A stretch of DNA of 64,000 bases, taken from contig JAWPMO010000001.1 of assembly GCA_033344875.1 (NCBI GenBank), positions 3,063,595 through 3,127,594 on the forward strand, in the 5' to 3' direction. Source of the DNA: Ilumatobacteraceae bacterium. Lineage in GTDB: Bacteria > Actinomycetota > Acidimicrobiia > Acidimicrobiales > Ilumatobacteraceae. The notes below the pieces were generated by a model, which did not search any database, was not told where the DNA came from, and saw nothing but the letters and a program-made list of their open reading frames with translations. This document shows, piece after piece, positions 1 through 64,000 of the stretch (its first letter is position 1; each line of letters opens with the position of its first letter). A program made the translations under genes and the position numbers.

Positions 1-1
1 G

Positions 2-337
2 CTCGGACGCGGTTCGGTCTCGATCAACACCGGCGGTGAGAAGGTGTACCCCGAGGAGATCGAGGAAGCCCTGAAGCTGCTCGACGCCGTGGCCGACGCG
101 AACGTGGTGGGCGTGCCCGACCCGAAGTGGGGCTCGGCCGTCACTGCGGTCGTCGAGCTCGCCGCCGGTGTCGACGTGTCCGACACCGACCTGGTCGACG
201 CCTTGCGGGGTCGTCTGTCGGCGTACAAGCTGCCCAAGCACGTGGTCCGAGTCGACACGCTCTACCGGAGCCCGAACGGCAAGGCCGACTACAAGTGGGC
301 GGTTCGCACCGCCCGCGAGTCGCTCGGCATCGAGTAG
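2..337 (+). CDS. Acyl-CoA synthetase (AMP-binding), C-terminal fragment
   Basis: The reading frame is open from the first bases of the window, so the start lies upstream. It begins LGRGSVSINTGGEKVYPEEI, the hinge/A8 motif of acyl-CoA and acyl-AMP ligases, and ends with the swinging C-terminal subdomain, including SPNGKADYKWA with the catalytic lysine that serves the adenylation half-reaction. Such enzymes activate carboxylic acids to CoA thioesters with ATP. Substrate cannot be judged from about 110 residues. The GTG at 44 is internal to this motif and is not the true start. Confidence 0.9.
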   Translation, partial: LGRGSVSINTGGEKVYPEEIEEALKLLDAVADANVVGVPDPKWGSAVTAVVELAAGVDVSDTDLVDALRGRLSAYKLPKHVVRVDTLYRSPNGKADYKWAVRTARESLGIE

Positions 338-391
338 CACCCGACCGGGCCGGTGGGTTCCGGGCCGACGGACGTGCGGTACGGTCCGGCG

Positions 392-1165
392 ATGCCTCCC
401 CACGCACTCTCCCTCGCCACACGGACGGAGCTGAGCGAGCAACCACCGGATCTGGTGGTCATCCCGGTCGGTGCGCTCGAACAGCACGGCCCGCACCTGC
501 CCGTCGGGACCGACACGTTCCAGGTCGAGTCCATCGCACACCTCGCGGCCGAGCGCGCCGACGGGCATCGCGTCGTGGTGGCACCGCCGGTCGCGTTCGG
601 ATGCTCCGATCATCACCTTCCGTTCGGTGGGACCCTGTCGCTCTCCACGTCGACCTTGCTCGCCGTGCTGCGCGACCTGATCCGCACCGCGAGCGCCTCG
701 GGGTTCGAGCGGGTGTTCATCCTCAACGGCCATGGCGGCAACCAGGAGGTGGTCGTGCTCGCGGCCCGCGACGGCGCGCAGGAGTTCGGCATCGCCGTCG
801 GTGCCGGCTCGTGGTGGGAGATCGCCAGGGCGGCGCTCGTCGACGCCGGCGCGGCCGATGGTGCCCTGATGCCCGGCCACGCCGGTGGCTTCGAGACCGC
901 GATGATGACGAACATCCTCGACCGGTCGTTCGACCGATTGCCGCCGCCGTCGGTGGCGTTCGGCGCGACCGACCCGCGCAGCCCGGCCGCCGCGTACCGC
1001 ACCGAGCGCCCGACCGGATGGAGTGACACCGACGGCTACACCGACGATCCGGCGGTGTTCGACGGCGCCGACGGTGCACGCTTCCTCGACATCGCGGCAA
1101 CGGTGGTCGGCGAGTCGTTGGTGCGCTTCGTACGCGACACCCCGACCGCCACGACCGACGACTGA
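392..1165 (+). CDS. Creatininase-family amidohydrolase
   Basis: A 257-residue metal-dependent amidohydrolase. Family marks are VGALEQHGPHLPVGTD near the N terminus (Glu, His and Asp metal ligands), NGHGGN in the middle and GHAGGFET further on (ligand Glu). Members include creatinine amidohydrolase, FAPy deformylase and the mycofactocin peptidase MftE. No mycofactocin genes are near, so I do not assign MftE. The ATG at 392 is preferred over the ATG at 353, because the protein then starts 22 residues before the first motif, as is usual. It lies between a ligase and an aldehyde dehydrogenase on the same strand. Confidence 0.75.
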   Translation: MPPHALSLATRTELSEQPPDLVVIPVGALEQHGPHLPVGTDTFQVESIAHLAAERADGHRVVVAPPVAFGCSDHHLPFGGTLSLSTSTLLAVLRDLIRTASASGFERVFILNGHGGNQEVVVLAARDGAQEFGIAVGAGSWWEIARAALVDAGAADGALMPGHAGGFETAMMTNILDRSFDRLPPPSVAFGATDPRSPAAAYRTERPTGWSDTDGYTDDPAVFDGADGARFLDIAATVVGESLVRFVRDTPTATTDD

Positions 1166-1250
1166 CGCGTCGCGGGCACCATCGCTCCCGGGCCCGGGCG
1201 GCCTGTCTGCCGCCGATCCGAACGGCCCGCCGGTTCGGTAGGTTCCGGAC

Positions 1251-2741
1251 ATGGCCCCTTCGTCGACCGTGAACGCCGACACAGCGCTCGAGACCCGCCG
1301 ATCGTTCATCGGCGCTGAGTACGTCCCGTCCACGAGCGGCGAGACTTTCGAGACCCGGCATCCGGGGACCAACCGTGTCATCTGCGACGTCGAACAGGCC
1401 GGCGAGCGCGAGGTCGAACTCGCCGTCGAGTCGGCCGCGGCCGGGTTCGCCGTGTGGTCGGCGATGCCGGCGATCGAACGCAGCCGGATCCTGCGCCGCG
1501 CCGTCGACATCATCCGCGACCGCAACGACGAACTCGCGGCACTCGACACGCTCGACGCCGGCCGCCCGATCGGCGAGACCTCCACCGAGGACGTGCCGAC
1601 CGGTGCCGACGTCATCGAGTTCTACGCCGGCCTGGTCCCGGCGATCCACGGCGAAACGGTCGACTTCCCCGGCGGCTTCGCCCGGATGCGGCGTGAGCCG
1701 CTCGGCGTGTGCGTCGGCATCGGCGCATGGAACTACCCGATCCAGATCGCGATGTGGAAGTCGGGGCTGGCGTTGGCATGCGGCAACGCGATGATCTTCA
1801 AGCCGGCCGAGGTCACCCCGATCTCGGCTGGGTTCCTGGCCGAGATCTACCTCGAGGCCGGCCTGCCGCCCGGTGTGTTCAACGTCGTCCAGGGAGATGC
1901 GCGCGTCGGCCAGATGCTCGTCCGCCACCCCGGCGTCGCCAAGGTCTCGCTCACCGGCGAGGCGGGCACCGGCAAGATCGTGATGTCCGACGCGGCCGGG
2001 TCGCTCAAGCAGGTCACGCTCGAACTCGGCGGCAAGTCGCCGATCGTCGTGTTCGACGACGCCGACGTCGACAGCGCCCGCAACGCGGCGCTCACCAACA
2101 ACTTCTACTCGACCGGCCAGGTCTGTTCACACGGCACGCGCGTGTTCGTGCAGCGCGGCGTCTACGACGAGTTCCTCGACGGTCTCGCCGAGCGGGTCGC
2201 CGGGTGGTCGGTCGGTGATCCGTTCGATCCCGACACGATGATCGGTCCGCTCGTCAGCGCCGAGCACCGCGACAAGGTGATGGGATACATGCAGGCCGCG
2301 CTCGACTCGGGCGCACGCCATGTCGTCGGCGGGGTCGTGCCGGACGACCCGGCGCTTGCCGGTGGCAACTACGTGACGCCGGCCGTGTTCGCCGACTGCA
2401 CCGACGACATGGCGTTCGTCACCGACGAGGTGTTCGGCCCGCTGATGTCGGTGCTGCCGTTCGACGACGAGGACGAAGTGCTCGCCCGCGCCAACGGCAC
2501 CGACTACGGCCTCGCCGGCGCCGTGTTCACCCGCGACATTTCACGGGCCAACCGCGTCGCCAACGCGATCCAGGCCGGGTTCGTGTGGATCAACGACTAC
2601 GGCACGATGCCGGCATCCATCCCGTTCGGGGGGTACAAGCACTCGGGCATCGGTCGCGAGAACGGCGAGCAGGCGATCGAGCACTACACGCAGATCAAGA
2701 CCGTCTACACCAACCTCGAACCGGTCGAGCGCTACCTCTGA
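1251..2741 (+). CDS. betB: NAD-dependent aldehyde dehydrogenase, betaine-aldehyde dehydrogenase type
   Basis: A 496-residue aldehyde dehydrogenase of normal length. The Rossmann region carries GAWNYP (about 158-163) and FKPAEVTP, with general base Glu258 in LELGGKSP and nucleophile Cys292 in TGQVCSHGTRVFV. That cysteine motif and FNVVQGDARVG are close to BetB enzymes, which oxidise betaine aldehyde to glycine betaine. The C terminus WINDYGTMPASIPFGGYKHSG departs somewhat from BetB, so gamma-aminobutyraldehyde-type substrates remain possible. No choline dehydrogenase or transporter is adjacent. It converges on the next gene across a strong hairpin. Confidence 0.7.
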   Translation: MAPSSTVNADTALETRRSFIGAEYVPSTSGETFETRHPGTNRVICDVEQAGEREVELAVESAAAGFAVWSAMPAIERSRILRRAVDIIRDRNDELAALDTLDAGRPIGETSTEDVPTGADVIEFYAGLVPAIHGETVDFPGGFARMRREPLGVCVGIGAWNYPIQIAMWKSGLALACGNAMIFKPAEVTPISAGFLAEIYLEAGLPPGVFNVVQGDARVGQMLVRHPGVAKVSLTGEAGTGKIVMSDAAGSLKQVTLELGGKSPIVVFDDADVDSARNAALTNNFYSTGQVCSHGTRVFVQRGVYDEFLDGLAERVAGWSVGDPFDPDTMIGPLVSAEHRDKVMGYMQAALDSGARHVVGGVVPDDPALAGGNYVTPAVFADCTDDMAFVTDEVFGPLMSVLPFDDEDEVLARANGTDYGLAGAVFTRDISRANRVANAIQAGFVWINDYGTMPASIPFGGYKHSGIGRENGEQAIEHYTQIKTVYTNLEPVERYL

Positions 2742-2746
2742 GTCTG

Positions 2747-2777
2747 CGAACGGAGCGAACCAGGTTCGCTCCGTTCG
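2747..2777. terminator. Bidirectional terminator-like hairpin between convergent genes
   Basis: Two 15-nt arms are perfectly complementary (left arm CGAACGGAGCGAACC at 2747-2761, right arm at 2763-2777) around a single A. It lies just after the betB-like stop and before the 3' end of the facing dehydrogenase. There is no T-tract, which is common in high-GC actinobacterial terminators. Confidence 0.7.
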
Positions 2778-2790
2778 GGGTCCGGGTCGA

Positions 2791-4218
2791 TCAGAACGAC
2801 GTGGCGATGTACTGGGTCTCGCAGAACTCGTAGATGCCCTCGCTCGCGCCTTCGCGGCCGAGTCCCGATTGCTTCATGCCACCGAACGGCGCCGCCGGGT
2901 CGGAGACCGAACCGCGATTCAGGCCGATCATCCCGGCCTGGATGCGCTCGCTGACCGCGAGACCGCGGGCCAGGTCGCTGGTGAACACGTAACCGATGAG
3001 CCCCATCTCGGTGTCGTTCGCCTGACGGATCATCTCGTCGGTGTCGGTGAACGTGATGATCGGTGCGACCGGCCCGAAGATCTCCTCGCGGGTGATCGGG
3101 GAATCCGGCGCGACGTTGGCGAGCACGGTGGGCGCGTAGAAGCTCCCCGGGCGATCGAGGCGGGCGCCGCCCAGTTCGATCGTGGCGCCGGCAGCGACCG
3201 CTTCGTCGACCAGGCCGGCGACCTTGTCGACGGCCTCGTCGTGGATCAACGGACCGCACTCCACACCATCGGTGAACCCGTCACCGACGGTGATCTCACC
3301 CATCGCCGCCGCGAACTTGCGGGTGAACTCATCGGCGACGTCGGCGTGCACGAAGAACCGGTTCGCCGCCGTGCACGTCTCGGCCGAGTGCCGCATCTTG
3401 GCGACCATCGCACCCTCGACCGCGGCGTCGATGTCGGCGTCGTCGAACACGATGAAGGGTGCGTTGCCGCCCAGTTCCATGACCGACTTGAGGACCCGGT
3501 CGGCCGCCCGCTTCAGGAGCTTCTGTCCGGTCGGCGTCGAACCGGTGAACGACACCATGCGAGTCGCCGGGTGATCGACGGCGGCATCGAACCAGGCGCC
3601 CGAACTCTCGGCCACGGTCACGTTGACGAGGCCGCCGGGTACCCCGGCCTCGGTCAGCAACTCCGCGATCCGCAGGGCGGTGAGCGGCGTCTCCGTCGGC
3701 GGCTTGATGACCACTCCGTTGCCGGCCGCGAGTGCGGGAGCGAGTTTGCGGGTGATCATCGCCGCCGGGAAGTTCCACGGCGTGACGATCACCACCACAC
3801 CGACCGGCGGATGGTGCACGATGATCCGGTTCGCACCCGACGGGGCGGTCGTCAGCGACCCCCGGATCCGCACTGCTTCCTCGGAGTTCCAGCGGAAGAA
3901 CTCGGCGGCGTACGCGACCTCGCCGCGGGCGTCGGCGAGCGGCTTGCCCTGCTCGGTGACGATCAGGCCGGCGAGTTCCTCCTGGTGCTCCATCATGAGC
4001 TCCCAGCAGCGCCGGAGGATCTCGGCTCTCTCGCGCGGCGCGACCGTGGCCCATGCCTGCTGCGCGACGTGGGCGGCCTCGCAGGCCGCGGCGGCGTCGT
4101 CGGTCGTCGCCGCGGCGACGTCGGCGATGTGCTCCCCCGTCGCCGGGTTGGTCACGGCGACCGTTGCGCCGGACGAACCGTCGCGCCACTCCCCACCGAT
4201 GAACAGCTGTGTCTGCAT
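2791..4218 (-). CDS. gabD: Succinate-semialdehyde dehydrogenase (NAD(P)+)
   Basis: A 475-residue aldehyde dehydrogenase with TPWNFP, IKPPTETP, general base Glu in MELGGNAPFIVF and the nucleophile in SAETCTAANRFFV; the C terminus GMKQSGLGREG is typical of the GabD/SSADH branch. It is the last gene of the leftward hpa transcript, 21 nt after hpaH. Homoprotocatechuate meta-cleavage ends in pyruvate plus succinate semialdehyde, so oxidation of the latter to succinate fits both sequence and context. The specific substrate is inferred. Confidence 0.8.
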   Translation of the reverse strand: MQTQLFIGGEWRDGSSGATVAVTNPATGEHIADVAAATTDDAAAACEAAHVAQQAWATVAPRERAEILRRCWELMMEHQEELAGLIVTEQGKPLADARGEVAYAAEFFRWNSEEAVRIRGSLTTAPSGANRIIVHHPPVGVVVIVTPWNFPAAMITRKLAPALAAGNGVVIKPPTETPLTALRIAELLTEAGVPGGLVNVTVAESSGAWFDAAVDHPATRMVSFTGSTPTGQKLLKRAADRVLKSVMELGGNAPFIVFDDADIDAAVEGAMVAKMRHSAETCTAANRFFVHADVADEFTRKFAAAMGEITVGDGFTDGVECGPLIHDEAVDKVAGLVDEAVAAGATIELGGARLDRPGSFYAPTVLANVAPDSPITREEIFGPVAPIITFTDTDEMIRQANDTEMGLIGYVFTSDLARGLAVSERIQAGMIGLNRGSVSDPAAPFGGMKQSGLGREGASEGIYEFCETQYIATSF

Positions 4219-4239
4219 GCGGTACTCCTACTCCTTCGA

Positions 4240-5073
4240 TCAGGCGAAGTCGAGCGTAACGACACCGAGGTCGCCGAAGTCGGCCTCGATGTGATCGCCG
4301 GCGCGGCAATCGACCGGCCGCGTGAACGAACCCGCGAGGATCGTCTCGCCGGCTTCGAGTGTGACGCCGATGCCGTGGAGGCGGTCGGCGAGCCAGACGA
4401 TGCCCATCACCGGGTCGTTCAGGACACCCGCGCCGAGGCCGGTCTCCTCGACCACCCCGTTGCGCGAGCAGATCGCACCCGACCACCGCAGCCGGCCCTC
4501 CCTGGCGTCGGCCACCGACACCGGTCGATCCCCGACGGCGATGCCCGCATCGGCCGCGTTGTCGGAGATCGTGTCGCGCACCGTCCGCGGGCGACCGTCG
4601 ACCGGATGGATCCGGTGGGAGCGCGCATCGATCAGTTCGAGCGCCGGCACGATGTGCGACGTCGCGGCGTACACGTCGTCGACCGTGAACCGGCCGGTGA
4701 CCTCGTGGGCGACGAGTGCGCGGTCGAGCACGAACGCGAACTCCACCTCGATCTTGGGGTCGAGATAATCGGCGGCCGACAGCGTGGCGCCGTTCGCCAG
4801 GAACATGTGATCGAGCAGCGCACCGAAATCGGGTTCGTCGATCTGCATCGCCATCTGCATCGCGCGGCTGGTGAGACCGATCTTGTGGCCGCGAACGGTC
4901 GCACCGTCGGCGACCTGCAGGTCGATCCAGGCCGACTGGATCGCATACGCGTCGTCGAGCGTCATGTCGGGATGCCGTCGGGTCACCGGGTCGATGGGTG
5001 TGACGGTGCGTCGTGCCCGTTCGTGATCGGCCGCGATCGACGCGATCTGGTCGGGCGAGAGGGTGACGGCCAT
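4240..5073 (-). CDS. hpaH: 2-oxo-hept-4-ene-1,7-dioate hydratase
   Basis: A 277-residue member of the 2-keto-4-pentenoate hydratase family (fumarylacetoacetase fold). Visible family features are VRGHKIGLTSRAMQ, the acidic metal-binding stretch LDPKIEVEFAFVL and the C-terminal AGETILAGSFTRPV. In the homoprotocatechuate pathway HpaH hydrates 2-oxo-hept-4-ene-1,7-dioate to the 4-hydroxy acid. The ATG at 5073 shares one base with the hpaE stop codon (TGATG), so translation is probably coupled. The upstream in-frame extension to 5304 lies inside hpaE and is rejected. Confidence 0.85.
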   Translation of the reverse strand: MAVTLSPDQIASIAADHERARRTVTPIDPVTRRHPDMTLDDAYAIQSAWIDLQVADGATVRGHKIGLTSRAMQMAMQIDEPDFGALLDHMFLANGATLSAADYLDPKIEVEFAFVLDRALVAHEVTGRFTVDDVYAATSHIVPALELIDARSHRIHPVDGRPRTVRDTISDNAADAGIAVGDRPVSVADAREGRLRWSGAICSRNGVVEETGLGAGVLNDPVMGIVWLADRLHGIGVTLEAGETILAGSFTRPVDCRAGDHIEADFGDLGVVTLDFA

Positions 5074-6602
5074 CAGATCTTCCCCAGTTTCGGGATCGCG
5101 TGCGTGCCGTACGCGACCGAGATGTTCTTGGTCTCGGTGTAGAACTCGAACGAGTGCTCCGGTCCACCGTCGCGACCGATGCCGCTGGCCTTGGTACCGC
5201 CGAACGGTGTCGGCAGATGACGGACGTTCTGACTGTTGACCCAGATCATTCCCGCCTCGAGGTCGCGCGCAACTCGATGGGCGCGCCCGGTGTCGCCGGT
5301 CCACAGGTAGCCGGCGAGGCCGTAGTCGACGTCGTTGGCGATCGCGACCGCCTCGGCCTCGTCACCGAACGGGATCACCGTGAGCGCCGGTCCGAAGATC
5401 TCCTCCTGGGCGATGCGCATCTCGTTGGTCGCGTTCGTGAAGAGCATCGGGTTGACGTAGTTGCCGGCCGGATCGATCGGATCGCCGCCGCCCACGAGCA
5501 CCGTGGCACCGTCTTCCACGGCCTTGGTCGGGTAACTCCGGACCTTCTCGCAGTGCCGGGGATGGATCAACGGGCCGATCTCGGTCGTCGGGTCGAGCGG
5601 GTGACCGACCCGCAGGGCCCGGACACGCTCGCTCAGGGCCGCCACGAACTCGTCGTGGATCGACGACTGCACGAGCAGCCGACTCGACGACGTGCAGCGC
5701 TCGCCGTTGAGGCTGTAGATCATGAACACGACGGCATCGAGCGCCCGCTCGAGATCGGCGTCGTCGAACACGATCACCGGGTTCTTGCCGCCGAGTTCGA
5801 AATGGACCCGTTTGAGCGTTGGGGCACCCTGCGCCTGGATCATCGAGCCGGTGACGGACTCGCCGACGAACGCGATCGCTCGGATCAGCGGGTGTTCGGT
5901 GAGCGCCTTGCCGGCGGTCTCGCCGAACCCGTGGACGGTGTTGAGCACACCGGCGGGGAGACCGGCCTCGTGGGCGATCTCGGACAACATCGCTGCCGTG
6001 TAGGGGCTCCACTCGGCGGGTTTGTGCACGACGGTGCAACCGGCCGCCAACGCCGGTGCGATCTTCCAGGTCGACAGCATGAACGGCGTGTTCCATGGCG
6101 TGATGACGCCGACGGGGCCGATCGGCGTCCGCGTGGAGAAGTTGACGTGGTGCTCGTCGGGCATCGACCGGCCGTTGCCCGCGTCGGGCGCGTGGTCGGC
6201 GAAGAAGCGGAAGTTCTCGGCACCGCGGATCGCGGCGGCCGACATGAACCGGATGGTCTGGCCGGTGTCGACGCACTCGACCGCGGCGATCGCGTCGGCG
6301 CGCTCCTCGATCAGGTCGGCGACCCGGTGAAGGATCCGCTTGCGCTCCTTGCCCGGGCGACCCGACCAGTCGGCGAACGCCGACTGTGCCGCCTGCGCCG
6401 CGGCGTCGATGTCGGTGGCATCGCCGGACGCGACCGAGCCGAGCGTCGACGAATCGACGGGCGAGAGGTTGTCGAAGGTGTCGCCCGACGCACTGGCGAG
6501 GTGGGTTCCGCCGACGAAGTGCAGCAACGTGGCGGATCGGAATCGTTCGAGTTCGTCACGAGCGATCGCGGTGTACTCGTCGAAGGTCTTCGTGACGGCC
6601 AT
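5073..6602 (-). CDS. hpaE: 5-carboxymethyl-2-hydroxymuconate semialdehyde dehydrogenase
   Basis: A 509-residue aldehyde dehydrogenase. It has TPWNTPFMLSTWKIAPALAAG, general base Glu in FELGGKNPVIVFDD, nucleophile Cys in NGERCTSSSRLLVQ, and FGGTKASGIGRDGG near the C terminus. This combination is characteristic of HpaE/HpcC, which oxidises the ring-cleavage semialdehyde to 5-carboxymethyl-2-hydroxymuconate. It lies between hpaF and hpaH with 1-nt overlaps on both sides, giving one operon with strong functional agreement. Confidence 0.92.
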   Translation of the reverse strand: MAVTKTFDEYTAIARDELERFRSATLLHFVGGTHLASASGDTFDNLSPVDSSTLGSVASGDATDIDAAAQAAQSAFADWSGRPGKERKRILHRVADLIEERADAIAAVECVDTGQTIRFMSAAAIRGAENFRFFADHAPDAGNGRSMPDEHHVNFSTRTPIGPVGVITPWNTPFMLSTWKIAPALAAGCTVVHKPAEWSPYTAAMLSEIAHEAGLPAGVLNTVHGFGETAGKALTEHPLIRAIAFVGESVTGSMIQAQGAPTLKRVHFELGGKNPVIVFDDADLERALDAVVFMIYSLNGERCTSSSRLLVQSSIHDEFVAALSERVRALRVGHPLDPTTEIGPLIHPRHCEKVRSYPTKAVEDGATVLVGGGDPIDPAGNYVNPMLFTNATNEMRIAQEEIFGPALTVIPFGDEAEAVAIANDVDYGLAGYLWTGDTGRAHRVARDLEAGMIWVNSQNVRHLPTPFGGTKASGIGRDGGPEHSFEFYTETKNISVAYGTHAIPKLGKI

Positions 6603-7015
6603 CAGGGCTCCTCGGTCGCGGTCGGGTCGTTCGTGGTGCGCTCACGAACCAGCTCGCGGAGGTGGTTCCGGTTGATCCGGCGCTCCGGGTCGATCTCCTG
6701 GTACTCGACGCTCAGCATCATCGTGCGGCCGGCGGCACCGACGGTGTCATCGAGCGCCGTCATCAGCACATCGAGCAACCGCTGTTGGTCGTCGGCGCTG
6801 CGGCCCGCCCCCAGGCGAGCGGTGACGGCGATGAAGGCGTTGTCGGGGTGTCGGTCGGCGATCGCGTAGTGGTCGCGGCGCACGGCACGGGTGCGGAGCG
6901 CATCGAGCGCGGCGATCCCCGTGCCGAGCGCGGCGTCGTGCAACGCATCGACCAGCGCGTCGATGGACACGTGGTCGGTGACGTTGGCCGAGTACTCGAT
7001 CGTCAGATGCGGCAT
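6602..7015 (-). CDS. hpaF: 5-carboxymethyl-2-hydroxymuconate delta-isomerase
   Basis: A 137-residue protein starting MPHLTIEYSANV; Pro2 becomes the N-terminal catalytic proline after Met removal, as in the tautomerase-fold CHMI family. The conserved internal HPDNAFIAVTARLGAGR is typical. It isomerises 5-carboxymethyl-2-hydroxymuconate to the oxo form ahead of decarboxylation. It is the first gene of the leftward hpa operon and overlaps hpaE by one base. On its strand a GATAAT box ends about 6 nt before the ATG, so the mRNA may be leaderless. Confidence 0.9.
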   Translation of the reverse strand: MPHLTIEYSANVTDHVSIDALVDALHDAALGTGIAALDALRTRAVRRDHYAIADRHPDNAFIAVTARLGAGRSADDQQRLLDVLMTALDDTVGAAGRTMMLSVEYQEIDPERRINRNHLRELVRERTTNDPTATEEP

Positions 7016-7029
7016 TGCGTTCCATTATC

Positions 7030-7039
7030 TAACATGTTA
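7030..7039. promoter_or_regulatory. Palindrome TAACATGTTA in the divergent hpa promoter, probable HpaR operator
   Basis: A perfect 10-bp inverted repeat sits in the middle of the 38-bp gap between hpaF (leftward) and the HpaG-like gene (rightward). The -10-like boxes of both promoters (GATAAT leftward, TAAGTAT rightward) flank or overlap it. MarR-family repressors such as HpaR bind short AT-rich palindromes in divergent promoters, and hpaR is the second gene of the rightward arm. Binding is inferred. Confidence 0.65.
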
Positions 7040-7053
7040 AGTATGGACGCAAC

Positions 7054-7908
7054 ATGCGATTGCTGAGCTACTCCCACGAAGGTCGAGCGGCGTACGGGGC
7101 CCTCCTCGCCGGCGGCGTCGTCGACCTGACGCACCGCATCGACGGCGTCCGCGACCTGTCGGATCTGCTGCGTCAGGAGCGGCTCGACGAGGCGCGCGCC
7201 GCGGTCGCCCACGCCACACCCGACGTGGCGCTCGACGACATCTCCTACGAGCGGACACTCCCGTCACCCGGCAAGATCTTCTGCATCGGCGTGAACTACG
7301 GCGGCCGCAACGCCGAGTACCGCGACGGGCAGGAAGCACCCGACAAGCCGAGCGTGTTCGTGCGCTTCCCGGCGTCGTTCACGGGTCACGAGCACGATCT
7401 CGTGCGGCCGCCCGAGAGCGAGCAACTCGACTACGAGGGCGAGATCGTCGCTGTGATCGGGTGCGGCGGTCGGCGCATCCCGCGGGAGCGCGCCCGCGAA
7501 CACATCGCCGGGCTGACGCTCGGCAACGAGGGCACGATCCGCGACTGGGTCAGGCACGCGAAGTTCAACGTCACGCAGGGCAAGAACTGGGAGTCGTCCG
7601 GCGCGATCGGGCCGTGGATGGTCACGCTCGACGAGATCGGGGCATTCGATGACCTCCACCTCACCACGCACGTCAACGGTGAGCTCCGTCAGGACGACTC
7701 CCCCGCCACGATGGCGTACCCGATCGAGTACCAGATCGAGTACCTCTCCACGTTCTGCAGCCTCGAGCCGGGCGACCTGATCTTCACGGGCACCCCCACC
7801 GGCGCCGGCGCTCGCTTCGACCCGCCCCGGTTCCTCGCGCCGGGCGACGTCGTCGAGGTGACGGTGCCCGAACTCGGCACCCTCCGCAACGGCGTCCGTG
7901 ATGAATGA
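7054..7908 (+). CDS. hpaG: Fumarylacetoacetate hydrolase family protein, HpaG-like isomerase/decarboxylase
   Basis: A 284-residue single-domain FAH-family enzyme. Family marks are FCIGVNYGGRNAEY, LDYEGEIVAVIG (metal-binding acidic residues), TLGNEGTIRDWVR, QGKNWESSGAIGPW and the C-terminal GDLIFTGTPTGAGARFDPPRF. In this context the likely job is decarboxylation of 5-oxopent-3-ene-1,2,5-tricarboxylate (the HpaG step). Enterobacterial HpaG has two such domains and about 430 residues; this one is single. The start lies 15 nt after the palindrome, and the transcript is probably leaderless. Confidence 0.75.
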   Translation: MRLLSYSHEGRAAYGALLAGGVVDLTHRIDGVRDLSDLLRQERLDEARAAVAHATPDVALDDISYERTLPSPGKIFCIGVNYGGRNAEYRDGQEAPDKPSVFVRFPASFTGHEHDLVRPPESEQLDYEGEIVAVIGCGGRRIPRERAREHIAGLTLGNEGTIRDWVRHAKFNVTQGKNWESSGAIGPWMVTLDEIGAFDDLHLTTHVNGELRQDDSPATMAYPIEYQIEYLSTFCSLEPGDLIFTGTPTGAGARFDPPRFLAPGDVVEVTVPELGTLRNGVRDE

Positions 7909-8377
7909 TCCCGGCGACGCCACCGCGCCGCTCGCGGAGACCGGACTGCGCAGCTTCGACGAGTCGCTCCCGATGGCGCTGTTGCGTGCCCGCGAATCGA
8001 TCATGCGGCAATTCCGCCCGATCCTCGGCGCTCACGACGTCACCGAACAGCAGTGGCGCGTGCTGCGCGCGCTCGACGACGCCGACGAACCCGTCACCGT
8101 CGGCGAGCTCGTCGACCGGACCTTCCTCCTCGGGCCGAGCCTGTCGCGCATGCTGGTGACGCTCGACGATCGTGGGCTGATCACCCGGTCGACCGATCGC
8201 GGTGATGCACGTCGATCGCAGGTCGCGATCAGCGGTGCCGGACGCCGACTCGTCGCCGCGATCGCCCCGCACAGCGAAACCGTCTACGCCGAGATCGGTT
8301 CGCAGCTCGGTCGGGCCGACCTCGACCAGCTGTACGACCTCCTCCGCCGCACCGCCGACATCGGAGCCGGATCATGA
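7901..8377 (+). CDS. hpaR: MarR-family transcriptional regulator HpaR
   Basis: About 158 residues with LRSFDESLPMALLRARESIM followed by TEQQWRVLRAL and the winged helix FLLGPSLSRMLVTLDDRGLI. The opening segment is the hallmark of HpaR, the repressor of homoprotocatechuate catabolism that responds to hydroxyphenylacetates. It overlaps the upstream hydrolase by 8 nt and the P450 by 4 nt. Its expected target is the palindrome at 7030-7039. The start could also be the in-frame ATG at 7898. Confidence 0.88.
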   Translation: MNDPGDATAPLAETGLRSFDESLPMALLRARESIMRQFRPILGAHDVTEQQWRVLRALDDADEPVTVGELVDRTFLLGPSLSRMLVTLDDRGLITRSTDRGDARRSQVAISGAGRRLVAAIAPHSETVYAEIGSQLGRADLDQLYDLLRRTADIGAGS

Positions 8378-9687
8378 CGTCGTCGAACACGTACCACCGG
8401 GCGCCCGATTCGATCGCCGCCGCCCCGACCGGATGCCCGATGAACCGCGAGTGGTCGCCGCTCGACGCCGACTACCTCGCAGATCCGTACCCGATCGCCA
8501 ACGCACTACGCGACGAGCATCCGATCTTCTACTCCGAACGGCTCGGACACGTCGTCGTGACTCGGATGGCCGACATCGAGCACGTGTTCCTCCACCCCGA
8601 CGTCTACGCCTCGGCCAACGTGCAGGACCCGGTGTTCCCCCTCGCACCCGAGGCGGTGGCGGTGCTCGACGCCCCCGACTACGACCCGATCGCCGTCATG
8701 TCGAACCGCCCGGAACCCGATCACGCACGCATCCGGGTCTACACCCGGGGCGGCTTCTCCAACCGTCGACTGAAGTCGCTCGAGTCGTACATGCGCGAAC
8801 GTGCGTCGGCCCTGCTCGACGAGATGCTGGCATCGGGCGACCGGGCCGAGTACGTGGCCGCGCTCGCGTTCCCGCTGCCCGCCGAGATCGTCTTCCGCTT
8901 CATCGGCTTCCCGCAGGACGACGACGCCATGATCAAGCAGTGGTGCGTCAACCGACGGGCGTTCAGTTGGGGTCGACCGTCCGCCGACGAACAGGTCGCG
9001 ATCGCCGAGGGCATGGTCGACTACTGGCGGTACTGCCGGGAGTTCGTGGCCGCTCGCCGCGACGACCGACGCGACGACTTCACCTCCGAACTCCTCGACG
9101 CGCACGATGCCGACCCCGACCCGTCGAACGGCACCGGAATCTCCTACCGCGAGGTCGAGTCGGTGGTCTACGGCATCTCGTTCGCCGGCCACGACCCGGT
9201 CACCGCGCTCCTGTGCAACACGCTCCGCTGCCTCCTCCCGCGGCGGGAGCAGTGGGACGCCCTGTGCGAGGACCCCTCGCTCGCTGCGGCCGCCGTCGAG
9301 GAGACGCTCCGGTTCGAGTCGAGCCAGGTGTCGTGGCGGCGGATCACGACCCGACCGACGACACTCGGCGGGGTCGACCTGCCGGCCGGCACGCGCCTCC
9401 TGCTGAACTTCGCGTCGGCCAACCACGAGCCCGAGGTGTTCGTCGATCCCGACGAGTTCGACATCCACCGGGCGCACGCCAACCGCCACATCTCGTTCGG
9501 CAAGGGCATCCACTTCTGCCTCGGCGCCGGACTCGCACGCATGGAGGCCCGGATCGCGCTCGAACTGCTCAGTCAACGTGTGCCGTCGCTCCGGCTCGCC
9601 GCCGACCAGGAGCTGACCTACTTCCCCAACATCACCTTCCGTGGGCCCGAACGGCTCGAACTCGAGTGGGACGGCGTCGCGCCGTGA
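8374..9687 (+). CDS. Cytochrome P450 with altered I-helix
   Basis: A 437-residue P450. The heme loop is FGKGIHFCLGAGLARME with thiolate Cys382, the K-helix is EETLRFESSQVSWRR, and there is no membrane anchor, so it is a soluble class I type needing ferredoxin partners not encoded here. The I-helix reads FAGHDPVTALL: the acidic residue is kept, but the usual neighbouring Thr for O2 activation is replaced by Pro. It overlaps hpaR (ATGA) and ligA (GTGA), so it is co-transcribed with the ring-cleavage genes. A hydroxylation or O-demethylation that makes the catechol is plausible but unproven. Confidence 0.85.
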   Translation: MTSSNTYHRAPDSIAAAPTGCPMNREWSPLDADYLADPYPIANALRDEHPIFYSERLGHVVVTRMADIEHVFLHPDVYASANVQDPVFPLAPEAVAVLDAPDYDPIAVMSNRPEPDHARIRVYTRGGFSNRRLKSLESYMRERASALLDEMLASGDRAEYVAALAFPLPAEIVFRFIGFPQDDDAMIKQWCVNRRAFSWGRPSADEQVAIAEGMVDYWRYCREFVAARRDDRRDDFTSELLDAHDADPDPSNGTGISYREVESVVYGISFAGHDPVTALLCNTLRCLLPRREQWDALCEDPSLAAAAVEETLRFESSQVSWRRITTRPTTLGGVDLPAGTRLLLNFASANHEPEVFVDPDEFDIHRAHANRHISFGKGIHFCLGAGLARMEARIALELLSQRVPSLRLAADQELTYFPNITFRGPERLELEWDGVAP

Positions 9688-10049
9688 GCCTGTATGCGAC
9701 CCAGAAGTTCCTGTACGAACTCAACCGGTCCGAGACGCTGCAGGCGGCCTACCGGGACGACCCCAGAGCCGTACTCGAACCGTACGAACTCACCGACGAC
9801 GAGGCCGCGGCACTGGTCGAACCCGACATCGGTCGGCTGTTCCACCTCGGCGTCAACGGTCAGATCCTCATGCACTTCGCCGCACTCCACAAGATCGAGT
9901 GGCAGGACTACCTCCAACGGATGCGCGACGGGATCGCGCAGCACGGTCCGGTCCGCGAGGGGGTCTACGCGATGACCACCGGCGTCGACGAGGTCGTCGC
10001 GCCCGTCCACGAACACGACGGGCCCGACGACCAGGAAGGAGCGCGCTGA
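9684..10049 (+). CDS. ligA: LigA-type alpha subunit of class III extradiol dioxygenase
   Basis: A 121-residue helical small subunit: TQKFLYELNRSETL, the DDPRAVLEPYELTDDEAAAL segment, and HLGVNGQILMHFAALH. This is the LigA domain of protocatechuate 4,5-dioxygenase-type enzymes, which caps the active site of LigB. The GTG start at 9684 overlaps the P450 stop (GTGA), and the stop overlaps the ligB-like start (TGATG). A much longer upstream reading frame exists but lies inside the P450 gene. Confidence 0.85.
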   Translation: MSLYATQKFLYELNRSETLQAAYRDDPRAVLEPYELTDDEAAALVEPDIGRLFHLGVNGQILMHFAALHKIEWQDYLQRMRDGIAQHGPVREGVYAMTTGVDEVVAPVHEHDGPDDQEGAR

Positions 10050-10870
10050 TGCCGCTCGTCTTCGCGGGGGTCTGCTCGCATGCGCCCGGCATCACCGGAC
10101 GCGCCGACCAGGCCGACCCCGATGTCCGCGACCGCTTCTCCGCCGCGTTCGACGGCATGCGCGCCGACCTCGAAGCGGCGCGACCCGACGCGATCGTGAT
10201 CGTCGCGGCCGAGCACTTCGCCAACTTCTTCATGAACAACATGCCGTCGTTCGCGATCGGGATGGCCAATCACTACGACGGACCCATCGAGGATCCGGAA
10301 TGGCTCGGCATCGAGCGCCGCCGTGTGCCCGGCGATCGCGAGCTGTCCGAGCGGTTCATCACCCGGGTGATGCAGACGTCCGACGTCAGCTACGCGGAGG
10401 AATGGAAGTTCGACCACGGGATCATGGTGCCGCTGCACTTCCTCACCCCGCGCTACGACGTCGCGGTGATCCCCGTGAACGTCAACTGCCAGGGGCCGCC
10501 GCTGACGCCGCTGCATCGGGCATGGGCGTTCGGCGAGTCGATCCGAGCGGCCTGTGACGAGCTCCCCGAACGGATCGCCGTCATCGGCACCGGCGGCATC
10601 TCGCACTGGCCGGCCACCCCCGACTCGGGGAAGATCAACGTCGAGTGGGACCTCGACTTCATGGACCGCTGGTGCCGCAACGATCGCGCGGCCCTCCTCG
10701 ACTACGACGACCTGACCGTCTACACCGACGCCGGGCAGGGCGGATTCGAGATCCGCACGTTCATCACGGTCGCCGCCGCGGCCGGGGGTGCCACCGGAAC
10801 CGTGCACTTCTGCGAACCGATCCCGATCTTCGCCGTCAGCTGCACCGTCGCCACCTACGACCTCGGCTGA
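10049..10870 (+). CDS. ligB: LigB-type catalytic subunit of class III extradiol dioxygenase
   Basis: A 273-residue non-heme iron dioxygenase. Early SHAPGITG contributes an iron-ligand His; NMPSFAIG, the WKFDHGIMVPLHF active-site segment and the GTGGISHW catalytic His follow in LigB order. These enzymes open catecholic rings beside the hydroxyls with O2. The start ATG overlaps the ligA stop and has an AGGAAGGA ribosome site. It is more like protocatechuate/gallate-type LigB than E. coli HpaD, yet it sits with hpa genes, so it probably supplies the homoprotocatechuate (or related) ring-cleavage step. Confidence 0.82.
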   Translation: MPLVFAGVCSHAPGITGRADQADPDVRDRFSAAFDGMRADLEAARPDAIVIVAAEHFANFFMNNMPSFAIGMANHYDGPIEDPEWLGIERRRVPGDRELSERFITRVMQTSDVSYAEEWKFDHGIMVPLHFLTPRYDVAVIPVNVNCQGPPLTPLHRAWAFGESIRAACDELPERIAVIGTGGISHWPATPDSGKINVEWDLDFMDRWCRNDRAALLDYDDLTVYTDAGQGGFEIRTFITVAAAAGGATGTVHFCEPIPIFAVSCTVATYDLG

Positions 10871-10887
10871 ACGGTCATCCACAGCGG

Positions 10888-12000
10888 CTACGTCGCGATG
10901 GCGACGTCGGCGTCGGGCACCTCGTCGCCGTCGTCGTCCGGACACTTCCGGGCCGCGGCGATGGCGGCGGTGACCGACGCCGTGAGCGGCACCGAGACGA
11001 TCGCACCCAGGATCCCACCGATCGCGCTGCCGACGGCGAGCGCGAGCAGCACCACCACCGGGTGGAGAGCGACCTGGCGATACATGACGATCGGCAGCAG
11101 CACGTCACCTTCGACCTGCTGGACGACGAGCACCACGACCGCCACGATGAGGGCGGTCTGCGGTCCTTGCGTCGCGAGCGCCACCGCTGCGGCCAGCGCG
11201 CCGGCGAGCGTGGCGCCGACGATCGGGAAGAACGCGGCGAAGAACGTGATGACGGCGAGCGGGAGCGCGGCGTCGACACCGAGGACGAACAGGGCGATGC
11301 CGATCAGGAGTCCGTCGACGGCGCCGGTGATCGCCACCCCACGAATCCAGCCCTGCAGGGCACCGAACGCCGCCACACCCCCACGGTCGAGCACCGTGCG
11401 ACGCCTGGGGTGGATCCGGTCGACGGCCCACTGCCACATCGACGACCCGTCCTTCGTGAAGAAGAAGGTGAGCACGATCGTCAGGAAGAACCCGCCGGCC
11501 ACCTCCGCGGCCATGCGAGCACTGCCGGAGCTGCTGCTGAACAAGCCGTTCCGGAACTGTCGACCCGCCGTGTTGACCCGATCGACGAGCGAATCGACCT
11601 GGCTCTGGTCGAGCCCGAGCGGGCCGGTGCGCAACCAGTCCTCGATCTCGGCACGAGCGGAGTCCCACGAGTTGGAGAGCTCGTCGATCGCATCGCGCAC
11701 GGGCGCCTGCAGCACGTAGATCAACAGGGTCAGTCCGGCCACGACCGCCAGCAGGACCACCCAGACGGCGAGCAGCCGTGGCATCCAGCGGTCGAGGAGA
11801 TCGACGGCCGGTTGGAGCAGTGCAGCGAGGATGAGCGCCACGAACACGGGGATCAGGACCACACGGAGCTGCACGAGGAGCCAACCGGTCGTCAGCACCG
11901 CCGCCACGACCACCAGGAACCTCCACCCCCAGGCCGAACCGACTTCGAGCAGGCGCGGCACCGCAGCGCGACCGACGTCGCGGTCATCCGATTCGGTCAC
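10888..12000 (-). CDS. AI-2E family (PerM-like) membrane permease
   Basis: About 370 residues with the AI-2E transporter layout: paired N-terminal TM helices (about 25-70), another near 80-100, a hydrophilic loop, then a C-terminal membrane block containing FFFTKDGSSMW, GWIRGVAITGAVDGLLIGIALFV, FPIVGATLAG and QVEGDVLLPIVMYRQVALHPVVVLLAL. The family moves small molecules or ions; substrate unknown. The GTG at 12000 is chosen because GAGGTGAG lies just upstream and it begins 8 nt after the ctaG stop. It is the last gene of the oxidase operon. The longer open frame to 13011 overlaps ctaG and is rejected. Confidence 0.8.
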   Translation of the reverse strand: MTESDDRDVGRAAVPRLLEVGSAWGWRFLVVVAAVLTTGWLLVQLRVVLIPVFVALILAALLQPAVDLLDRWMPRLLAVWVVLLAVVAGLTLLIYVLQAPVRDAIDELSNSWDSARAEIEDWLRTGPLGLDQSQVDSLVDRVNTAGRQFRNGLFSSSSGSARMAAEVAGGFFLTIVLTFFFTKDGSSMWQWAVDRIHPRRRTVLDRGGVAAFGALQGWIRGVAITGAVDGLLIGIALFVLGVDAALPLAVITFFAAFFPIVGATLAGALAAAVALATQGPQTALIVAVVVLVVQQVEGDVLLPIVMYRQVALHPVVVLLALAVGSAIGGILGAIVSVPLTASVTAAIAAARKCPDDDGDEVPDADVAIAT

Positions 12001-12008
12001 GGTTCCAC

Positions 12009-12869
12009 TCACCTCGGCAACGTACCCAGCCGGCCGCGCCGTGAATCCTCGTCGTCGATCTCGCGCAGCCACCGGACGAGGATGACGATGCCCACCACGG
12101 TCAGGATCAGGCCGGACGGTACCCACATCACCACGCCGGCGAGCTGCTGGTCGGCCAACGGGTCGAGGCCCCAGCCGGGCGCCGGGGTCGAGTACGGCTC
12201 GTACCAGGGGGTCGTGGCGAACGTGATCAGGGTGGCCAGCAACACGCTCTGGAGCCCGAGCAGGAACACCATGACCACCGCCCGACCACGGTCGACCCGG
12301 ACCCGGCGTGGGCCGACGATGACCGACCACAGGGCCAGACCGGCCCCGAGGAAACTGGCGTGTTCGAGCGCGTGAACCCAGTCCGACTCGACCGCGGCGC
12401 CGTACAGCACCGAGGCGTGCCAGAGCCAGAAGGAGCCGACGAACACGAGCCACCGTGCGGTGGGACCCCGCAGCAGGCGGAGCGCACCGAGCCCGAGACC
12501 GAGGCGCGACGGCGCCGATGCCGCCACACGGCGGATCGCTCCCGGCATCCCGCGCACGAGGGCCGCCCCCGGTGCCGAGGCTGCGAGCAGCGGAGCCGCG
12601 ACGGCCACCAGGAGAACGTGCTGCACCATGTGGGCGCTGATCAGCACGCCGGCCAGCGCGTCGAGTGGTGAGACGAGTGCGAGTACGAGCGCGACCCAAC
12701 CGACCCACCAGGACCATGCCCTGGCTGCGCCGTCGGCCGGGCGCCAGCCACGCCAGTGCAGCGCCGCGACGGCGACCAGACCGACGACGACGAACGGATC
12801 GAACTGCCATGCCGACCACAGGTCGTGCGGGCGCAACGGTGCGCCACTGTGCGCGACGAGGCTCAACAC
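12009..12869 (-). CDS. ctaG: CtaG/caa3-type cytochrome c oxidase assembly factor
   Basis: About 286 residues with roughly seven TM helices. SAHMVQHVLLVAVAAPLLAASAP and the HALEHASFLGAGLALW stretch, with conserved histidines, are typical of caa3_CtaG proteins, which help insert copper into the caa3 oxidase. The GTG start at 12869 overlaps the upstream small membrane gene by 7 nt; the TTG at 12866 is an alternative. It lies directly after the oxidase subunits on the same strand, as in Bacillus cta clusters. Confidence 0.85.
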   Translation of the reverse strand: MLSLVAHSGAPLRPHDLWSAWQFDPFVVVGLVAVAALHWRGWRPADGAARAWSWWVGWVALVLALVSPLDALAGVLISAHMVQHVLLVAVAAPLLAASAPGAALVRGMPGAIRRVAASAPSRLGLGLGALRLLRGPTARWLVFVGSFWLWHASVLYGAAVESDWVHALEHASFLGAGLALWSVIVGPRRVRVDRGRAVVMVFLLGLQSVLLATLITFATTPWYEPYSTPAPGWGLDPLADQQLAGVVMWVPSGLILTVVGIVILVRWLREIDDEDSRRGRLGTLPR

Positions 12870-13243
12870 GGCCCGAGCACCAGCACCGGGAGCCCGACGG
12901 CGAGGATCGTCGCCGCCGACCCGACCGACATGATCGCGCCCACCTTCGCCAACATGCGGCTGCCGATCGAACGCCAGCCGATCCATGCGGCCACCAGTGC
13001 CGCCAGGGCACCGACGGCGGTCGCGGCGACGACGGTCCACTCCAGCCCAGCGGTCGAGACGAATCGCATTCCGCCGGTCCGGTCGGCCTCGCACACGGCT
13101 TCGGCAGCCAGGTACACGAACCAGAAATGAGCCATCACGAGGATCGGCCCGGCGAGTGCCACCGCCCACATCCCGATCGTCCCGGGCGTCTCGACCAGCG
13201 GCTCGTGCGGCTCGCGGAGCGTGTCGGTCGGTGGACGGTTCAC
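12863..13243 (-). CDS. Small membrane protein of the oxidase operon
   Basis: A 126-residue protein with three predicted TM helices (about 24-47, 69-92 and 103-123) and a short proline-rich hydrophilic N terminus. I do not recognise the family. It starts 7 nt after the end of the coxA-coxC fusion and overlaps ctaG, so it is almost certainly made with the oxidase. A subunit IV-like or assembly role is the natural guess. Confidence 0.6.
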   Translation of the reverse strand: MNRPPTDTLREPHEPLVETPGTIGMWAVALAGPILVMAHFWFVYLAAEAVCEADRTGGMRFVSTAGLEWTVVAATAVGALAALVAAWIGWRSIGSRMLAKVGAIMSVGSAATILAVGLPVLVLGPC

Positions 13244-13250
13244 GATGACC

Positions 13251-15854
13251 TCACGACGTCAACACCGGGGCCCCGTAGAGCACCACGAGCGAGACGATCG
13301 CGATCACGCCGGTCGCGATCCAGAAACGGGTGACGTTGTCGACCGGTGAGAATCTCCGCGCCGAATAGTGACCCCGGACGGCGTACACCAGGGTCGAGAC
13401 CGACATGACGAGCGCGATGAACGTGACGACGACGACGTATCCCCCGAGCGTGTGGAAGATCGAACCGTACGAGTGATCGGACGACGCGAACGGCGTCGCT
13501 GCCAGGTCGCGTACCAGGACACCACCGCCGGCGAGGAGGAGGACGGTCGCAGCAGCGAAGCCGACACGGAGCCCACGCTGGTCCCCGACGAGCAGCCGCC
13601 GTCGCGCGACCCACATCGCGGCCACGCCGGTCACGTACAGCACCGCCGCCACGACCGCCACCGCCACCGACGGCCGTTCGACGCCGGCTGGCGGCCAGAC
13701 CGGGTTCTCGATCCGGAGATAGAAGTAGCTGAGCAGGAAGCTGCTGAACGCGATCGACAGGAACAGGATCGCGATGCCCATCCCCCACCGGGCCACGATC
13801 AGGCTGCCCGACGCTCGCACGGGCACCCCGTGCTCCGCCTCGAACGCGAGTTCCTCCTCCTCGGTCATCGGCGGTTCCGACGGACGGTTCCACATGAGCG
13901 CGGCACCGACGACGACCGCCGCGCTCACCAGCGCTCCCACCCGCATCTTGAGCAGTTCGCTCGCGAAGATGCCCACCGTGCCGAGCGCCGTGACGAACGG
14001 CCAGATCGACGTGTTCGCTACCCGGAAGATCTCCTCCGGCTCGCCGTCGGCGGTCCCGACGACGAGCACCGCTCGCCAGCGCAGCGGCCATTGACCGATC
14101 GACCGCACGAGTCGCTCGTGGCGCGGTTCGCCGGTGTGGAGATCGTCCTGGTCCCAGAGCGGGTGACGGCTCCGCACGATCGGGTACTCGGTCCAACCCT
14201 GCTGCGGCGGCGGTGACGGCAGCGCCCACTCGAGGCTGTCGCCACCCCATGGGTTCGGTCCGGCCGGACGGCCGCGGAAGTAGCTGTACACGAGGTTCAC
14301 GACGAAGCACGCGAGACCGGGGATGATCAACAGCAGCCCGAGCGACGACACGAGGTTGTAGGGTCCCCATCCGGTCTCGGCGGCGTACGTGGAGATCCGG
14401 CGGGGCATGCCGAGCAGGCCGACGATGTGCATCGGTCCGAACGTCACGTGCACGCCGACGAACAGCAACCAGAAGTTCCACCGTCCGAGCCGCTCGTTCA
14501 TCATGCGACCCGTGAACTTCGGGAGCCAGTAGTACACACCGGCGAACATCGGGAACGCGACGCCGCCGATCAGGACGTAGTGGAGATGTCCGACGACGAA
14601 GTACGAGTCGTGCGCCTGCTGATCGAACGGCACGGCCGCGACCATCACGCCGGTGATGCCGCCGAGCACGAACGTGACCAGGAACCCGATGACGAACAGG
14701 AACGGGGTGTTCCAGCGGACGCGGCCGTCCCAGATCGTCCCGATCCAGGAGAAGATCTGCACCCCCGCAGGGATCGCGATCATCATGCTGGCCGCGGCGA
14801 AGAATGCCAGGACGATCGCCGGCAGACCGACCGTGAACATGTGGTGCGCCCAGAGGCCGAACGACAGGAACCCGATGCCGATCATGGCGGCGACCATCCA
14901 GAAATAGCCGGAGATCTTCCGACCGACCATGACCGGCAGCACCATCGAGACGATGCCGGTCGCCGGCAGGAACTGGATGTAGACCTCCGGGTGACCGAAG
15001 ATCCAGAACAGGTGCTGCCACAGCAGCGAACTCCCCCCGCGGTCCGGATCGAAGAACCTCATCCCGAAGCCGCGTTCGAGTTCGAGCAGCAGGCTGCCGA
15101 CGATCAGCGGCGTGAACGCGAAGAGGATCATGAACGCGGTCACCAGCATCGACCAGGCGTACAGCGGGAGCTTCGTGAGCGACATGCCAGGCGCTCGGAG
15201 CTTGAGCACGGCGATGATGATCTCGACGGCACCGGCGATCGCTCCGACCTCGGCGACGCCGAGCCCGAGCACCCAGAAGTCGATGTTCAGGTCGGGCGAG
15301 AAGAGCGGGCCGCTCAGCGGTGTGTACGCGAACCAACCGGCGTCGGGCACCGCTTGGAACAGTGTCGAGCTGTAGTAGAGCAACCCGCCCATCAGGAAGG
15401 TCCAGTAGGCGAAGGCGCCGAGCCGTGGGAACGGCATCTCACGCGATCCGAGGATCATGGGGAGCACGAGGATCGCGAAGCCCTCGAAGATCGGCAGGAT
15501 GACGAGGAACATCGTCACCGAGCCGTGGTTGGTGAACAGTTCGTTGTAGAGCTGCGGCCCGATCAGGTCGCTCTCGGGGCGCGCCAGCTGCAGTCGCATC
15601 ACGAACGAGTCGACGCTGCCGCCGAGCAGCAGGAAGAAGAAGCCGGTGAGCACCATCCGCACGCCGATCGCGTCGTTCTGGACGGCGGTGAGCTTGCCCC
15701 AGATGCCGGGACGGTCGTCCCACAGCCGGTCGAGTTCTCGGGTGGTGTCGGGCGACGCCGCGACCGGCGTCGAGGAATCGGTCAGCGGCTCACCGTCGGG
15801 ACCCGGCCGGAACTCGTGTCGACCCGTGTCGCCGAGCCCGGCGTCGTCGGTCAT
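13251..15854 (-). CDS. ctaD: caa3-type cytochrome c oxidase, fused subunits I and III
   Basis: An 867-residue fusion. Subunit I spans about 50-610 with heme ligand His110 in NHGSVTMFL, the CuB/cross-link motif FGHPEVY (His288, Tyr292), CuB pair His337-His338 in WAHHMF, and heme ligands His423 and His425 in VGHLHYVLIGG. A cytosolic linker leads to a subunit III-like part (about 645-867) with FYLRIENPVWPP. It reduces O2 to water and pumps protons. The start at 15854 overlaps the coxB stop by 4 nt (ATGA). Such I/III fusions occur in some caa3 oxidases. Confidence 0.93.
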   Translation of the reverse strand: MTDDAGLGDTGRHEFRPGPDGEPLTDSSTPVAASPDTTRELDRLWDDRPGIWGKLTAVQNDAIGVRMVLTGFFFLLLGGSVDSFVMRLQLARPESDLIGPQLYNELFTNHGSVTMFLVILPIFEGFAILVLPMILGSREMPFPRLGAFAYWTFLMGGLLYYSSTLFQAVPDAGWFAYTPLSGPLFSPDLNIDFWVLGLGVAEVGAIAGAVEIIIAVLKLRAPGMSLTKLPLYAWSMLVTAFMILFAFTPLIVGSLLLELERGFGMRFFDPDRGGSSLLWQHLFWIFGHPEVYIQFLPATGIVSMVLPVMVGRKISGYFWMVAAMIGIGFLSFGLWAHHMFTVGLPAIVLAFFAAASMMIAIPAGVQIFSWIGTIWDGRVRWNTPFLFVIGFLVTFVLGGITGVMVAAVPFDQQAHDSYFVVGHLHYVLIGGVAFPMFAGVYYWLPKFTGRMMNERLGRWNFWLLFVGVHVTFGPMHIVGLLGMPRRISTYAAETGWGPYNLVSSLGLLLIIPGLACFVVNLVYSYFRGRPAGPNPWGGDSLEWALPSPPPQQGWTEYPIVRSRHPLWDQDDLHTGEPRHERLVRSIGQWPLRWRAVLVVGTADGEPEEIFRVANTSIWPFVTALGTVGIFASELLKMRVGALVSAAVVVGAALMWNRPSEPPMTEEEELAFEAEHGVPVRASGSLIVARWGMGIAILFLSIAFSSFLLSYFYLRIENPVWPPAGVERPSVAVAVVAAVLYVTGVAAMWVARRRLLVGDQRGLRVGFAAATVLLLAGGGVLVRDLAATPFASSDHSYGSIFHTLGGYVVVVTFIALVMSVSTLVYAVRGHYSARRFSPVDNVTRFWIATGVIAIVSLVVLYGAPVLTS

Positions 15855-16783
15855 CGGAGCGCTCCCACGTACGCGACGAGGGCGTCGAGCTCGTCGGGGT
15901 CGAGCTGGACCGCCGGCATGAGGACGCCGTCCTTGATCGCGTGCGGGTCGAGGATCCACTCACGCAGGTTGGGCAGCGTGTTGTCCAGCGTCCCCGCGGC
16001 GATCGCCGCGCGGGAGGCGACGTGCGTCAGGTCGGGTCCGTCGTCGCCGGCGGCGTCGGTGCCGCCGACGCGATGGCAACCGGCGCAGCCACGATCGACG
16101 AACACGTGCTCGCCCCGGGTCTCGAGTTCGCCGGTGGGCTCGACGGCGGGCTGTCGCTGCGCATCGAGCCAGCCGGCGAAACCGGGTTCGTCGTGGGCGA
16201 CCACGACGAGCTGCATGTTGGCGTGCTGGATGCCGCAGAACTCTGCGCACACGCCCTCGTACCGGCCGGGACGATCGGCGTCGATCACCAGCGTGTTGGA
16301 GCGCTCCGGGAGCAGGTCCATCTTGCCGGCCAGCGCCGGGACCCAGAAGCTGTGGATCACGTCGGCCGAGCGCAGTTCGAGCACGACGTCGCGTCCCGCC
16401 GGGATGTGGACCTCGTTCGCGGTCACCACCCCGTCGTCCGGGTAGCGGACCTCCCACCACCACTGGTGGCCGGTCACCTCGATCCTGACCGCATCGTCCG
16501 TGGGATCGCTCGACACGGCTCGCATCGACGCGACGGTCGCGACCAACACGACCACGATCAGCACGGTCGGCAGCACCACCCCGCCGCCGATCAGCCACCT
16601 TCCGGCCGCCGGTCGAGCCACGTCACCGTCGTCGGCCGGGCGTCGGAGGAGTCCGATCCCGAGACCGACTGCGACGACCACGAAGGCGACCGCACCGAGT
16701 CCGACCAGGAGCCACCACAGTTCGGCGATCTCCCGGGCGGCGGAACCGCTGGGGTCGAGCGTGGCGGGGAGTGTGCGTGTCAT
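15851..16783 (-). CDS. ctaC: caa3 oxidase subunit II with C-terminal cytochrome c
   Basis: 310 residues. Two TM helices lie at about 22-46 and 63-87; the cupredoxin domain carries the CuA site His144, Cys179, Cys183, His187 and Met190 (CAEFCGIQHANM). A covalent heme c domain follows, with CAGCH at 233-237 and Met289 as probable axial ligand. The fused cytochrome c defines the caa3 type. There is no obvious cleavable signal peptide; the first helix anchors it. It is the first gene of a five-gene leftward operon. Confidence 0.94.
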   Translation of the reverse strand: MTRTLPATLDPSGSAAREIAELWWLLVGLGAVAFVVVAVGLGIGLLRRPADDGDVARPAAGRWLIGGGVVLPTVLIVVVLVATVASMRAVSSDPTDDAVRIEVTGHQWWWEVRYPDDGVVTANEVHIPAGRDVVLELRSADVIHSFWVPALAGKMDLLPERSNTLVIDADRPGRYEGVCAEFCGIQHANMQLVVVAHDEPGFAGWLDAQRQPAVEPTGELETRGEHVFVDRGCAGCHRVGGTDAAGDDGPDLTHVASRAAIAAGTLDNTLPNLREWILDPHAIKDGVLMPAVQLDPDELDALVAYVGALR

Positions 16784-16822
16784 GGTCCGTTCGGGACGAG
16801 CACCTGGCGAAATCCGCGCAGC

Positions 16823-16837
16823 TGCACCCCCGGTGCA
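16823..16837. terminator. Short hairpin between lacZ and the oxidase operon
   Basis: A perfect TGCACC/GGTGCA stem closes a CCC loop. It lies between the lacZ stop and the ctaC start, both read leftward. It may end the lacZ transcript or act as an operator for the oxidase operon; there is no T-tract. Confidence 0.35.
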
Positions 16838-16924
16838 ACACGCCCCGTCGGACCTCTACCCCGCCCGACCGCGGTTCAATCGTCGACCGCCACGATCGGT
16901 GCGACGCGTCGCGCCGAGTCGACG

Positions 16925-20642
<3,718 letters not shown>

Positions 20643-20839
20643 CAGGCCGGCTGCTTCCGGAAGGATTCGGACGGATGCGCGAGCTCGATGGTGGAGATCG
20701 CGATCCGCACGGCTGCGGCGATCCGTTTCGTTGTCTGCACGTTGCGCTCCTGGTTCCTCGGGGGTGCGGCGATGCCTCACCCTCCGGGCGGTGTCGGACG
20801 GTGCCGGGCGGGATCCCGGCCGGACGTTCGTGGTCGACG

Positions 20840-21691
20840 TCATTCGGCGATGATGACGTCGACCCCCTTCGATCTGATGGCGTCGACCGTGTCGGCGTCG
20901 GCGCCCCGGTCGGTGATCACGACGTCGACGTCGTCGATCGCACAGACCGACGCCAGCGCACGGCTCCCGAGTTTGTTGCTGTCGGCGACGACGACGCAGC
21001 GTGCGGCGGCGCCGATCATGCTGCGCTTCACCGCTGCTTCGGGCAGGTTGATGTTGGTGACACCGCCGTCGGCATCGACCCCGTTGCATCCGATGAACAC
21101 CGTGTCGACCCGCAGCGAGTCGAGCATCGGCGCCGCGAGCGGCTCGACGAGGCTGTGCTGCTTGGGTCGCAGGGTCCCGCCCGTGACGACGATCGCGAAC
21201 CGCGGGTGGGCGGCCTCGAGCGCCAGCGCGATCTTGAGCCCGTTCGTGAAGACGGTGAGATCGGCGAGGTCACGGCGGGCGACGAGCTCGTCGGCCAACG
21301 CCGCCGTCGTGGTGCCCACGTCGAGCAGCAACGACTCACCCGATGTGATCAGATCGGCAGCGGCGCGCGCGATGGCCGCCTTCTGGTCGGCCTGGACGGT
21401 CATGACCTCTTCGAAGCTGCGCTCGATGCGTGAGCCGGCCGCCGGCATGGCGCCGCCGTGCACCCGCCGCGCGAGCTGGCGCTCCTCGAGTTGCTGGAGG
21501 TCGTGGCGGATCGTGACCGTGCTGACCCCGAATCGGTCGGACAGGTCGCGAACCCGGGCGAATCCGTGCCGGACGAGCAATTCGTGCTCCGCGCGCAGGC
21601 GCAGCTCGACCGGCAGTGGCTCGCTGCCGTCGTCGGCGCTGCCATCGAACCGCGGGTCTGCCCCCATCTGGCCGTCCCGAGTTTCACTCAC
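20840..21691 (-). CDS. DeoR/GlpR-family transcriptional regulator
   Basis: About 283 residues: an N-terminal DeoR HTH (VRDLSDRFGVSTVTIRHDLQQLEERQLARRVHGGAM) and a sugar-phosphate-sensing domain with LLLDVGTTTAALADEL, TNGLKIALAL, TGGTLRPKQHSLVEP and a closing ADSNKLG. Such repressors respond to phosphorylated sugars. It heads the galT-lacZ side and faces the aldo/keto reductase, so it probably controls galactose genes through the intergenic repeats. The GTG at 21691 is used; the ATG at 21667 would shorten it by 8 residues. Confidence 0.85.
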   Translation of the reverse strand: MSETRDGQMGADPRFDGSADDGSEPLPVELRLRAEHELLVRHGFARVRDLSDRFGVSTVTIRHDLQQLEERQLARRVHGGAMPAAGSRIERSFEEVMTVQADQKAAIARAAADLITSGESLLLDVGTTTAALADELVARRDLADLTVFTNGLKIALALEAAHPRFAIVVTGGTLRPKQHSLVEPLAAPMLDSLRVDTVFIGCNGVDADGGVTNINLPEAAVKRSMIGAAARCVVVADSNKLGSRALASVCAIDDVDVVITDRGADADTVDAIRSKGVDVIIAE

Positions 21692-21736
21692 TTTCGATAT
21701 TCTTGCTGTTGCTTTCCTTTGCTGTCAATATCGACA
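21692..21736. promoter_or_regulatory. Inverted repeats between deoR and aldo/keto reductase genes, probable operator
   Basis: TTTCGATATT at 21692-21701 is repeated in inverted form at 21727-21736 (9 of 10 positions). The right copy is also part of a 14-bp near-dyad, TGTCAATATCGACA (21723-21736). The left arm abuts the regulator's GTG start. This AT-rich island in GC-rich DNA is the natural place for DeoR-type autoregulation. Confidence 0.55.
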
Positions 21737-21818
21737 ACACTGTCGATCGAGACTTCGGTCGACACGAGCACCGGAACCGATCGGACGCTGCTCCGATCAC
21801 GACGAAACGAGGAACCCA

Positions 21819-22775
21819 GTGGAGTACCGCCGACTCGGCCGCACGGCCGTCCGAGTGAGCCCGATCGCACTCGGCACGATGAACTTCGGGCCGCACACCC
21901 CGGCCGCCGATGCCCATCGCATCCTCGACCACGCGGTCGACGCCGGCATCAACTTCATCGACACCGCCAATCAGTACGGCGGCCGGATGGGCGTCGGCAC
22001 GACCGAGACCATCGTCGGCGAGTGGCTCGCCGGACGCTCCGACCGCGACCGGCTCGTCATCGCCACCAAGGTGCACGAGCCGATGGGCGACGGCCCCAAC
22101 GAGCGTGGCCTGTCGGCATTCCACATCCGGCGGGCGTGCGAGGCGAGCCTGCGACGCCTCCAGACCGACCACATCGACCTGTACCAGCTCCACCACCTCG
22201 ACCGGGCCGCGTCGTGGGACGAGGTCTACACCGCCACCGACCGGCTCGTCGCCGAGGGCAAGATCACCTATCTCGGTACCAGCAACTTCCCCGGCTGGTC
22301 GCTCGCGTCCGGCATGGAACGCGCCGCCGCGCGATCCACGCTCGGCCCCGTGTCGGAGCAGAGTCTGTACAACCTCGCCACCCGCGCGATCGAGATGGAG
22401 GTCATCCCCGCGGCGCAGCACTACGGCATCGGGATCGTGCCGTGGAGCCCCCTCGGCGGCGGTCTGCTCGCCGGCGCCCCCGACGCCGAGTCGCAGCGAC
22501 GCCAGAGCGCCCGCGCCGAGGCAGCCGGTGTCGGCGAACAACTCGCGGCGTGGGAAGCCCTGTGCGCCGAGATCGGGCACGCTCCTGCGATCGTCGCCAC
22601 CGCGTGGCTGCGCGACCGGCCGGGCGTCGTCGCGCCGATCATCGGCGTGCGCACCGATGCGCAGCTCGACGATGCGCTGCAGTCGCTCGATCTCACCCTC
22701 GACGACGACGTGCTGGCGCGCCTCGACGAGATCTTCCCCGGGCCCGGTCCGGCACCCGAGGCCTACGCCTGGTGA
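21819..22775 (+). CDS. Aldo/keto reductase
   Basis: A 318-residue AKR with the full catalytic tetrad: Asp48 (FIDTANQY), Tyr53, Lys84 (IATKVH) and His125/126 (YQLHHLD). The NADPH-binding C-terminal half has GTSNFPGW and the VVAPIIGVRTDAQLDDAL segment. It resembles the YajO/YghZ-type branch that reduces aldehydes and sugars. The GTG start at 21819 follows an ACGAGGAA ribosome site. It is divergent from the DeoR regulator and may share its control; a role in sugar aldehyde metabolism is inferred. Confidence 0.87.
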   Translation: MEYRRLGRTAVRVSPIALGTMNFGPHTPAADAHRILDHAVDAGINFIDTANQYGGRMGVGTTETIVGEWLAGRSDRDRLVIATKVHEPMGDGPNERGLSAFHIRRACEASLRRLQTDHIDLYQLHHLDRAASWDEVYTATDRLVAEGKITYLGTSNFPGWSLASGMERAAARSTLGPVSEQSLYNLATRAIEMEVIPAAQHYGIGIVPWSPLGGGLLAGAPDAESQRRQSARAEAAGVGEQLAAWEALCAEIGHAPAIVATAWLRDRPGVVAPIIGVRTDAQLDDALQSLDLTLDDDVLARLDEIFPGPGPAPEAYAW

Positions 22776-22778
22776 CGC

Positions 22779-22804
22779 CCGGCCGGTGAGGTTCAGGCGG
22801 CCGG
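22779..22804. terminator. GC-rich hairpin between convergent genes
   Basis: CCGGCC (22779-22784) pairs with GGCCGG (22799-22804) across a 14-nt loop, between the aldo/keto reductase stop and the end of the facing hydrolase gene, whose last codons it overlaps. It is modest, but placed as a terminator. Confidence 0.35.
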
Positions 22805-23599
22805 CGAGCTGTTCGCGTCGAGGAACGGCACCACGACGTCGGCGAAGCCGACGAGGTTCTCACGTCGGATGTTGTGGCCGGCGTCGGCCACCGAGCCGAC
22901 CGTCACCCGCTCGTTGCGAGCGCTGATCTGCGCCGCGAGCTCGGGCGTGGCGATCGCATCGAGTTCGGGGTCACCGAGCACGACAAGGATCGGGACCTCG
23001 ATCGACGACACGAGCGCTTCCCACTCGATCGGGGCCAGGTGCTCGATCGCCCGGGGGCCGAGCCCGTGCTTGGCCGGCGCCCACGAGTCGAACTCCTCCT
23101 CGGGCCACGTCGGGTGCTGTTCGCGGCCGAGCCGTCGGAGGTCGTCGTCCGACCGGCCTGCCAGCGAGTCGATCCACGCTCGCGCACCGTCGAGGCGCGC
23201 CCGGTCGACCGACGATCGATCGGGGCGCCACGGCGGGTCTTCGAGCACGACCGACCCGACGAGTTCGGGGAAGGTCGCGGCCAGCACCGTGACGGTGGTG
23301 GCACCGATCGAGTGACCGACGAGGATCGGTCGGCTCAGGCCGAGCTCGCGGATGACCGACGCCAGGTCGGCAGCCAGGATCGAGGGGTCGGCCGGGCCGC
23401 GGCCCGAACGCCCGTGGTTGCGGGCATCGACCGCGACGACGTCGAACCGCTCGGCGATCAGCTCGGCGAACCGACTCCAGCACCGCCCGTCGTCGCTGAA
23501 GCCGTGGGCGAAGACGACCGCCGGCGCGCCGGACACCCCACCGCGGTGCACGTGGATGTCGACGCCGTCGACGTCGATGTCGAGTTCGTTCCAGTTCAT
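22793..23599 (-). CDS. Alpha/beta hydrolase
   Basis: A 268-residue alpha/beta-hydrolase fold protein. The oxyanion loop is FAHGFSDDG, the nucleophile is Ser97 in VGHSIGATT, the acid is probably in VLGDPELDAIA, and the His is in DAGHNIRREN. No lid or signal peptide is obvious. It overlaps the upstream PhyH gene by 4 nt (ATGA), so the two likely act together. Ester or lactone hydrolysis is plausible; substrate unknown. Confidence 0.8.
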   Translation of the reverse strand: MNWNELDIDVDGVDIHVHRGGVSGAPAVVFAHGFSDDGRCWSRFAELIAERFDVVAVDARNHGRSGRGPADPSILAADLASVIRELGLSRPILVGHSIGATTVTVLAATFPELVGSVVLEDPPWRPDRSSVDRARLDGARAWIDSLAGRSDDDLRRLGREQHPTWPEEEFDSWAPAKHGLGPRAIEHLAPIEWEALVSSIEVPILVVLGDPELDAIATPELAAQISARNERVTVGSVADAGHNIRRENLVGFADVVVPFLDANSSPAA

Positions 23600-24588
23600 G
23601 ACGTGCGGAACGGCATGTAGGAGCGGAACGACAGGCTGGTGTCGAGTTCTTCCGAGCTGTCCTGGACGACGTGCTGCGTGATGTGCTGGGCGTGGGGTGA
23701 CAACGTCTTGAAGTCCTCGTAGGTGATGCCGGGGATCGTCGGCTCGCGGAACCACGGTGCGTAGAACTCGATGTTCGGGATCGCTCGCACCTCGTCGGAC
23801 AGGTTCGGGGTGCCGCCGTGCCACGCGCGCACGTCGCGAATCTGGATCGATCCGGCGGGTGCCGGGCACACCGTGCTGAGCCGCATCCACTCGGGTTCCT
23901 CCTCGAGCGACGGCGGGGCGACGCGAGCGTGCTGCGTGCCGGGGATCTGACGGGTCGGGCCGTTGAGCGTGGTCTGGTCGAACGGGAGGAAGTTGACACA
24001 CACGTACGGTGCCGGCAGGTCACGGGTGGTGAGGAACTTGCGTCGGTCGATGAACGAGCTGATCGGGGTGCTCTCGGCATCGACGTAGTCGCGCATGTCG
24101 GAGTGCAGCGGCTGGTAGTTGACCGCGCCCGGCAGGCAGAAGTCGCCGCTGCCGGACCGCACCGAGTAGTTCGGCGAGCCGAAGATCGCGGTGAGCAGGG
24201 GTGTGACGGTCGGCAGGTCGAGCAGCATCCGCCACTCGGGCCGGTGGAGCATGCTCCGGGTGACGCTGGTGCCGCCGAACGAGTATCGATGCGAGCCGCG
24301 GTTGCCGTCGCGTGTGTCGTCGAGCGAGACGATGTCGTCGACGACCTCGAGGACGCCGTTGGCGAGGAACTCGGTCTGCTCGGGGGTCAGCGCATCGCGG
24401 ACGACGACGAAACCGTCCCGATCGAACAGTTGGACGGCACGTTCGATCTCCGTCGGCTCGAGGACGTCGAGACCGCGGATGCCGTTGTTGGCCTCGAGGT
24501 GGTCGCGCAGGGCGACGACCTCGGGGTCGGTGCGGGACGGTCCGGCCCATCCGATGTCGTGGGTCGGTGCACTCGTTGAGGGGTTCAT
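23596..24588 (-). CDS. Phytanoyl-CoA dioxygenase (PhyH) family protein
   Basis: A 330-residue Fe(II)/2-oxoglutarate dioxygenase-like protein. The iron triad is visible as His162-x-Asp164 (LHSDMRD) and His257 (RAWHGGTPN), with Arg268 a candidate 2-oxoglutarate anchor. The GFVVVRDALTPEQ opening is typical of the family. Such enzymes hydroxylate a wide range of small molecules; the substrate cannot be told. It is transcribed away from the alpha-galactosidase across a 21-bp dyad, and forms an operon with the alpha/beta hydrolase. Confidence 0.8.
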   Translation of the reverse strand: MNPSTSAPTHDIGWAGPSRTDPEVVALRDHLEANNGIRGLDVLEPTEIERAVQLFDRDGFVVVRDALTPEQTEFLANGVLEVVDDIVSLDDTRDGNRGSHRYSFGGTSVTRSMLHRPEWRMLLDLPTVTPLLTAIFGSPNYSVRSGSGDFCLPGAVNYQPLHSDMRDYVDAESTPISSFIDRRKFLTTRDLPAPYVCVNFLPFDQTTLNGPTRQIPGTQHARVAPPSLEEEPEWMRLSTVCPAPAGSIQIRDVRAWHGGTPNLSDEVRAIPNIEFYAPWFREPTIPGITYEDFKTLSPHAQHITQHVVQDSSEELDTSLSFRSYMPFRTS

Positions 24589-24636
24589 CTCGGTCTTTCT
24601 GGGTTGTGCAGACGGGTCCGGCGCAGAGCCGGGCCC

Positions 24637-24657
24637 TTACTGACATTGTGTCAATAA
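24637..24657. promoter_or_regulatory. 21-bp dyad between phyH-like and alpha-galactosidase genes
   Basis: TTAcTGACA - TTG - TGTCAaTAA: the two 9-nt arms match as an inverted repeat at 8 positions, extended by one more C/G pair outside. It lies about 50 bp before the leftward gene start and about 150 bp before the rightward GTG. It looks like a binding site for a dimeric repressor. The TGTCA half also occurs in the DeoR-region dyad at 21723. Confidence 0.6.
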
Positions 24658-24804
24658 GCCTCGGGGGTGCAAGGTAACCGACGGCGAAGGCCCAGGCAAG
24701 GCGAAGGCGCGCGCATGGTTCCGCCCGCGCTCCCGTGGCGGCCGCCGGCCTCGTTCCCCGGCCGGATGCGGCACGATGCGGGGTCCGTTCGCCAGACTGA
24801 CGGC

Positions 24805-26898
24805 GTGATCCATCTGCAGGGTTCGTCCTTCGACGTCGTCGTCGATCTCGACCACGGTGCGCCGGTCGTCGCGCACTGGGGCCCGCCGATCGGCGACCCG
24901 AGCGCGCTCGCGAACGTCGACGACCGGCCGCTGGTGCACGGCACGCCCGACGCGGTCGCCCCGCTCTCCGTCGTGCCCGAGCACGGTGCCGGATTCACCG
25001 GCCGACCCGGACTCCGCGGCCACCGGCGGCGTGGTCGCCACTGGGCGCCCCGGTTCGAGCCGCGCGAGCACACGCTCGACGGTGGCCGTTTGACCGTCGT
25101 GGCGGAGGACCCCGTCGCCGAACTCCGACTCGTCACGACGATCGAGGTCGGCGAGTGCCTCGTGGTCGCCACCGAACTTTCCAACCTGAGTAAGCACGAG
25201 CGCTACCTGCTCGACGGGTTGTCGATCACGCTCCCGGTCCCGCAGCACCTCGACGAACTCGGCAGCTTCACCGGTCGCTGGACGCGAGAGTTCCAGCAGG
25301 TGCGGTTGCCGTGGCCGCACGGCGCCCACACGGCGGAGAACCGTCGCGGCCGTACCTCGCACGAGACCCCGCCGCTGCTGTTCGCCGGCACCGCCGGTTT
25401 CGGCGAGTGGGACGGCGAGGTGCTGGGTGCACATCTCGCATGGAGCGGCAACCATGCGTGGTTTGCCGACCGGCTCGCCGACGGCCGCCGCTACCTCCAG
25501 ATGGGCGAGTTGCTGCACCCCGGCGAGGTCTCACTCGAGCCCGGCGAGAGTTACCGCACCCCCGACCTCGTCGCGGTGTGGTCGGACACCGGGCTCACCG
25601 CGGCGACCCAACGCTTCCACCGTCGCCTCCGCGCCCGCCCCGAGCACCCGGCCCGGCCGCGGCCGGTACTGATCAACACGTGGGAGGCGGTGTACTTCGA
25701 CCACGACCTCGACACCCTGCGCGATCTCGCCGACCGTGCCGCCAGGGTCGGCGTGGAGCGGTTCGTCCTCGACGACGGGTGGTTCGGATCGCGGCGCGAC
25801 GACACGTCGGGCCTCGGCGACTGGGTCGTGTCGGCCGACGCGTATCCCGACGGGCTCGCACCACTGATCGGGCACGTCACCGGGCTCGGGATGGAGTTCG
25901 GGATCTGGGTCGAGCCGGAGATGGTCAACCCCGACAGCGACCTCTTCCGAGCGCACCCGGAGTGGGTGCTGACGACCGACGGGTACGAACCCCCGCTCGG
26001 TCGGAGCCAGCTCGTGCTCGACCTGGCGCAGCCGGGCGCATTCGCCCACGTGCTCGGCCAGCTCGATGCGCTGCTGACCGATCACGACATCGCCTACGTG
26101 AAGTGGGACATGAATCGCGACCACATCGCCGCCAGCGGCGCCGACGGGGCGGCGGGGACTCGTGCCCAGACGCTCGCGCTGTACCGGCTGCTCGACGAGT
26201 TGCGTTCACGCCACCCGAGCGTGGAGATCGAGTCGTGCAGTTCGGGCGGTGCCAGGATCGACCACGAGATCCTCGCCCGCACCGACCGCGTGTGGACCAG
26301 CGACTGCAACGACGCGCTCGAGCGCCAACTGATCCAGCGCGGCGCGTCGATGCTGATCCCGCCCGAGCTGATGGGGGCGCACATCGGCCCGCCCCGCTCG
26401 CACACGACCGGTCGCCGCCACGGGCTCGCGTTCCGTGCCGCGACCGCGCTGTTCGGCCACCTCGGGATCGAGTGGAACCTGCGCGATCTCGGCGACGCCG
26501 AGCTCGACGCGCTCGCCGAGGTCGTGGCGCTGCACCAGCGTTTCCGGCCGCTGCTGCACGGCGGTGACGTCGTGCGGTTCGACACCGAGGCCGAGTTCGT
26601 CGCGCACGGCGTGTACCGGCCCGACCGTGGCGAGGCCCTGGTCAGCGTGGCCCGGATCGCCACGTCAGCGAGCCTCGTGCCGCCGCCGCTCCGTCTGCCG
26701 GGGCTCGCCGTCGACCGCCGCTACCGGGTCGGGCATGTTTCGCTGCCGCACGAGCCGACGGGTCCGAACCGCACGCTGCCGGCGTGGTGGAACGACGGTG
26801 TGACGATGACCGGCCGCGATCTCGCCAGGGTCGGCGTCCAACTTCCGGCGACCCACCCCGAGACCGCAACGCTCATCCACCTGACCGCGACGGACTGA
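24805..26898 (+). CDS. galA: Alpha-galactosidase, glycoside hydrolase family 36
   Basis: About 697 residues with the GH36 layout: an N-terminal beta-supersandwich, then a barrel with FVLDDGWFGSRRDD, FGIWVEPEMVN, nucleophile Asp435 in YVKWDMNRD and acid/base Asp500 in WTSDCND, and ESCSSGGARID between. The C-terminal beta domain follows. It releases terminal alpha-galactose from raffinose-type sugars or galactolipid headgroups, feeding GalT. The GTG at 24805 gives the usual V/M-IHLQGSS opening; ATGs at 24715 and 24766 are in frame but add low-complexity sequence. No signal peptide, so cytoplasmic. Confidence 0.88.
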   Translation: MIHLQGSSFDVVVDLDHGAPVVAHWGPPIGDPSALANVDDRPLVHGTPDAVAPLSVVPEHGAGFTGRPGLRGHRRRGRHWAPRFEPREHTLDGGRLTVVAEDPVAELRLVTTIEVGECLVVATELSNLSKHERYLLDGLSITLPVPQHLDELGSFTGRWTREFQQVRLPWPHGAHTAENRRGRTSHETPPLLFAGTAGFGEWDGEVLGAHLAWSGNHAWFADRLADGRRYLQMGELLHPGEVSLEPGESYRTPDLVAVWSDTGLTAATQRFHRRLRARPEHPARPRPVLINTWEAVYFDHDLDTLRDLADRAARVGVERFVLDDGWFGSRRDDTSGLGDWVVSADAYPDGLAPLIGHVTGLGMEFGIWVEPEMVNPDSDLFRAHPEWVLTTDGYEPPLGRSQLVLDLAQPGAFAHVLGQLDALLTDHDIAYVKWDMNRDHIAASGADGAAGTRAQTLALYRLLDELRSRHPSVEIESCSSGGARIDHEILARTDRVWTSDCNDALERQLIQRGASMLIPPELMGAHIGPPRSHTTGRRHGLAFRAATALFGHLGIEWNLRDLGDAELDALAEVVALHQRFRPLLHGGDVVRFDTEAEFVAHGVYRPDRGEALVSVARIATSASLVPPPLRLPGLAVDRRYRVGHVSLPHEPTGPNRTLPAWWNDGVTMTGRDLARVGVQLPATHPETATLIHLTATD

Positions 26899-27020
26899 AG
26901 CAGTCCGGCGAGGGGCTACGTGCCGTTGGTCGACTCCCGCACGACGACGAGTCGATCCCGGGGTCGATCGCCGGGTCGAACGAGGGACCGTTGCACCGCG
27001 GCGGACGCTTGCCGGTGCGA

Positions 27021-27072
27021 TCAGACCTGGTGGAGACGATGGGAATCGAACCCACGACCTTCTGCTTGCAAA
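27021..27072. repeat. Left attachment site (attL): 3' half of tRNA-Ala
   Basis: Identical over 52 bp to 43339-43390. It includes the T-arm and the 3' acceptor strand with CCA, and runs up to the anticodon loop, where identity stops (left continues TCTGG, right continues GCAGATG). Crossover in or near the anticodon loop is the usual site for tRNA-targeting integrases. Confidence 0.93.
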
Positions 27073-27203
27073 TCTGGATTTTGGGCATATCGGGCTGGGC
27101 CGTGTCCTGTCGGCTCGTGTCAGAATGTGTCATCCACCAGGCGCGATCCGTGGACATGTCAACACGGCCCGAACGGGCTGACACAGAGCGGTGCTCACCG
27201 GAT

Positions 27204-27223
27204 TGATACATCTCTGATACATC
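27204..27223 (+). repeat. Tandem TGATACATC pair, left end
   Basis: TGATACATC occurs at 27204-27212 and 27215-27223, an 11-bp period, in the same orientation as the pair at 43280-43299 at the other end of the element. Probable arm-type binding sites of the integrase. Confidence 0.7.
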
Positions 27224-27291
27224 GACCCGGCGGACACCTCCTGCACGAGCGGATCGCGGTGGCGTCAGCAAGCGGGAATCGCCACGTCTAT

Positions 27292-27327
27292 GCTTGGTTT
27301 TCGATTGATATCGCTTGAAATCCAAGC
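27292..27327. promoter_or_regulatory. Palindromic operator/promoter of the wHTH-nucleotidyltransferase gene
   Basis: GCTTG (27313-27317) and CAAGC (27323-27327) form an inverted repeat with a 5-nt spacer, and an outer GCTTGG (27292-27297) pairs with CCAAGC (27322-27327). It ends 4 nt before the ATG at 27332 and no ribosome site is visible, so the transcript is probably leaderless and self-repressed. Confidence 0.6.
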
Positions 27328-27331
27328 AATA

Positions 27332-27955
27332 ATGAACATGCCGGCGACCGCACCTCCCCTCCTACCGGTCTTCCGCTCGCAGCTCCAAGGCGAGCTGCTC
27401 GCGCTCGTCCTGGTCGACACTGCTCGGCAGTGGACGATCGACGAGTTGGCTGATCGGACGGGTGAGCCCTACCAGACGGTCGCGACCGAGGTTCGCCGGC
27501 TGCAGGAGGCCGAGCTGCTCGTCGCGACGACGATCGGGCGGACGAAGCTGTTGTCGGCGAACGCGGCGAACCCGTACCTGCGGCCGCTCAGCCAGCTGGC
27601 GATCATGGCGTTCGGCCCACCACTCGTCATCGGAGAGGAGTTCTCGTCGGTCGATCGAATCGAGGCGGTCTACATCTACGGGTCATGGGCGGCGCGCTAC
27701 CAGGGTGAGCCGGGCGCTGCGCCGAACGACATCGACGTGCTCGTCCTCGGTCGACCGGATCGCGACGCCGTCTACGAGGCCGCCCAACGGGCCCAGCAAC
27801 GCCTCGGTCGCGAGGTGAACGTCACGCAGCGGACACGCAAGCAATGGGAGACCGCAAGCGACGGGTTCACGCAGCAGGTTCGCGCCTCACCGATGGTCGA
27901 AGTTCCGTATCCTGCAGGCCACACCGCGGTGGAACAACGGGAAGTGAGGTCATAG
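27332..27955 (+). CDS. Winged-HTH protein fused to a MNT-type nucleotidyltransferase domain
   Basis: About 207 residues. Residues 10-80 form an ArsR/MarR-like winged helix (WTIDELADRTGEPYQTVATEVRRLQEAELL); residues 105-190 carry the minimal nucleotidyltransferase core IYGSWAAR then PNDIDVLVLG, with the metal-binding Asp133-x-Asp135. Such fusions resemble MNT antitoxins that modify a partner, but no HEPN partner gene follows. The palindrome at the start suggests autoregulation. It faces the three-gene TIGR04255-like operon tail to tail. Confidence 0.78.
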   Translation: MNMPATAPPLLPVFRSQLQGELLALVLVDTARQWTIDELADRTGEPYQTVATEVRRLQEAELLVATTIGRTKLLSANAANPYLRPLSQLAIMAFGPPLVIGEEFSSVDRIEAVYIYGSWAARYQGEPGAAPNDIDVLVLGRPDRDAVYEAAQRAQQRLGREVNVTQRTRKQWETASDGFTQQVRASPMVEVPYPAGHTAVEQREVRS

Positions 27956-28060
27956 GGCAACTCGTCGGAGCACCGATCGCTCAGGACATTTGGCTGGGCT
28001 GCCACGATGCATTGTGGGGCACTCGGTTGCCTCAGAGTTCCATAGACCGTCGCATCGGGG

Positions 28061-28417
28061 CTATTCCAGAAACGTGCTTCCGTCACGAAGGCGACGATAG
28101 ATGGGCCTCGTCTTCTTGCCGTTGATGAGTGCGTGAGCCGGATTGTCGTCCGTCTCGTCCGACACACAGTCCAGACCGAGCCCGACCGCAAGTTCAACTG
28201 AGAACTCTGCGACACCGACGCCGTCCTTCCTGGTGTACTGATGGTCCTCACCCATCGCCTCCACTATGCGCCGACGATCGACGGACAGCGAGGGGTCCTT
28301 GAACGCAGCGGTCGAGACCTTCATCCGTCCCGAATCGTCCGGGACGTATTGCTTCGGATGGACCCGACGCCAGACCAGCTCGTCGGGGTCAAGTGGCTCT
28401 GGCTGCGAAGGCGGCAA
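28061..28417 (-). CDS. Small conserved hypothetical protein with LSVD and NPAHA motifs
   Basis: A 118-residue cytoplasmic protein. It opens with LVWRRVHPKQYVPDDSGR, then KVSTAAFKDPSLSVDRRRI, a middle VAEFSVELAVGLGL, and DDNPAHALINGKKTRPIYRRL. From memory this spacing (aF..LSVD, then NPAHA) recurs in a scattered family of small proteins of unknown function; I do not know a role. It starts 3 nt after the 175-residue gene and is the last gene of the operon. Its DNA is visibly less GC-rich than the chromosomal flanks. Confidence 0.65.
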   Translation of the reverse strand: MPPSQPEPLDPDELVWRRVHPKQYVPDDSGRMKVSTAAFKDPSLSVDRRRIVEAMGEDHQYTRKDGVGVAEFSVELAVGLGLDCVSDETDDNPAHALINGKKTRPIYRRLRDGSTFLE

Positions 28418-28420
28418 CGC

Positions 28421-28948
28421 TCAGGCGATGCGGTCCGCAAGCAGCGAGTTCAGTTGAGCCACACCTCGCCCGTCGTTGGGCTGGCCTGCAACCTTCCATT
28501 CAATGTCGATCTCATCATCGTCGGAATAGGCGTTGCCAACAGCGGGGCCCTCCGGTGGCACTTCGACCTCGACAGACAAATCTGGACGATGCCACTCGAG
28601 TTGCACAGCGCCGGACGACAGGGGCACGACGTGGGGCCGAGAAATGGTCGGTGGCATACGGTTCAGAATGTCCACGGCTCGCTTGACACTCGACGCGTGA
28701 ATCGAGCGCTCGCCGCAGCCGTTCCAGTTCGCCTTCAGGGCAACCACATCCCGCAGGTCGTCCAGTAAGTCATCCAGCCAGGCCGCCTCACGCAGCGTGG
28801 GCTCGATGTACAGAGTGATTGTCGCAGTTAAGGGCAGCCAGTCGTCCGAGAACGCCGAGCTACGAACGTCCTCGTCTGTCGTAACGTCCTCCACGCTCCA
28901 GTGCGATTCGTTGCCGATCGCTGAGCTCTTGGCTAGTACAGCAGTCAT
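28421..28948 (-). CDS. Hypothetical protein, middle gene of TIGR04255-like operon
   Basis: 175 residues. A central LDDLLDDLRDVVALKANWNGCGERSIHASSVKRAVDIL resembles the NW-x-G-yG segment of uncharacterised small proteins, followed by HVVPLSSGAVQLEWHRPDLSVEVEVPPEG, likely a beta-sheet, and an acidic segment YSDDDEIDIEW. No catalytic motif, membrane helix or signal is visible. It overlaps the upstream gene by 4 nt (ATGA) and leaves 3 nt to the downstream gene, so the three products are probably made in fixed ratio. Confidence 0.65.
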   Translation of the reverse strand: MTAVLAKSSAIGNESHWSVEDVTTDEDVRSSAFSDDWLPLTATITLYIEPTLREAAWLDDLLDDLRDVVALKANWNGCGERSIHASSVKRAVDILNRMPPTISRPHVVPLSSGAVQLEWHRPDLSVEVEVPPEGPAVGNAYSDDDEIDIEWKVAGQPNDGRGVAQLNSLLADRIA

Positions 28949-29742
28949 TGGATTCGCTCCCAGTGTGTGTGCATCTCGTTCGTGGTTAGCGCGGTGAACG
29001 TTCTCACGATTGCTTCGTGTCCTATGTCTAGGAACCGCAAAGCGCCCTGGAATGTTTCGTTCTCAGCATTCCCTCGTGCGACAAGAGTCAGCATCAGCGC
29101 TGCACGCCCCGTCTCGTTGTTCATTGCTGGTTGGACTGTAGCCCTCAAACCTCCATCGGTTCCTGGCAATGTGAACTGAAGGTTCAAGGCGGCCGTCTTA
29201 AGTTCAGCATGTAGTTCATCATTGAGGTCACCGCTCCAGGGCTTGAATACAGCACCAAGCTCACTCGGCTGCTCCCAGATTCCCGGCGTTGCTTCGATGG
29301 GATTCACGTACGTGACCTCAGCCACATCAGGACGAGGCTCCTCGTATCCGAACTCGCCGAGGTGCTGCACCAGCAAGGTCCACGCCTTCTCAAGCCGAGG
29401 CTTGATGGTGTCGTACCGGGGGTACGGGTCGTTCCCTTGCCGGCGCCAGTTCACGGCAATTCGGTCTCGCTGTAACTGAACGAGGTGCGACTCGTCTTGA
29501 GAGAGAAACCAGTAGCGAGGAACCGGCGGCGTGCTCGAGAACTCGAACTCGACGGTCCGTTCGAGGTCGGTCGTCATTCGTCCGAGAGGCGGCATGTCAC
29601 GAACGATCGGGTAGTCAGGCTCGAGCAGCGACCGGATGCTCGCAAGGTCGGCCGAGCTCAATGGACGGTCCGTCTCGAACTGCACCGCCAGCGCGACCTC
29701 GTAGACGGGAGGCTTTCCGTAGGACGGAAGCGACATCGTCAT
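28945..29742 (-). CDS. TIGR04255-like family protein
   Basis: About 265 residues. Features that recall the sporadic TIGR04255 family are the opening KPPVYEVALAVQFE, the central RYWFLSQDESHLVQLQRDRIAVNWR followed by YPRYDTIKPRLEKAW, and VAEVTYVNPIE. Function is unknown; no enzyme motif is evident, and the fold looks like paired alpha/beta halves. ATGs at 29742 and 29736 are both possible. It is the first gene of a three-gene operon of unknowns on a mobile element. The family call is from memory. Confidence 0.7.
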   Translation of the reverse strand: MTMSLPSYGKPPVYEVALAVQFETDRPLSSADLASIRSLLEPDYPIVRDMPPLGRMTTDLERTVEFEFSSTPPVPRYWFLSQDESHLVQLQRDRIAVNWRRQGNDPYPRYDTIKPRLEKAWTLLVQHLGEFGYEEPRPDVAEVTYVNPIEATPGIWEQPSELGAVFKPWSGDLNDELHAELKTAALNLQFTLPGTDGGLRATVQPAMNNETGRAALMLTLVARGNAENETFQGALRFLDIGHEAIVRTFTALTTNEMHTHWERIQ

Positions 29743-29918
29743 CGTGCGTCTCGTTCGATCATCGCCTGCAACGATGTCACCATAACGTCTGCCGTGCCGA
29801 ATCCGTAGGCACCGTCGGCTGCTCCAAACCCGGGTTTGCATCTGTGTGGCCGACGAGAGCCGCGACATTCAGTCCCGCGGGCCAATCTCGTAGGCGTCTG
29901 CAGGGTCTATCAGCGGGG

Positions 29919-29933
29919 CCTCCGTAACGGAGG
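29919..29933. promoter_or_regulatory. 15-bp palindrome upstream of the excisionase-like gene
   Basis: CCTCCGT-A-ACGGAGG, perfect 7-nt arms round one central base, 27 bp before the start at 29961 and in the gap between divergent transcripts. It is a good candidate operator for the small HTH protein or a partner. Confidence 0.55.
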
Positions 29934-29960
29934 TACCTCGTTCGGTGCTTTCAGTGGGTG

Positions 29961-30308
29961 ATGAGCTCCGTCGGCGACGTTGCCGCGCCGCACACCTGTG
30001 CTGCGCCGGATCTGCTGACGCCTCGCGAGGCGATGGCGGTTCTTCGTATCGGGCGCACCACGCTCTACGCCGAGGCTCGTCGCTTCGGCGAGTCCGACGG
30101 AGCTGTCGGGATTCCGAACGTCGAGGTCGGCGGACAACGCCGGTTCCCACGTGTCGCTCTCGAGACGATGATCGGCTGCCCGATCACATGGCCGCCGTTC
30201 GACCTCGACACAGCCGCCACTTCGCCGCCGGCTGACACCACGTCGCACTCCGCTCCCTCGCAGCGCGCTCGTCGCTCGTCCGACTCTCAGCGGCTTCGAC
30301 GCGTCTGA
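29961..30308 (+). CDS. xis: Excisionase-like helix-turn-helix (AlpA/HTH_17) protein
   Basis: About 115 residues. LLTPREAMAVLRIGRTTLYAEARRFGESDG then GGQRRFPRVALETMIG is the excisionase/MerR-type winged HTH that recognises DNA through one helix and a wing. The C-terminal 40 residues are Ser/Thr-rich and disordered. It lies directly before the relaxase. In such elements this class either helps the integrase excise or activates transfer genes. An in-frame GTG at 29958 is an alternative start. Confidence 0.75.
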   Translation: MSSVGDVAAPHTCAAPDLLTPREAMAVLRIGRTTLYAEARRFGESDGAVGIPNVEVGGQRRFPRVALETMIGCPITWPPFDLDTAATSPPADTTSHSAPSQRARRSSDSQRLRRV

Positions 30309-30387
30309 GGTCCGCCATGAACGCTCACCGCACCGACCCCTCGCGACAAATCAAGAACAGACAGGTGCCCGGCCGGAGGTGTGAGGG

Positions 30388-33300
30388 ATGTTGAGGGTCT
30401 CCACCATCTACGCAGCGAGCGCCACCGCCACGGCGACCTACTACACGCAGTACCTCACAGACACTCCCGGCGAGCAGCCGGGCGACTGGCATGGCCGCCA
30501 GGCTGCGCTCCTTGGGCTCGGCGGTGACGTCACCACGGACGCGCTCGAACTGCTCCTCACCGGCCATGACCCAAGCCTTGGGACACCGCTCGGTCGGCCA
30601 TTCGTCGACACCTTCCGCTCCGACGGCACCGTCATCCGCTCCGTCGCCGGGTTCGACGCGACGTTCTCCGCGCCGAAGTCGCTGTCGGTGCTCTGGGCAC
30701 TCACCAGCGACGACGGGCTCGCCCGTTGTCATGACGTCGCGGTCAGCGCTGCGATCGACTATCTCGAACGTCACGGAGCGACGACTCGCGTCCGATCCAA
30801 CGGCGGCCGGCAACATCTCGACACCCACGGACTCATCACCGCCGCGTTCCGCCAAACCACCTCACGCGCCGACGATCCGCAACTGCACACCCACGTCGTC
30901 ATCTCGAACAAGGTGCAGACCCACGATGGGCGATGGCTCGCGCTCGACGGCCGCGTCCTCAAGCAGCATCAGCGCGCGCTCGGCGGGCTGTACCAGTCGG
31001 TGCTCCGAGCCGAACTCGCCGCTCGCTACGGCGTGACATTCGACGAGATCGTGAACGGACAGGCCGAGATCGCGGGCGTGCCCGAGAAACTGCTCGAACA
31101 ATTCTCGAAGCGCACCGCCGAGATCGGCATCGCGATGCGGGACAAGCTGACCGGCTTCTACGCACGCGAGGGTCGCGACCCGACCCGGTTCGAGCGAGCA
31201 GCGCTCGAACGAGAGGCCGCCGCCGACACCCGAAGCCGCAAGACGGGCGCGGCCGTCACCGATCTGCGCACACGTTGGCTCGACGAAGCAGCGCAGGTCG
31301 GCGTCACGCCGAGTCAACTGATCACCGAGATCCAAGCGGCGGCACGCGCCAACCCCGACCCAGACGAGAAGCTCTCGGTGAGCGAGGTGCTCTCTCAGCT
31401 GGCCGATCGGCGGTCGACGTGGCATCGGATGGACGTGCTGCGCACGATCTGTGACGCGACATCACCGCAGCCTGGCATCGACGACGCGACGTGGGTGGCC
31501 AAGCTCGACCGGGCAGTCGACGAGGTCCTGGCGCAGTGCGTCGCGCTCGACCCGCCGGCAGATGGCGCTCGTCGGCGGACCTCGGATGGGCGGTCGGTCT
31601 GGCTCCCGCCGGTGACGTCACACATGACGAGCGAGCAGGTGATCCTCGAAGAAGACGTCATCATCACGTGGGCCATCGAATACAGCACCGTTCCGCCGTC
31701 GCCTTCGCAGACGATCGAGGTCGGCCAACTCGACATGCTCCAAGCCGAAGCAGCGGCCGACGTTGCCGGGCAGGACCCGCTCGCCATGGTCGTCGGCCCG
31801 GCAGGTGCCGGCAAGACCACGATGCTGCGCGCCGCCGTCGATGACCTCGATCGCCAAGCCCGACCCGTCTACGGGCTCGCCCCGACGGCGAAGGCGGCGC
31901 GGGTGCTCCAGGAAGGCACGGCGATGGAGTGCGACACCGTCGCCAAGCTCCTCTACGAATGGCGGCAGCCCGACCGTCCACCCAGATCCGAATGGCGACT
32001 CGCGCCCGGCACGACGGTGATCGTCGACGAGGCCGGCATGCTCAACACCGCCGACCTCCGGCATCTCATCGAACTCAGCCGCGAACAGCGATGGCGGATC
32101 GCGCTCGTCGGTGATCCGCACCAGCTGCAGGCCGTGGGTCGGGGTGGCATGTTCGCCGAGCTGTGCGACATGGGTCGTGTTGTCGAACTCGAGCGCCTGC
32201 ATCGCTTCGACCACGCGTGGGAGGCCGCCGCCTCGCTGCGCATCCGCCATGGCGATCCATCCGGCCTCGACATGTACGAGAGCAGCGGACGCATCGTCGC
32301 CGGGTGGTTCGACGAGCACTTGGACACGATCGCCGACTATTGGCAGCGCCACAGCCCGCACGGCCGAGTCGCCATCACCACGATGTCGAACGATCATGTT
32401 GCGGCCCTCAACGACCGGATCCAGCAGACGCGAATCGAAGTCGGTCAGCTCGGCGCTCGGTCAGGCGAGATCGCCGATAGTCGACACGCCCACGTCGGCG
32501 ACACGGTCGTCACTCGCCGCAACTGTCGCAGCCTCGTGACCACCGGCGGCGACCACGTCCGCAATCGTGACTACTGGACCGTCACTCACATCGGCGACAA
32601 CGGCGATCTCACCGCGTCCCGCATCGACGGACACGGGAGCGTCACGCTGCCGGCCGACTACGTCCACGAGTTCGTCCAACTCGGATACGCAGCCACGGAA
32701 CCCGGTAACCAATCCGACGACGCTCACCGGGCCATCACCCTCGTCTCGCCGGCCACGACGTGCCGCGGCCTGTACGTCGCGATCACACGAGGGCAGGCTG
32801 AGAACATGATGCTCGTCGTCACCGACACCCACGACGTCGCCGACGCGAGAGAGGTACTCGACCGCGTGCTCGTCAACGACCGCGCCGACCTCCCCGCCAT
32901 TCGGCAACGACGAGAACTCGCCGAGCTGCAGCCATGTCGACGACACGTTGCGCCGACGCCACGCTGCCAGATCCCCGCCTGGTTCGACGAGGCTCGCACT
33001 CGCGTCGTCGATCGCGTCAGCGGCCTGCAAGTCCGACTGGATGAACTCGACTCGCACCGCAAGCAGGCAGAGCAGGACCTCGCAACCGCCGCGCACCATG
33101 TCGCTCAGGCTGACGAACGCCTCGCTGGCTACGACCAACACGTCGCGGAACTGCGTCACGGCGTCGACCGCTTGACAGCTGAGATCACCGCCGCTGCATA
33201 CCGGGTGAACGGCTCGGGCGTACTCGCTGGCCGACGTGCTCGCGCCCGTCGCGATGAGCTGACAGCGAATCGGTCCGAGCTTCAGGCCGCACTCGAACAG

Positions 33301-33690
33301 TCAGCCAAGAACGCCGCCCCGCTCAAGGCCGAGCAGCGAGCGACATGGGTCCAGCGTCAGCACGCCGCCGAGACAGCCGATCGGCTGGAGACCGCCGGAG
33401 CGGAACTCACCCTCGAACTGACCGAAGCAATCGGAGAGCACACATCCCTCACCACGTGGAACGAATGGGCACTCGGAAAGCCGGTCGAGGCCGGAGCTCT
33501 CGTAGGCGCCATCCACTCGCTCACCCAGTCAGCCGAACTCGACCACCGAAACCTGGCTGGGCCGCTCGCGGACTGGTGCGAGGCCAACGGCGTCGTGGTA
33601 GCGACGGCGGTATCCCACCCAATGTCAGGCCAGCGGCAAGCGGGGGCCGCTCCCGCGGAGCCGACCATCCAGCTTGGGATCGACCTCTGA
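30388..33690 (+). CDS. MobF-family relaxase-helicase (TrwC/TraA-like)
   Basis: 1100 residues. The N-terminal TrwC relaxase domain has FDATFSAPKSLSVLW (about 89-103) and the metal-binding histidines of HTHVVIS (His167, His169), with Tyr18/Tyr19 as nucleophile candidates. The RecD-like helicase has Walker A VVGPAGAGKTTM (about 467-479) and Walker B VIVDEAGM, plus the late CRGLYVAITRG motif. A coiled-coil C-terminal third (about 870-1010) follows. It nicks oriT and unwinds DNA during conjugation. A GGAGGTGTGAGGG ribosome site precedes the ATG. No coupling protein or secretion genes are seen nearby. Confidence 0.92.
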   Translation: MLRVSTIYAASATATATYYTQYLTDTPGEQPGDWHGRQAALLGLGGDVTTDALELLLTGHDPSLGTPLGRPFVDTFRSDGTVIRSVAGFDATFSAPKSLSVLWALTSDDGLARCHDVAVSAAIDYLERHGATTRVRSNGGRQHLDTHGLITAAFRQTTSRADDPQLHTHVVISNKVQTHDGRWLALDGRVLKQHQRALGGLYQSVLRAELAARYGVTFDEIVNGQAEIAGVPEKLLEQFSKRTAEIGIAMRDKLTGFYAREGRDPTRFERAALEREAAADTRSRKTGAAVTDLRTRWLDEAAQVGVTPSQLITEIQAAARANPDPDEKLSVSEVLSQLADRRSTWHRMDVLRTICDATSPQPGIDDATWVAKLDRAVDEVLAQCVALDPPADGARRRTSDGRSVWLPPVTSHMTSEQVILEEDVIITWAIEYSTVPPSPSQTIEVGQLDMLQAEAAADVAGQDPLAMVVGPAGAGKTTMLRAAVDDLDRQARPVYGLAPTAKAARVLQEGTAMECDTVAKLLYEWRQPDRPPRSEWRLAPGTTVIVDEAGMLNTADLRHLIELSREQRWRIALVGDPHQLQAVGRGGMFAELCDMGRVVELERLHRFDHAWEAAASLRIRHGDPSGLDMYESSGRIVAGWFDEHLDTIADYWQRHSPHGRVAITTMSNDHVAALNDRIQQTRIEVGQLGARSGEIADSRHAHVGDTVVTRRNCRSLVTTGGDHVRNRDYWTVTHIGDNGDLTASRIDGHGSVTLPADYVHEFVQLGYAATEPGNQSDDAHRAITLVSPATTCRGLYVAITRGQAENMMLVVTDTHDVADAREVLDRVLVNDRADLPAIRQRRELAELQPCRRHVAPTPRCQIPAWFDEARTRVVDRVSGLQVRLDELDSHRKQAEQDLATAAHHVAQADERLAGYDQHVAELRHGVDRLTAEITAAAYRVNGSGVLAGRRARARRDELTANRSELQAALEQSAKNAAPLKAEQRATWVQRQHAAETADRLETAGAELTLELTEAIGEHTSLTTWNEWALGKPVEAGALVGAIHSLTQSAELDHRNLAGPLADWCEANGVVVATAVSHPMSGQRQAGAAPAEPTIQLGIDL

Positions 33691-33848
33691 CAGATGAGCC
33701 GCAGACAATCGCGGGCACGGATCTCCATACCACCCGCCGGCAGCGGCGAGGCGCCCATTCCCAGTCCCATAGGGCCACGCATCACCGAGACGCAGTGATG
33801 TGCGTCGGCCCGTTGCGGTCCACACCTCTTGGGTGAGATGATCGACGA

Positions 33849-35072
33849 ATGCGGGAACCGGCGGCGAGTTCAGCCGTTCCACGACGCGGCGGGATGGTGG
33901 TTTCCATACTCGTCTGCCTCGCCGCAATGCTGAGCGCATGCGGTCCAGACGATGTTGTCGGCGAGTCCCCGAGTAGCTCGCCGTCATCGCCGCCGTCGGT
34001 GCTGCCAGCGACCACCGTCACCGTCGGAACGACAGCCGTGTCTGTCGATCGGCCGCCGGCCGCGACACCGGCCGAGCTGACCCAACGCACCGAACGGATG
34101 CCGTGGCCCACCGACCACGGCTTGTCACCCGAACTTGCCGAGCTACTCGCAGCGTTCGAGCTTGGTGAAGACTGGACCGGCACCCTCGCCGGAATCGCCT
34201 TCCTGGACGTTGGCGCCGATGAATGGCTCATGTGCTGGACGATCGACGAATCGCTCCCCGTCGGATGCGGTTCGGGTATCGCTCTCAGTAGCGCGCCCCC
34301 TGTGTACCTCGCCTCGCCGGAACGGTTCGAAACCCAAACCTCTGATTCCAGCGACGAACCAGCGGTCATCATCAGCACGTCGATCGTCAGCGTGCACGGC
34401 AAGTTCTTCGCAGACGCAGCAGTGTTCGTCCCATCGCACCCGGAACCGACCACGGGATCCGACATGAACACACCAACGGTCGCGCCCGGAACGCCCGACG
34501 ATGCTGAGGACGTGCCCGAAGACTGGATCCCGACACCACCGCTCAGCCAAGAGAGCCTCGATGACAACCCCCTCGTTCGAGACATGTTGGGGGTCTCGGA
34601 GATGCTGGAGTACCCCGAGTTCGCTCCTTACGTAGCCGCGATCGGCGTGTCTCGCTACGTCATCGCTGACGCCAACGGTGACCCGATCAAGACCGACGAT
34701 GAGGTCTACAACGAACGGTCCATTGAAATCACCGCCTACCACGGCCGAGAACAGCCAATCGTCTACCTGCTCAACGCCTCAGCCTCCTACGACGACCCCA
34801 ACTACGGATACCAAACAGACGACCGCGGCGCCCTCGGCGTACTCGTCAAGGAACCCGGAACGAACCGATACAGCTTTCTCGCCGGGGCCGATCCAAAGAT
34901 CTTCGGGGACCGTACGGCCTACGGCGACAACGACCGTCCTCGAGACGAGGTCACGCTCATCCCGTTCCTCACCCGCAAGTTCACGATCGACATCCAAGCC
35001 GACCGGTCCTTGATCGTCACCGACGAACTCGGCGAGATCACACGGCTCGCATGGGTCGAAATCCAGCCATAG
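33849..35072 (+). CDS. Putative lipoprotein of unknown function
   Basis: 407 residues. A signal peptide with hydrophobic core at about 16-29 ends in the lipobox LSAC (Cys31), so it is probably a membrane-anchored surface lipoprotein. A Ser/Pro/Thr-rich tether (about 35-80) follows, then a globular part with ADEWLMCWTIDESLPVGCG and a C-terminal region ending RLAWVEIQP. I do not recognise the domains. As relaxase-adjacent cargo it might act in surface exclusion or mating-pair contacts, which is speculation. Confidence 0.65.
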   Translation: MREPAASSAVPRRGGMVVSILVCLAAMLSACGPDDVVGESPSSSPSSPPSVLPATTVTVGTTAVSVDRPPAATPAELTQRTERMPWPTDHGLSPELAELLAAFELGEDWTGTLAGIAFLDVGADEWLMCWTIDESLPVGCGSGIALSSAPPVYLASPERFETQTSDSSDEPAVIISTSIVSVHGKFFADAAVFVPSHPEPTTGSDMNTPTVAPGTPDDAEDVPEDWIPTPPLSQESLDDNPLVRDMLGVSEMLEYPEFAPYVAAIGVSRYVIADANGDPIKTDDEVYNERSIEITAYHGREQPIVYLLNASASYDDPNYGYQTDDRGALGVLVKEPGTNRYSFLAGADPKIFGDRTAYGDNDRPRDEVTLIPFLTRKFTIDIQADRSLIVTDELGEITRLAWVEIQP

Positions 35073-35286
35073 CAGTATTCGTACCGAACGCGAGGTGACT
35101 TCCCGCGCCATTGACTGAGACTGGTTCGGCGAATCCCGTAGCCAGATCCAGATGGCCGTACCTGCGCAGCCACTCACTTCTAATCGGGAATTATCTCGTG
35201 TCACGGTTGGGTAGATATGTCGGTGATCCACCCGCCTGCTTGTTCCGTCGGTGACGATGGTGCAGCGGGCGTGATCGGAGGATCAC

Positions 35287-36330
35287 ATGAAGCCCATTTC
35301 GTTTCCGAAGCTGACGCTTCCTGACCCGGGTTCGCGCGTCGCCCCGACCCTCGGCCACCGGCTCGTCGACGACTATCTCGAGTCGGTGCATGCGCGGCTT
35401 CGACCGAACTCGACGTTGGCGGTTGTCTACGACTTGAAGGTGTTCTTCACCGTCATCGACGTCGACCCGCTCGACGTCCGACGCCGTCACGTGCTCGAGT
35501 TCATCCGCGTGCAGCGGACCGGTTCGGCCCATGCGACGGTGGTCCCGATGGACCAGTCCGACGGGTTGGCGTTGTCGACGATCCGACGTCGCCTGTCGAC
35601 GCTCGCGGGGTTCTATGCGCACCTCGTCGCACTCGGAGAACTCGACCACAACCCGGTGCAGCGCGGCATGCCAGTGCGTGCCCCCGTGACCCGCGACCGA
35701 CGTGTGATCCCACTGGTCCGACCGATCCGACACCTGCCACAGATCCTCGATCACGACGACGTGAACAAGTTGGTCGGAGCGCTCCGGAAGGAGCGGGATC
35801 GGGCGATGATCGACGCGATGCTGCTCGCCGGTCTGCGGCGTTGCGAAGTGCTCGGCCTGCGACTCCAGGACATTCGTTGGGGTGAACGCCGCTTGTTCAT
35901 CGCTGACGGCAAGGGCGGCCATCAACGCATCGTGCCGATCTCGCCGCGCTTCTTCGACACGCTCCGCCGCTATCTGGACAACGAGCGACCGGCGGACGCG
36001 GAGACGCCGTTCGTGTTCGTCGTGTTGAAAGGACCCAACCGTGGCCGCCCGCTCACGGCGAAGGGGCTCGATGAGATCATGTTGGGTGCGCGCACGCGTG
36101 CCGGGCTCGAGCATGCGACGTGTCACGAGCTGCGCCACACCTGTTTCACCCGGCTCCGCGAGGCCGGCATGGCACTCGAAGCACTCCAAGCCCAAGCCGG
36201 TCACCGCTCGATCTCAGCAACGCAGATCTACCTGCACCTCGCCAACGATTGGCTCGCCGGCGAGTACATACGTGCAGCTCAAGCCGTTGATGCCCAGGCT
36301 GCACTCGGCCGCCAGGTCGTGGCGTCATGA
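35287..36330 (+). CDS. Tyrosine recombinase (first of an overlapping pair)
   Basis: 347 residues. The SAM-like N-terminal core-binding domain (about 25-140) is followed by the catalytic domain with Arg in AGLRRCEVLGLRLQD, Lys in DGKGGHQR, the box II CHELRHTCFTR, GHRSISATQIY, and the nucleophile Tyr in QIYLHL. It overlaps the next recombinase by 4 nt (ATGA). Paired, co-translated recombinases resemble Tn554-like TnpA/TnpB or partial recombinase-trio elements, so this may be a second mobile unit within the larger element. Confidence 0.85.
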   Translation: MKPISFPKLTLPDPGSRVAPTLGHRLVDDYLESVHARLRPNSTLAVVYDLKVFFTVIDVDPLDVRRRHVLEFIRVQRTGSAHATVVPMDQSDGLALSTIRRRLSTLAGFYAHLVALGELDHNPVQRGMPVRAPVTRDRRVIPLVRPIRHLPQILDHDDVNKLVGALRKERDRAMIDAMLLAGLRRCEVLGLRLQDIRWGERRLFIADGKGGHQRIVPISPRFFDTLRRYLDNERPADAETPFVFVVLKGPNRGRPLTAKGLDEIMLGARTRAGLEHATCHELRHTCFTRLREAGMALEALQAQAGHRSISATQIYLHLANDWLAGEYIRAAQAVDAQAALGRQVVAS

Positions 36331-37331
36331 CCATGCTCGCGATCGAACACGAGCCCGTCGACGAGCGCTGGGCACGCATCGGCGCACACGCTCCGGTCCT
36401 CGCTGCGACTGCCCGCAGCTACATGGATCAGATTTCGGTGACCGCTCGACCGGGCACGATCAACTCGGTCGATGTCGCCTTGCGATTGTTCGCCAGCTGG
36501 ATCATCGACCACGACCCCGCCGTCGTGTCGCTGCGACAGGTCAACCGTCGACACATCGAGCACTACAAGCTCTGGCTCGCCACCCGTGAGAACCAGCACG
36601 GCCAGCCGCTCAAGAAGTCGACGATCAATCTTCGGTTGTCGATGCTGCGCGTTGTCATCGAGCGGCTCATCGAATGGGACCATCCCGACACACCGACGAG
36701 GAACCCGATCATGTGGACCGACCTTCCCAAGATGGACGAGCCGCTTCCGAAGTTCCTCGACGACGACCAGGCCGCCAAGTTCATGGCCGCCGCAGTCCGA
36801 CTTGATCCACAACGACGACTCATCGTCGAGATGCTGGCCCGCACCGGACTGCGCGTCACCGAGTTCTGTGAGCTCACCGACGACGCCATCGTGAAGATGA
36901 ACGAGACGAACTGGCTGCGGGTGCCGGTCGGCAAACTCCACACCGATCGCTACGTCCCGCTGCATCCCTCGCTGATCGAGTTGCACCGGGACTGGCTGGC
37001 CTGGAACGGCCCGAACGACACCGGCCAGCTCATCTCGAACAAGGGCAGGCCACTGTCCGTCGACGTCGTTCGTCGCGTCGTGAAAGCCTGCGCCCGGATC
37101 GCCGGGATCGGCCACGTCCATCCCCACCAATTGCGTCACACGCTCGCGACGCAGTCGATCAACAACGGCATGAGCCTCGAAGCTGTGTCCGCGATGTTGG
37201 GGCACCGATCGATGCGCATGACCCTCGTCTACGCCCGCATCGCAGACCGCACCGTCGCCGACGAATACTTCGCCGCCGCCGACAAAGTCGACCAGCTCTA
37301 CCAGACCCACTTGACAACATCACCGGCATAA
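36327..37331 (+). CDS. Tyrosine recombinase (second of an overlapping pair)
   Basis: 334 residues. The catalytic residues are Arg in RTGLRVTEFCELTDD, Lys in VPVGKLHTDRYVPLHP, HPHQLRHTLATQ, LGHRSMRMTLVYARI with the nucleophile Tyr. PVGKLHTDRYVPLHP is often seen in transposon-type recombinases rather than phage integrases. It begins inside the stop of its neighbour, so the two probably act as a complex. A third recombinase or TnpC-like gene does not follow. Confidence 0.85.
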   Translation: MTMLAIEHEPVDERWARIGAHAPVLAATARSYMDQISVTARPGTINSVDVALRLFASWIIDHDPAVVSLRQVNRRHIEHYKLWLATRENQHGQPLKKSTINLRLSMLRVVIERLIEWDHPDTPTRNPIMWTDLPKMDEPLPKFLDDDQAAKFMAAAVRLDPQRRLIVEMLARTGLRVTEFCELTDDAIVKMNETNWLRVPVGKLHTDRYVPLHPSLIELHRDWLAWNGPNDTGQLISNKGRPLSVDVVRRVVKACARIAGIGHVHPHQLRHTLATQSINNGMSLEAVSAMLGHRSMRMTLVYARIADRTVADEYFAAADKVDQLYQTHLTTSPA

Positions 37332-37838
37332 GGGCCGTTCTGTGACGCGGCTTGCTCGACGGCGGTCGTGACTACCGGGCGCCGATATCGGGTGGCCCTG
37401 AACGAGGTCTCGAGCAGCAACCCGGCCCGCAGTTTCTGAGTGAAGCCCCGCGTGTCACACACCGGCCTGACGAGCGATCATGTCCGGCAGGTCGCGGATC
37501 TGCTTGACCCGCTTTAACTTGATCACATGGTCGAGCACTGCGTCAGGCATCCCCGCCTCGCGCATGAAGCGATGCGCAACAGTTTGCTGTCTGATCGCCG
37601 ATGGCGGAGTATGTGAGCTGGTGATCGGATGGGCGGTGTCGAGGGGGATCGAACCGAGGCGAATGGCCGAGTCAACATCGATGCTCGGCTGTGACGCAGT
37701 ATCGACCCGGGTGGATCGGGGGTCCGATGTCGGTGAGAGATCTGTTTGGCCGTGCCGTCGGTCTCGATTGACACCTGCGGTCGAGATCTTCGTCTTACCG
37801 CGTGACACATTTGAGGCCTCACCGCCCTTTCTTCGGTG
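37332..37838. other. Gap of about 500 bp; possible gene remnant on the minus strand
   Basis: No complete gene is convincing. On the minus strand the frame ending at 37455 reads MREAGMPDAVLDHVIKLKRV then KQIRDLPDMIARQAGV, which looks like a genuine protein C terminus because of its composition, but the upstream part is low-complexity and antisense to the sigma-factor gene. It could be the tail of a gene truncated when the recombinase module inserted. Confidence 0.35.
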
Positions 37839-38324
37839 ATGGGAGCTGGCCCCGATACCGCGATCGAGAACGTCATCGGCTTCGACGCGTTCGTCGCGGA
37901 TGCAGAACCTCGACTGCGACGGGCGCTCGTCGCCCGGCACGGCGCCGAGCGTGGTCGCGAGGCGACGATTGATGCGCTCACGTACAGCTGGCAGCACTGG
38001 GATCGTGTGCGCAATATGGCGAACCCGGTCGGGTATCTGTATCGGGTGGGCGCGAACGCCGTTCGCGCTGAGCCGGTCGTTGTGCCGTTGACCGGTCAGG
38101 AACCGGCCACCGAACGCGCACCGTGGATCGAGCCCGATTTGGAGCGTGGACTCGATCTGCTCACTGAACACCAGCGGGTCGTCGTGGTCCTCCGCCACAG
38201 CTTCGACTGGACCTACGGCGAGATCGCCGACTTGCTGGAGATCTCCGTGAGTTCCGTCCGCAATCACCTGCGGCGGGGTCTCGAAAAGCTCCGTGACGCA
38301 TTGGAGGTGTCCCACAATGACTGA
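37839..38324 (+). CDS. ECF-type RNA polymerase sigma factor
   Basis: About 161 residues. A divergent region 2 (about 15-80, with YSWQHWDRVRNMANPVGYLYRVGAN) is joined to a clear region 4: LTEHQRVVVVLRHSFDWTYGEIADLLEISVSSVRNHLRRGLEKLRDAL. This is the SigE/RpoE-type ECF architecture. The next gene overlaps by 8 nt and encodes a membrane protein, the usual place for an anti-sigma factor. An in-frame GTG at 37836 is an alternative start. Confidence 0.82.
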   Translation: MGAGPDTAIENVIGFDAFVADAEPRLRRALVARHGAERGREATIDALTYSWQHWDRVRNMANPVGYLYRVGANAVRAEPVVVPLTGQEPATERAPWIEPDLERGLDLLTEHQRVVVVLRHSFDWTYGEIADLLEISVSSVRNHLRRGLEKLRDALEVSHND

Positions 38325-39846
38325 TGTCGAAGAACTCTTGCGGGCGTACGGTCGACTCGTCGACGATCGCGTCGAACCGGTCGATCGCGACGAGATGCAT
38401 GGGCGAGCTCCGATTGCGCCGCCGATCGAGCGGCGCCCTCGGTCGATGCGTTGGATCGGCCCATTGGCGGGCGGACTCGTTGCGGCGTCGGTGGTTACGC
38501 TTGTCGTGGTGGCGGTCGGCGCGCTGGCTCGCGACGACGCCGATTCCGTCACCGACGTCCCCGGATCGATCGAACGCGATCCGCCACTGGCGGAATTGCC
38601 GAAACCTGACCAAGTCGTCGTCACCGACTCGAGCGTGGGTTTGATCACGTGGAGTCGAGTGATCGGCACCCGCACCGATCTGCCCGAACTGATCTCGGGC
38701 GTTGACGAGGACGGCGTGCTGGTGGGGCGCGACCGGGACACCTCGGTGACGTGGCGGTCGGTCGACGGCGGGCAATCGTGGGAACGAAACGTCAGTGACG
38801 GCGTCCGTCGGGTGATCGACGGAGTGGAGTGGGTTGCCCGTGACGACGCGTTCGACCACGAGCCGGCGGTGCTCACCTACGACACCGGGACTGGCGAGCA
38901 GTTGCTCGAGCTGCCCGAGTTCCGCGTCGGCGTCGAGGCACCGTTCGAGCTGACGAGCAGCATCGGAGGCGACGAGCTTGGCCTCCCGTTCTCGCTCGCG
39001 CGACGCACCTTGGTCGTCGTCGATCGCCATGTCCTTCCCGACTGGGACATGGTGACGGGCACCGACGAGTGGTCGTCGGTGAGCGTCGAACTCGACCAAG
39101 GTTCGTGGACGAGCACGCGCGATGCGCTGGGCACGTCTTTCTTCAACTACTCGGTGCGCCAGACGCCGCAGGGTGCCGAGTTGCTCGACGAGGACGGCAC
39201 GGTCGTGCTCGGGGTCAACGGTGTGCCCGGCTTCGTCGGTGCCGACCCAGTCCAGCTTTTCGCCGGAGGTGTCTCCGTCACCGAGCTGTACGAGTTCGAC
39301 AGCGGCACCCTCCGATCGATCGATGTTCCCTGGGGAGTCGGTGACCGTATTCGGTTCGCGGAACTCAACGGAACGCTCATGGCCTACCGCTCGTCGTCGC
39401 CCCCAGCGAATCAGACGCTCGCAGCGTGGTCGTCGGCCGACGGCCTCACCTGGGATCGACTGGCCCTCCCGGTAGACGCAGCCGACGGCTACTTCAACCG
39501 CAACGTCGACGGCGACGTCATGCTGATCGACACGAGTATCCCGTCACGGGCTTGGACGACCGTCGACGGGCGCTCATTCGAATCGATCCAGCCCACCGAG
39601 GGAGACGGGCGTTCTGCTGGAGACTTCGGGTTCGTCACAGTCGCGAACTACGACAGCCCGTCAGTGCTCGTCAGCCCGGACGGCGCCGAATGGGAGCGCA
39701 TCGACGTCGACGACCTACGAGAATTGGACGACGGCACCACCTTCGACTTCTTCGAGTTCCGGGCGATCGGCGACCGGATCTTCCTGACCGGCAGCGACGG
39801 CAACCGACGGCTACTCCTTTTCGGAACCGTGTCATCGAACGAATGA
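38317..39846 (+). CDS. Single-pass membrane protein, putative anti-sigma/sensor with repeat-rich outer domain
   Basis: 509 residues. A short cytoplasmic part (1-44) with VEELLRAYGRLVDDRVEPVD is followed by one TM helix (about 46-70) and a large extracytoplasmic domain with WRSVDGGQSWER, WSSADGLTWDRL and VSPDGAEWERI, BNR/Asp-box-like turns suggesting a beta-propeller. The GGAGGTG ribosome site lies inside the sigma gene, so the two are coupled. The N terminus is too short for a standard zinc anti-sigma domain, so anti-sigma activity is inferred from context. Confidence 0.65.
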   Translation: MTDVEELLRAYGRLVDDRVEPVDRDEMHGRAPIAPPIERRPRSMRWIGPLAGGLVAASVVTLVVVAVGALARDDADSVTDVPGSIERDPPLAELPKPDQVVVTDSSVGLITWSRVIGTRTDLPELISGVDEDGVLVGRDRDTSVTWRSVDGGQSWERNVSDGVRRVIDGVEWVARDDAFDHEPAVLTYDTGTGEQLLELPEFRVGVEAPFELTSSIGGDELGLPFSLARRTLVVVDRHVLPDWDMVTGTDEWSSVSVELDQGSWTSTRDALGTSFFNYSVRQTPQGAELLDEDGTVVLGVNGVPGFVGADPVQLFAGGVSVTELYEFDSGTLRSIDVPWGVGDRIRFAELNGTLMAYRSSSPPANQTLAAWSSADGLTWDRLALPVDAADGYFNRNVDGDVMLIDTSIPSRAWTTVDGRSFESIQPTEGDGRSAGDFGFVTVANYDSPSVLVSPDGAEWERIDVDDLRELDDGTTFDFFEFRAIGDRIFLTGSDGNRRLLLFGTVSSNE

Positions 39847-40009
39847 AACTCGCCCCGTCTCGATGCCGGCGCACTGGTTCGCATATTACGTGGCACCGCA
39901 CCGGGGCCGCGATGCGGCGCGGAGGCGTCCGAACGTCAAGTTCGACGCGTGGTAGCTGGCCGGTGTGGAAGTGTGGATTCAGACCTTTGACCCGATCATG
40001 GAGGCACGG

Positions 40010-40339
40010 ATGAAGCGAAGCGCAACGCGAACTCTCTTCGGCGGCGCAACGGTCGCGTTGGCCGCCGCCGGTTGCGGCGGCTCCGAGGCTGACTCCTCGA
40101 GCGATGCAAATTCTGCGACACAGTTCTTCCTCGACTTCGCCGACGTGGCGGGTGTCGAACTCGACCGATCGTGCGTCGAAGATGCGGTCGAAACGCTGAG
40201 CCCTGAGGACACGAAGATTCTGGCCGACGCGCCGGCCGCGAGCATGGAACTGATCGCAAGTGCGCCGTTCAACGACGCGATCGAAGCCGTCGGTGAAAGG
40301 ATATTTGATGACTGCGTCACACCGGAGCTTGACGAGTGA
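40010..40339 (+). CDS. Small putative lipoprotein
   Basis: 109 residues with a short signal peptide ending in the lipobox AAAGC (Cys22), then a Ser/Asp-rich linker and a helical acidic domain containing two cysteines (RSCVEDAVETL and FDDCVTPEL) that may form a disulfide. A GGAGGCACGG site precedes the ATG at 40010. It follows the sigma/sensor pair by about 160 bp and may be their target or a companion. The family is not recognised. Confidence 0.6.
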   Translation: MKRSATRTLFGGATVALAAAGCGGSEADSSSDANSATQFFLDFADVAGVELDRSCVEDAVETLSPEDTKILADAPAASMELIASAPFNDAIEAVGERIFDDCVTPELDE

Positions 40340-40461
40340 CGCTTCTGCTCTAAGGTCAGTCCGTTGGTCGGCGTCCATTTCAACGCTCGACATCGCCCCA
40401 GACCTGCGCGATATCCTCACTTCCAATCGGGGACAGCGCGCTGCTCCAGCTCATAATCGCG

Positions 40462-40489
40462 GCCGAGAACGGGCTGTCCCGTACTCGGC
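40462..40489 (+). other. Strong hairpin upstream of the IS110 transposase
   Basis: GCCGAG-A-ACGGG-CTGT-CCCGT-A-CTCGGC: stems of 6 and 5 bp separated by a single A/A internal mismatch, with a CTGT loop. It could be a transcription terminator for upstream genes or a structural element at the left edge of the insertion sequence. Confidence 0.6.
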
Positions 40490-40727
40490 TTCCGGCCTCT
40501 TGTCATAGTTGACGGTGATCCGGGGGCTCGGCCAGCCTTTGGGTCGGGGTTCTGGATGGTTCGCTCGGTATTCCGGCTGCCCGACGCGTTGTAGCGCGGC
40601 GTGGCTCTGCTTTCGGCTTGCGGCCTGAACCTCGAGACGGGGTCGTGGCTGAAGAGAGGTCTGCACAGCTCAAAGAGGCGTTGCCCTGCTCCGTCGCACA
40701 ACCTGCAACGAGAGAAGGGAATCTGTG
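40490..40727 (+). ncRNA. Candidate IS110 bridge-RNA region
   Basis: Gap of about 390 bp (40340-40727) without a gene, ending at the transposase start. IS110-group elements are known to express a structured bridge RNA from the non-coding end 5' of the transposase that guides target and donor recognition. Visible pairing includes ATCC/GGAT around 40518-40557 with an inner GGCT/AGCC, ACGC/GCGT near 40583, and ACCTC/GAGGT near 40629-40661 nested in GCCT/AGGC. RNA ends and guide loops cannot be fixed by eye. Confidence 0.4.
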
Positions 40728-42010
40728 ATGTTGAACGAAGTCGTGATCGGTCTCGATCCGCACAAGGTGTCGAACACGATCGTCGTGTTGGAACGCGACG
40801 AGACGTTGTTAACGAGACGCCGATTTGTCCATGACGACGACGGCCTGGCCGCGATGTTCGCGGCGGTGGCCGAGTTCCCGAAGCGGGTCTGGGCGGTCGA
40901 GGGTGCGAATGGGATGGGCCGCAACATCGCCCAACGGCTTGTCGCCGCGGGTGAGACGGTGATCGATGTGCCGGCGAAGTTGTCGACTCGGGTGAGGGTG
41001 TATTCGACCGGGCACGGCACCAAGACCGATCACACCGACGCGGTCGCGATCGCTCGTGCTGCGATCCACTCCAAGCATCTGCGTCGGGTGCAGCCTGACG
41101 GTCCGAACGTGGCGTTGAAACTGTTGTCGGATCGACGCACCGAACTCGTGCGGTCACGCACCTCCGCGGTGTGCCGGCTGCACAGGTTCTTGCGCGAACT
41201 GATCTCGGGTGGGGCGCGACTGTCACTGTCAGCTGAGCATGCGTTTGACCTGCTCACAGCACTTGAGGTCGACAACGTCGCCGATCAGATGCGGGTTGAG
41301 CTCGCGATGGAGTTGATCGACGACATCGCCCGGCTGGATCTGAAGATCGATGAGATCACCAAGCGCATCAACGCCACCGTGAAGGCGTCGGGCACCACGT
41401 TGACGCGGGTGTATGGGGTCGGGCCGATCAACGCTGCGTTGATTCTCGGTGAGGTCGAAGACGTCTCCCGTTTCGCCACCCGTGATCACTTCGCGAGCTA
41501 CTGCGGGACCGCCCCGATCGCAGTGTCATCCGGTGATGTGAACCGGCATCGACTGTCACGTTCCGGGAACCGTCAACTCAACCGAGCCATCCACATGGCT
41601 GCGGTCACCCAGATCAGATTCGACACCCCCGGACGGGACTACTACCGCCGCAAGATCGCCGAAGGCAAGAGCCGCCTCGAAGCACTCCGCTGTCTGAAAC
41701 GACGTGTGACCGACGCCGTGTGGCGCCAACTCCAAGTCGACCGGCAAGACGACCAAACCCAAGACGACACCTGGCCACGCCGGCCATCGACACGACAAGG
41801 TGAACCGTCGTATCGGTCACCAGCGACACTGCGGATGAACGGCAAGCCGATGCAACCACGACCGACCCCGGTCTAACCTCGGCGTCGGGTTCGGGGTGTG
41901 GCCGCAACGAAGAATCAGCCTCGAGGTGCGAGCTGATCACGCGGACGGCACACGCCAACAGACGTCCTCATATGCCCACCCCGAACCCACCTCTTGACAG
42001 AGAGGAGCCG
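40500..42010 (+). mobile_element. IS110-family insertion sequence (ends approximate)
   Basis: Contains the DEDD transposase and non-coding flanks on both sides. IS110 elements lack terminal inverted repeats, so the ends are uncertain. The right end is guessed near 41990-42008, where CTCTTGACAGAGAGGAGC resembles the CTTGACA-N-AGGAGC tail that I recall downstream of many actinobacterial IS110 transposases. The left end is not seen. It lies between the sigma/lipoprotein module and the element's integrase. Confidence 0.6.
40728..41876 (+). CDS. IS110-family DEDD transposase
   Basis: 382 residues. The N-terminal RuvC-like domain has Asp10 (GLDPHK), Glu58 (AVEGANG), Asp101 and Asp104 (KTDHTDA), the DEDD metal site. 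The C-terminal Transposase_20 domain has YGVGPINAALILGEV, FASYCGTAPI and SGDVNRHRLSRSGNRQL, which carries the catalytic serine (277 or 279). GAGAAGGGAA lies before the ATG. Full length and apparently intact. Confidence 0.92.
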   Translation: MLNEVVIGLDPHKVSNTIVVLERDETLLTRRRFVHDDDGLAAMFAAVAEFPKRVWAVEGANGMGRNIAQRLVAAGETVIDVPAKLSTRVRVYSTGHGTKTDHTDAVAIARAAIHSKHLRRVQPDGPNVALKLLSDRRTELVRSRTSAVCRLHRFLRELISGGARLSLSAEHAFDLLTALEVDNVADQMRVELAMELIDDIARLDLKIDEITKRINATVKASGTTLTRVYGVGPINAALILGEVEDVSRFATRDHFASYCGTAPIAVSSGDVNRHRLSRSGNRQLNRAIHMAAVTQIRFDTPGRDYYRRKIAEGKSRLEALRCLKRRVTDAVWRQLQVDRQDDQTQDDTWPRRPSTRQGEPSYRSPATLRMNGKPMQPRPTPV

Positions 42011-42104
42011 AAGTCGCACGCCTGATCGGCAACTTGGGGCGCCCCATAATCTCCGAGTTCGCGGGCGAGCGGATAGCTCGAACAACCCAGGCGTTCCTGA
42101 CCGC

Positions 42105-43244
42105 TTACCCGCGCTGCTCGGGCCCTCGGCGGAGACGCTCGACGACGGCGGCTTGGCTGTTGGGCAAGGCGTGGGCGTAGGTGTTCATGAGCATCTCGGG
42201 GCTGTGGCCTAACAGGTCGGCGATCGCTCTCAGCTCGCCGAGATCTGTCGAACCCTGGACCATGTGGGTGGCGGCCGTGTGGCGCAGCCCATGGGACGTG
42301 AGTCCGGGGAGGTTGTTCCGTTCGATGATGGTGGCCAAGGCTCGATCGAACGATCGTGGGAGCACCAGTCGACCTGACCGCGTCGCAATGATCAGGTTGT
42401 TGTCCTCCCACTCGCTGCCGGCTGCCAACCGTTCTGCCGCCTGTTCGGCCCTTCGCTTCGCGACGACCCGCATCGTGTCGTCGTCGATCGGGATCGTGCG
42501 TCTCGAGCGTTCGTTCTTCGCGTCGCTCCATCGCGGTCCCGCCTTGGTCGCGACCAGACTCTCGTCGATCCGCAACGTGTTCGCCTTCACGTCGAGGTCG
42601 TCCCAACGCAATGCGAGCACCTCGCTCCGACGCAGGCCATAGAGCACGCCCAGCCGAAACGCGATCGCCCAGCGATGGTCGGCGGTGGCGGCGAGGAAGC
42701 GGTCAACTTGCTCCGCCGTCCACGCAACCGTCTCTTTCTCCTTGACCGGCTTCGCCACCGACCGGGGCAAGCCAACACGAGCCGCCGGCGATCGGGAGAT
42801 CAGACCTTCGTCGACGGCCTCCGTCAACGCCGCCCTCAGCACCGTCCGACAGATCTGCACGCTGCGCTTCGACAGCCGTCCGCCAGCGGCGAGCGCTTCG
42901 ATCCATTGCGCCACATCGTCCCGGTCCAACGTCGCCAAGGGAATCGCACCGAGACCGTCCTCGATGTGCGGGATCGCCCAGGCGTACTGCTCCTGCGCCT
43001 TCTCGGTGATGTCGGTCCGGCCGGCCACGTAGCGACGCACGAGCCAACTCACCGTCCCACGTTCGGTCGACCGATCCTCGGCCTTCATCGACCGCGCTGC
43101 GGCAAGAGCGGACCGCTGCGACGCGTACGTCCCGATCTGCCGCGGGCGGTGTTTGCCGGTGGCAGTGTCGATCCCGTCGACACGCACGACCCACTTGTCA
43201 CGCTGCTTGCGGACTGTCGGCTGACCGGTTGGCTTCCACGCCAT
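42105..43244 (-). CDS. int: Site-specific tyrosine integrase of the tRNA-Ala element
   Basis: 379 residues. An N-terminal AP2-like arm-binding domain (VRKQRDKWVVRVDGIDTATG) is followed by a SAM-like core-binding domain (about 65-155) and the catalytic domain: Arg in YGLRRSEVLALRWDD, Lys in DAKNERSRRTIPI, HGLRHTAATHM, LGHSPEMLMNTYAHAL with the nucleophile Tyr. It starts about 95 bp from the right att core, the usual arrangement, and reads into the element. The ATG at 43244 is chosen; an extension to 43298 would cover the TGATACATC repeats. Confidence 0.93.
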   Translation of the reverse strand: MAWKPTGQPTVRKQRDKWVVRVDGIDTATGKHRPRQIGTYASQRSALAAARSMKAEDRSTERGTVSWLVRRYVAGRTDITEKAQEQYAWAIPHIEDGLGAIPLATLDRDDVAQWIEALAAGGRLSKRSVQICRTVLRAALTEAVDEGLISRSPAARVGLPRSVAKPVKEKETVAWTAEQVDRFLAATADHRWAIAFRLGVLYGLRRSEVLALRWDDLDVKANTLRIDESLVATKAGPRWSDAKNERSRRTIPIDDDTMRVVAKRRAEQAAERLAAGSEWEDNNLIIATRSGRLVLPRSFDRALATIIERNNLPGLTSHGLRHTAATHMVQGSTDLGELRAIADLLGHSPEMLMNTYAHALPNSQAAVVERLRRGPEQRG

Positions 43245-43279
43245 GTCGCCACCCCCGAGGCTGATCGGCGCCCGGCGGC

Positions 43280-43299
43280 TGATACATCGCTGATACATC
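43280..43299 (+). repeat. Tandem TGATACATC pair, right end
   Basis: TGATACATC at 43280-43288 and 43291-43299, with the same 11-bp period and orientation as the left pair at 27204-27223. It lies between the integrase start and the att core, so it is probably an integrase arm site and may also control int expression. Confidence 0.7.
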
Positions 43300-43338
43300 C
43301 ACGATTTGCCGGACTACCTCCAAGCGTATCATGCCTGG

Positions 43339-43390
43339 TCAGACCTGGTGGAGACGATGGGAATCGAACCCACGACCTTCTGCTTGCAAA
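43339..43390. repeat. Right attachment site (attR) within tRNA-Ala
   Basis: Identical over 52 bp to 27021-27072. It supplies the 3' half of the working tRNA gene, so insertion did not break the tRNA. Confidence 0.93.
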
Positions 43391-43421
43391 GCAGATGCTC
43401 TACCAATTGAGCTACGTCCCC
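43346..43421 (-). tRNA. tRNA-Ala (anticodon TGC)
   Basis: 76 nt on the minus strand including an encoded CCA. The anticodon stem TCTGC/GCAGA closes the loop TTTGCAA with anticodon TGC. The acceptor stem GGGGACG pairs with CGTCTCC and contains G3-U70, the alanine identity pair. The T-loop TTCGATT and a D-arm AGCTCAATTGGTAGAGC are normal. It is the integration target of the 16-kb element. Confidence 0.97.
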
Positions 43422-43733
43422 GAGTTGGCGACCGTCAGGATAGCGAGCGATTCCGGGTTCTCCAGAGGTCCGACCGGTGCGGATGTCGGCGAACTGCACC
43501 GCACGGTGCTCGAGCGTCGAGGACCGTGGACCTTGCTCCGTCCGCCCGCGTGACCATCGTCGGCACCGTTGGCAATCCAACATGCAATAGATTACAATCT
43601 TCTTGATGGCTAGCGAGGTGAGCCCCACCGACGATGGCACCCGCAGGGTGATCGTGGGTGCATTCGTCTCCGACGCCCCGCCAAGTGTCGGCCGACACGA
43701 AGTCGCAACGGACCGAGGCACGGACCTCAGCCG
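43422..43733 (+). promoter_or_regulatory. tRNA-flanking gap with a leaderless promoter and a 43-codon ORF
   Basis: About 310 bp without a recognisable intact gene. TTGGCA (43569-43574) and TACAAT (43593-43598) are spaced 18 nt and form a good -35/-10 pair. An ATG at 43606, 8 nt after the -10, opens a 43-residue ORF (to 43737) starting MASEVSPTDDGTRRVIVG, which overlaps the next start (ATGA). It is probably the promoter and truncated first gene of a once larger operon. Confidence 0.5.
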
Positions 43734-44081
43734 ATGAGTCTCGACACACGCACCGATCTCGCCGACATCGTCGCCGAACTCGAATCCAGGATGACAATCG
43801 CCATCGGCGGACGGGCCACTCGTTCTCGCCGGTGCCAGCCGGCGCGACCTGATCCGCGAAGGTGTTGCGATGAAGCGTGGACCAGTCCGATCATGGACCC
43901 AGACCATGCTCGCCACCGAAGCACCGATGCTGATCGGTCCGGTCTCGTCGAGGGCCGAGTCGGCGCCGGAATTCTCCCGACCGGTCAGGTCGTCGGCGCG
44001 ATCGACGACCTTCCCTCCGTTGCCAACCTGATGACCGAGATCGATGCGCGCAGCGCACGAGCCACACCAGAGAGGGCCTGA
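43734..44081 (+). pseudogene. Fused remnants: CoA-transferase-like start joined to nitronate-monooxygenase-like end
   Basis: The frame opens MSLDTRTDLADIVAELESRM TIAIGG, like the start of IpdA-type CoA-transferase alpha subunits, and closes GILPTGQVVGAIDDLPSVAN LM, like the C terminus of NMO-type flavin oxidoreductases. Between them the sensible reading is in another frame (43804 onward: DLIREGVAMKRGPVRSWTQT, TEAPMLIG). So two gene ends were joined by a deletion and a frameshift followed. In steroid-degrading actinobacteria ipdA-ipdB-ipdC have this order. Homology is judged by eye. The last codon overlaps the next start. Confidence 0.55.
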
Positions 44082-44539
44082 TGAGCCAGACCGCAAGCCG
44101 CACACCGATTCCCGCCGTCGACGGGTGGTTCGAACTCGAACCCGAACCCGCCCTCATCGGAGCACGATGTGTCGAATGCTCGACCGTGGTGTTCCCGCCA
44201 CCGAGCGAGTCGACCCCGTGCCCGAACCCGCGTTGCGCGAGTGACCGGTTCGAGTCCCACCGCCTCGCGACCACCGGAACGATCTGGTCGTACACCGACG
44301 CCCAATATCAACCGCCACCCCCCTACATCCCCACCACCGACCCATACGAACCTTTCGCGTTGGCCGCAGTCGACCTGGCCGACGACGGCTTGATCGTGCT
44401 CGGCCAGGTCGCGGAGGGTTTCGGCGTCGACGATCTCGCCGTGGGCATGCAGGTCACCCTCGTGATCGAGACCTTGTACAGCGACGACCAGCACGATCAC
44501 CTGATGTGGCGCTGGCGACCCGAAGGAGACCAGTCATGA
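44081..44539 (+). CDS. Zn-ribbon/OB-fold (DUF35) acyl-CoA-binding protein
   Basis: 152 residues: an N-terminal zinc ribbon with Cys30, Cys33, Cys47 and Cys52, then an OB fold with GTIWSYTDAQYQPPPPY and FALAAVDLADDGLIVLGQV. DUF35 proteins are obligate partners of thiolase-like enzymes (Ltp2/ChsH2, BbsA/BbsB), forming part of the CoA-substrate tunnel. It overlaps the following thiolase-like gene by 4 nt (ATGA). Confidence 0.85.
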   Translation: MSQTASRTPIPAVDGWFELEPEPALIGARCVECSTVVFPPPSESTPCPNPRCASDRFESHRLATTGTIWSYTDAQYQPPPPYIPTTDPYEPFALAAVDLADDGLIVLGQVAEGFGVDDLAVGMQVTLVIETLYSDDQHDHLMWRWRPEGDQS

Positions 44540-45729
44540 AACACGATGACGTCGTGATCGCAGGTGCAGGGATGCACCCCTGGGGCAAGTGGGGGCGCCA
44601 CTTCAGCACGTACGGTGTCGCAGCGGCGCGGACCGCGCTGGCCGACGCCGGGATCGAGTGGACCGACGTCGACTTCATCGTCGGCGGAGAAACCGTGCGC
44701 AACGGCTATCCCGGATACGTTGCCGGCGCGACGTTCGCTCAGGCCCTCGGCTGGTCGGGGGCGCGGGTGGCGACGTCGTACGCCGCATGCGCTTCGGGCG
44801 CCCAGGCGATCGATGTCGCCCGCGCCCGGATCATGGCCGGGTTGTCGGAAGTGGCATTGGTCGTGGGGGCCGACACGACACCGAAGGGCTTTCTCGCACC
44901 GGTTGCCGGTGATCGCTGGGACGATCCGGACTGGCTGCGGTTCCGTCTGCTCGGAGCCACGAACCCGACGTACTTCGGCTTGTACGCCCGCCGCCGGATC
45001 GACCTCTACGGAGCGACGACGGACGATTTCGCCCACGTCAAGGTGAAGAACGCCCGTCATGGTCTCCACAACCCGAACGCTCGGTACCGCAAGGAGGTCA
45101 CGACCGACGACGTCGCAGCGTCGCCGGTCGTCGCCGATCCGCTCCGACTGCTCGACATCTGCGCGACGAGCGACGGCGGGGCCGCCGTCGTGCTGTGCAG
45201 CGCGGACTACGCACGACGACTCGACGATGCTCGTCCGGTTCGCGTCCGTGGCGTCTCGACGGTCACGCCGACCTACCCGAACACGGTCATCGAGATGCCC
45301 AACTTCGCCACCGACTCGAGCGCGGTGGTCACACCGTCCGACACGGCGTTCCGCGACGCCATCGCCGCCGCCGCGTACGCGGAGGCGGGTCTCGGCCCTG
45401 ATGACGTCGACGTCGCCGAGGTCTACGACCTGTCCACCGCACTCGAACTCGACTGGTACGAGAACCTGCAACTCTGCGGTGTCGGCGAAGCGGAGAAGTT
45501 CCTGCGTGACGGACACTCGACGATCGGTGGTCGGACCCCGGTCAATCCGTCCGGTGGGCTGGCCTGTTTCGGTGAGGCGGTGCCCGCTCAGGCGCTCGCC
45601 CAAGTCTGCGAACTCACGTGGCAGTTGCGCGGCGAGGCCGGCGACCGTCAGGTCGAGGGCGCTCGGGTCGGAATCACCGCGAACCAGGGCCTGTTCGGTC
45701 ACGGCTCATCTGTCATCCTGTCGACCTGA
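44536..45729 (+). CDS. Thiolase-like (SCP-x/lipid-transfer type) enzyme with catalytic Cys
   Basis: 397 residues with the SCP-x thiolase fold: SYAACASGAQA carries Cys85 at the nucleophile position, VNPSGGLACFGEAVPAQALAQ holds the C-terminal active-site loop, and TANQGLFGHGSS closes. Having Cys85, it may be a true thiolase cleaving beta-ketoacyl-CoA, assisted by the DUF35 partner encoded just upstream. A retro-aldol role like Ltp2 cannot be excluded. A GAAGGAG ribosome site precedes the ATG. Confidence 0.82.
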   Translation: MKHDDVVIAGAGMHPWGKWGRHFSTYGVAAARTALADAGIEWTDVDFIVGGETVRNGYPGYVAGATFAQALGWSGARVATSYAACASGAQAIDVARARIMAGLSEVALVVGADTTPKGFLAPVAGDRWDDPDWLRFRLLGATNPTYFGLYARRRIDLYGATTDDFAHVKVKNARHGLHNPNARYRKEVTTDDVAASPVVADPLRLLDICATSDGGAAVVLCSADYARRLDDARPVRVRGVSTVTPTYPNTVIEMPNFATDSSAVVTPSDTAFRDAIAAAAYAEAGLGPDDVDVAEVYDLSTALELDWYENLQLCGVGEAEKFLRDGHSTIGGRTPVNPSGGLACFGEAVPAQALAQVCELTWQLRGEAGDRQVEGARVGITANQGLFGHGSSVILST

Positions 45730-45731
45730 CG

Positions 45732-46886
45732 ATGGACCTTCGATGGACGCCGGAACAGGACGACTTCCGGCACGAAGCACGCAACTGGCTCGTGGAGCAC
45801 CGAGATCAGTGGCTCCAGTCGTGTGACCACCGCCCCGAATCGGGTGACACGAAGACCGGGTTCGCCCAGCACCTCGAATGGGAGCGAATGCTCCATCAGG
45901 GTGGCTGGGCTGCGGTGTCGTGGCCGAGCCGGTACGGCGGGCGCGACGCCTCGCTGTGGGAATGGCTGATCTTCGAGGAGGAGTACTACCGCGCCGAGTG
46001 CCCGCAACGGGTCACGCAGAACGGGATCTTCCTGCTGGCGCCGACCGTGTTCGAATTCGGAAACGATGCGCAGCGCGACCACGTCCTGCCTCGGCTCGCA
46101 GCCGCAGACGACCTCTGGTGCCAGGGTTGGTCCGAACCGAACGCAGGTTCCGACCTCGCCTCGCTGACGTGTCGAGCCGAGCGCGTCGACGACGGGTGGC
46201 TGCTCAACGGCCAGAAGACGTGGACGACGCGAGGCGCGTTCTGCACGCACCTGTTCGGATTGTTCCGCACCGATCCCGAGCAGCAACGGCACCGCGGCCT
46301 GTCGTACCTGATGGTTCCGCTCGACGCCGACGGCGTCACGGTCCGCGGATTCGGCCGACTCGATGGTGACGAGGGTTTCGCCGAGGTGTTCTTCGACGAC
46401 GCCTTCGTGCCCGACACCGCGATCCCTGGCGGGGTGGTGCTCGGTGGCGTCGACGACGGTTGGGCGGTCGCCATGGCGACGACCGGTTCCGAGCGCGGTC
46501 TCACCCTGCGATCTCCTGGACGATTCACCGCTGCGGTGAATCGGCTCGTCGACCTCGCCTCCGAGACCGACCACGCCGTCACCGACGACATCGCCGACGT
46601 CTGGATGCGGGCCGAGGCCTACCAACTCTTCACGCTGCAAACCGTGACCCAGCTCGCGAACGGGGCGTCGATCGGAGCCGAGTCGTCGATCAACAAGATC
46701 TGGTGGTCGGAGCTCGACATCGGCATCCACGAACTCGCGCTCGATCTGCTCGGCCCAGATGCCGAACTCGAGCATGCGTGGTCGAAGGCATTCCAGTTCG
46801 CCCTGTCCGGTCCGATCTACGCCGGGACCAACGAGATCCAGCGCAACATCGCCGCTGAACGTCTCCTCGGTCTCCCCAGGAAGTGA
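45732..46886 (+). CDS. Acyl-CoA dehydrogenase, large-type subunit
   Basis: 384 residues: helical N domain (HQGGWAAVSWPSRYGGRDAS), middle beta domain with WCQGWSEPNAGSDLASL and WLLNGQKTWTT (FAD/substrate binding), and C domain ending GTNEIQRNIAAERLLGLPRK. It begins 2 nt after the thiolase-like stop. A second, smaller dehydrogenase follows after 3 nt; such pairs often form alpha2beta2 enzymes for bulky substrates, like ChsE1/ChsE2 in steroid side-chain degradation. Confidence 0.87.
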   Translation: MDLRWTPEQDDFRHEARNWLVEHRDQWLQSCDHRPESGDTKTGFAQHLEWERMLHQGGWAAVSWPSRYGGRDASLWEWLIFEEEYYRAECPQRVTQNGIFLLAPTVFEFGNDAQRDHVLPRLAAADDLWCQGWSEPNAGSDLASLTCRAERVDDGWLLNGQKTWTTRGAFCTHLFGLFRTDPEQQRHRGLSYLMVPLDADGVTVRGFGRLDGDEGFAEVFFDDAFVPDTAIPGGVVLGGVDDGWAVAMATTGSERGLTLRSPGRFTAAVNRLVDLASETDHAVTDDIADVWMRAEAYQLFTLQTVTQLANGASIGAESSINKIWWSELDIGIHELALDLLGPDAELEHAWSKAFQFALSGPIYAGTNEIQRNIAAERLLGLPRK

Positions 46887-46889
46887 CCC

Positions 46890-47906
46890 ATGCACTTTTC
46901 GTTCGATGATGATCACCATGCCTTTGCCGACGCGACGCGAGCGGTCCTCTCCGAGCAGTGTGGCCCCGACGTGGTCCGCGCCGCATGGGAGGCACCGGCC
47001 GGACAGCTCGATCGTGCGGTCTGGGATCAACTGGTCGGCCTCGGCGTCAATGCGCTCCTGGTCGACGAGCAGCACGGCGGGCTCGGGCTCGACGAGGTCT
47101 GGGCGGCACTCGTGCTCGAACAGACCGGACGGGCCGCTCTGCCGCACCCGCTCGTCGAGTCCGCGATCGTCGCTGCGGCGTTCGATCCGTCGGTGGTCGA
47201 CGGCACGTTGATCTCGACCGATCTCGGCGGCCCCAACGTTCCATGTGCTGCCGACGCGGACCGGCTGCTCCTGCTCGACGAACGCGCCGGTGCGCTCCAT
47301 CTCGTGGATCGCGAATCGGTCGAGCTCGTTCCCGACACCGCGGTCGACCGCTCGCGGCGGATCGCCACCGTGGTGTGGTCACCTTCCCCCGATTCGATCG
47401 TGACCGACGACGCAGCCGAGATCGCACTCGCGCGCGACCGCGGCGCCTTCGGGACCGCCGCCGTGCTCCTCGGCCTGGCCGACTCGATGTTGGCGATGAC
47501 GGCGGACTACGTGCGGGAGCGTCGCCAGTTCGGCGTACCGGTCGGATCGTTCCAAGCCGTCAAGCACCAGCTCGCGGATGCACTCATGCAGGTGTCGTTC
47601 GCCCGACCCGCCGTGCACCGCGCCGCGTGGTCGATCGCCCGGGGCGAGCCGACGCGCCGCCGGGACGTTTCGATGGCCAAGGCGCTCGCCTCCGATGCCG
47701 GTGTCACGGTCGCACGCACTGCGCTGCAGTGTCACGGGGCGATCGGGTACACGGTCGAACACGACCTGCACCTCTTCCTGAAACGCACGTTTGCGCTGTC
47801 GAGGTGTTGGGGCAGCGCCGCCGACCATCGACGCGTCGTCGCCGCGGCGATCACCCGTGAGCGCGACCGGGATCGTGATCGGCACGGGGCAACGACGACC
47901 GTATGA
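46890..47906 (+). CDS. Acyl-CoA dehydrogenase, small-type subunit
   Basis: 338 residues, shorter than the canonical 380-400. LGVNALLVDEQHGGLGLDEVW and the C-terminal domain RRQFGVPVGSFQAVKHQLADAL, ARTALQCHGAIGYTVEHDLH are present, but the middle beta domain is reduced and the usual S-E-P-x-A-G-S-D motif is absent. This reduced form is typical of the partner chain of heteromeric FadE pairs. It overlaps the following P450 by 4 nt. Confidence 0.83.
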   Translation: MHFSFDDDHHAFADATRAVLSEQCGPDVVRAAWEAPAGQLDRAVWDQLVGLGVNALLVDEQHGGLGLDEVWAALVLEQTGRAALPHPLVESAIVAAAFDPSVVDGTLISTDLGGPNVPCAADADRLLLLDERAGALHLVDRESVELVPDTAVDRSRRIATVVWSPSPDSIVTDDAAEIALARDRGAFGTAAVLLGLADSMLAMTADYVRERRQFGVPVGSFQAVKHQLADALMQVSFARPAVHRAAWSIARGEPTRRRDVSMAKALASDAGVTVARTALQCHGAIGYTVEHDLHLFLKRTFALSRCWGSAADHRRVVAAAITRERDRDRDRHGATTTV

Positions 47907-49159
47907 CGCTCGACGACGACATCGACATCTGGATGACGCCCGGCCATCCCGACCGAGCGTCCTTGATCGCGGATCCGTACGCACTGTTCGATCGGATACG
48001 CGAGCAGGATCCCGTCTATCGGTCGCGGTCGGGAACATGGATCCTGACCAACTTCGATGACGTGCTCGAGGTCTTGCGCGACCGGCGCTGGAGTCGCGAC
48101 AGTCGTCACGCACGATTCGCGGACCTCCGCAAATCGGACGCCCCGGCATCCGGCGACGTTTCAGGAGCGTCGGGCGCCGTTCAGCGCATCTTCGCGACCT
48201 GGATGCTGTACGCCGACCCGCCGGAACACACCCGACTGCGGCGACTGGTCGCCCGTGCGTTCTCGCCGCACGCCGTGGCACGTCGTTCGGAGCGGATCCA
48301 CGAGGCCATCGATCGGTTGACGAGCGAGGTCCGGGCGCGCGACCAGTTCGATCTCCACGGCGAGTTCTCCACGGTCTTGACGGGGATCGTGATGAGCGAG
48401 ATCATCGGCATGCCGCTCGAACGCTTCGATGAGTTCGCGAGATGGTCCGGTGCCTTGATCCGTCTCCAAGAGCCCGACGCCGACTCCGATGCGACGCTCG
48501 AAGCGCAGGCGCTCCTCCAGGACTGTCTCGACTTCTTCGAGGAGTTGATCGCCGAGCGCCGACGACACCCGACCGACGACATCGTCTCGTTGCTCCTCGA
48601 GACCGAACGGGACGAACGTGTCAGCCACGAAGAGATCGTCGGCATGTGCCTCATGTTGCACGTCGCCGGACACGAGACGACGGCGAATCGGATCACGAAC
48701 TCGATGTACCACCTCCTGCAGGATCCGGAGCAGTACGCACTGCTGCGGTCCGAACCGGCGCGCACCGAAAACGCCATGGAGGAGACGTTGCGGCTCGGCT
48801 CCACGGGTCCCCTCCCGAGGTTCGCGATCGAAGACATCGACATCGCGGGGACGACGATTCCGGCCGGCGACATCGTCATCCCGTCGCAGGGGGCCGCCAA
48901 TCGGGACCCGCAGCGGTTCCCCGACCCTCACCGTTTCGACATCACGCGTACGAACGCGGCCGACCACATCGCATTCGGCGCCGGAATCCACTTCTGTCTC
49001 GGCAGCCACCTCGCCCGCCTGGAAGCCATCGAAGCACTCCGTGCACTCGTGACGACCGACACGGAACTCGTGCTGACCGGTGAGGCCGTCACCTGGCGCG
49101 ACAGCTTCGTCGTCCGCGGACTCGAAGCGCTTCCGGTCACCTGGAGCAGCGCCGCATGA
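47903..49159 (+). CDS. Cytochrome P450
   Basis: 418 residues. The I-helix VAGHETTANR has the canonical acid-Thr pair, the K-helix is EETLRLGSTGPLPR and the heme loop is FGAGIHFCLGSHLARLE with Cys365. Soluble, class I type; no ferredoxin is encoded nearby. It is embedded in the operon between dehydrogenases and a CoA ligase (4-nt overlaps both sides). It may hydroxylate the substrate before or after CoA activation. Confidence 0.9.
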   Translation: MTLDDDIDIWMTPGHPDRASLIADPYALFDRIREQDPVYRSRSGTWILTNFDDVLEVLRDRRWSRDSRHARFADLRKSDAPASGDVSGASGAVQRIFATWMLYADPPEHTRLRRLVARAFSPHAVARRSERIHEAIDRLTSEVRARDQFDLHGEFSTVLTGIVMSEIIGMPLERFDEFARWSGALIRLQEPDADSDATLEAQALLQDCLDFFEELIAERRRHPTDDIVSLLLETERDERVSHEEIVGMCLMLHVAGHETTANRITNSMYHLLQDPEQYALLRSEPARTENAMEETLRLGSTGPLPRFAIEDIDIAGTTIPAGDIVIPSQGAANRDPQRFPDPHRFDITRTNAADHIAFGAGIHFCLGSHLARLEAIEALRALVTTDTELVLTGEAVTWRDSFVVRGLEALPVTWSSAA

Positions 49160-50676
49160 CGCTGATCGGATCGATCATCAGGCGCGCTGCATCTCGCAGC
49201 GGCGATCGGGCGGCGATCATCACCCCGGCCGGCTGGACGGTCTCGTTCAACGATCTCGATCGATGGTCCGACGAAGTCGCGGGCACCTTCGTCCGTCGGG
49301 GCGTCACGGCCGGCGACCCGGTCGTGATCTCGCTCGCCTCCGGTCCCGAGTACGCGGTCACCTATCTGGCATTGGCCAAACTCGGCGCGATCACCGCCGG
49401 CGTCAACCCCCTCCTCACGACCACCGAACGGTCATCGCTGATCGACATCTCAGGTGCCCGGCTCGTCGTCACGACGAGCGAGAGCGTCGAACATCTCCCG
49501 CACGAGGTCGACGCTGTCGTGGTCCGACCCGCCACACGGCCCGACGACGTGATGGCCGATCATCGCGTCGAGGGCCATGTCCCTGCGCCGATTCCCGAGG
49601 ACGACGACCGCGTGGTCGCGATCGTCTTCACGTCCGGAACGACCGGGGTCCCGAAGGGAGCAACGTTCGGGGAACGCCAACTGCGAGCCGTCCTTGCGTC
49701 GGAGTTGGCCGACCCGTGGGCGGCCGACGGGCACATCCTGTCGGGGACCCAGTTCGCCCATGTCGGTTTCATGCTGCGGCTTCACACGTATCTGGAGATG
49801 AACACGACCCTGTGTCTGATGGATCGCTGGCGCGCCGCCGACGCACTCGAGCTGATCGAGCGATACGCGATGCCCGCCGTCAACGGCGTGTCGTCGCAGA
49901 TCGCCTTGATGCTGCAGGTACCCGAGTTCGCGACGTACGACCTGTCGTCGGTGCGTCGGATCGTCACCGGGGGCGGGCCATCGACTCCCGACCTCGTCGA
50001 CGAGGCGACCCGACGATTCGCGGCGCCGTACACGACACGCTATTCGATGACCGAATCAGGCGGAATGGGAACTGCGACGAGCATCGACGCTTCCGACGAG
50101 GAGCGGTACCACACGGTCGGCCGGCCACGCACGGGCCTGGAGCTGCGAATCGGACGTCACGATGACCCGACCGGTATCGGCGACGTGGGAGAGGTGTGCG
50201 TTCGCGGACCTTCGGTCATGACGGGCTACTGGGGAGATCCAGCGGCGACCGAGAACACGATCGTCGATGGATGGCTCCACACCGGCGACCTCGGACGGAT
50301 CGACGATCAGGGCTGTCTCCGATTGGCAGGTCGCAGCAAGGAGATGTACATCCGGGGCGGATACAACGTGTATCCCCAAGAGGTCGAAGCGGTGCTCAAC
50401 AGCCACCCGGGGGTTCGCTCCGTCGTCGTCGTTCCGCGGCCGGATGCCGTGATGGGCGAGATCGGCGTCGCGGTCATCGTCCCGTCGACGGTCGGTTCAT
50501 TGCCGACGCTCGACGAACTGCGTCGGTTCGGAGCCGAGAGACTGACGCACTTCAAGTTGCCCGAAGCGCTCCGACTGACCGACGCCCTCCCCGTGACCTC
50601 GATGCAGAAGGTCGACCGGCGAGCGTTGCTCGACGACGTGAGCGATCCATCTGGCGACGCCGAACGGTTGCGCTGA
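49156..50676 (+). CDS. AMP-dependent acyl-CoA synthetase
   Basis: 506 residues. The P-loop is IVFTSGTTGVPKG, adenylate-binding is YSMTESGGMG, the hinge is LAGRSKEMYIRGGYNVYPQEVE, and the C-terminal catalytic Lys is in TSMQKVDRRALL. It makes CoA thioesters through acyl-AMP. The ATG lies in the P450 stop region (ATGA). Last gene of the rightward operon that starts at 44081; a hairpin follows. Confidence 0.88.
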   Translation: MTLIGSIIRRAASRSGDRAAIITPAGWTVSFNDLDRWSDEVAGTFVRRGVTAGDPVVISLASGPEYAVTYLALAKLGAITAGVNPLLTTTERSSLIDISGARLVVTTSESVEHLPHEVDAVVVRPATRPDDVMADHRVEGHVPAPIPEDDDRVVAIVFTSGTTGVPKGATFGERQLRAVLASELADPWAADGHILSGTQFAHVGFMLRLHTYLEMNTTLCLMDRWRAADALELIERYAMPAVNGVSSQIALMLQVPEFATYDLSSVRRIVTGGGPSTPDLVDEATRRFAAPYTTRYSMTESGGMGTATSIDASDEERYHTVGRPRTGLELRIGRHDDPTGIGDVGEVCVRGPSVMTGYWGDPAATENTIVDGWLHTGDLGRIDDQGCLRLAGRSKEMYIRGGYNVYPQEVEAVLNSHPGVRSVVVVPRPDAVMGEIGVAVIVPSTVGSLPTLDELRRFGAERLTHFKLPEALRLTDALPVTSMQKVDRRALLDDVSDPSGDAERLR

Positions 50677-50686
50677 TCGACGACGT

Positions 50687-50714
50687 CGCCCGACGCCGGT
50701 CACGCCGTCGGGCG
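50687..50714. terminator. Terminator hairpin between convergent genes
   Basis: CGCCCGACG (50687-50695) pairs perfectly with CGTCGGGCG (50706-50714) across a 10-nt loop. It lies between the ligase stop and the 3' end of the facing PPOX gene, whose last codons it includes. Confidence 0.65.
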
Positions 50715-51155
50715 GACCAGTTTCGAGTTGTCCCACGTGAGCTCGCGCCGTTCGGGCACCAGCCGGTAGTACATCGTCTCGTCGGCGTAGTGCGCCGACG
50801 TGGCCGTCGGGACCTCGTCGGGAACCCCGCGACCACGGTACTTGTCGTTCAGCGCGTCCTCGACCGCGGTCGCGGCGTCACCGGTCACCTCGACCATCGT
50901 GCCGCTGATCGCCACGGAGCGGAGATCGACCCATGCCGCTCCGCTGTCGACGACGAAGCATGCCCGCCCATCGCGTGCGATCCGGCCGACCTTGCGTGCC
51001 GACGCTCGGGTCCGGATGTGGACGTCACCATCGATCATCACGAACCACATCGGCAACGCGATCGGACTCCCGTCGCGCCGCAACGTTGCGAGCACCCCGG
51101 TGTCGGCCTGTTCCAGGAACGTATCGCGCTCCGCTGCCGTCATCCGGACACTCAT
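50700..51155 (-). CDS. PPOX-class (pyridoxamine 5'-phosphate oxidase-like) flavin/F420-binding protein
   Basis: 151 residues of split-barrel fold: TGVLATLRRDGSPIALPMWF, VHIRTRASARKVGRIARDGRACFVVD, then VAISGTMVEVTGD. These small proteins bind FMN, F420 or heme and reduce varied substrates. It is divergent from an LLM oxidoreductase gene, which also suggests flavin or F420 chemistry. Substrate unknown. Confidence 0.78.
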   Translation of the reverse strand: MSVRMTAAERDTFLEQADTGVLATLRRDGSPIALPMWFVMIDGDVHIRTRASARKVGRIARDGRACFVVDSGAAWVDLRSVAISGTMVEVTGDAATAVEDALNDKYRGRGVPDEVPTATSAHYADETMYYRLVPERRELTWDNSKLVRPTA

Positions 51156-51196
51156 GCGTCGTCCTCGACGATTCGCTCTCGCTCCGCATCCATCTA

Positions 51197-51205
51197 TACA
51201 ATCTT
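51197..51205 (+). promoter_or_regulatory. TACAATCTT promoter element in a divergent gap
   Basis: TACAATCTT repeats the sequence at 43593-43601 and nearly that on the minus strand at 59503-59511 (TACAATCAT). It can serve as a -10 box for the rightward LLM gene, and lies between it and the PPOX gene. Confidence 0.45.
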
Positions 51206-51244
51206 AGCTATGTTGAGGTCGACGGTGTGCATCGGAGCACCCAG

Positions 51245-52219
51245 ATGAGCGTCGGTGTGACCATGCCGCTCGGTGATCTCCCGCTGCATCGACACGGCCC
51301 AGCGATCGTCGAGTTGGCCGACCTCGGTGTCCGCCATCTCTGGGCAGGGGAAGCCAACGGTCTCGACGCCGTGGTGCCGTTGGCTGCGGCAGCCGCATGG
51401 GAACCACGCATGCACGTCGGCACCAGCATTCTGCCGGCGTTCACCCGTGGCCCCGGCGTCCTCGCGACCACCGCAGCGGCGCTGGCCGAACTCGCGCCGC
51501 AGCGGGCCTCGGTCGGCATCGGAGCGTCGTCGCCGATCGTCGTCGGCGATTGGAACGCCGGCGAGTTCTCCCAGCCCTATCAGCGAACCGCCGACATGCT
51601 CGACTTCCTCCGCCGCGCCCTGAACGGCGAACGCGTCACGAAGTCGTACGACACGTTCGACGTCACCGGATTCAAGCTGGACCGACCACCGGCCGCGCCG
51701 CCCTCGCTCCTGATCGCCGCACTCCGGCCTCGAATGCTCTCGCTCGCCGCGCGCCGAGCCGACGGAGCCATCACGACATGGGTCGCGCCGGCCCACACCG
51801 CCCAGGTCGCACGCGAGCTCCGCGCCAACGCACCCGACGGCGTCACCCCACGACTCGTGGTCTGGGTGACGGTCGCTCCCGCCATCGACCCCGACCTCGT
51901 CCGCCGGCGCGCCCGCCCGCTGATCGCGTCGTATCTGAATGTTCCCGCCTACGCGGCGTTCCATCGATGGCTGGCCAACGACGAGTTGCTCCGACCCGTC
52001 TGGGACGAATGGGCTGCCGGACGACGCCGGCAGGCTCTCGACGCCGTGAGCGACGAACTCGTCGACCAGTTGATCATCCATGGTTCGCCGACACACTGCA
52101 TCGAGCAGATCGACGCCCACCTCGAGGCCGGCGCCACCGACGTGGCGGTCACCGTCCAGTACGGGACGGACGACCCGATGGCCGCGCTCCGCCGGATCTC
52201 GGATGCGTTCACCGGCTGA
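51245..52219 (+). CDS. LLM-class flavin/F420-dependent oxidoreductase
   Basis: 324 residues of luciferase-like TIM barrel: MPLGDLPLHRHGPAIVELAD, LWAGEANGLDAVVPL, VGTSILPAFTRGPGVLA, VGIGASSPIVVGDWNAG, and C-terminal VDQLIIHGSPTHCIEQIDAHLEAG. In actinobacteria most such proteins use F420. The ATG at 51245 is chosen because the barrel's first strand starts at once; the promoter element is about 40 bp upstream. Confidence 0.82.
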   Translation: MSVGVTMPLGDLPLHRHGPAIVELADLGVRHLWAGEANGLDAVVPLAAAAAWEPRMHVGTSILPAFTRGPGVLATTAAALAELAPQRASVGIGASSPIVVGDWNAGEFSQPYQRTADMLDFLRRALNGERVTKSYDTFDVTGFKLDRPPAAPPSLLIAALRPRMLSLAARRADGAITTWVAPAHTAQVARELRANAPDGVTPRLVVWVTVAPAIDPDLVRRRARPLIASYLNVPAYAAFHRWLANDELLRPVWDEWAAGRRRQALDAVSDELVDQLIIHGSPTHCIEQIDAHLEAGATDVAVTVQYGTDDPMAALRRISDAFTG

Positions 52220-52269
52220 CCGATGTCGTTCTCGAAGTCCACGTACCCATCGAAACGGAGTCACCCCGA

Positions 52270-53496
52270 ATGGACCTGACCTACCCGCCGGAAGCCGAGG
52301 CGTTCCGATCCGTCGTTCGCGACTGGCTCGACGAGGAACTGCCGGACGGCTGGTTCCACGGCGACCGGCCGACCGGCTCGGATTGGATCGCGTTCTGCGA
52401 CGCGTGGAACGAGCGCATCCACGCGACTGGCTGGGCGACGCCGACTTGGCCGACGGAGTACGGCGGCCGCGGTCTGCAGCAGATCGAAGCGATCGTGCTC
52501 GCCGAAGAGTTGGCGAACTCCGGTGTGCCGATCCAACCACCCGCCGGCGGTGAGATCCTGCTCGGTCCGACGGTCCTGCACTGGGGGACACCCGAGCAGA
52601 AGGCTCGCTTCCTCCCCCCGATCGCGCGCGGCGAGGAGATCTGGTGCCAAGGCTTTTCCGAGCCCGATTCGGGGTCGGACCTCGCGTCGCTCCGAACGAG
52701 CGCAGTCCGAGACGGTTCGGACTGGCGAGTCAACGGCCACAAGATCTGGACGAGTCAGGCGCAGGACGCCGACTATTGCTTCATGCTCGTGCGCAGCGAC
52801 CCCGAGACCACACGCCACCAGGGGATCTCCTACATCCTGATGCCGATGGACCAACCTGGCGTCGAGGTTCGCACGATCGTCCAGCCCGACGGCACCGCCG
52901 GGTTCGCCGAAGTGTTCTTCGACGACGCCATCTGCCCCGTGGAGAACACGGTGGGACCGATCGGCGAGGGGTGGCGCGTCGCGATGTCCACGCTCGGATT
53001 CGAACGCGGCACGTCGGCAACGTCCAGTTGGCAGCGGTACGCCCGCGATCTCGACGCGATGATCGCCCGGGCCCATGAGCGCGGCCTGACGGACGACCCG
53101 ATCGTCAGACAGGCGTTGGCGCGCGCGCACACCGAGATCGACCTCATGCGCATCGGCGGCCTCCGGGTCCTCACGAGCGTGCTGCACCCAGAACGGCAAG
53201 CCGCGACCGCCGCACTGGAAGCGGGAACCAAGATCGCGTGGACCGAAGCGCAGCAGCGGTTGACCAATCTCGCCATCGACCTCATGGGAGCCGACGGGCA
53301 GATCTTGTCAGGTGCCGACGAGCCTGCGGTCGGCGTCGGACTCGGCGATCGCGCCGTGGTGCACGACTACCCGGCCGGCGCCGTACAGAGCGCGTTTCTG
53401 TTCGCTCTCGCCGGGACGATCTTCGGCGGCACGAGCGAGATCCAGCGCAACATCGTCGCCGAGCGAGTGCTCGGGCTTCCGCGCGAACCTCGTTGA
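52270..53496 (+). CDS. Acyl-CoA dehydrogenase
   Basis: 408 residues, full length: ATPTWPTEYGGRGL, WCQGFSEPDSGSDLASL, WRVNGHKIWTSQAQ, then FGGTSEIQRNIVAERVLGLPREPR. All three domains are intact, so it is probably a homotetrameric FAD enzyme unsaturating an acyl-CoA. It follows the LLM gene by 50 nt with a CGGAG ribosome site, and converges on a CoA ligase gene only 4 nt away. Confidence 0.88.
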   Translation: MDLTYPPEAEAFRSVVRDWLDEELPDGWFHGDRPTGSDWIAFCDAWNERIHATGWATPTWPTEYGGRGLQQIEAIVLAEELANSGVPIQPPAGGEILLGPTVLHWGTPEQKARFLPPIARGEEIWCQGFSEPDSGSDLASLRTSAVRDGSDWRVNGHKIWTSQAQDADYCFMLVRSDPETTRHQGISYILMPMDQPGVEVRTIVQPDGTAGFAEVFFDDAICPVENTVGPIGEGWRVAMSTLGFERGTSATSSWQRYARDLDAMIARAHERGLTDDPIVRQALARAHTEIDLMRIGGLRVLTSVLHPERQAATAALEAGTKIAWTEAQQRLTNLAIDLMGADGQILSGADEPAVGVGLGDRAVVHDYPAGAVQSAFLFALAGTIFGGTSEIQRNIVAERVLGLPREPR

Positions 53497-53500
53497 ACGA

Positions 53501-55153
53501 TCAGTCGCCCGCCGTCGCTCGGAGCCACCGATGATCCAGCTTGCCTGACGGACTCCGAAGCACTTCGTCCACGACGATCAGACGGCGCGGCGCCTTGTAG
53601 CCGGCGAGCTGCGACTTCACGTGAGTCCGGAGCGTCTCCAAGTCGATCGACGCGCCCTCACGACACGACACGATCGCGGCGACCGCTTCCCCGAAACGGT
53701 CGTCGGGCACGCCGATGCACGCCGCATCGGCCACCGCCGGGTGGCGGCGCACCACTTCGTCGACCTCTTCGGGATAGATCTTCTCGCCTCCCGAGTTGAT
53801 GCATGATGAGCCACGCCCCAACAGGTGCAAGGTTCCGTCGGCATCGACTCGAGCGAAGTCACCCGGGATCCCGTATCGAACGCCGTCGATCTCCCGGAAG
53901 GTGCTGGCCGATTTGTCGGGATCATTGTGATATCCGACCGGCAGCACACCGCCGAGCGCCACCAGCCCCTCGCCGGCTTCGCCCGGCGCCAAGAACTCTC
54001 CGTCGTCGGTGATCACCCTGACCTGCGGCCCGAGCACGAAGTCGGCGGTGTCGCGGACGTCCCCGCGCGTCGAGATGTTGATGCCGATCCCCGATGCTTC
54101 CGACGATCCGAAGGCGTCGACGATCGAGATGTCGGGCAGATGCTCGAGCAATCGCTCCTTCACGACCCGGCTGAAGGTCGCGCCCGACGACACCACGGCC
54201 ACGAGTGACTCGAGGTCGAGTCGGTCACCGATGGCGTCGAGCGCGTCGACGATCGGTCGGGCCATCGCATCTCCGACGATCACGAGCAACGTCGCGCCCG
54301 CACGCGCTGCGGTGGTCAACAGGACGTGAGCGTCGAACGACTCGCCCGGCACGACGACGCTCGTCCCACCGGCCGCGAGCGTGATCAGTTGGTTGAACAA
54401 CCCGGTCGCGTGCATGTACGGACACGCCGCGACGTCGACCGGCCCCGGACGCGACGTCGCGACGTCGACCAGGTGATCCAACGATTCCGGGGCCGGGAGG
54501 TCACGCCATGGGTTTCCCTTCGCGAGCAGGATCTCGAACAGGTCGCGTTGACGCCAGATCACGCCTTTCGGCATGCCGGTCGTCCCCCCGGTGTAGAGCA
54601 AGATGGGCACGTCGCCGCTCGGTGCCGAGTTCGAGAGCGCCGCGCTCTCCTCGGCAGAGTTGTCGGTCGCCGCGATGGCGCGATGGTCGGTCGCCCACTC
54701 CGGCGCGCTCCCCGCGGTTCCGTCGGGTACCTCGATCCAGACCACGTCGTCGGAAGCCGTTGCTCGAACCGTCTCGATCACGTCACGGAACGCGGCGTGG
54801 TAGACCACCGCCCGCGCCCCGGAATCCGCGAGCAGGTAGTCGGTCTCCTCGGCGCCGTACCGATAGTTGATGTTGACCGGAACGAAACCGGCGCGGAACG
54901 ACGCGGCATACGTCTCGAGGAACGCCGACGAGTTCCGCATGAACACGGCGATCGAATCGCCACGTCCCAGCCCGCGATCGAGCAGGTGGGCGGCGATCCG
55001 ATTCGAGTTCTGTACGAACTCTGACCACGAGACCGTGGAGCCGTCGGCGTCGACGACGGCGGCGCGATCACCCACACGGGCGGCGATCCGCTCGAAGACG
55101 TACGAGAACGGGCCATCGTCGTGGACAAGGGACAGATGCTGATCGACCGTCAT
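53501..55153 (-). CDS. AMP-dependent acyl-CoA synthetase
   Basis: 550 residues. P-loop ILLYTGGTTGMPKG, FGSSEASGIG, the hinge LLGRGSSCINSGGEKIYPEEV and catalytic Lys in RSPSGKLDHRWL. CINSGGEKIYPEEV is typical of the actinobacterial FadD3/FadD17-like group acting on cyclic acids. The ATG at 53 nt-scale position 55153 is preferred over an in-frame TTG at 55165. It follows the broken enoyl-CoA hydratase on the same strand. Confidence 0.85.
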   Translation of the reverse strand: MTVDQHLSLVHDDGPFSYVFERIAARVGDRAAVVDADGSTVSWSEFVQNSNRIAAHLLDRGLGRGDSIAVFMRNSSAFLETYAASFRAGFVPVNINYRYGAEETDYLLADSGARAVVYHAAFRDVIETVRATASDDVVWIEVPDGTAGSAPEWATDHRAIAATDNSAEESAALSNSAPSGDVPILLYTGGTTGMPKGVIWRQRDLFEILLAKGNPWRDLPAPESLDHLVDVATSRPGPVDVAACPYMHATGLFNQLITLAAGGTSVVVPGESFDAHVLLTTAARAGATLLVIVGDAMARPIVDALDAIGDRLDLESLVAVVSSGATFSRVVKERLLEHLPDISIVDAFGSSEASGIGINISTRGDVRDTADFVLGPQVRVITDDGEFLAPGEAGEGLVALGGVLPVGYHNDPDKSASTFREIDGVRYGIPGDFARVDADGTLHLLGRGSSCINSGGEKIYPEEVDEVVRRHPAVADAACIGVPDDRFGEAVAAIVSCREGASIDLETLRTHVKSQLAGYKAPRRLIVVDEVLRSPSGKLDHRWLRATAGD

Positions 55154-55158
55154 GTGTC

Positions 55159-55647
55159 TCACCAACCGACGTCACTGGTGGGCCGGCATTCGAGGTAGGC
55201 GCTGATGCCTTCGCCCGCATCGACGGTCGTCATGTTGAGATCTCGAACGACCGCTTCGAGTGCGAGCGAGTCGTCGCGCCCGGGAGGGAGCGACCGATTC
55301 ACGAGCGACGTGCACCACGCGATCGTGCATCCCACCGGCGACCTCACCGACGGCTCGGAATGTGGCGCTGTCCGGTCGCGGTCGCCCGAGGAGTGGCGCG
55401 CCCAGGTCGGCGCCGGCACAGAACGAGCCGCCACTGCCGGAGAGTACGACGCTCGTACATCCCACCGCTTCGAGACGTCGTCGAGGAACTCGATGATCCG
55501 GACGCGTTGGGGTCGCGACGTCGCGTTGCGCCGGTGCGGACGGTTCAGCGTGATCCGTGCGACGCCGTCGGTCACATCGAACAGAACGTCGTCGGTGACG
55601 TCCTGACTCCCGCTGTCGACCTCCGCACTCACTGTCACCGCTCCCAT
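55159..55647 (-). pseudogene. Degraded enoyl-CoA hydratase
   Basis: The first frame (start 55647) reads VLFDVTDGVARITLNRPHRR, a crotonase N terminus. The middle is readable only in another frame (SVVLSGSGGSFCAGADLG, the oxyanion-hole motif). The end returns to the first frame with DDSLALEAVVRDLNMTTVDA and GEGISAYLECRP, a crotonase C terminus. The total is about 160 codons against the usual 260, so there are at least two frame changes and a large internal deletion. It sits in operon position before the CoA ligase. Confidence 0.75.
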
Positions 55648-55722
55648 CCATAAATGTCTATCTTTCAGATGATAGCGACGCTGCGTGGTGCTGGCGTGTG
55701 CACCGGCCGGCGGTGACCCGTT

Positions 55723-56844
55723 TCACGAGACCGTCGACTGCGCCCTCCTGGGGCGTACCTCGGCAAGCTCCTCGGTGCGCCATTCCTTCAGCACCGGAAG
55801 GACCTCGGTCGCGAACAGCGACAGGCTCTCGTGCGCGACGTCTTCGGGCATGTCCGCGAAGTTGAACGACGGATTGAACGCCGCCATGCCCAGGAGATCA
55901 CGCAACGTCGACAGCTTGTCCAAGACCTGATCAGGCGTCCCCCACGGCATGAGGTTGACGTAGTCGGCCGCGGCGCCGTCCATTCCACGCCGTTCGACGT
56001 GCTTGCCGATGCCCGCATAGAACTCATAGCCGCGCACGCCGGCGTGAGCGTTCTCGTTGAACCCGTAGTGCTCGATCACCGAGTGGTAGTAGCCACCGAT
56101 GTAGCGGTGGGCGCGCTCTCTCGCAGTGTCCGCGTTTGCGTGGAGGACGATGTTGCCGGCGCAGAGCGGAGCCGGTGGCGCCACGTCGGGACCGTGACGG
56201 TCGGCCCAGGCCGAACGGTAGGCGTCGAGATCCTCTCCGACGGCCGACCACTCCTTCTGGGGCACCACCAGCACACCGACGCCCAACTTGGCCATGATCG
56301 GCATCGCCTCGGAAGACATCGACGCGGCGTAGGTGCGGCCGCGGAACGAATGCACAGGTCGCGGTCGGATTTCGCGTCGGGGTTGGGTGATGAACTCGCC
56401 GTCGGCCTCGACCGCTCCCGACTCGAGACCTTCGAGGACGAACTCGGCGTACTCGACGAACCGTTCTCGGGACGTGTTCATGTCAACCCGGTATCCGTCG
56501 TACTCGACCTTGCCGAGTCCGCGTCCGATACCCAGGATCATGCGTCCGTTCGACAGATTGTCGAGCATCGTGATCTGCTCGGTGCAACGCACCGGATCGT
56601 GCCACGGCAGCACGATGACCCCGGTTCCGAGACGCACGTCCGGGTAGCGCGCCGCACACCAGGTGAGGAACTGCACCGGGTCGGGCGACAGGAAGTAGTC
56701 GGTGAAATGGTGTTCGACGACCCAGATCGAGTCGAAGCTGTAGTCGACCGCGGCGTCGATGAGGGAGGTCTCGGTGGCGTACACCTCGGCGTCGGTCTTG
56801 TGCTCGGCCGGATTCTGGAAGGACACCGCATATCCCACGTGCAT
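55723..56844 (-). CDS. LLM-class flavin/F420-dependent oxidoreductase (bacterial luciferase-like)
   Basis: 373 residues. It begins MHVGYAVSFQNP, then WVVEHHFTDYFLSPDPVQFLTW, LGTGVIVLPWHDPVR and NGRMILGIGRGLGKVEYDGYR, the luciferase-like monooxygenase pattern. C-terminal DYVNLMPWGTPDQVLDKL closes the barrel. An AGGAAGGAGT ribosome site precedes the ATG at 56844, and a dyad lies upstream. Probably a monooxygenase in the same catabolic programme. Confidence 0.84.
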   Translation of the reverse strand: MHVGYAVSFQNPAEHKTDAEVYATETSLIDAAVDYSFDSIWVVEHHFTDYFLSPDPVQFLTWCAARYPDVRLGTGVIVLPWHDPVRCTEQITMLDNLSNGRMILGIGRGLGKVEYDGYRVDMNTSRERFVEYAEFVLEGLESGAVEADGEFITQPRREIRPRPVHSFRGRTYAASMSSEAMPIMAKLGVGVLVVPQKEWSAVGEDLDAYRSAWADRHGPDVAPPAPLCAGNIVLHANADTARERAHRYIGGYYHSVIEHYGFNENAHAGVRGYEFYAGIGKHVERRGMDGAAADYVNLMPWGTPDQVLDKLSTLRDLLGMAAFNPSFNFADMPEDVAHESLSLFATEVLPVLKEWRTEELAEVRPRRAQSTVS

Positions 56845-56866
56845 GGACGAACTCCTTCCTGGAACA

Positions 56867-56888
56867 TGACCAAGCGATCGAGTGGTCA
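56867..56888. promoter_or_regulatory. TGACCA-N10-TGGTCA inverted repeat upstream of LLM gene
   Basis: Perfect 6-bp arms at 56867-56872 and 56883-56888, with a palindromic CGATCG in the centre of the spacer. It is 23 bp from the start codon, overlapping the expected promoter: a likely operator for a TetR- or GntR-type repressor. The rest of the 235-bp gap (56845-57079) shows no gene. Confidence 0.55.
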
Positions 56889-57079
56889 GTGCAAGTGCAA
56901 CCGTAGTCGTCCGCGCCGACGACGGACGATCAGATCGCGCGCCGTCGGCGATTCGTGATGTCGAACAGGATCGCGAAGCCCACGTCGCGCCGGTGCCGTC
57001 TGGTCTCGACGGCCAGGAGAGCGATCGATGATCGACGCGCTCCGATCGGAGGACGGCTCGAACCGACAGACCGGCGTCG

Positions 57080-57889
57080 TCACGGTGAGTCGAGTGGTTC
57101 GAGTCGGATGATGCTGCTCTGTTGGGCGGTCCCCAGCAGGCGTCCGTCCTCGCTCCACGTGCGCAACGAACCGTGACCGGTCGAGCGATGGAACCCATCG
57201 GGGATCAACTCGATCAACGCCCACTCCGATGGCTCGGGATCGATGACCCGCACGGTGTGATCGAGGCTGATGCCAGTCGCTCGAACATTCAGCGCAGCGC
57301 ACACGGCGAGCGGGATGATGTCGGTCACGAACGCCTGAGTCGCAGGGCTACCGATGGCTCCGTCGCGAACGCGACACCAGAGCATCACCCGTCCATCGGC
57401 GAAAGCGCCGACCCCGCCGGCCTCGTCATCGGTCGCCAGGCGACGCTCGATCCGATCGAGGAACGAGCCCGTCGGCGCACCCTCGAAGGGATCGATGCCA
57501 CAATCATTCGGACTCGGCACATCCGGCATCGCGCCGAAGTGGGCCCGGTCGCCGCCGGCGCGCGATGTGTGCGCGCACAGTGACGTGAACACCGTCCGGT
57601 CGTCGATCGTGCAGGTGACGTGCGACTGCGTCGTCGTCTTTCCCGCCGCCGGGACGGTGACCTCGATGTCGATGTTCTCCGACGGCACGGCCGAACCGAC
57701 GAACTGGGTGGTGATCCACTGCAGCGGTCGCCCGGTCGCTTGTTCGGCGGCCTCGGCACACGCCGCGACGCCGATGCCGCCGTACATCCTGCCGAACGGT
57801 GTTGCGAGCGCGGTGGTCACCGGCAGACGGAATCGTGTCGTCGACACCCGTTCGAGACGCAGCAGGTCGAACTCGGGCAGATCCGTCAT
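57080..57889 (-). CDS. Thioesterase-family (double hot-dog, TesB-like) protein
   Basis: 269 residues. The first half has ATPFGRMYGGIGVAACAEAAEQATG and QWITTQFVGSAVPSENIDIEV, the second half SLDHTVRVIDPEPSEWALIEL and GSLRTWSEDGRLLGTAQQSS, i.e. two hot-dog folds as in acyl-CoA thioesterase II. It would release free acids from CoA. The ATG at 57889 lies 25 nt after the ligase stop. Confidence 0.75.
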   Translation of the reverse strand: MTDLPEFDLLRLERVSTTRFRLPVTTALATPFGRMYGGIGVAACAEAAEQATGRPLQWITTQFVGSAVPSENIDIEVTVPAAGKTTTQSHVTCTIDDRTVFTSLCAHTSRAGGDRAHFGAMPDVPSPNDCGIDPFEGAPTGSFLDRIERRLATDDEAGGVGAFADGRVMLWCRVRDGAIGSPATQAFVTDIIPLAVCAALNVRATGISLDHTVRVIDPEPSEWALIELIPDGFHRSTGHGSLRTWSEDGRLLGTAQQSSIIRLEPLDSP

Positions 57890-57914
57890 CGGACTCGGCC
57901 CGTCATCGGCGTGT

Positions 57915-59498
57915 TCACGTCGTCCCCCCACGATCGACCAACCGGTCTCGCAGCTCCGATTTCACGATCTTTCCCGAGTCGTTGCGCGGGAGTTCGTCGA
58001 CCACCACGACCCGCTCGGGAAACTTCTGCGACATGACCTCCAGGTCACGCAGGTGCGACACGATGCGATCGAAGTCGACAGAACGTCCGGCGACAACGGT
58101 GACCGCAGCGCACACCAACTCGCCACGCTCCCCGTCCGGGAGCCCGACGACTGCGACGTCGGCGACGTCGGGATGGCTGAAGATCAGTTCCTCCACCTCG
58201 CGGGCGCTGATGTTCTCGCCCTTTCGCACGATGACATCCTTCAACCGTCCGGTGACGACGAGGAAGCCGTCCGGATCCAGATGTCCGAGGTCACCGGTGT
58301 GGAAGAAGCCGTCGGCGTCGAAGACCGCTTCATCGAGTGAAGCATCGACGTATCCCGACATTCGGTGCGGGCCGCGGGCACAGATCTCACCGTCCTCGCC
58401 CGGACCGCACTCGCGTCCATCGGCGCCGACGATGGCCACTTCGACCCCGGGTGACGGCCGTCCTTCGCTGATCGCGCGAGAGCTCGCCGGATCGTCGATC
58501 GAGTTCATCGTGATCATCGGGAACTCCGTCAGCCCGAACCCCGAGATGATGCCGACACCGCCGACGGTCTCGACGAGATCCTGTTGGAGTGTCCGGGGCT
58601 TCGGTGCCGCGCCACCCGGATACGCGCGCACACGCGGGAGCAGCGGCCGATCGGGCCCTCGTTCCCGCTGCTCGGCGAGGTACGCGAGGTGGAACGCCGT
58701 CGTGACCCCGGCGAGCGTGACGGGCTCGCCGGCGATGAGGTCCATCGTCTCGGGCGCCGCGAACGACTCGACGACGAGCAGCGAACACCCGGTCATCAGC
58801 GACGCCATCAGCCAGTTGATGCCACCGATGTGCGTGAACGGGAACGCCACGACGCTGTGGTCGTCGGCGACGATCTGCATCCCGGCGCACATGGACGACG
58901 TCGCGGCGGCCACCGACTCGTGGCCGTGCCGGACGCCCTTGGGCACGCCGGTCGTGCCGGAGGTGTAGAAGTACCAGTGGTCGGTGCGCTCGTCGCGGCC
59001 CGTTGCGACCGGCGCGACGACCTCACCGTCGCGTTCGGGCAGGTGCGGACGTCCGATCTCGATCGTTCCGAGCGACGGCACCACGTCGTCGACCAGCCGA
59101 CTGCCGAGCGCCGAGTAGTCGTAGCCGCGCCACGTGCCGGGGTGGATGTACCACGACGCCGCGACCTCGGAGACGATGAACCCGACCTCGCGGGCCCGCA
59201 ACTGCGGCAACAACGGATTCTGGATCGTTCGCAAGAAGTCGAGCGCTCCGGTCAGCACGAGACTCTCGAGCCAGGTCGGCATCTGCCACGACACGACGTC
59301 GCCGCCACGAACACCTCGGGCGGCGAGTTCGACGGCCAGCGTCCGACACCGGTCACGGTACGCCGCGAACGTGAGTCGACGGCCCAGCTCGTCGGTCGCG
59401 AGGAGCGCTCCGGGTGACATGTCGGCACGACGCTCGACCAGGTCCCACAACGAACGACCGGGGTGTGTGGATTCGACTTTCACTCCGGCAACTTCCAT
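57915..59498 (-). CDS. AMP-dependent acyl-CoA synthetase
   Basis: 527 residues. P-loop WYFYTSGTTGVPKG, FGLTEFPM, hinge VTGRLKDVIVRKGENISAREVEE and C-terminal Lys in RNDSGKIVKSELR. It resembles the cyclohexanecarboxylate-/FadD-type CoA ligases with KDVIVRKGENIS. It starts a leftward operon with the thioesterase. A TACAAT -10 ends 7 nt before the ATG, so the mRNA is probably leaderless. Confidence 0.86.
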   Translation of the reverse strand: MEVAGVKVESTHPGRSLWDLVERRADMSPGALLATDELGRRLTFAAYRDRCRTLAVELAARGVRGGDVVSWQMPTWLESLVLTGALDFLRTIQNPLLPQLRAREVGFIVSEVAASWYIHPGTWRGYDYSALGSRLVDDVVPSLGTIEIGRPHLPERDGEVVAPVATGRDERTDHWYFYTSGTTGVPKGVRHGHESVAAATSSMCAGMQIVADDHSVVAFPFTHIGGINWLMASLMTGCSLLVVESFAAPETMDLIAGEPVTLAGVTTAFHLAYLAEQRERGPDRPLLPRVRAYPGGAAPKPRTLQQDLVETVGGVGIISGFGLTEFPMITMNSIDDPASSRAISEGRPSPGVEVAIVGADGRECGPGEDGEICARGPHRMSGYVDASLDEAVFDADGFFHTGDLGHLDPDGFLVVTGRLKDVIVRKGENISAREVEELIFSHPDVADVAVVGLPDGERGELVCAAVTVVAGRSVDFDRIVSHLRDLEVMSQKFPERVVVVDELPRNDSGKIVKSELRDRLVDRGGTT

Positions 59499-59502
59499 CG
59501 CT

Positions 59503-59511
59503 ATGATTGTA
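59503..59511 (-). promoter_or_regulatory. TACAATCAT leaderless promoter element
   Basis: On the minus strand TACAAT ends 7 nt before the ATG of the CoA ligase gene. With the elements at 43593 and 51197 it shares the longer string TACAATC(T/A)T, more than a -10 box alone requires. Confidence 0.5.
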
Positions 59512-59516
59512 ATGTT

Positions 59517-59582
59517 ATGAACACTGGCAGCACGATTCCGACCGTGTCCCTCGCAGGCCTTCGGCGCGTCGGGCGTCGATGA
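59517..59582 (+). CDS. Possible 21-residue leader ORF coupled to the acyl-CoA dehydrogenase
   Basis: ATG at 59517 opens MNTGSTIPTVSLAGLRRVGRR and its TGA overlaps the dehydrogenase ATG (ATGATGG). It is the first ORF of the rightward transcript and has no other recognisable feature. It may serve only to couple translation. Confidence 0.3.
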   Translation: MNTGSTIPTVSLAGLRRVGRR

Positions 59583-60823
59583 TGGCGGTCACCGACGCTC
59601 CGTCCGACCGCGAGCGACAGCTCGTCACCGAGCGGGTCGACCGACTGCTCGAGCTCCACGATCCCACGACCACGCCGCGCGAAACGATCTGGGCGACCCA
59701 GTTCGATCTCGGACTGGCCTGGGTCCACTTCGCCGAGGGCCACGGCGGACTCGGCGTGCGACCCCAGCTGCAAGAGGTCGTCAACCAGCGCCTGATCGCG
59801 GCCGGCGTGACCAGCAACTACCTCCACAACTTCGTCGGCGTCGGAACCGCCGCACCCACGATCGAAGCGTTCGGCACCACCGAACAGCAGGAGCGTCTGC
59901 TCCGCCCGCTGTTCACGTGCGAGGAGATCTGGTGCCAACTCTTCAGTGAGCCCGATGCCGGTTCCGACCTGGCTGCGGTGACGACCACCGCGCAACGCGA
60001 CGGCGACGAGTGGATCCTCGACGGCCACAAGGTGTGGACCACGATGGGTCACATCGCCAAGTGGGGGATCTGTGTGGCGCGAACCCACCCCGAACTCCCG
60101 AAGCATCAGGGGCTCACCTATTTTCTGGTCGACATGACCGTGCCGGGGATCGACGTCCGGCCGCTGCGCCAGATCAGTGGCGAGGCCGAGTTCAACGAAG
60201 TGATCTTCGACGGCGCACGCGTGCACGATTCGATGCGGGTCGGTGAGCCGGGAGCCGGCTGGCGCGTCACAATCGGCACGCTGATGAGTGAGCGGGCACA
60301 CAACGGCGACTCCGCCAAGAAGCCTCGCGGTTTCGGCCCGATCGGTCACGCGGTGCGTGCCTGGCAGGCGACCGACCGGAACGACCCGGTCGCCCGCGAC
60401 GAGTTGATGCGGCTCTGGAGTCGCGCCGAGGTCATCCGTCTCACCGCGCTGCGAGCCGATGCCTCGCGCCGGTCGGGTACGCCCGGACCCGAGGGATCGG
60501 TGCTCAAACTCGCGATCGGCATCCTGCCCCAGGACATCTTCGACTTCGCTGTACGCATGCAGGGTGCGAACGGGATGCTGATCTCGGGATACGACTTCGA
60601 GCAGCCGGACGTCATGGCACAGGATCGCATGGGTGACGGAACGGAGGACATCGACGTGGTCAAGGCATTCATCAACGCACGATCGAACACGATCGGCGGT
60701 GGCACGACCGAGATTCAGCGCAACACGATCGGCGACCGGGTGCTCGGTCTGCCGGCCGAGCCGAAGGTCGACCGTGATCTGCCCTGGAACGACCTGATCG
60801 CGTCGCGGGAGGTCACACGATGA
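59579..60823 (+). CDS. Acyl-CoA dehydrogenase
   Basis: 414 residues: FDLGLAWVHFAEGHGGLGVRP, WCQLFSEPDAGSDLAAV, WILDGHKVWTTMG, and C-terminal GGGTTEIQRNTIGDRVLGLP. Full-length FAD dehydrogenase. It is the first substantial gene of a rightward operon (dehydrogenase, thiolase-like, DUF35, SDR) with overlaps at each junction. Start at 59579 or at the adjacent ATG 59582. Confidence 0.87.
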   Translation: MMAVTDAPSDRERQLVTERVDRLLELHDPTTTPRETIWATQFDLGLAWVHFAEGHGGLGVRPQLQEVVNQRLIAAGVTSNYLHNFVGVGTAAPTIEAFGTTEQQERLLRPLFTCEEIWCQLFSEPDAGSDLAAVTTTAQRDGDEWILDGHKVWTTMGHIAKWGICVARTHPELPKHQGLTYFLVDMTVPGIDVRPLRQISGEAEFNEVIFDGARVHDSMRVGEPGAGWRVTIGTLMSERAHNGDSAKKPRGFGPIGHAVRAWQATDRNDPVARDELMRLWSRAEVIRLTALRADASRRSGTPGPEGSVLKLAIGILPQDIFDFAVRMQGANGMLISGYDFEQPDVMAQDRMGDGTEDIDVVKAFINARSNTIGGGTTEIQRNTIGDRVLGLPAEPKVDRDLPWNDLIASREVTR

Positions 60824-61992
60824 CGTTCGATCTACGCGGCGCCACGGCGATCGTCGGTGTCGCCGACGATGCCGACCCGAGCGGCCAACTCCCCGACCAC
60901 GGCCTCGCGCTCGAGATGCGGATTGCGGCCGAGGCGATCGCCGATGCGGGTCTCACCCCCGATCAGGTCGATGGTCTCGCGATCGCAGGCGGCGCGATGA
61001 GCCCGCTGCTCACCGCGCAACGGTTGGGTCTCCGGCCCCGGTGGGTCGACAGCACACACGTCGGCGGGTCGAGCTTCGAACTCCACGTCGAACACGCCGC
61101 CGCAGCGATCGCGGCCGGTCTGTGCGACACCGTGCTCATCGTCTACGCCAACACCCCGAAGGGCGATCGCAAGCGCACCGGCGCACTGCGTGGTGATCCC
61201 GCACCGTGGGGTACCGATTTCGCCGAGTTCGAAGCCCCCTACGGCATCATGATGCCGCTGGGCCCGTACGCACTCGCTGCTCAGCGGCACATGGCCGTGC
61301 ACGGCACGACGCCTGAGCAACTCGCACGCTTCGCGGTGGCGTCACGATCGTGGGCGGCCGACAACCCTCGCGCCCGCAACCGTGAACCTCTGACCGTCGA
61401 CGACGTCATGGCACAGTCCGCGATCTGTGGGCCGTTGCGACCCGCCGACTGTTGCCTCATCACCGATGGCGCCGGAGCCGTCGTCATGACCCGGGCCGAC
61501 CGCGCTCGCGAACTCCGACCGGACGCCGCGTTCGTGCTCGGCGCGGCCAGCGCCCAGAGTCATCTGACGATTCCGGCGATGGAGGATCTCACGGTCACCC
61601 CGGGCGCCGTGAGTGGTCCGAACGCCTTCGCAATGGCAGGCATCACGCCCGCCGACGTCGACGTGCTCCAGATCTACGACTCCTTCACGATCACGGTGCT
61701 GCTCGCGCTCGAGGACCTCGGGTTCTGCGCGAAGGGCGACGGCGGTGCATTCGTCGAAGCGGGCCACATCGAACCGGGCGGCTCACTCCCCACGAACACG
61801 AGTGGCGGCGGACTGTCCTACACCCATCCCGGCATGTTCGGCGTCTTCTTGCTCGTCGAAGCGGCACGGCAGCTACGCGGTCGTTCGAGCGGACAGGTGG
61901 TCGACGACGTCGACATCTCGGTCGCCCACGGCTGCGGTGGCGTGCTGTCGTCGACCGGAACCATCGTGCTCGGAGGAGAGGCCACCGTATGA
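60820..61992 (+). CDS. Thiolase-like lipid-transfer/aldolase-type protein lacking the canonical Cys
   Basis: 390 residues of the SCP-x/Ltp thiolase superfamily (VGGSSFELHVEHAAAAIAAG, CLITDGAGAVVM, SGPNAFAMAGITPADVDVLQ, HPGMFGVFLLVEAARQLRG, AHGCGGVLSSTGTIVLG). At the nucleophile-loop position the sequence is GGSSF, with no cysteine. Thiolase cleavage by the usual route is unlikely, and a retro-aldol role like Ltp2, which works with a DUF35 partner, is more attractive. It overlaps both neighbours by 4 nt. Confidence 0.82.
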   Translation: MTFDLRGATAIVGVADDADPSGQLPDHGLALEMRIAAEAIADAGLTPDQVDGLAIAGGAMSPLLTAQRLGLRPRWVDSTHVGGSSFELHVEHAAAAIAAGLCDTVLIVYANTPKGDRKRTGALRGDPAPWGTDFAEFEAPYGIMMPLGPYALAAQRHMAVHGTTPEQLARFAVASRSWAADNPRARNREPLTVDDVMAQSAICGPLRPADCCLITDGAGAVVMTRADRARELRPDAAFVLGAASAQSHLTIPAMEDLTVTPGAVSGPNAFAMAGITPADVDVLQIYDSFTITVLLALEDLGFCAKGDGGAFVEAGHIEPGGSLPTNTSGGGLSYTHPGMFGVFLLVEAARQLRGRSSGQVVDDVDISVAHGCGGVLSSTGTIVLGGEATV

Positions 61993-62393
61993 CGCCGATC
62001 GAGTTGACCCCGTCCGAGTGGAGCCGACCGTATTGGGACGCGACACGCGAGCGCCGCCTGGTCGTGCAGCGCTGCGAATCGTGTGACACGTGGGCAGCGA
62101 CGCCACGTCCGCGTTGCCCCCACTGCTGGCGGCCCGACCTGCAGTGGACCGAACCGAAATTCGAACCCCGGTTGTACTCGTGGGCCATGCATCGCGGTCG
62201 CGGTGACACCCCCGACCGGATGGTGGCACTCGTCGACCTGCTACCCGGACTGCGTGTGCTGTCCAACCTGATCGACGACGACCTCGACGGGCTGTCGATC
62301 GACGAACCACTGGAACTCGCCTGGCTCCCGCTCGACGACGGTCGGGCCCTGCCTCAGTTCCGACGAACGAACTCCCCGGCGGTCAGCAGCTGA
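61989..62393 (+). CDS. Zn-ribbon/OB-fold (DUF35) partner protein
   Basis: 134 residues: Cys29, Cys32, Cys43 and Cys46 form the zinc ribbon (CESCDTWAATPRPRCPHC), followed by a short OB fold with LYSWAMHRGRG. It overlaps the thiolase-like gene (ATGA) and the SDR start (TGATG), so the pair is translated together. Expected to complete the active site of the preceding enzyme. Confidence 0.84.
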   Translation: MTPIELTPSEWSRPYWDATRERRLVVQRCESCDTWAATPRPRCPHCWRPDLQWTEPKFEPRLYSWAMHRGRGDTPDRMVALVDLLPGLRVLSNLIDDDLDGLSIDEPLELAWLPLDDGRALPQFRRTNSPAVSS

Positions 62394-63193
62394 TGATCGA
62401 CCTCAACGGAAAAAGGGCGATCATCACCGGAGCAGCATCCGGAGTCGGCGCGGCGACTGCGGCGACGTTCGGGCGGCTCGGCGCTTCGGTGACCGTCGCC
62501 GACATCGTCGGCGACGGCGCAACCGCCGTCGCCGACGGCATCAACAACGCTGGAGGCACTGCGATCGCCGTCACCGTCGACGTGACCGACGAAGACCAGG
62601 TCGCCGAGATGATCGGTCTGACGAAGCGCGAGTTCGGCGGCATCGATGTGCTCCACAACAATGCCGCTGCACTCTCCAACGACGTTCTCGGCCGCGATCG
62701 CGACCTGACCGAGATGACAGCCGAGCTCTGGGATCTCACACATGCGGTGAACCTGCGCGGCGTCATGTTCGGGTGCAAACATGCCGTTCCGGTGATGCTC
62801 GAACAGGGCAGTGGGTGCATCGTCAACACGACCTCGACCGCCGGTCAGGCCGGCGACATCTTGCGGGCCGCCTACGGCTCCTCGAAGGCGGGGGTCGAGA
62901 TGTTCACCAAGTATGTGGCGACGATGTACGGACACCGGGGCATCCGCGCCAACGCCGTGGCTCCGGGTCTGATCCTGAGCCCGATCGCGCTCGCCAATCT
63001 GGATCCTGCCGCGTCGGCTCGGTTCCGGCGCGGACGTCTGATCGAACGAGCGGGCACACCTGACGACATCGCGTCGATGGTGGCCTACCTCGCGTCGGAC
63101 CTGGCCGGCTTCATCACCGGGCAGGTGTTCAATGTCGACGGCGGGGTGCTGGCGCATGCCCCGTCGTATGCCGACAATCTCGGCGAGTTCTGA
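62393..63193 (+). CDS. Short-chain dehydrogenase/reductase
   Basis: 266 residues, classical SDR. TGAASGVG cofactor motif (12-19), Asp63 in VDVTDEDQ, HNNAA at 88-92, catalytic Ser148, Tyr161 and Lys165. Asp37 after the second strand favours NAD(H). It would oxidise a beta-hydroxyacyl-CoA or ring alcohol formed after dehydrogenation and hydration. Last gene of this operon, followed by a hairpin. Confidence 0.88.
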   Translation: MIDLNGKRAIITGAASGVGAATAATFGRLGASVTVADIVGDGATAVADGINNAGGTAIAVTVDVTDEDQVAEMIGLTKREFGGIDVLHNNAAALSNDVLGRDRDLTEMTAELWDLTHAVNLRGVMFGCKHAVPVMLEQGSGCIVNTTSTAGQAGDILRAAYGSSKAGVEMFTKYVATMYGHRGIRANAVAPGLILSPIALANLDPAASARFRRGRLIERAGTPDDIASMVAYLASDLAGFITGQVFNVDGGVLAHAPSYADNLGEF

Positions 63194-63211
63194 CGCTCCG
63201 GCGGAACACGT

Positions 63212-63238
63212 GATCAGCGCAGCGCTGCTGCGTTGATC
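63212..63238. terminator. Hairpin between convergent SDR and GntR genes
   Basis: GATCAGCGCAGC (63212-63223) pairs with GCTGCGTTGATC (63227-63238) with one wobble pair and a 3-nt loop. It spans the stop codon of the GntR gene. Confidence 0.6.
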
Positions 63239-63999
63239 CCCATCGCGCCGCCGCCCGAGACGGCGTAGAAGATCGAACCTTCCAGGTGGTGGCGAGCCGC
63301 TCGCTCCACCGCGTCGGCATCACCGGCGATGATCAGATCGAGAATCTCCTGGTGCTTGGCCAATGAGTTCGCACGCACTTGTTCGTCGGGGAACTCACCT
63401 TGCGCGCTCACGCGCTGCGCCCATTCCTGTTGGTGGGCCGACCACAGCGTCTCGAGCGCACCCACGAGCTGAATCATCGTTTCGTTGCCGCATCCGGCCA
63501 CGAGTTCCTCGTGGAACAACCGTGCGTACTGGGTCATCTTCAGCTCGTCGTCGGCCGGACACGCGATCGCGGCCTCGTGGAGTTCGGTGAGACGCGGGAC
63601 GACGGTCGTCATCCGGTCGTCGCGCGCGGCACACAGCGCGGCGCACACCGGCTCGATGTGTTTGATCGCCGCGCCCACGTCGTGCAGCGAGACTTCGCGC
63701 GACTGGAGCACGAGGCTGAGCATGTAGGCCGTATTCGACGCTTGTGGTGCGTGAACGATCGCTCCGCCGACATTGCCCCGCTGGACGGTGATCAGTCCCT
63801 CGGTCTCGAGGATCCGAAACGCCTCGCGCATCGACGGTTTGGAGACGCCGAACTCCTCGATCAGCTCCTCCTGCTTGGGCAGCGTCGACCCATCGGCGAG
63901 TTGACCACTGAGGATCCGATGACGCAGCGTGTCGGCGACCATTTCGGCGAGACGCGGCTGACGAAGCTGCCTGCGTCCTTCATGTAGCGCTTCTGGCAC
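63214..63999 (-). CDS. GntR-family regulator with FCD domain
   Basis: 261 residues visible. The N-terminal winged helix is LPKQEELIEEFGVSKPSMREAFRILETEGLITVQRG; an all-helical FCD effector domain (about 95-240) has the metal-binding pattern around LFHEELVAGCGN and AKHQEILDLIIAGD. FadR-type proteins often sense acyl-CoA or organic acids. A GTG at 63999 may be the start, but the window ends one base later, so a longer N terminus is possible. It is the only regulator beside the CoA-thioester island. Confidence 0.85.
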   Translation of the reverse strand: MPEALHEGRRQLRQPRLAEMVADTLRHRILSGQLADGSTLPKQEELIEEFGVSKPSMREAFRILETEGLITVQRGNVGGAIVHAPQASNTAYMLSLVLQSREVSLHDVGAAIKHIEPVCAALCAARDDRMTTVVPRLTELHEAAIACPADDELKMTQYARLFHEELVAGCGNETMIQLVGALETLWSAHQQEWAQRVSAQGEFPDEQVRANSLAKHQEILDLIIAGDADAVERAARHHLEGSIFYAVSGGGAMGINAAALR

Positions 64000-64000
64000 G

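Follow-up and report, generated by a model that had tools for sequence, protein, structure and literature searches.

The window (the whole 64,000-nucleotide stretch of DNA that we analyzed) carries a cluster in which hpaH-hpaE-hpaF diverge from hpaG-hpaR-P450-ligA-ligB (Table 1; genes re-derived from the sequence). A sequence-only reading had recognized the lower homoprotocatechuate pathway here, and our family scans agree: HpaE, HpaR and HpaF exceed their cut-offs, and HpaH, the HpaG-like protein and the SSADH-like dehydrogenase are best matches that fall under theirs. Membership in the hpa pathway is thus carried by HpaE, HpaF, HpaG and HpaH, with HpaH and HpaG under the NCBIfam cut-off. The HpaG-like protein scores 160 bits against its best match, TIGR02303 (HpaG-C; cut-off 276), and has one FAH domain, not two, which we count against the explanation favored below. 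The earlier proposal that a P450 and a LigA/LigB pair are joined into the operon by 1-4-nt overlaps also holds, with overlaps of 4 nt (HpaR/P450), 4 nt (P450/LigA) and 1 nt (LigA/LigB); HpaG and HpaR overlap by 11 or 8 nt, and on the minus strand HpaH overlaps the HpaE stop by 1 nt. Since the hpa-P450-ligAB gene set recurs in relatives, its assembly is not due to chance.

Table 1. Genes and features of the cluster, in window coordinates
Feature	Position	Strand	Family evidence or remark
SSADH-like aldehyde dehydrogenase	2791..4218	-	SSADH 547 bits, cut-off 646; best match, under cut-off
HpaH, 2-oxo-hept-4-ene-1,7-dioate hydratase	4240..5073	-	TIGR02312 341.8 bits (scanned without first codon), cut-off 351.5; best match, under cut-off
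HpaE, 5-carboxymethyl-2-hydroxymuconate semialdehyde dehydrogenase	5073..6602	-	TIGR02299 791 bits, above cut-off 638
HpaF, 5-carboxymethyl-2-hydroxymuconate isomerase	6602..7015	-	PF02962 (CHMI/HpaF) 102 bits, above cut-off 26.5
Divergent promoter region, 38 bp	7016..7053	.	Palindrome TAACATGTTA at 7030-7039
HpaG-like fumarylacetoacetate-hydrolase-family protein (isomerase/decarboxylase step)	7054..7908	+	PF01557 219.5 bits
HpaR, MarR-family regulator	7898..8377 (alternative start 7901)	+	TIGR02337 141 bits, above cut-off 121
Cytochrome P450	8374..9687	+	PF00067; Pro275 where I-helix threonine expected
LigA-type small subunit	9684..10049, GTG start	+	PF07746 47.5 bits, above cut-off 25.3
LigB-type catalytic subunit, proposed homoprotocatechuate 2,3-dioxygenase	10049..10870	+	PF02900 113.6 bits, above cut-off 26.3

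The absence of HpaD, HpaB and HpaI, first reported for the locus, extends to the whole genome, where none exceeds its model cut-off. A search for hpaD or hpaB elsewhere, which the same reading had called for, found no match to HpaB (PF03241) genome-wide and no HpaD of either type over cut-off: the best genome-wide score is 35 bits for the VOC-type model TIGR02295 (cut-off 321) and about 24.8 bits for the class III model TIGR02298 (cut-off 316), the latter being the window LigB itself, which neither curated HpaD model, class I or III, therefore identifies as HpaD. For HpaI (TIGR02311) the best genome-wide score is 152 bits against a cut-off of 369. Of two candidates for the missing aldolase, an HpaI-like protein (L056; about 33% identity to cluster HpaI, 152 bits) was not supported, and a DapA-like protein (L200) was rejected, as it passes the true dapA cut-off (262 vs 206). 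Locus L052 has a DapA-like aldolase that scores 292.9 bits against TIGR02313 (cut-off 396.7).

The two dioxygenase genes encode a LigA + LigB subunit pair of the protocatechuate family of class III dioxygenases, both over their Pfam cut-offs. We aligned the window LigB with LigB from 21 of 80 related loci. The iron site (H11, H56, E234) and the two catalytic histidines (H123, H186) are kept in all 22 proteins; the residues described for protocatechuate 4,5-dioxygenases (the Ser-Asn pair and the NDHA motif) are absent from the window LigB. The Ser is Phe in 22/22 and its Asn partner is Ala in 21 and Ser in one, while the Asn of NDHA is Ala in 22/22. In PMC8431788, the Ser-Asn pair is described as contacting the substrate in protocatechuate enzymes (we mapped these residues onto the own-genome protocatechuate LigB by equal spacing), and one characterized protocatechuate 4,5-dioxygenase of the wider family did not act on homoprotocatechuate. 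PRK13364 matches the window LigB at 139 bits and so falls short of its 290-bit cut-off. The best of five AlphaFold2 models (mean pLDDT 83.5 to 49.2) would place LigB closest to 1bou and DesB (Z about 31-32), with 8iq8 at Z 25. In the tree, a true HpaD (L172) lies on the opposite side from window-type LigB, with a split of 100/99; the clade of the 22 LigB rows is supported at 89/84, below the starred level, and long branches were flagged (L017, L172 and others).

Of 395 genomes in the class, 14 carry a close orthologue of LigB, at 69% identity or more; after these, the best full match has 38%. Orthologues of the P450 (E<=1e-110) occur in at least 13, a lower bound because up to four P450 candidates were scored per genome, and all 13 fall within the 14 LigB genomes. 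HpaF occurs in 15 genomes, 13 of them within the same 14. The hypergeometric probabilities of co-occurrence with LigB are 2e-23 for the P450 and 2e-21 for HpaF, relatedness ignored. In three genomes (G322, G378, G387) LigB, P450 and HpaF are all present though on different contigs; G391 has LigAB and the P450 without HpaF, and G271 and G365 have HpaF without a window-type LigB.

The association reaches beyond the class. In 80 named loci, at least seven of which are contigs already within the 14 LigB genomes, we counted LigA in 79, HpaE in 50, HpaG in 47, HpaR in 47, HpaH in 41, HpaF in 35, the P450 in 27 and HpaI in 15; HpaE is missing from the stretch examined in 30, many of which end at contig edges. 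Fourteen loci are titled Proteobacteria, and 12 of these have HpaE beside LigAB. Orthologous ligA-ligB genes lie within hpaG-E-[AB]-F-H operons of Delftia, Variovorax, Caenimonas and Diaphorobacter, with hpaI next in three of the four, and the gene maps of L128, L140, L124, L142 and L122 read hpaG1-G2-E-ligA-ligB-F-H, with hpaI in all except L142. The Delftia operon has HpaG (both halves), HpaE, HpaH, SSADH and HpaR over NCBIfam cut-offs. No HpaD exceeds either cut-off in the genomes of L128, L140, L124 and L142; in L142, a VOC protein encoded 0.3 kb away from hpaR was rejected as HpaD, as it has a glyoxalase-like domain (PF13468) and does not exceed the HpaD model cut-off. One MAG (G399, reached through L137) has both a LigAB-hpa locus and a true HpaD (397 bits). 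Across 24 carrier genomes, nine, the own genome not among them, have another LigB-family protein at 116-138 bits to TIGR02298, below its cut-off, and some have VOC enzymes of up to 233 bits to TIGR02295, also below cut-off. The plasmid collection contained no relative at 60% identity or more, and 192 of its records had weaker matches.

Separately, second HpaD_Fe-like proteins were seen in relatives (L173-L179), with none in the own genome. In the three stretches inspected around them (L185, L186 and L187), the two of the three that were scanned are of the LigB family. By eye, the genes in L185-L187 lie near other P450 genes, those in L185 and L186 near CoA-transferase- and acyl-CoA-dehydrogenase-like genes, and no hpa genes were seen nearby except a 31% HpaI-like aldolase in L186.

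The palindrome TAACATGTTA that separates hpaF from hpaG is found again in relatives. An HpaR operator would be expected to recur in this way, and the palindrome probably is one. In 1.70 Mb of loci, which were selected for carrying LigB or a gene associated with it and do not sample genomes at random, 36 of 38 merged sites (each full palindrome counted once, gene starts placed by tblastn) lie within 400 bp upstream of an hpa, lig or P450 start. A stricter promoter count by gene-call intervals, controlled by mononucleotide shuffling only, gave seven misses, including at least L105 and L109, where the motif lies beside a mis-called start. The palindrome is absent from the genus-g70 intervals L191, L193 and L195.

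Very likely, then, the window LigAB is a homoprotocatechuate 2,3-dioxygenase of two subunits that was drawn from the protocatechuate/LigAB family and takes the place of HpaD. The earlier suggestion of a variant pathway, in which LigAB opens homoprotocatechuate or a P450-derived analogue, gains support from the linkage, the co-occurrence, the residues and the absence of HpaD and HpaB. We favor homoprotocatechuate itself because of the linkage, the co-occurrence across 395 genomes, the hpa operons of Comamonadaceae, the residue changes and the shared operator-like palindrome. We infer the enzyme activities, the cleavage position, the P450 reaction and HpaR binding from sequence, and can present the following proposal. 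The P450 would convert a phenylacetate derivative to homoprotocatechuate (3,4-dihydroxyphenylacetate), and LigAB would cut the ring at C2-C3; the product, as read from the HpaE, HpaF and SSADH context only, would be 5-carboxymethyl-2-hydroxymuconate semialdehyde. HpaE would then oxidize this semialdehyde, with isomerization and decarboxylation falling to HpaF and the HpaG-like protein and hydration to HpaH. An aldolase (HpaI in some relatives) would release pyruvate and succinic semialdehyde, and the SSADH-like enzyme, as the probable last step, would yield succinate. HpaR, bound at TAACATGTTA, could control both divergent units.

That the P450 makes homoprotocatechuate is a reasonably probable but less secure part of this proposal. 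It has the Cys-ligand motif FGxGxHxC (FGKGIHFC in the window), retained in 39 aligned homologues (35 distinct), and its I-helix acid is also retained; the paired Thr, present in 5xjn and RhF, is replaced in all 39 rows by Ala (18), Pro (16) or Ile (5). RhF (CYP116B; 240 bits) is among its nearest solved P450s. It is unlikely, if conceivable, that the P450 acts on an unrelated compound and is not the entry enzyme. No ferredoxin or reductase was seen by eye in the cluster gene maps, the P450 is missing from the 14 proteobacterial loci, and G378 and G387 hold it together with an HpaB, all of which would fit that alternative; against it, the 13 orthologues found in the class all sit in LigAB genomes, in L053 the P450 and ligA genes diverge with the operator palindrome between them, and the window genes overlap by 4 nt.

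We consider it improbable that LigAB acts on an analogue produced by the P450 (for example a methoxylated, further hydroxylated or isomeric dihydroxyphenylacetate), with homoprotocatechuate a minor substrate. The P450 gene does overlap ligA, and 13 of the 14 LigAB genomes have it; in addition, the CYP116B enzyme OhpA converts 2-hydroxyphenylacetate to homogentisate, which is a different dihydroxyphenylacetate (PMC8449657). However, the proteobacterial carriers combine a LigB of 70-75% identity with hpa genes and lack the P450 in 14/14 loci, and the enzymes that follow are those usual for homoprotocatechuate.

Cleavage of homoprotocatechuate at C4-C5, as LigAB cleaves protocatechuate, would give pyruvate and acetoacetate. 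Profiles, tree and fold all put LigAB in the 4,5-cleaving lineage, and the window genome has no assigned aldolase, yet HpaE and HpaF are specific to the homoprotocatechuate 2,3-cleavage product. An SSADH-like gene in the window cluster, in the Delftia operon and next to hpaE in L050, L191, L193 and L195 points to succinic semialdehyde, and we regard C4-C5 cleavage as highly improbable; orthologues of the window gene also adjoin hpaE in L094 and ligA in L136. There is equally little chance that this is an ordinary protocatechuate/gallate dioxygenase beside hpa genes by happenstance: its best family and fold matches are of that type (PRK13364, 1bou, DesB), but the own genome's separate protocatechuate 4,5-cleavage cluster (PobA, LigA, LigB and LigK over cut-offs) and the changed residues led us to reject it as the protocatechuate enzyme, the Ser-Asn pair is replaced in 22/22, the hpa linkage and co-occurrence are conserved in two phyla, and no LigC/LigJ/LigK-like genes were seen by eye in the window locus.

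Returning to a homoprotocatechuate 2,3-dioxygenase of the LigAB type, we lean slightly toward a wider picture in which both hallmarks of the pathway are replaced: flavin-dependent HpaBC by a P450 lacking the I-helix Thr (working from 4- or 3-hydroxyphenylacetate, or by homovanillate demethylation) and HpaD by a two-subunit LigAB re-tuned to C2-C3 cleavage beside the side chain, with LigAB alone having moved between Actinomycetota and Proteobacteria along with hpa operons. Tyrosine and plant aromatics are commonly broken down to homoprotocatechuate. If our reading is correct, a protocatechuate-family enzyme would be a third independent solution for its cleavage, and a natural change of substrate and cleavage site within the LigAB scaffold; the P450 would provide an additional way into the pathway and a test case for P450 catalysis in which the usual threonine is missing. 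Automatic annotation probably reads such genes as protocatechuate 4,5-dioxygenase, so that the ring-opening step would be wrongly assigned when pathways are reconstructed for Acidimicrobiia and Comamonadaceae. Titles and opening abstract lines in the open-access literature mention no LigAB-type homoprotocatechuate dioxygenase or such cluster, and the portions consulted of PMC9867520, PMC6375179, PMC6880040 and PMC9088286 contribute nothing decisive.

Among known systems, LigAB of Sphingobium SYK-6 (1bou, 1b4u) and DesB share with the window enzyme the LigA + LigB organization, the His/His/Glu site with two catalytic His and the fold (Z about 31-32). However, the window LigB is only 23-24% identical over the fold alignment, has Phe-Ala for Ser-Asn and Ala for the NDHA Asn when compared with the own-genome protocatechuate LigB, and its type resides in hpa operons, not ligCJK clusters. 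Class III HpaD (E. coli C HpcB type; 8iq8, A. baumannii DHPAO) belongs to the same LigB superfamily and, by inference, shares the reaction and operon slot, but is separated by profile (HpaD_Fe 25 bits vs 316), fold (Z 25 vs 31-32) and tree (100/99), and is not known to have a LigA subunit. Class I HpaD (VOC type; Brevibacterium, Arthrobacter) would catalyze the same reaction with a fold unrelated to that of LigAB, and nothing in the genome matches it above cut-off. PMC4250580 groups class III homoprotocatechuate dioxygenases and aminophenol dioxygenases in one LigB family, separate from that of the protocatechuate enzymes. OhpA, the 2-hydroxyphenylacetate 5-hydroxylase of Cupriavidus, is likewise described in PMC8449657 as a P450 opening a hydroxyphenylacetate pathway; OhpA is fused to its reductase and feeds homogentisate, whereas the window P450 is stand-alone, lacks the I-helix Thr and lies beside homoprotocatechuate genes. 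Finally, the E. coli hpaGEDFHI/hpaBC pathway for 4-hydroxyphenylacetate shares HpaE, HpaF, HpaG, HpaH, HpaR and SSADH with the window cluster, and differs in the HpaD, HpaB and close HpaI that the window genome lacks.

The hpaH-hpaE-hpaF genes and the divergent hpaG-hpaR-P450-ligA-ligB run would together encode a homoprotocatechuate pathway in which a two-subunit LigAB-family dioxygenase takes the place of HpaD. Pfam and NCBIfam scans of the window proteins put HpaE, HpaR, HpaF, LigA and LigB over cut-offs, while HpaH, HpaG-C and SSADH were top-scoring NCBIfam models yet stayed under theirs. On the plus strand hpaG and hpaR overlap by 11 or 8 nt, and the re-derived coordinates bear out the sequence-only reading that P450, ligA and ligB are tied into the operon by overlaps of 1-4 nt (hpaR/P450 4, P450/ligA 4 and ligA/ligB 1 nt).

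Features of the window, with strand and the basis of each assignment
Feature	Position	Strand	Basis or remark
SSADH-like gene	2791-4218	-	NCBIfam best match, below cut-off
hpaH	4240-5073	-	NCBIfam best match, below cut-off
hpaE	5073-6602	-	NCBIfam
hpaF	6602-7015	-	Pfam
hpaG	7054-7908	+	Pfam; NCBIfam best match, below cut-off
hpaR	7898 (or 7901)-8377	+	NCBIfam
P450	8374-9687	+	Pfam
ligA	9684-10049	+	GTG start; Pfam
ligB	10049-10870	+	Pfam
TrwC-type relaxase	30388-33690		1100 aa
Phage-type integrase	35287-36330		
Phage-type integrase	36327-37331		
IS110-family transposase	40728-41876		
Phage-type integrase	42105-43298		
tRNA-Ala	43346-43421		adjoins last integrase
Thiolase-like gene	44536-45729		
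Acyl-CoA dehydrogenase gene	45732-46886		
Second P450	47903-49159		within the 44536-50676 gene run
AMP-binding ligase gene	49156-50676		

The source genome is a single contig of 4.97 Mb, all of which was searched for missing hpa enzymes. The sequence-only reading had found hpaD and hpaB lacking from the cluster, and neither turned up elsewhere: the HpaB profile had zero matches across the genome, no VOC-type HpaD scored over cut-off (top score 35 bits), and for class III HpaD the sole match was the window LigB, at 24 bits. HpaI was likewise absent over cut-off from the genome (top 152 bits vs 369). Different aldolases appear to serve this step, since an HpaI-like gene adjoins hpaH in three relatives' loci (L046, L050, L087) and a DapA-like aldolase adjoins ligB in another (L052). 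The genome holds two further LigB-family genes. One lies in a protocatechuate (PCA) 4,5-cleavage cluster at 3.417 Mb (locus L057, 5253-10466), with PobA (574 bits vs a cut-off of 539), LigK (PRK09262; 332 vs 179), PCA LigA (219 vs 109) and LigB (PRK13366; 541 vs 317), together with an amidohydrolase and a Gfo/Idh/MocA oxidoreductase that we read as probable LigJ and LigC. Protocatechuate is therefore already catered for by a separate LigA and LigB, the latter sharing about 30% identity with that of the window. The third gene is closest to 4,5-DOPA dioxygenase, under cut-off.

Among 395 genomes of the class searched for LigB, P450 and HpaF, 67 had any LigB match and 14, the source genome included, had an orthologue. 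Identity to the window LigB is 69-78% in the 13 others; a fifteenth genome carries a 55-residue fragment (69%), and the next match falls to 38%. P450 orthologues (E<=1e-110; at most four candidates scored per genome, making the counts lower bounds) were found in at least 13 genomes, 13/13 of them LigB carriers; the carrier without a detected one, G334, has its locus on a 7.2-kb contig. HpaF (PF02962) occurs in 15 genomes, 13 of them among the 14, the exceptions being G391 (LigB without HpaF) and G271 and G365 (HpaF without window-type LigB). Treating genomes as independent of relatedness, the hypergeometric values for co-occurrence with LigB are 2e-23 (P450) and 2e-21 (HpaF). ligA adjoins ligB in all 13 relatives, on the opposite strand in three; gene order nearby is rearranged, and hpaE, F, G, R, H and the P450 keep reappearing. 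In genus g70 (loci L049, L051, L054) ligB and ligA lie on opposite strands amid genes that by eye resemble NADH dehydrogenase (nuo) genes, away from hpa genes, and a 329-aa protein of the zinc-binding dehydrogenase family (from the L191 scan) is encoded between hpaG and hpaH (L191 10301-11290, L193 6159-7148, L195 5570-6559). Three genomes (G322, G378, G387) hold the full set spread over three contigs, one with ligAB beside respiratory-complex-looking genes, one with hpaE-F-G-H-SSADH and one with the P450, so that the association is better supported than by linkage alone.

The solved sequences closest to the window P450 are 5xjn/5gwe (276/274 bits), which we take to be CreJ of Corynebacterium, 6kbh, presumably CYP116-like, and RhF. 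In a 39-row alignment, representing 35 distinct sequences and with some genomes entered from two collections, the Thr after the I-helix acid is replaced in every row, by Ala in 18, Pro in 16 (the window included) and Ile in five; Thr stands there in five of the seven other P450s of the same loci that cover the site, and in 5xjn and RhF. A P450-opened hydroxyphenylacetate route has precedent, since OhpA (CYP116B) converts 2-hydroxyphenylacetate to homogentisate, as described in an excerpt of PMC8449657. Our preferred reaction for the window P450 is hydroxylation of 4- or 3-hydroxyphenylacetate on the ring; O-demethylation of homovanillate is the main alternative. G378 and G387 have an HpaB as well, so the P450 may not strictly replace HpaB.

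LigAB cleaves protocatechuate at C4-C5, and HpaE, HpaF and HpaG require a C2-C3 cleavage product. An SSADH-like gene recurs with the hpa cluster, in the window, adjoining hpaE in L050, L191, L193 and L195, and in the Delftia operon, which suggests succinic semialdehyde, the compound in which C2-C3 cleavage ends. The gene content points to the window LigAB as a putative C2-C3 dioxygenase of homoprotocatechuate, leading to succinic semialdehyde; C4-C5 cleavage would, by reasoning, finish instead in acetoacetate.

In a 39-row tree with some long branches, the 22 LigB of the window group (the window and 21 of the 80 best related loci) form one clade (89/84) on the PCA LigB side, across a 100/99 split from the true HpaD (L172) and HpaD-like rows. 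The AlphaFold2 model of LigB (best of five; mean pLDDT 83.5, pTM 0.88, weak at 58-61 and 189-192) resembles DesB and LigAB (Z 31-32, rmsd 2.4-2.7, 259-268 residues) and MhpB (Z 30.6, rmsd 2.1, 263 residues) better than HpaD 8iq8 (Z 25.0, rmsd 3.0, 259 residues), and the Foldseek ranking agrees. The iron ligands His11, His56 and Glu234 and the catalytic His123 and His186 are kept in 22/22 LigB. The Asn of the NDHA motif is Ala in all 22, and in the C-terminal Ser-Asn pair, which corresponds to Phe261-Ala262 of the window LigB, Ser is always Phe and Asn is Ala (21) or Ser (1). An excerpt of PMC8431788 gives the NDHA Asn as an iron ligand and the Ser-Asn pair, which we mapped to the PCA LigB of the source genome by spacing (32 residues past the iron-ligand Glu in both), as among the substrate-contacting residues; it also reports one PCA 4,5-dioxygenase to be inactive on homoprotocatechuate. 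In a DesB mutant complex, residues of the LigA-like domain bind the substrate carboxyl (PMC3962378, in part). Kept chemistry with an altered acid-binding end is, we infer, what a switch from a carboxyl to a carboxymethyl substrate would require. The window LigB passed no NCBIfam model (best subfamily 139 bits vs 290), and at the level of titles and abstract openings, in mostly open-access papers, we found no LigAB-type dioxygenase described as acting on homoprotocatechuate.

HpaR would bind a palindrome, TAACATGTTA, at 7030-7039 in the 38-bp hpaF/hpaG interval, the single match to [AT]AACATGTT[AT] in the whole window. AACATGT or ACATGTT occurs in 24 of 31 distinct hpaG/hpaF(E) divergent intervals (mean 0.37, maximum 4 in 500 mononucleotide shuffles of the 31), and 36 of 38 merged sites in 1.70 Mb of related loci have the start of an hpa, lig or P450 gene no more than 400 bp downstream. 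In L053 the palindrome stands between the divergent P450 and ligA; it is absent from the hpaG/hpaF(E) interval of the g70 genomes, whose genes are scattered.

Elsewhere in the window, 28000-43421 has lower GC (0.60-0.68 per 2 kb) and, with its relaxase, integrases and tRNA-Ala, looks like an integrated conjugative element, and 44536-50676 is perhaps a CoA-dependent degradation cluster extending towards 63 kb.

A wide scan over 84,980 genomes returned at least 431 relatives. The best 80 loci of these, at least seven of them contigs already among the 14 class genomes, hold LigA in 79, HpaE in 50, HpaG and HpaR in 47 each, HpaH in 41, HpaF in 35, P450 in 27, HpaI in 15 and SSADH in five (identity floors of 40-45% for P450, HpaE and SSADH). 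In 24 carrier genomes tested, VOC HpaD was over cut-off in none and class III HpaD in one (G399, a MAG); HpaB was found in six (Delftia, 239 bits vs the equivalog cut-off of 480, Caenimonas, Diaphorobacter, G378, G387 and, marginally, G220). A different LigB-family protein, scoring 116-138 bits to the HpaD model, is present in nine of the 24. Three relatives' loci (L185 5087-5962, L186 11464-12249, L187 7532-8233) hold a further class III dioxygenase that scores 127-138 bits against HpaD_Fe, below cut-off, near P450 genes other than the window type and, in L185 and L186, CoA-transferase- and acyl-CoA-dehydrogenase-like genes; we read these regions as probably some other aromatic pathway.

Fourteen of the best 80 loci are titled Proteobacteria (several MAGs), with HpaE beside LigAB in 12/14 and P450 in 0/14. 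Delftia, Variovorax, Caenimonas and Diaphorobacter share the order hpaG1-G2-E-ligA-ligB-F-H, with hpaI in all except Diaphorobacter; in Delftia a transporter-receptor-like gene separates hpaE from ligA. HpaG-N, HpaG-C, HpaE, HpaH, SSADH and HpaR of the Delftia operon are over cut-offs, and HpaI (short by 7 bits) and HpaF (39 vs 215) under. The E. coli hpa operon has its own slot for hpaD, and LigAB fills it here, since ligA-ligB sits inside the hpa operons of these four genera. We class the pathway as a novel form of an established one, and LigAB as a novel functional branch within an established enzyme family.
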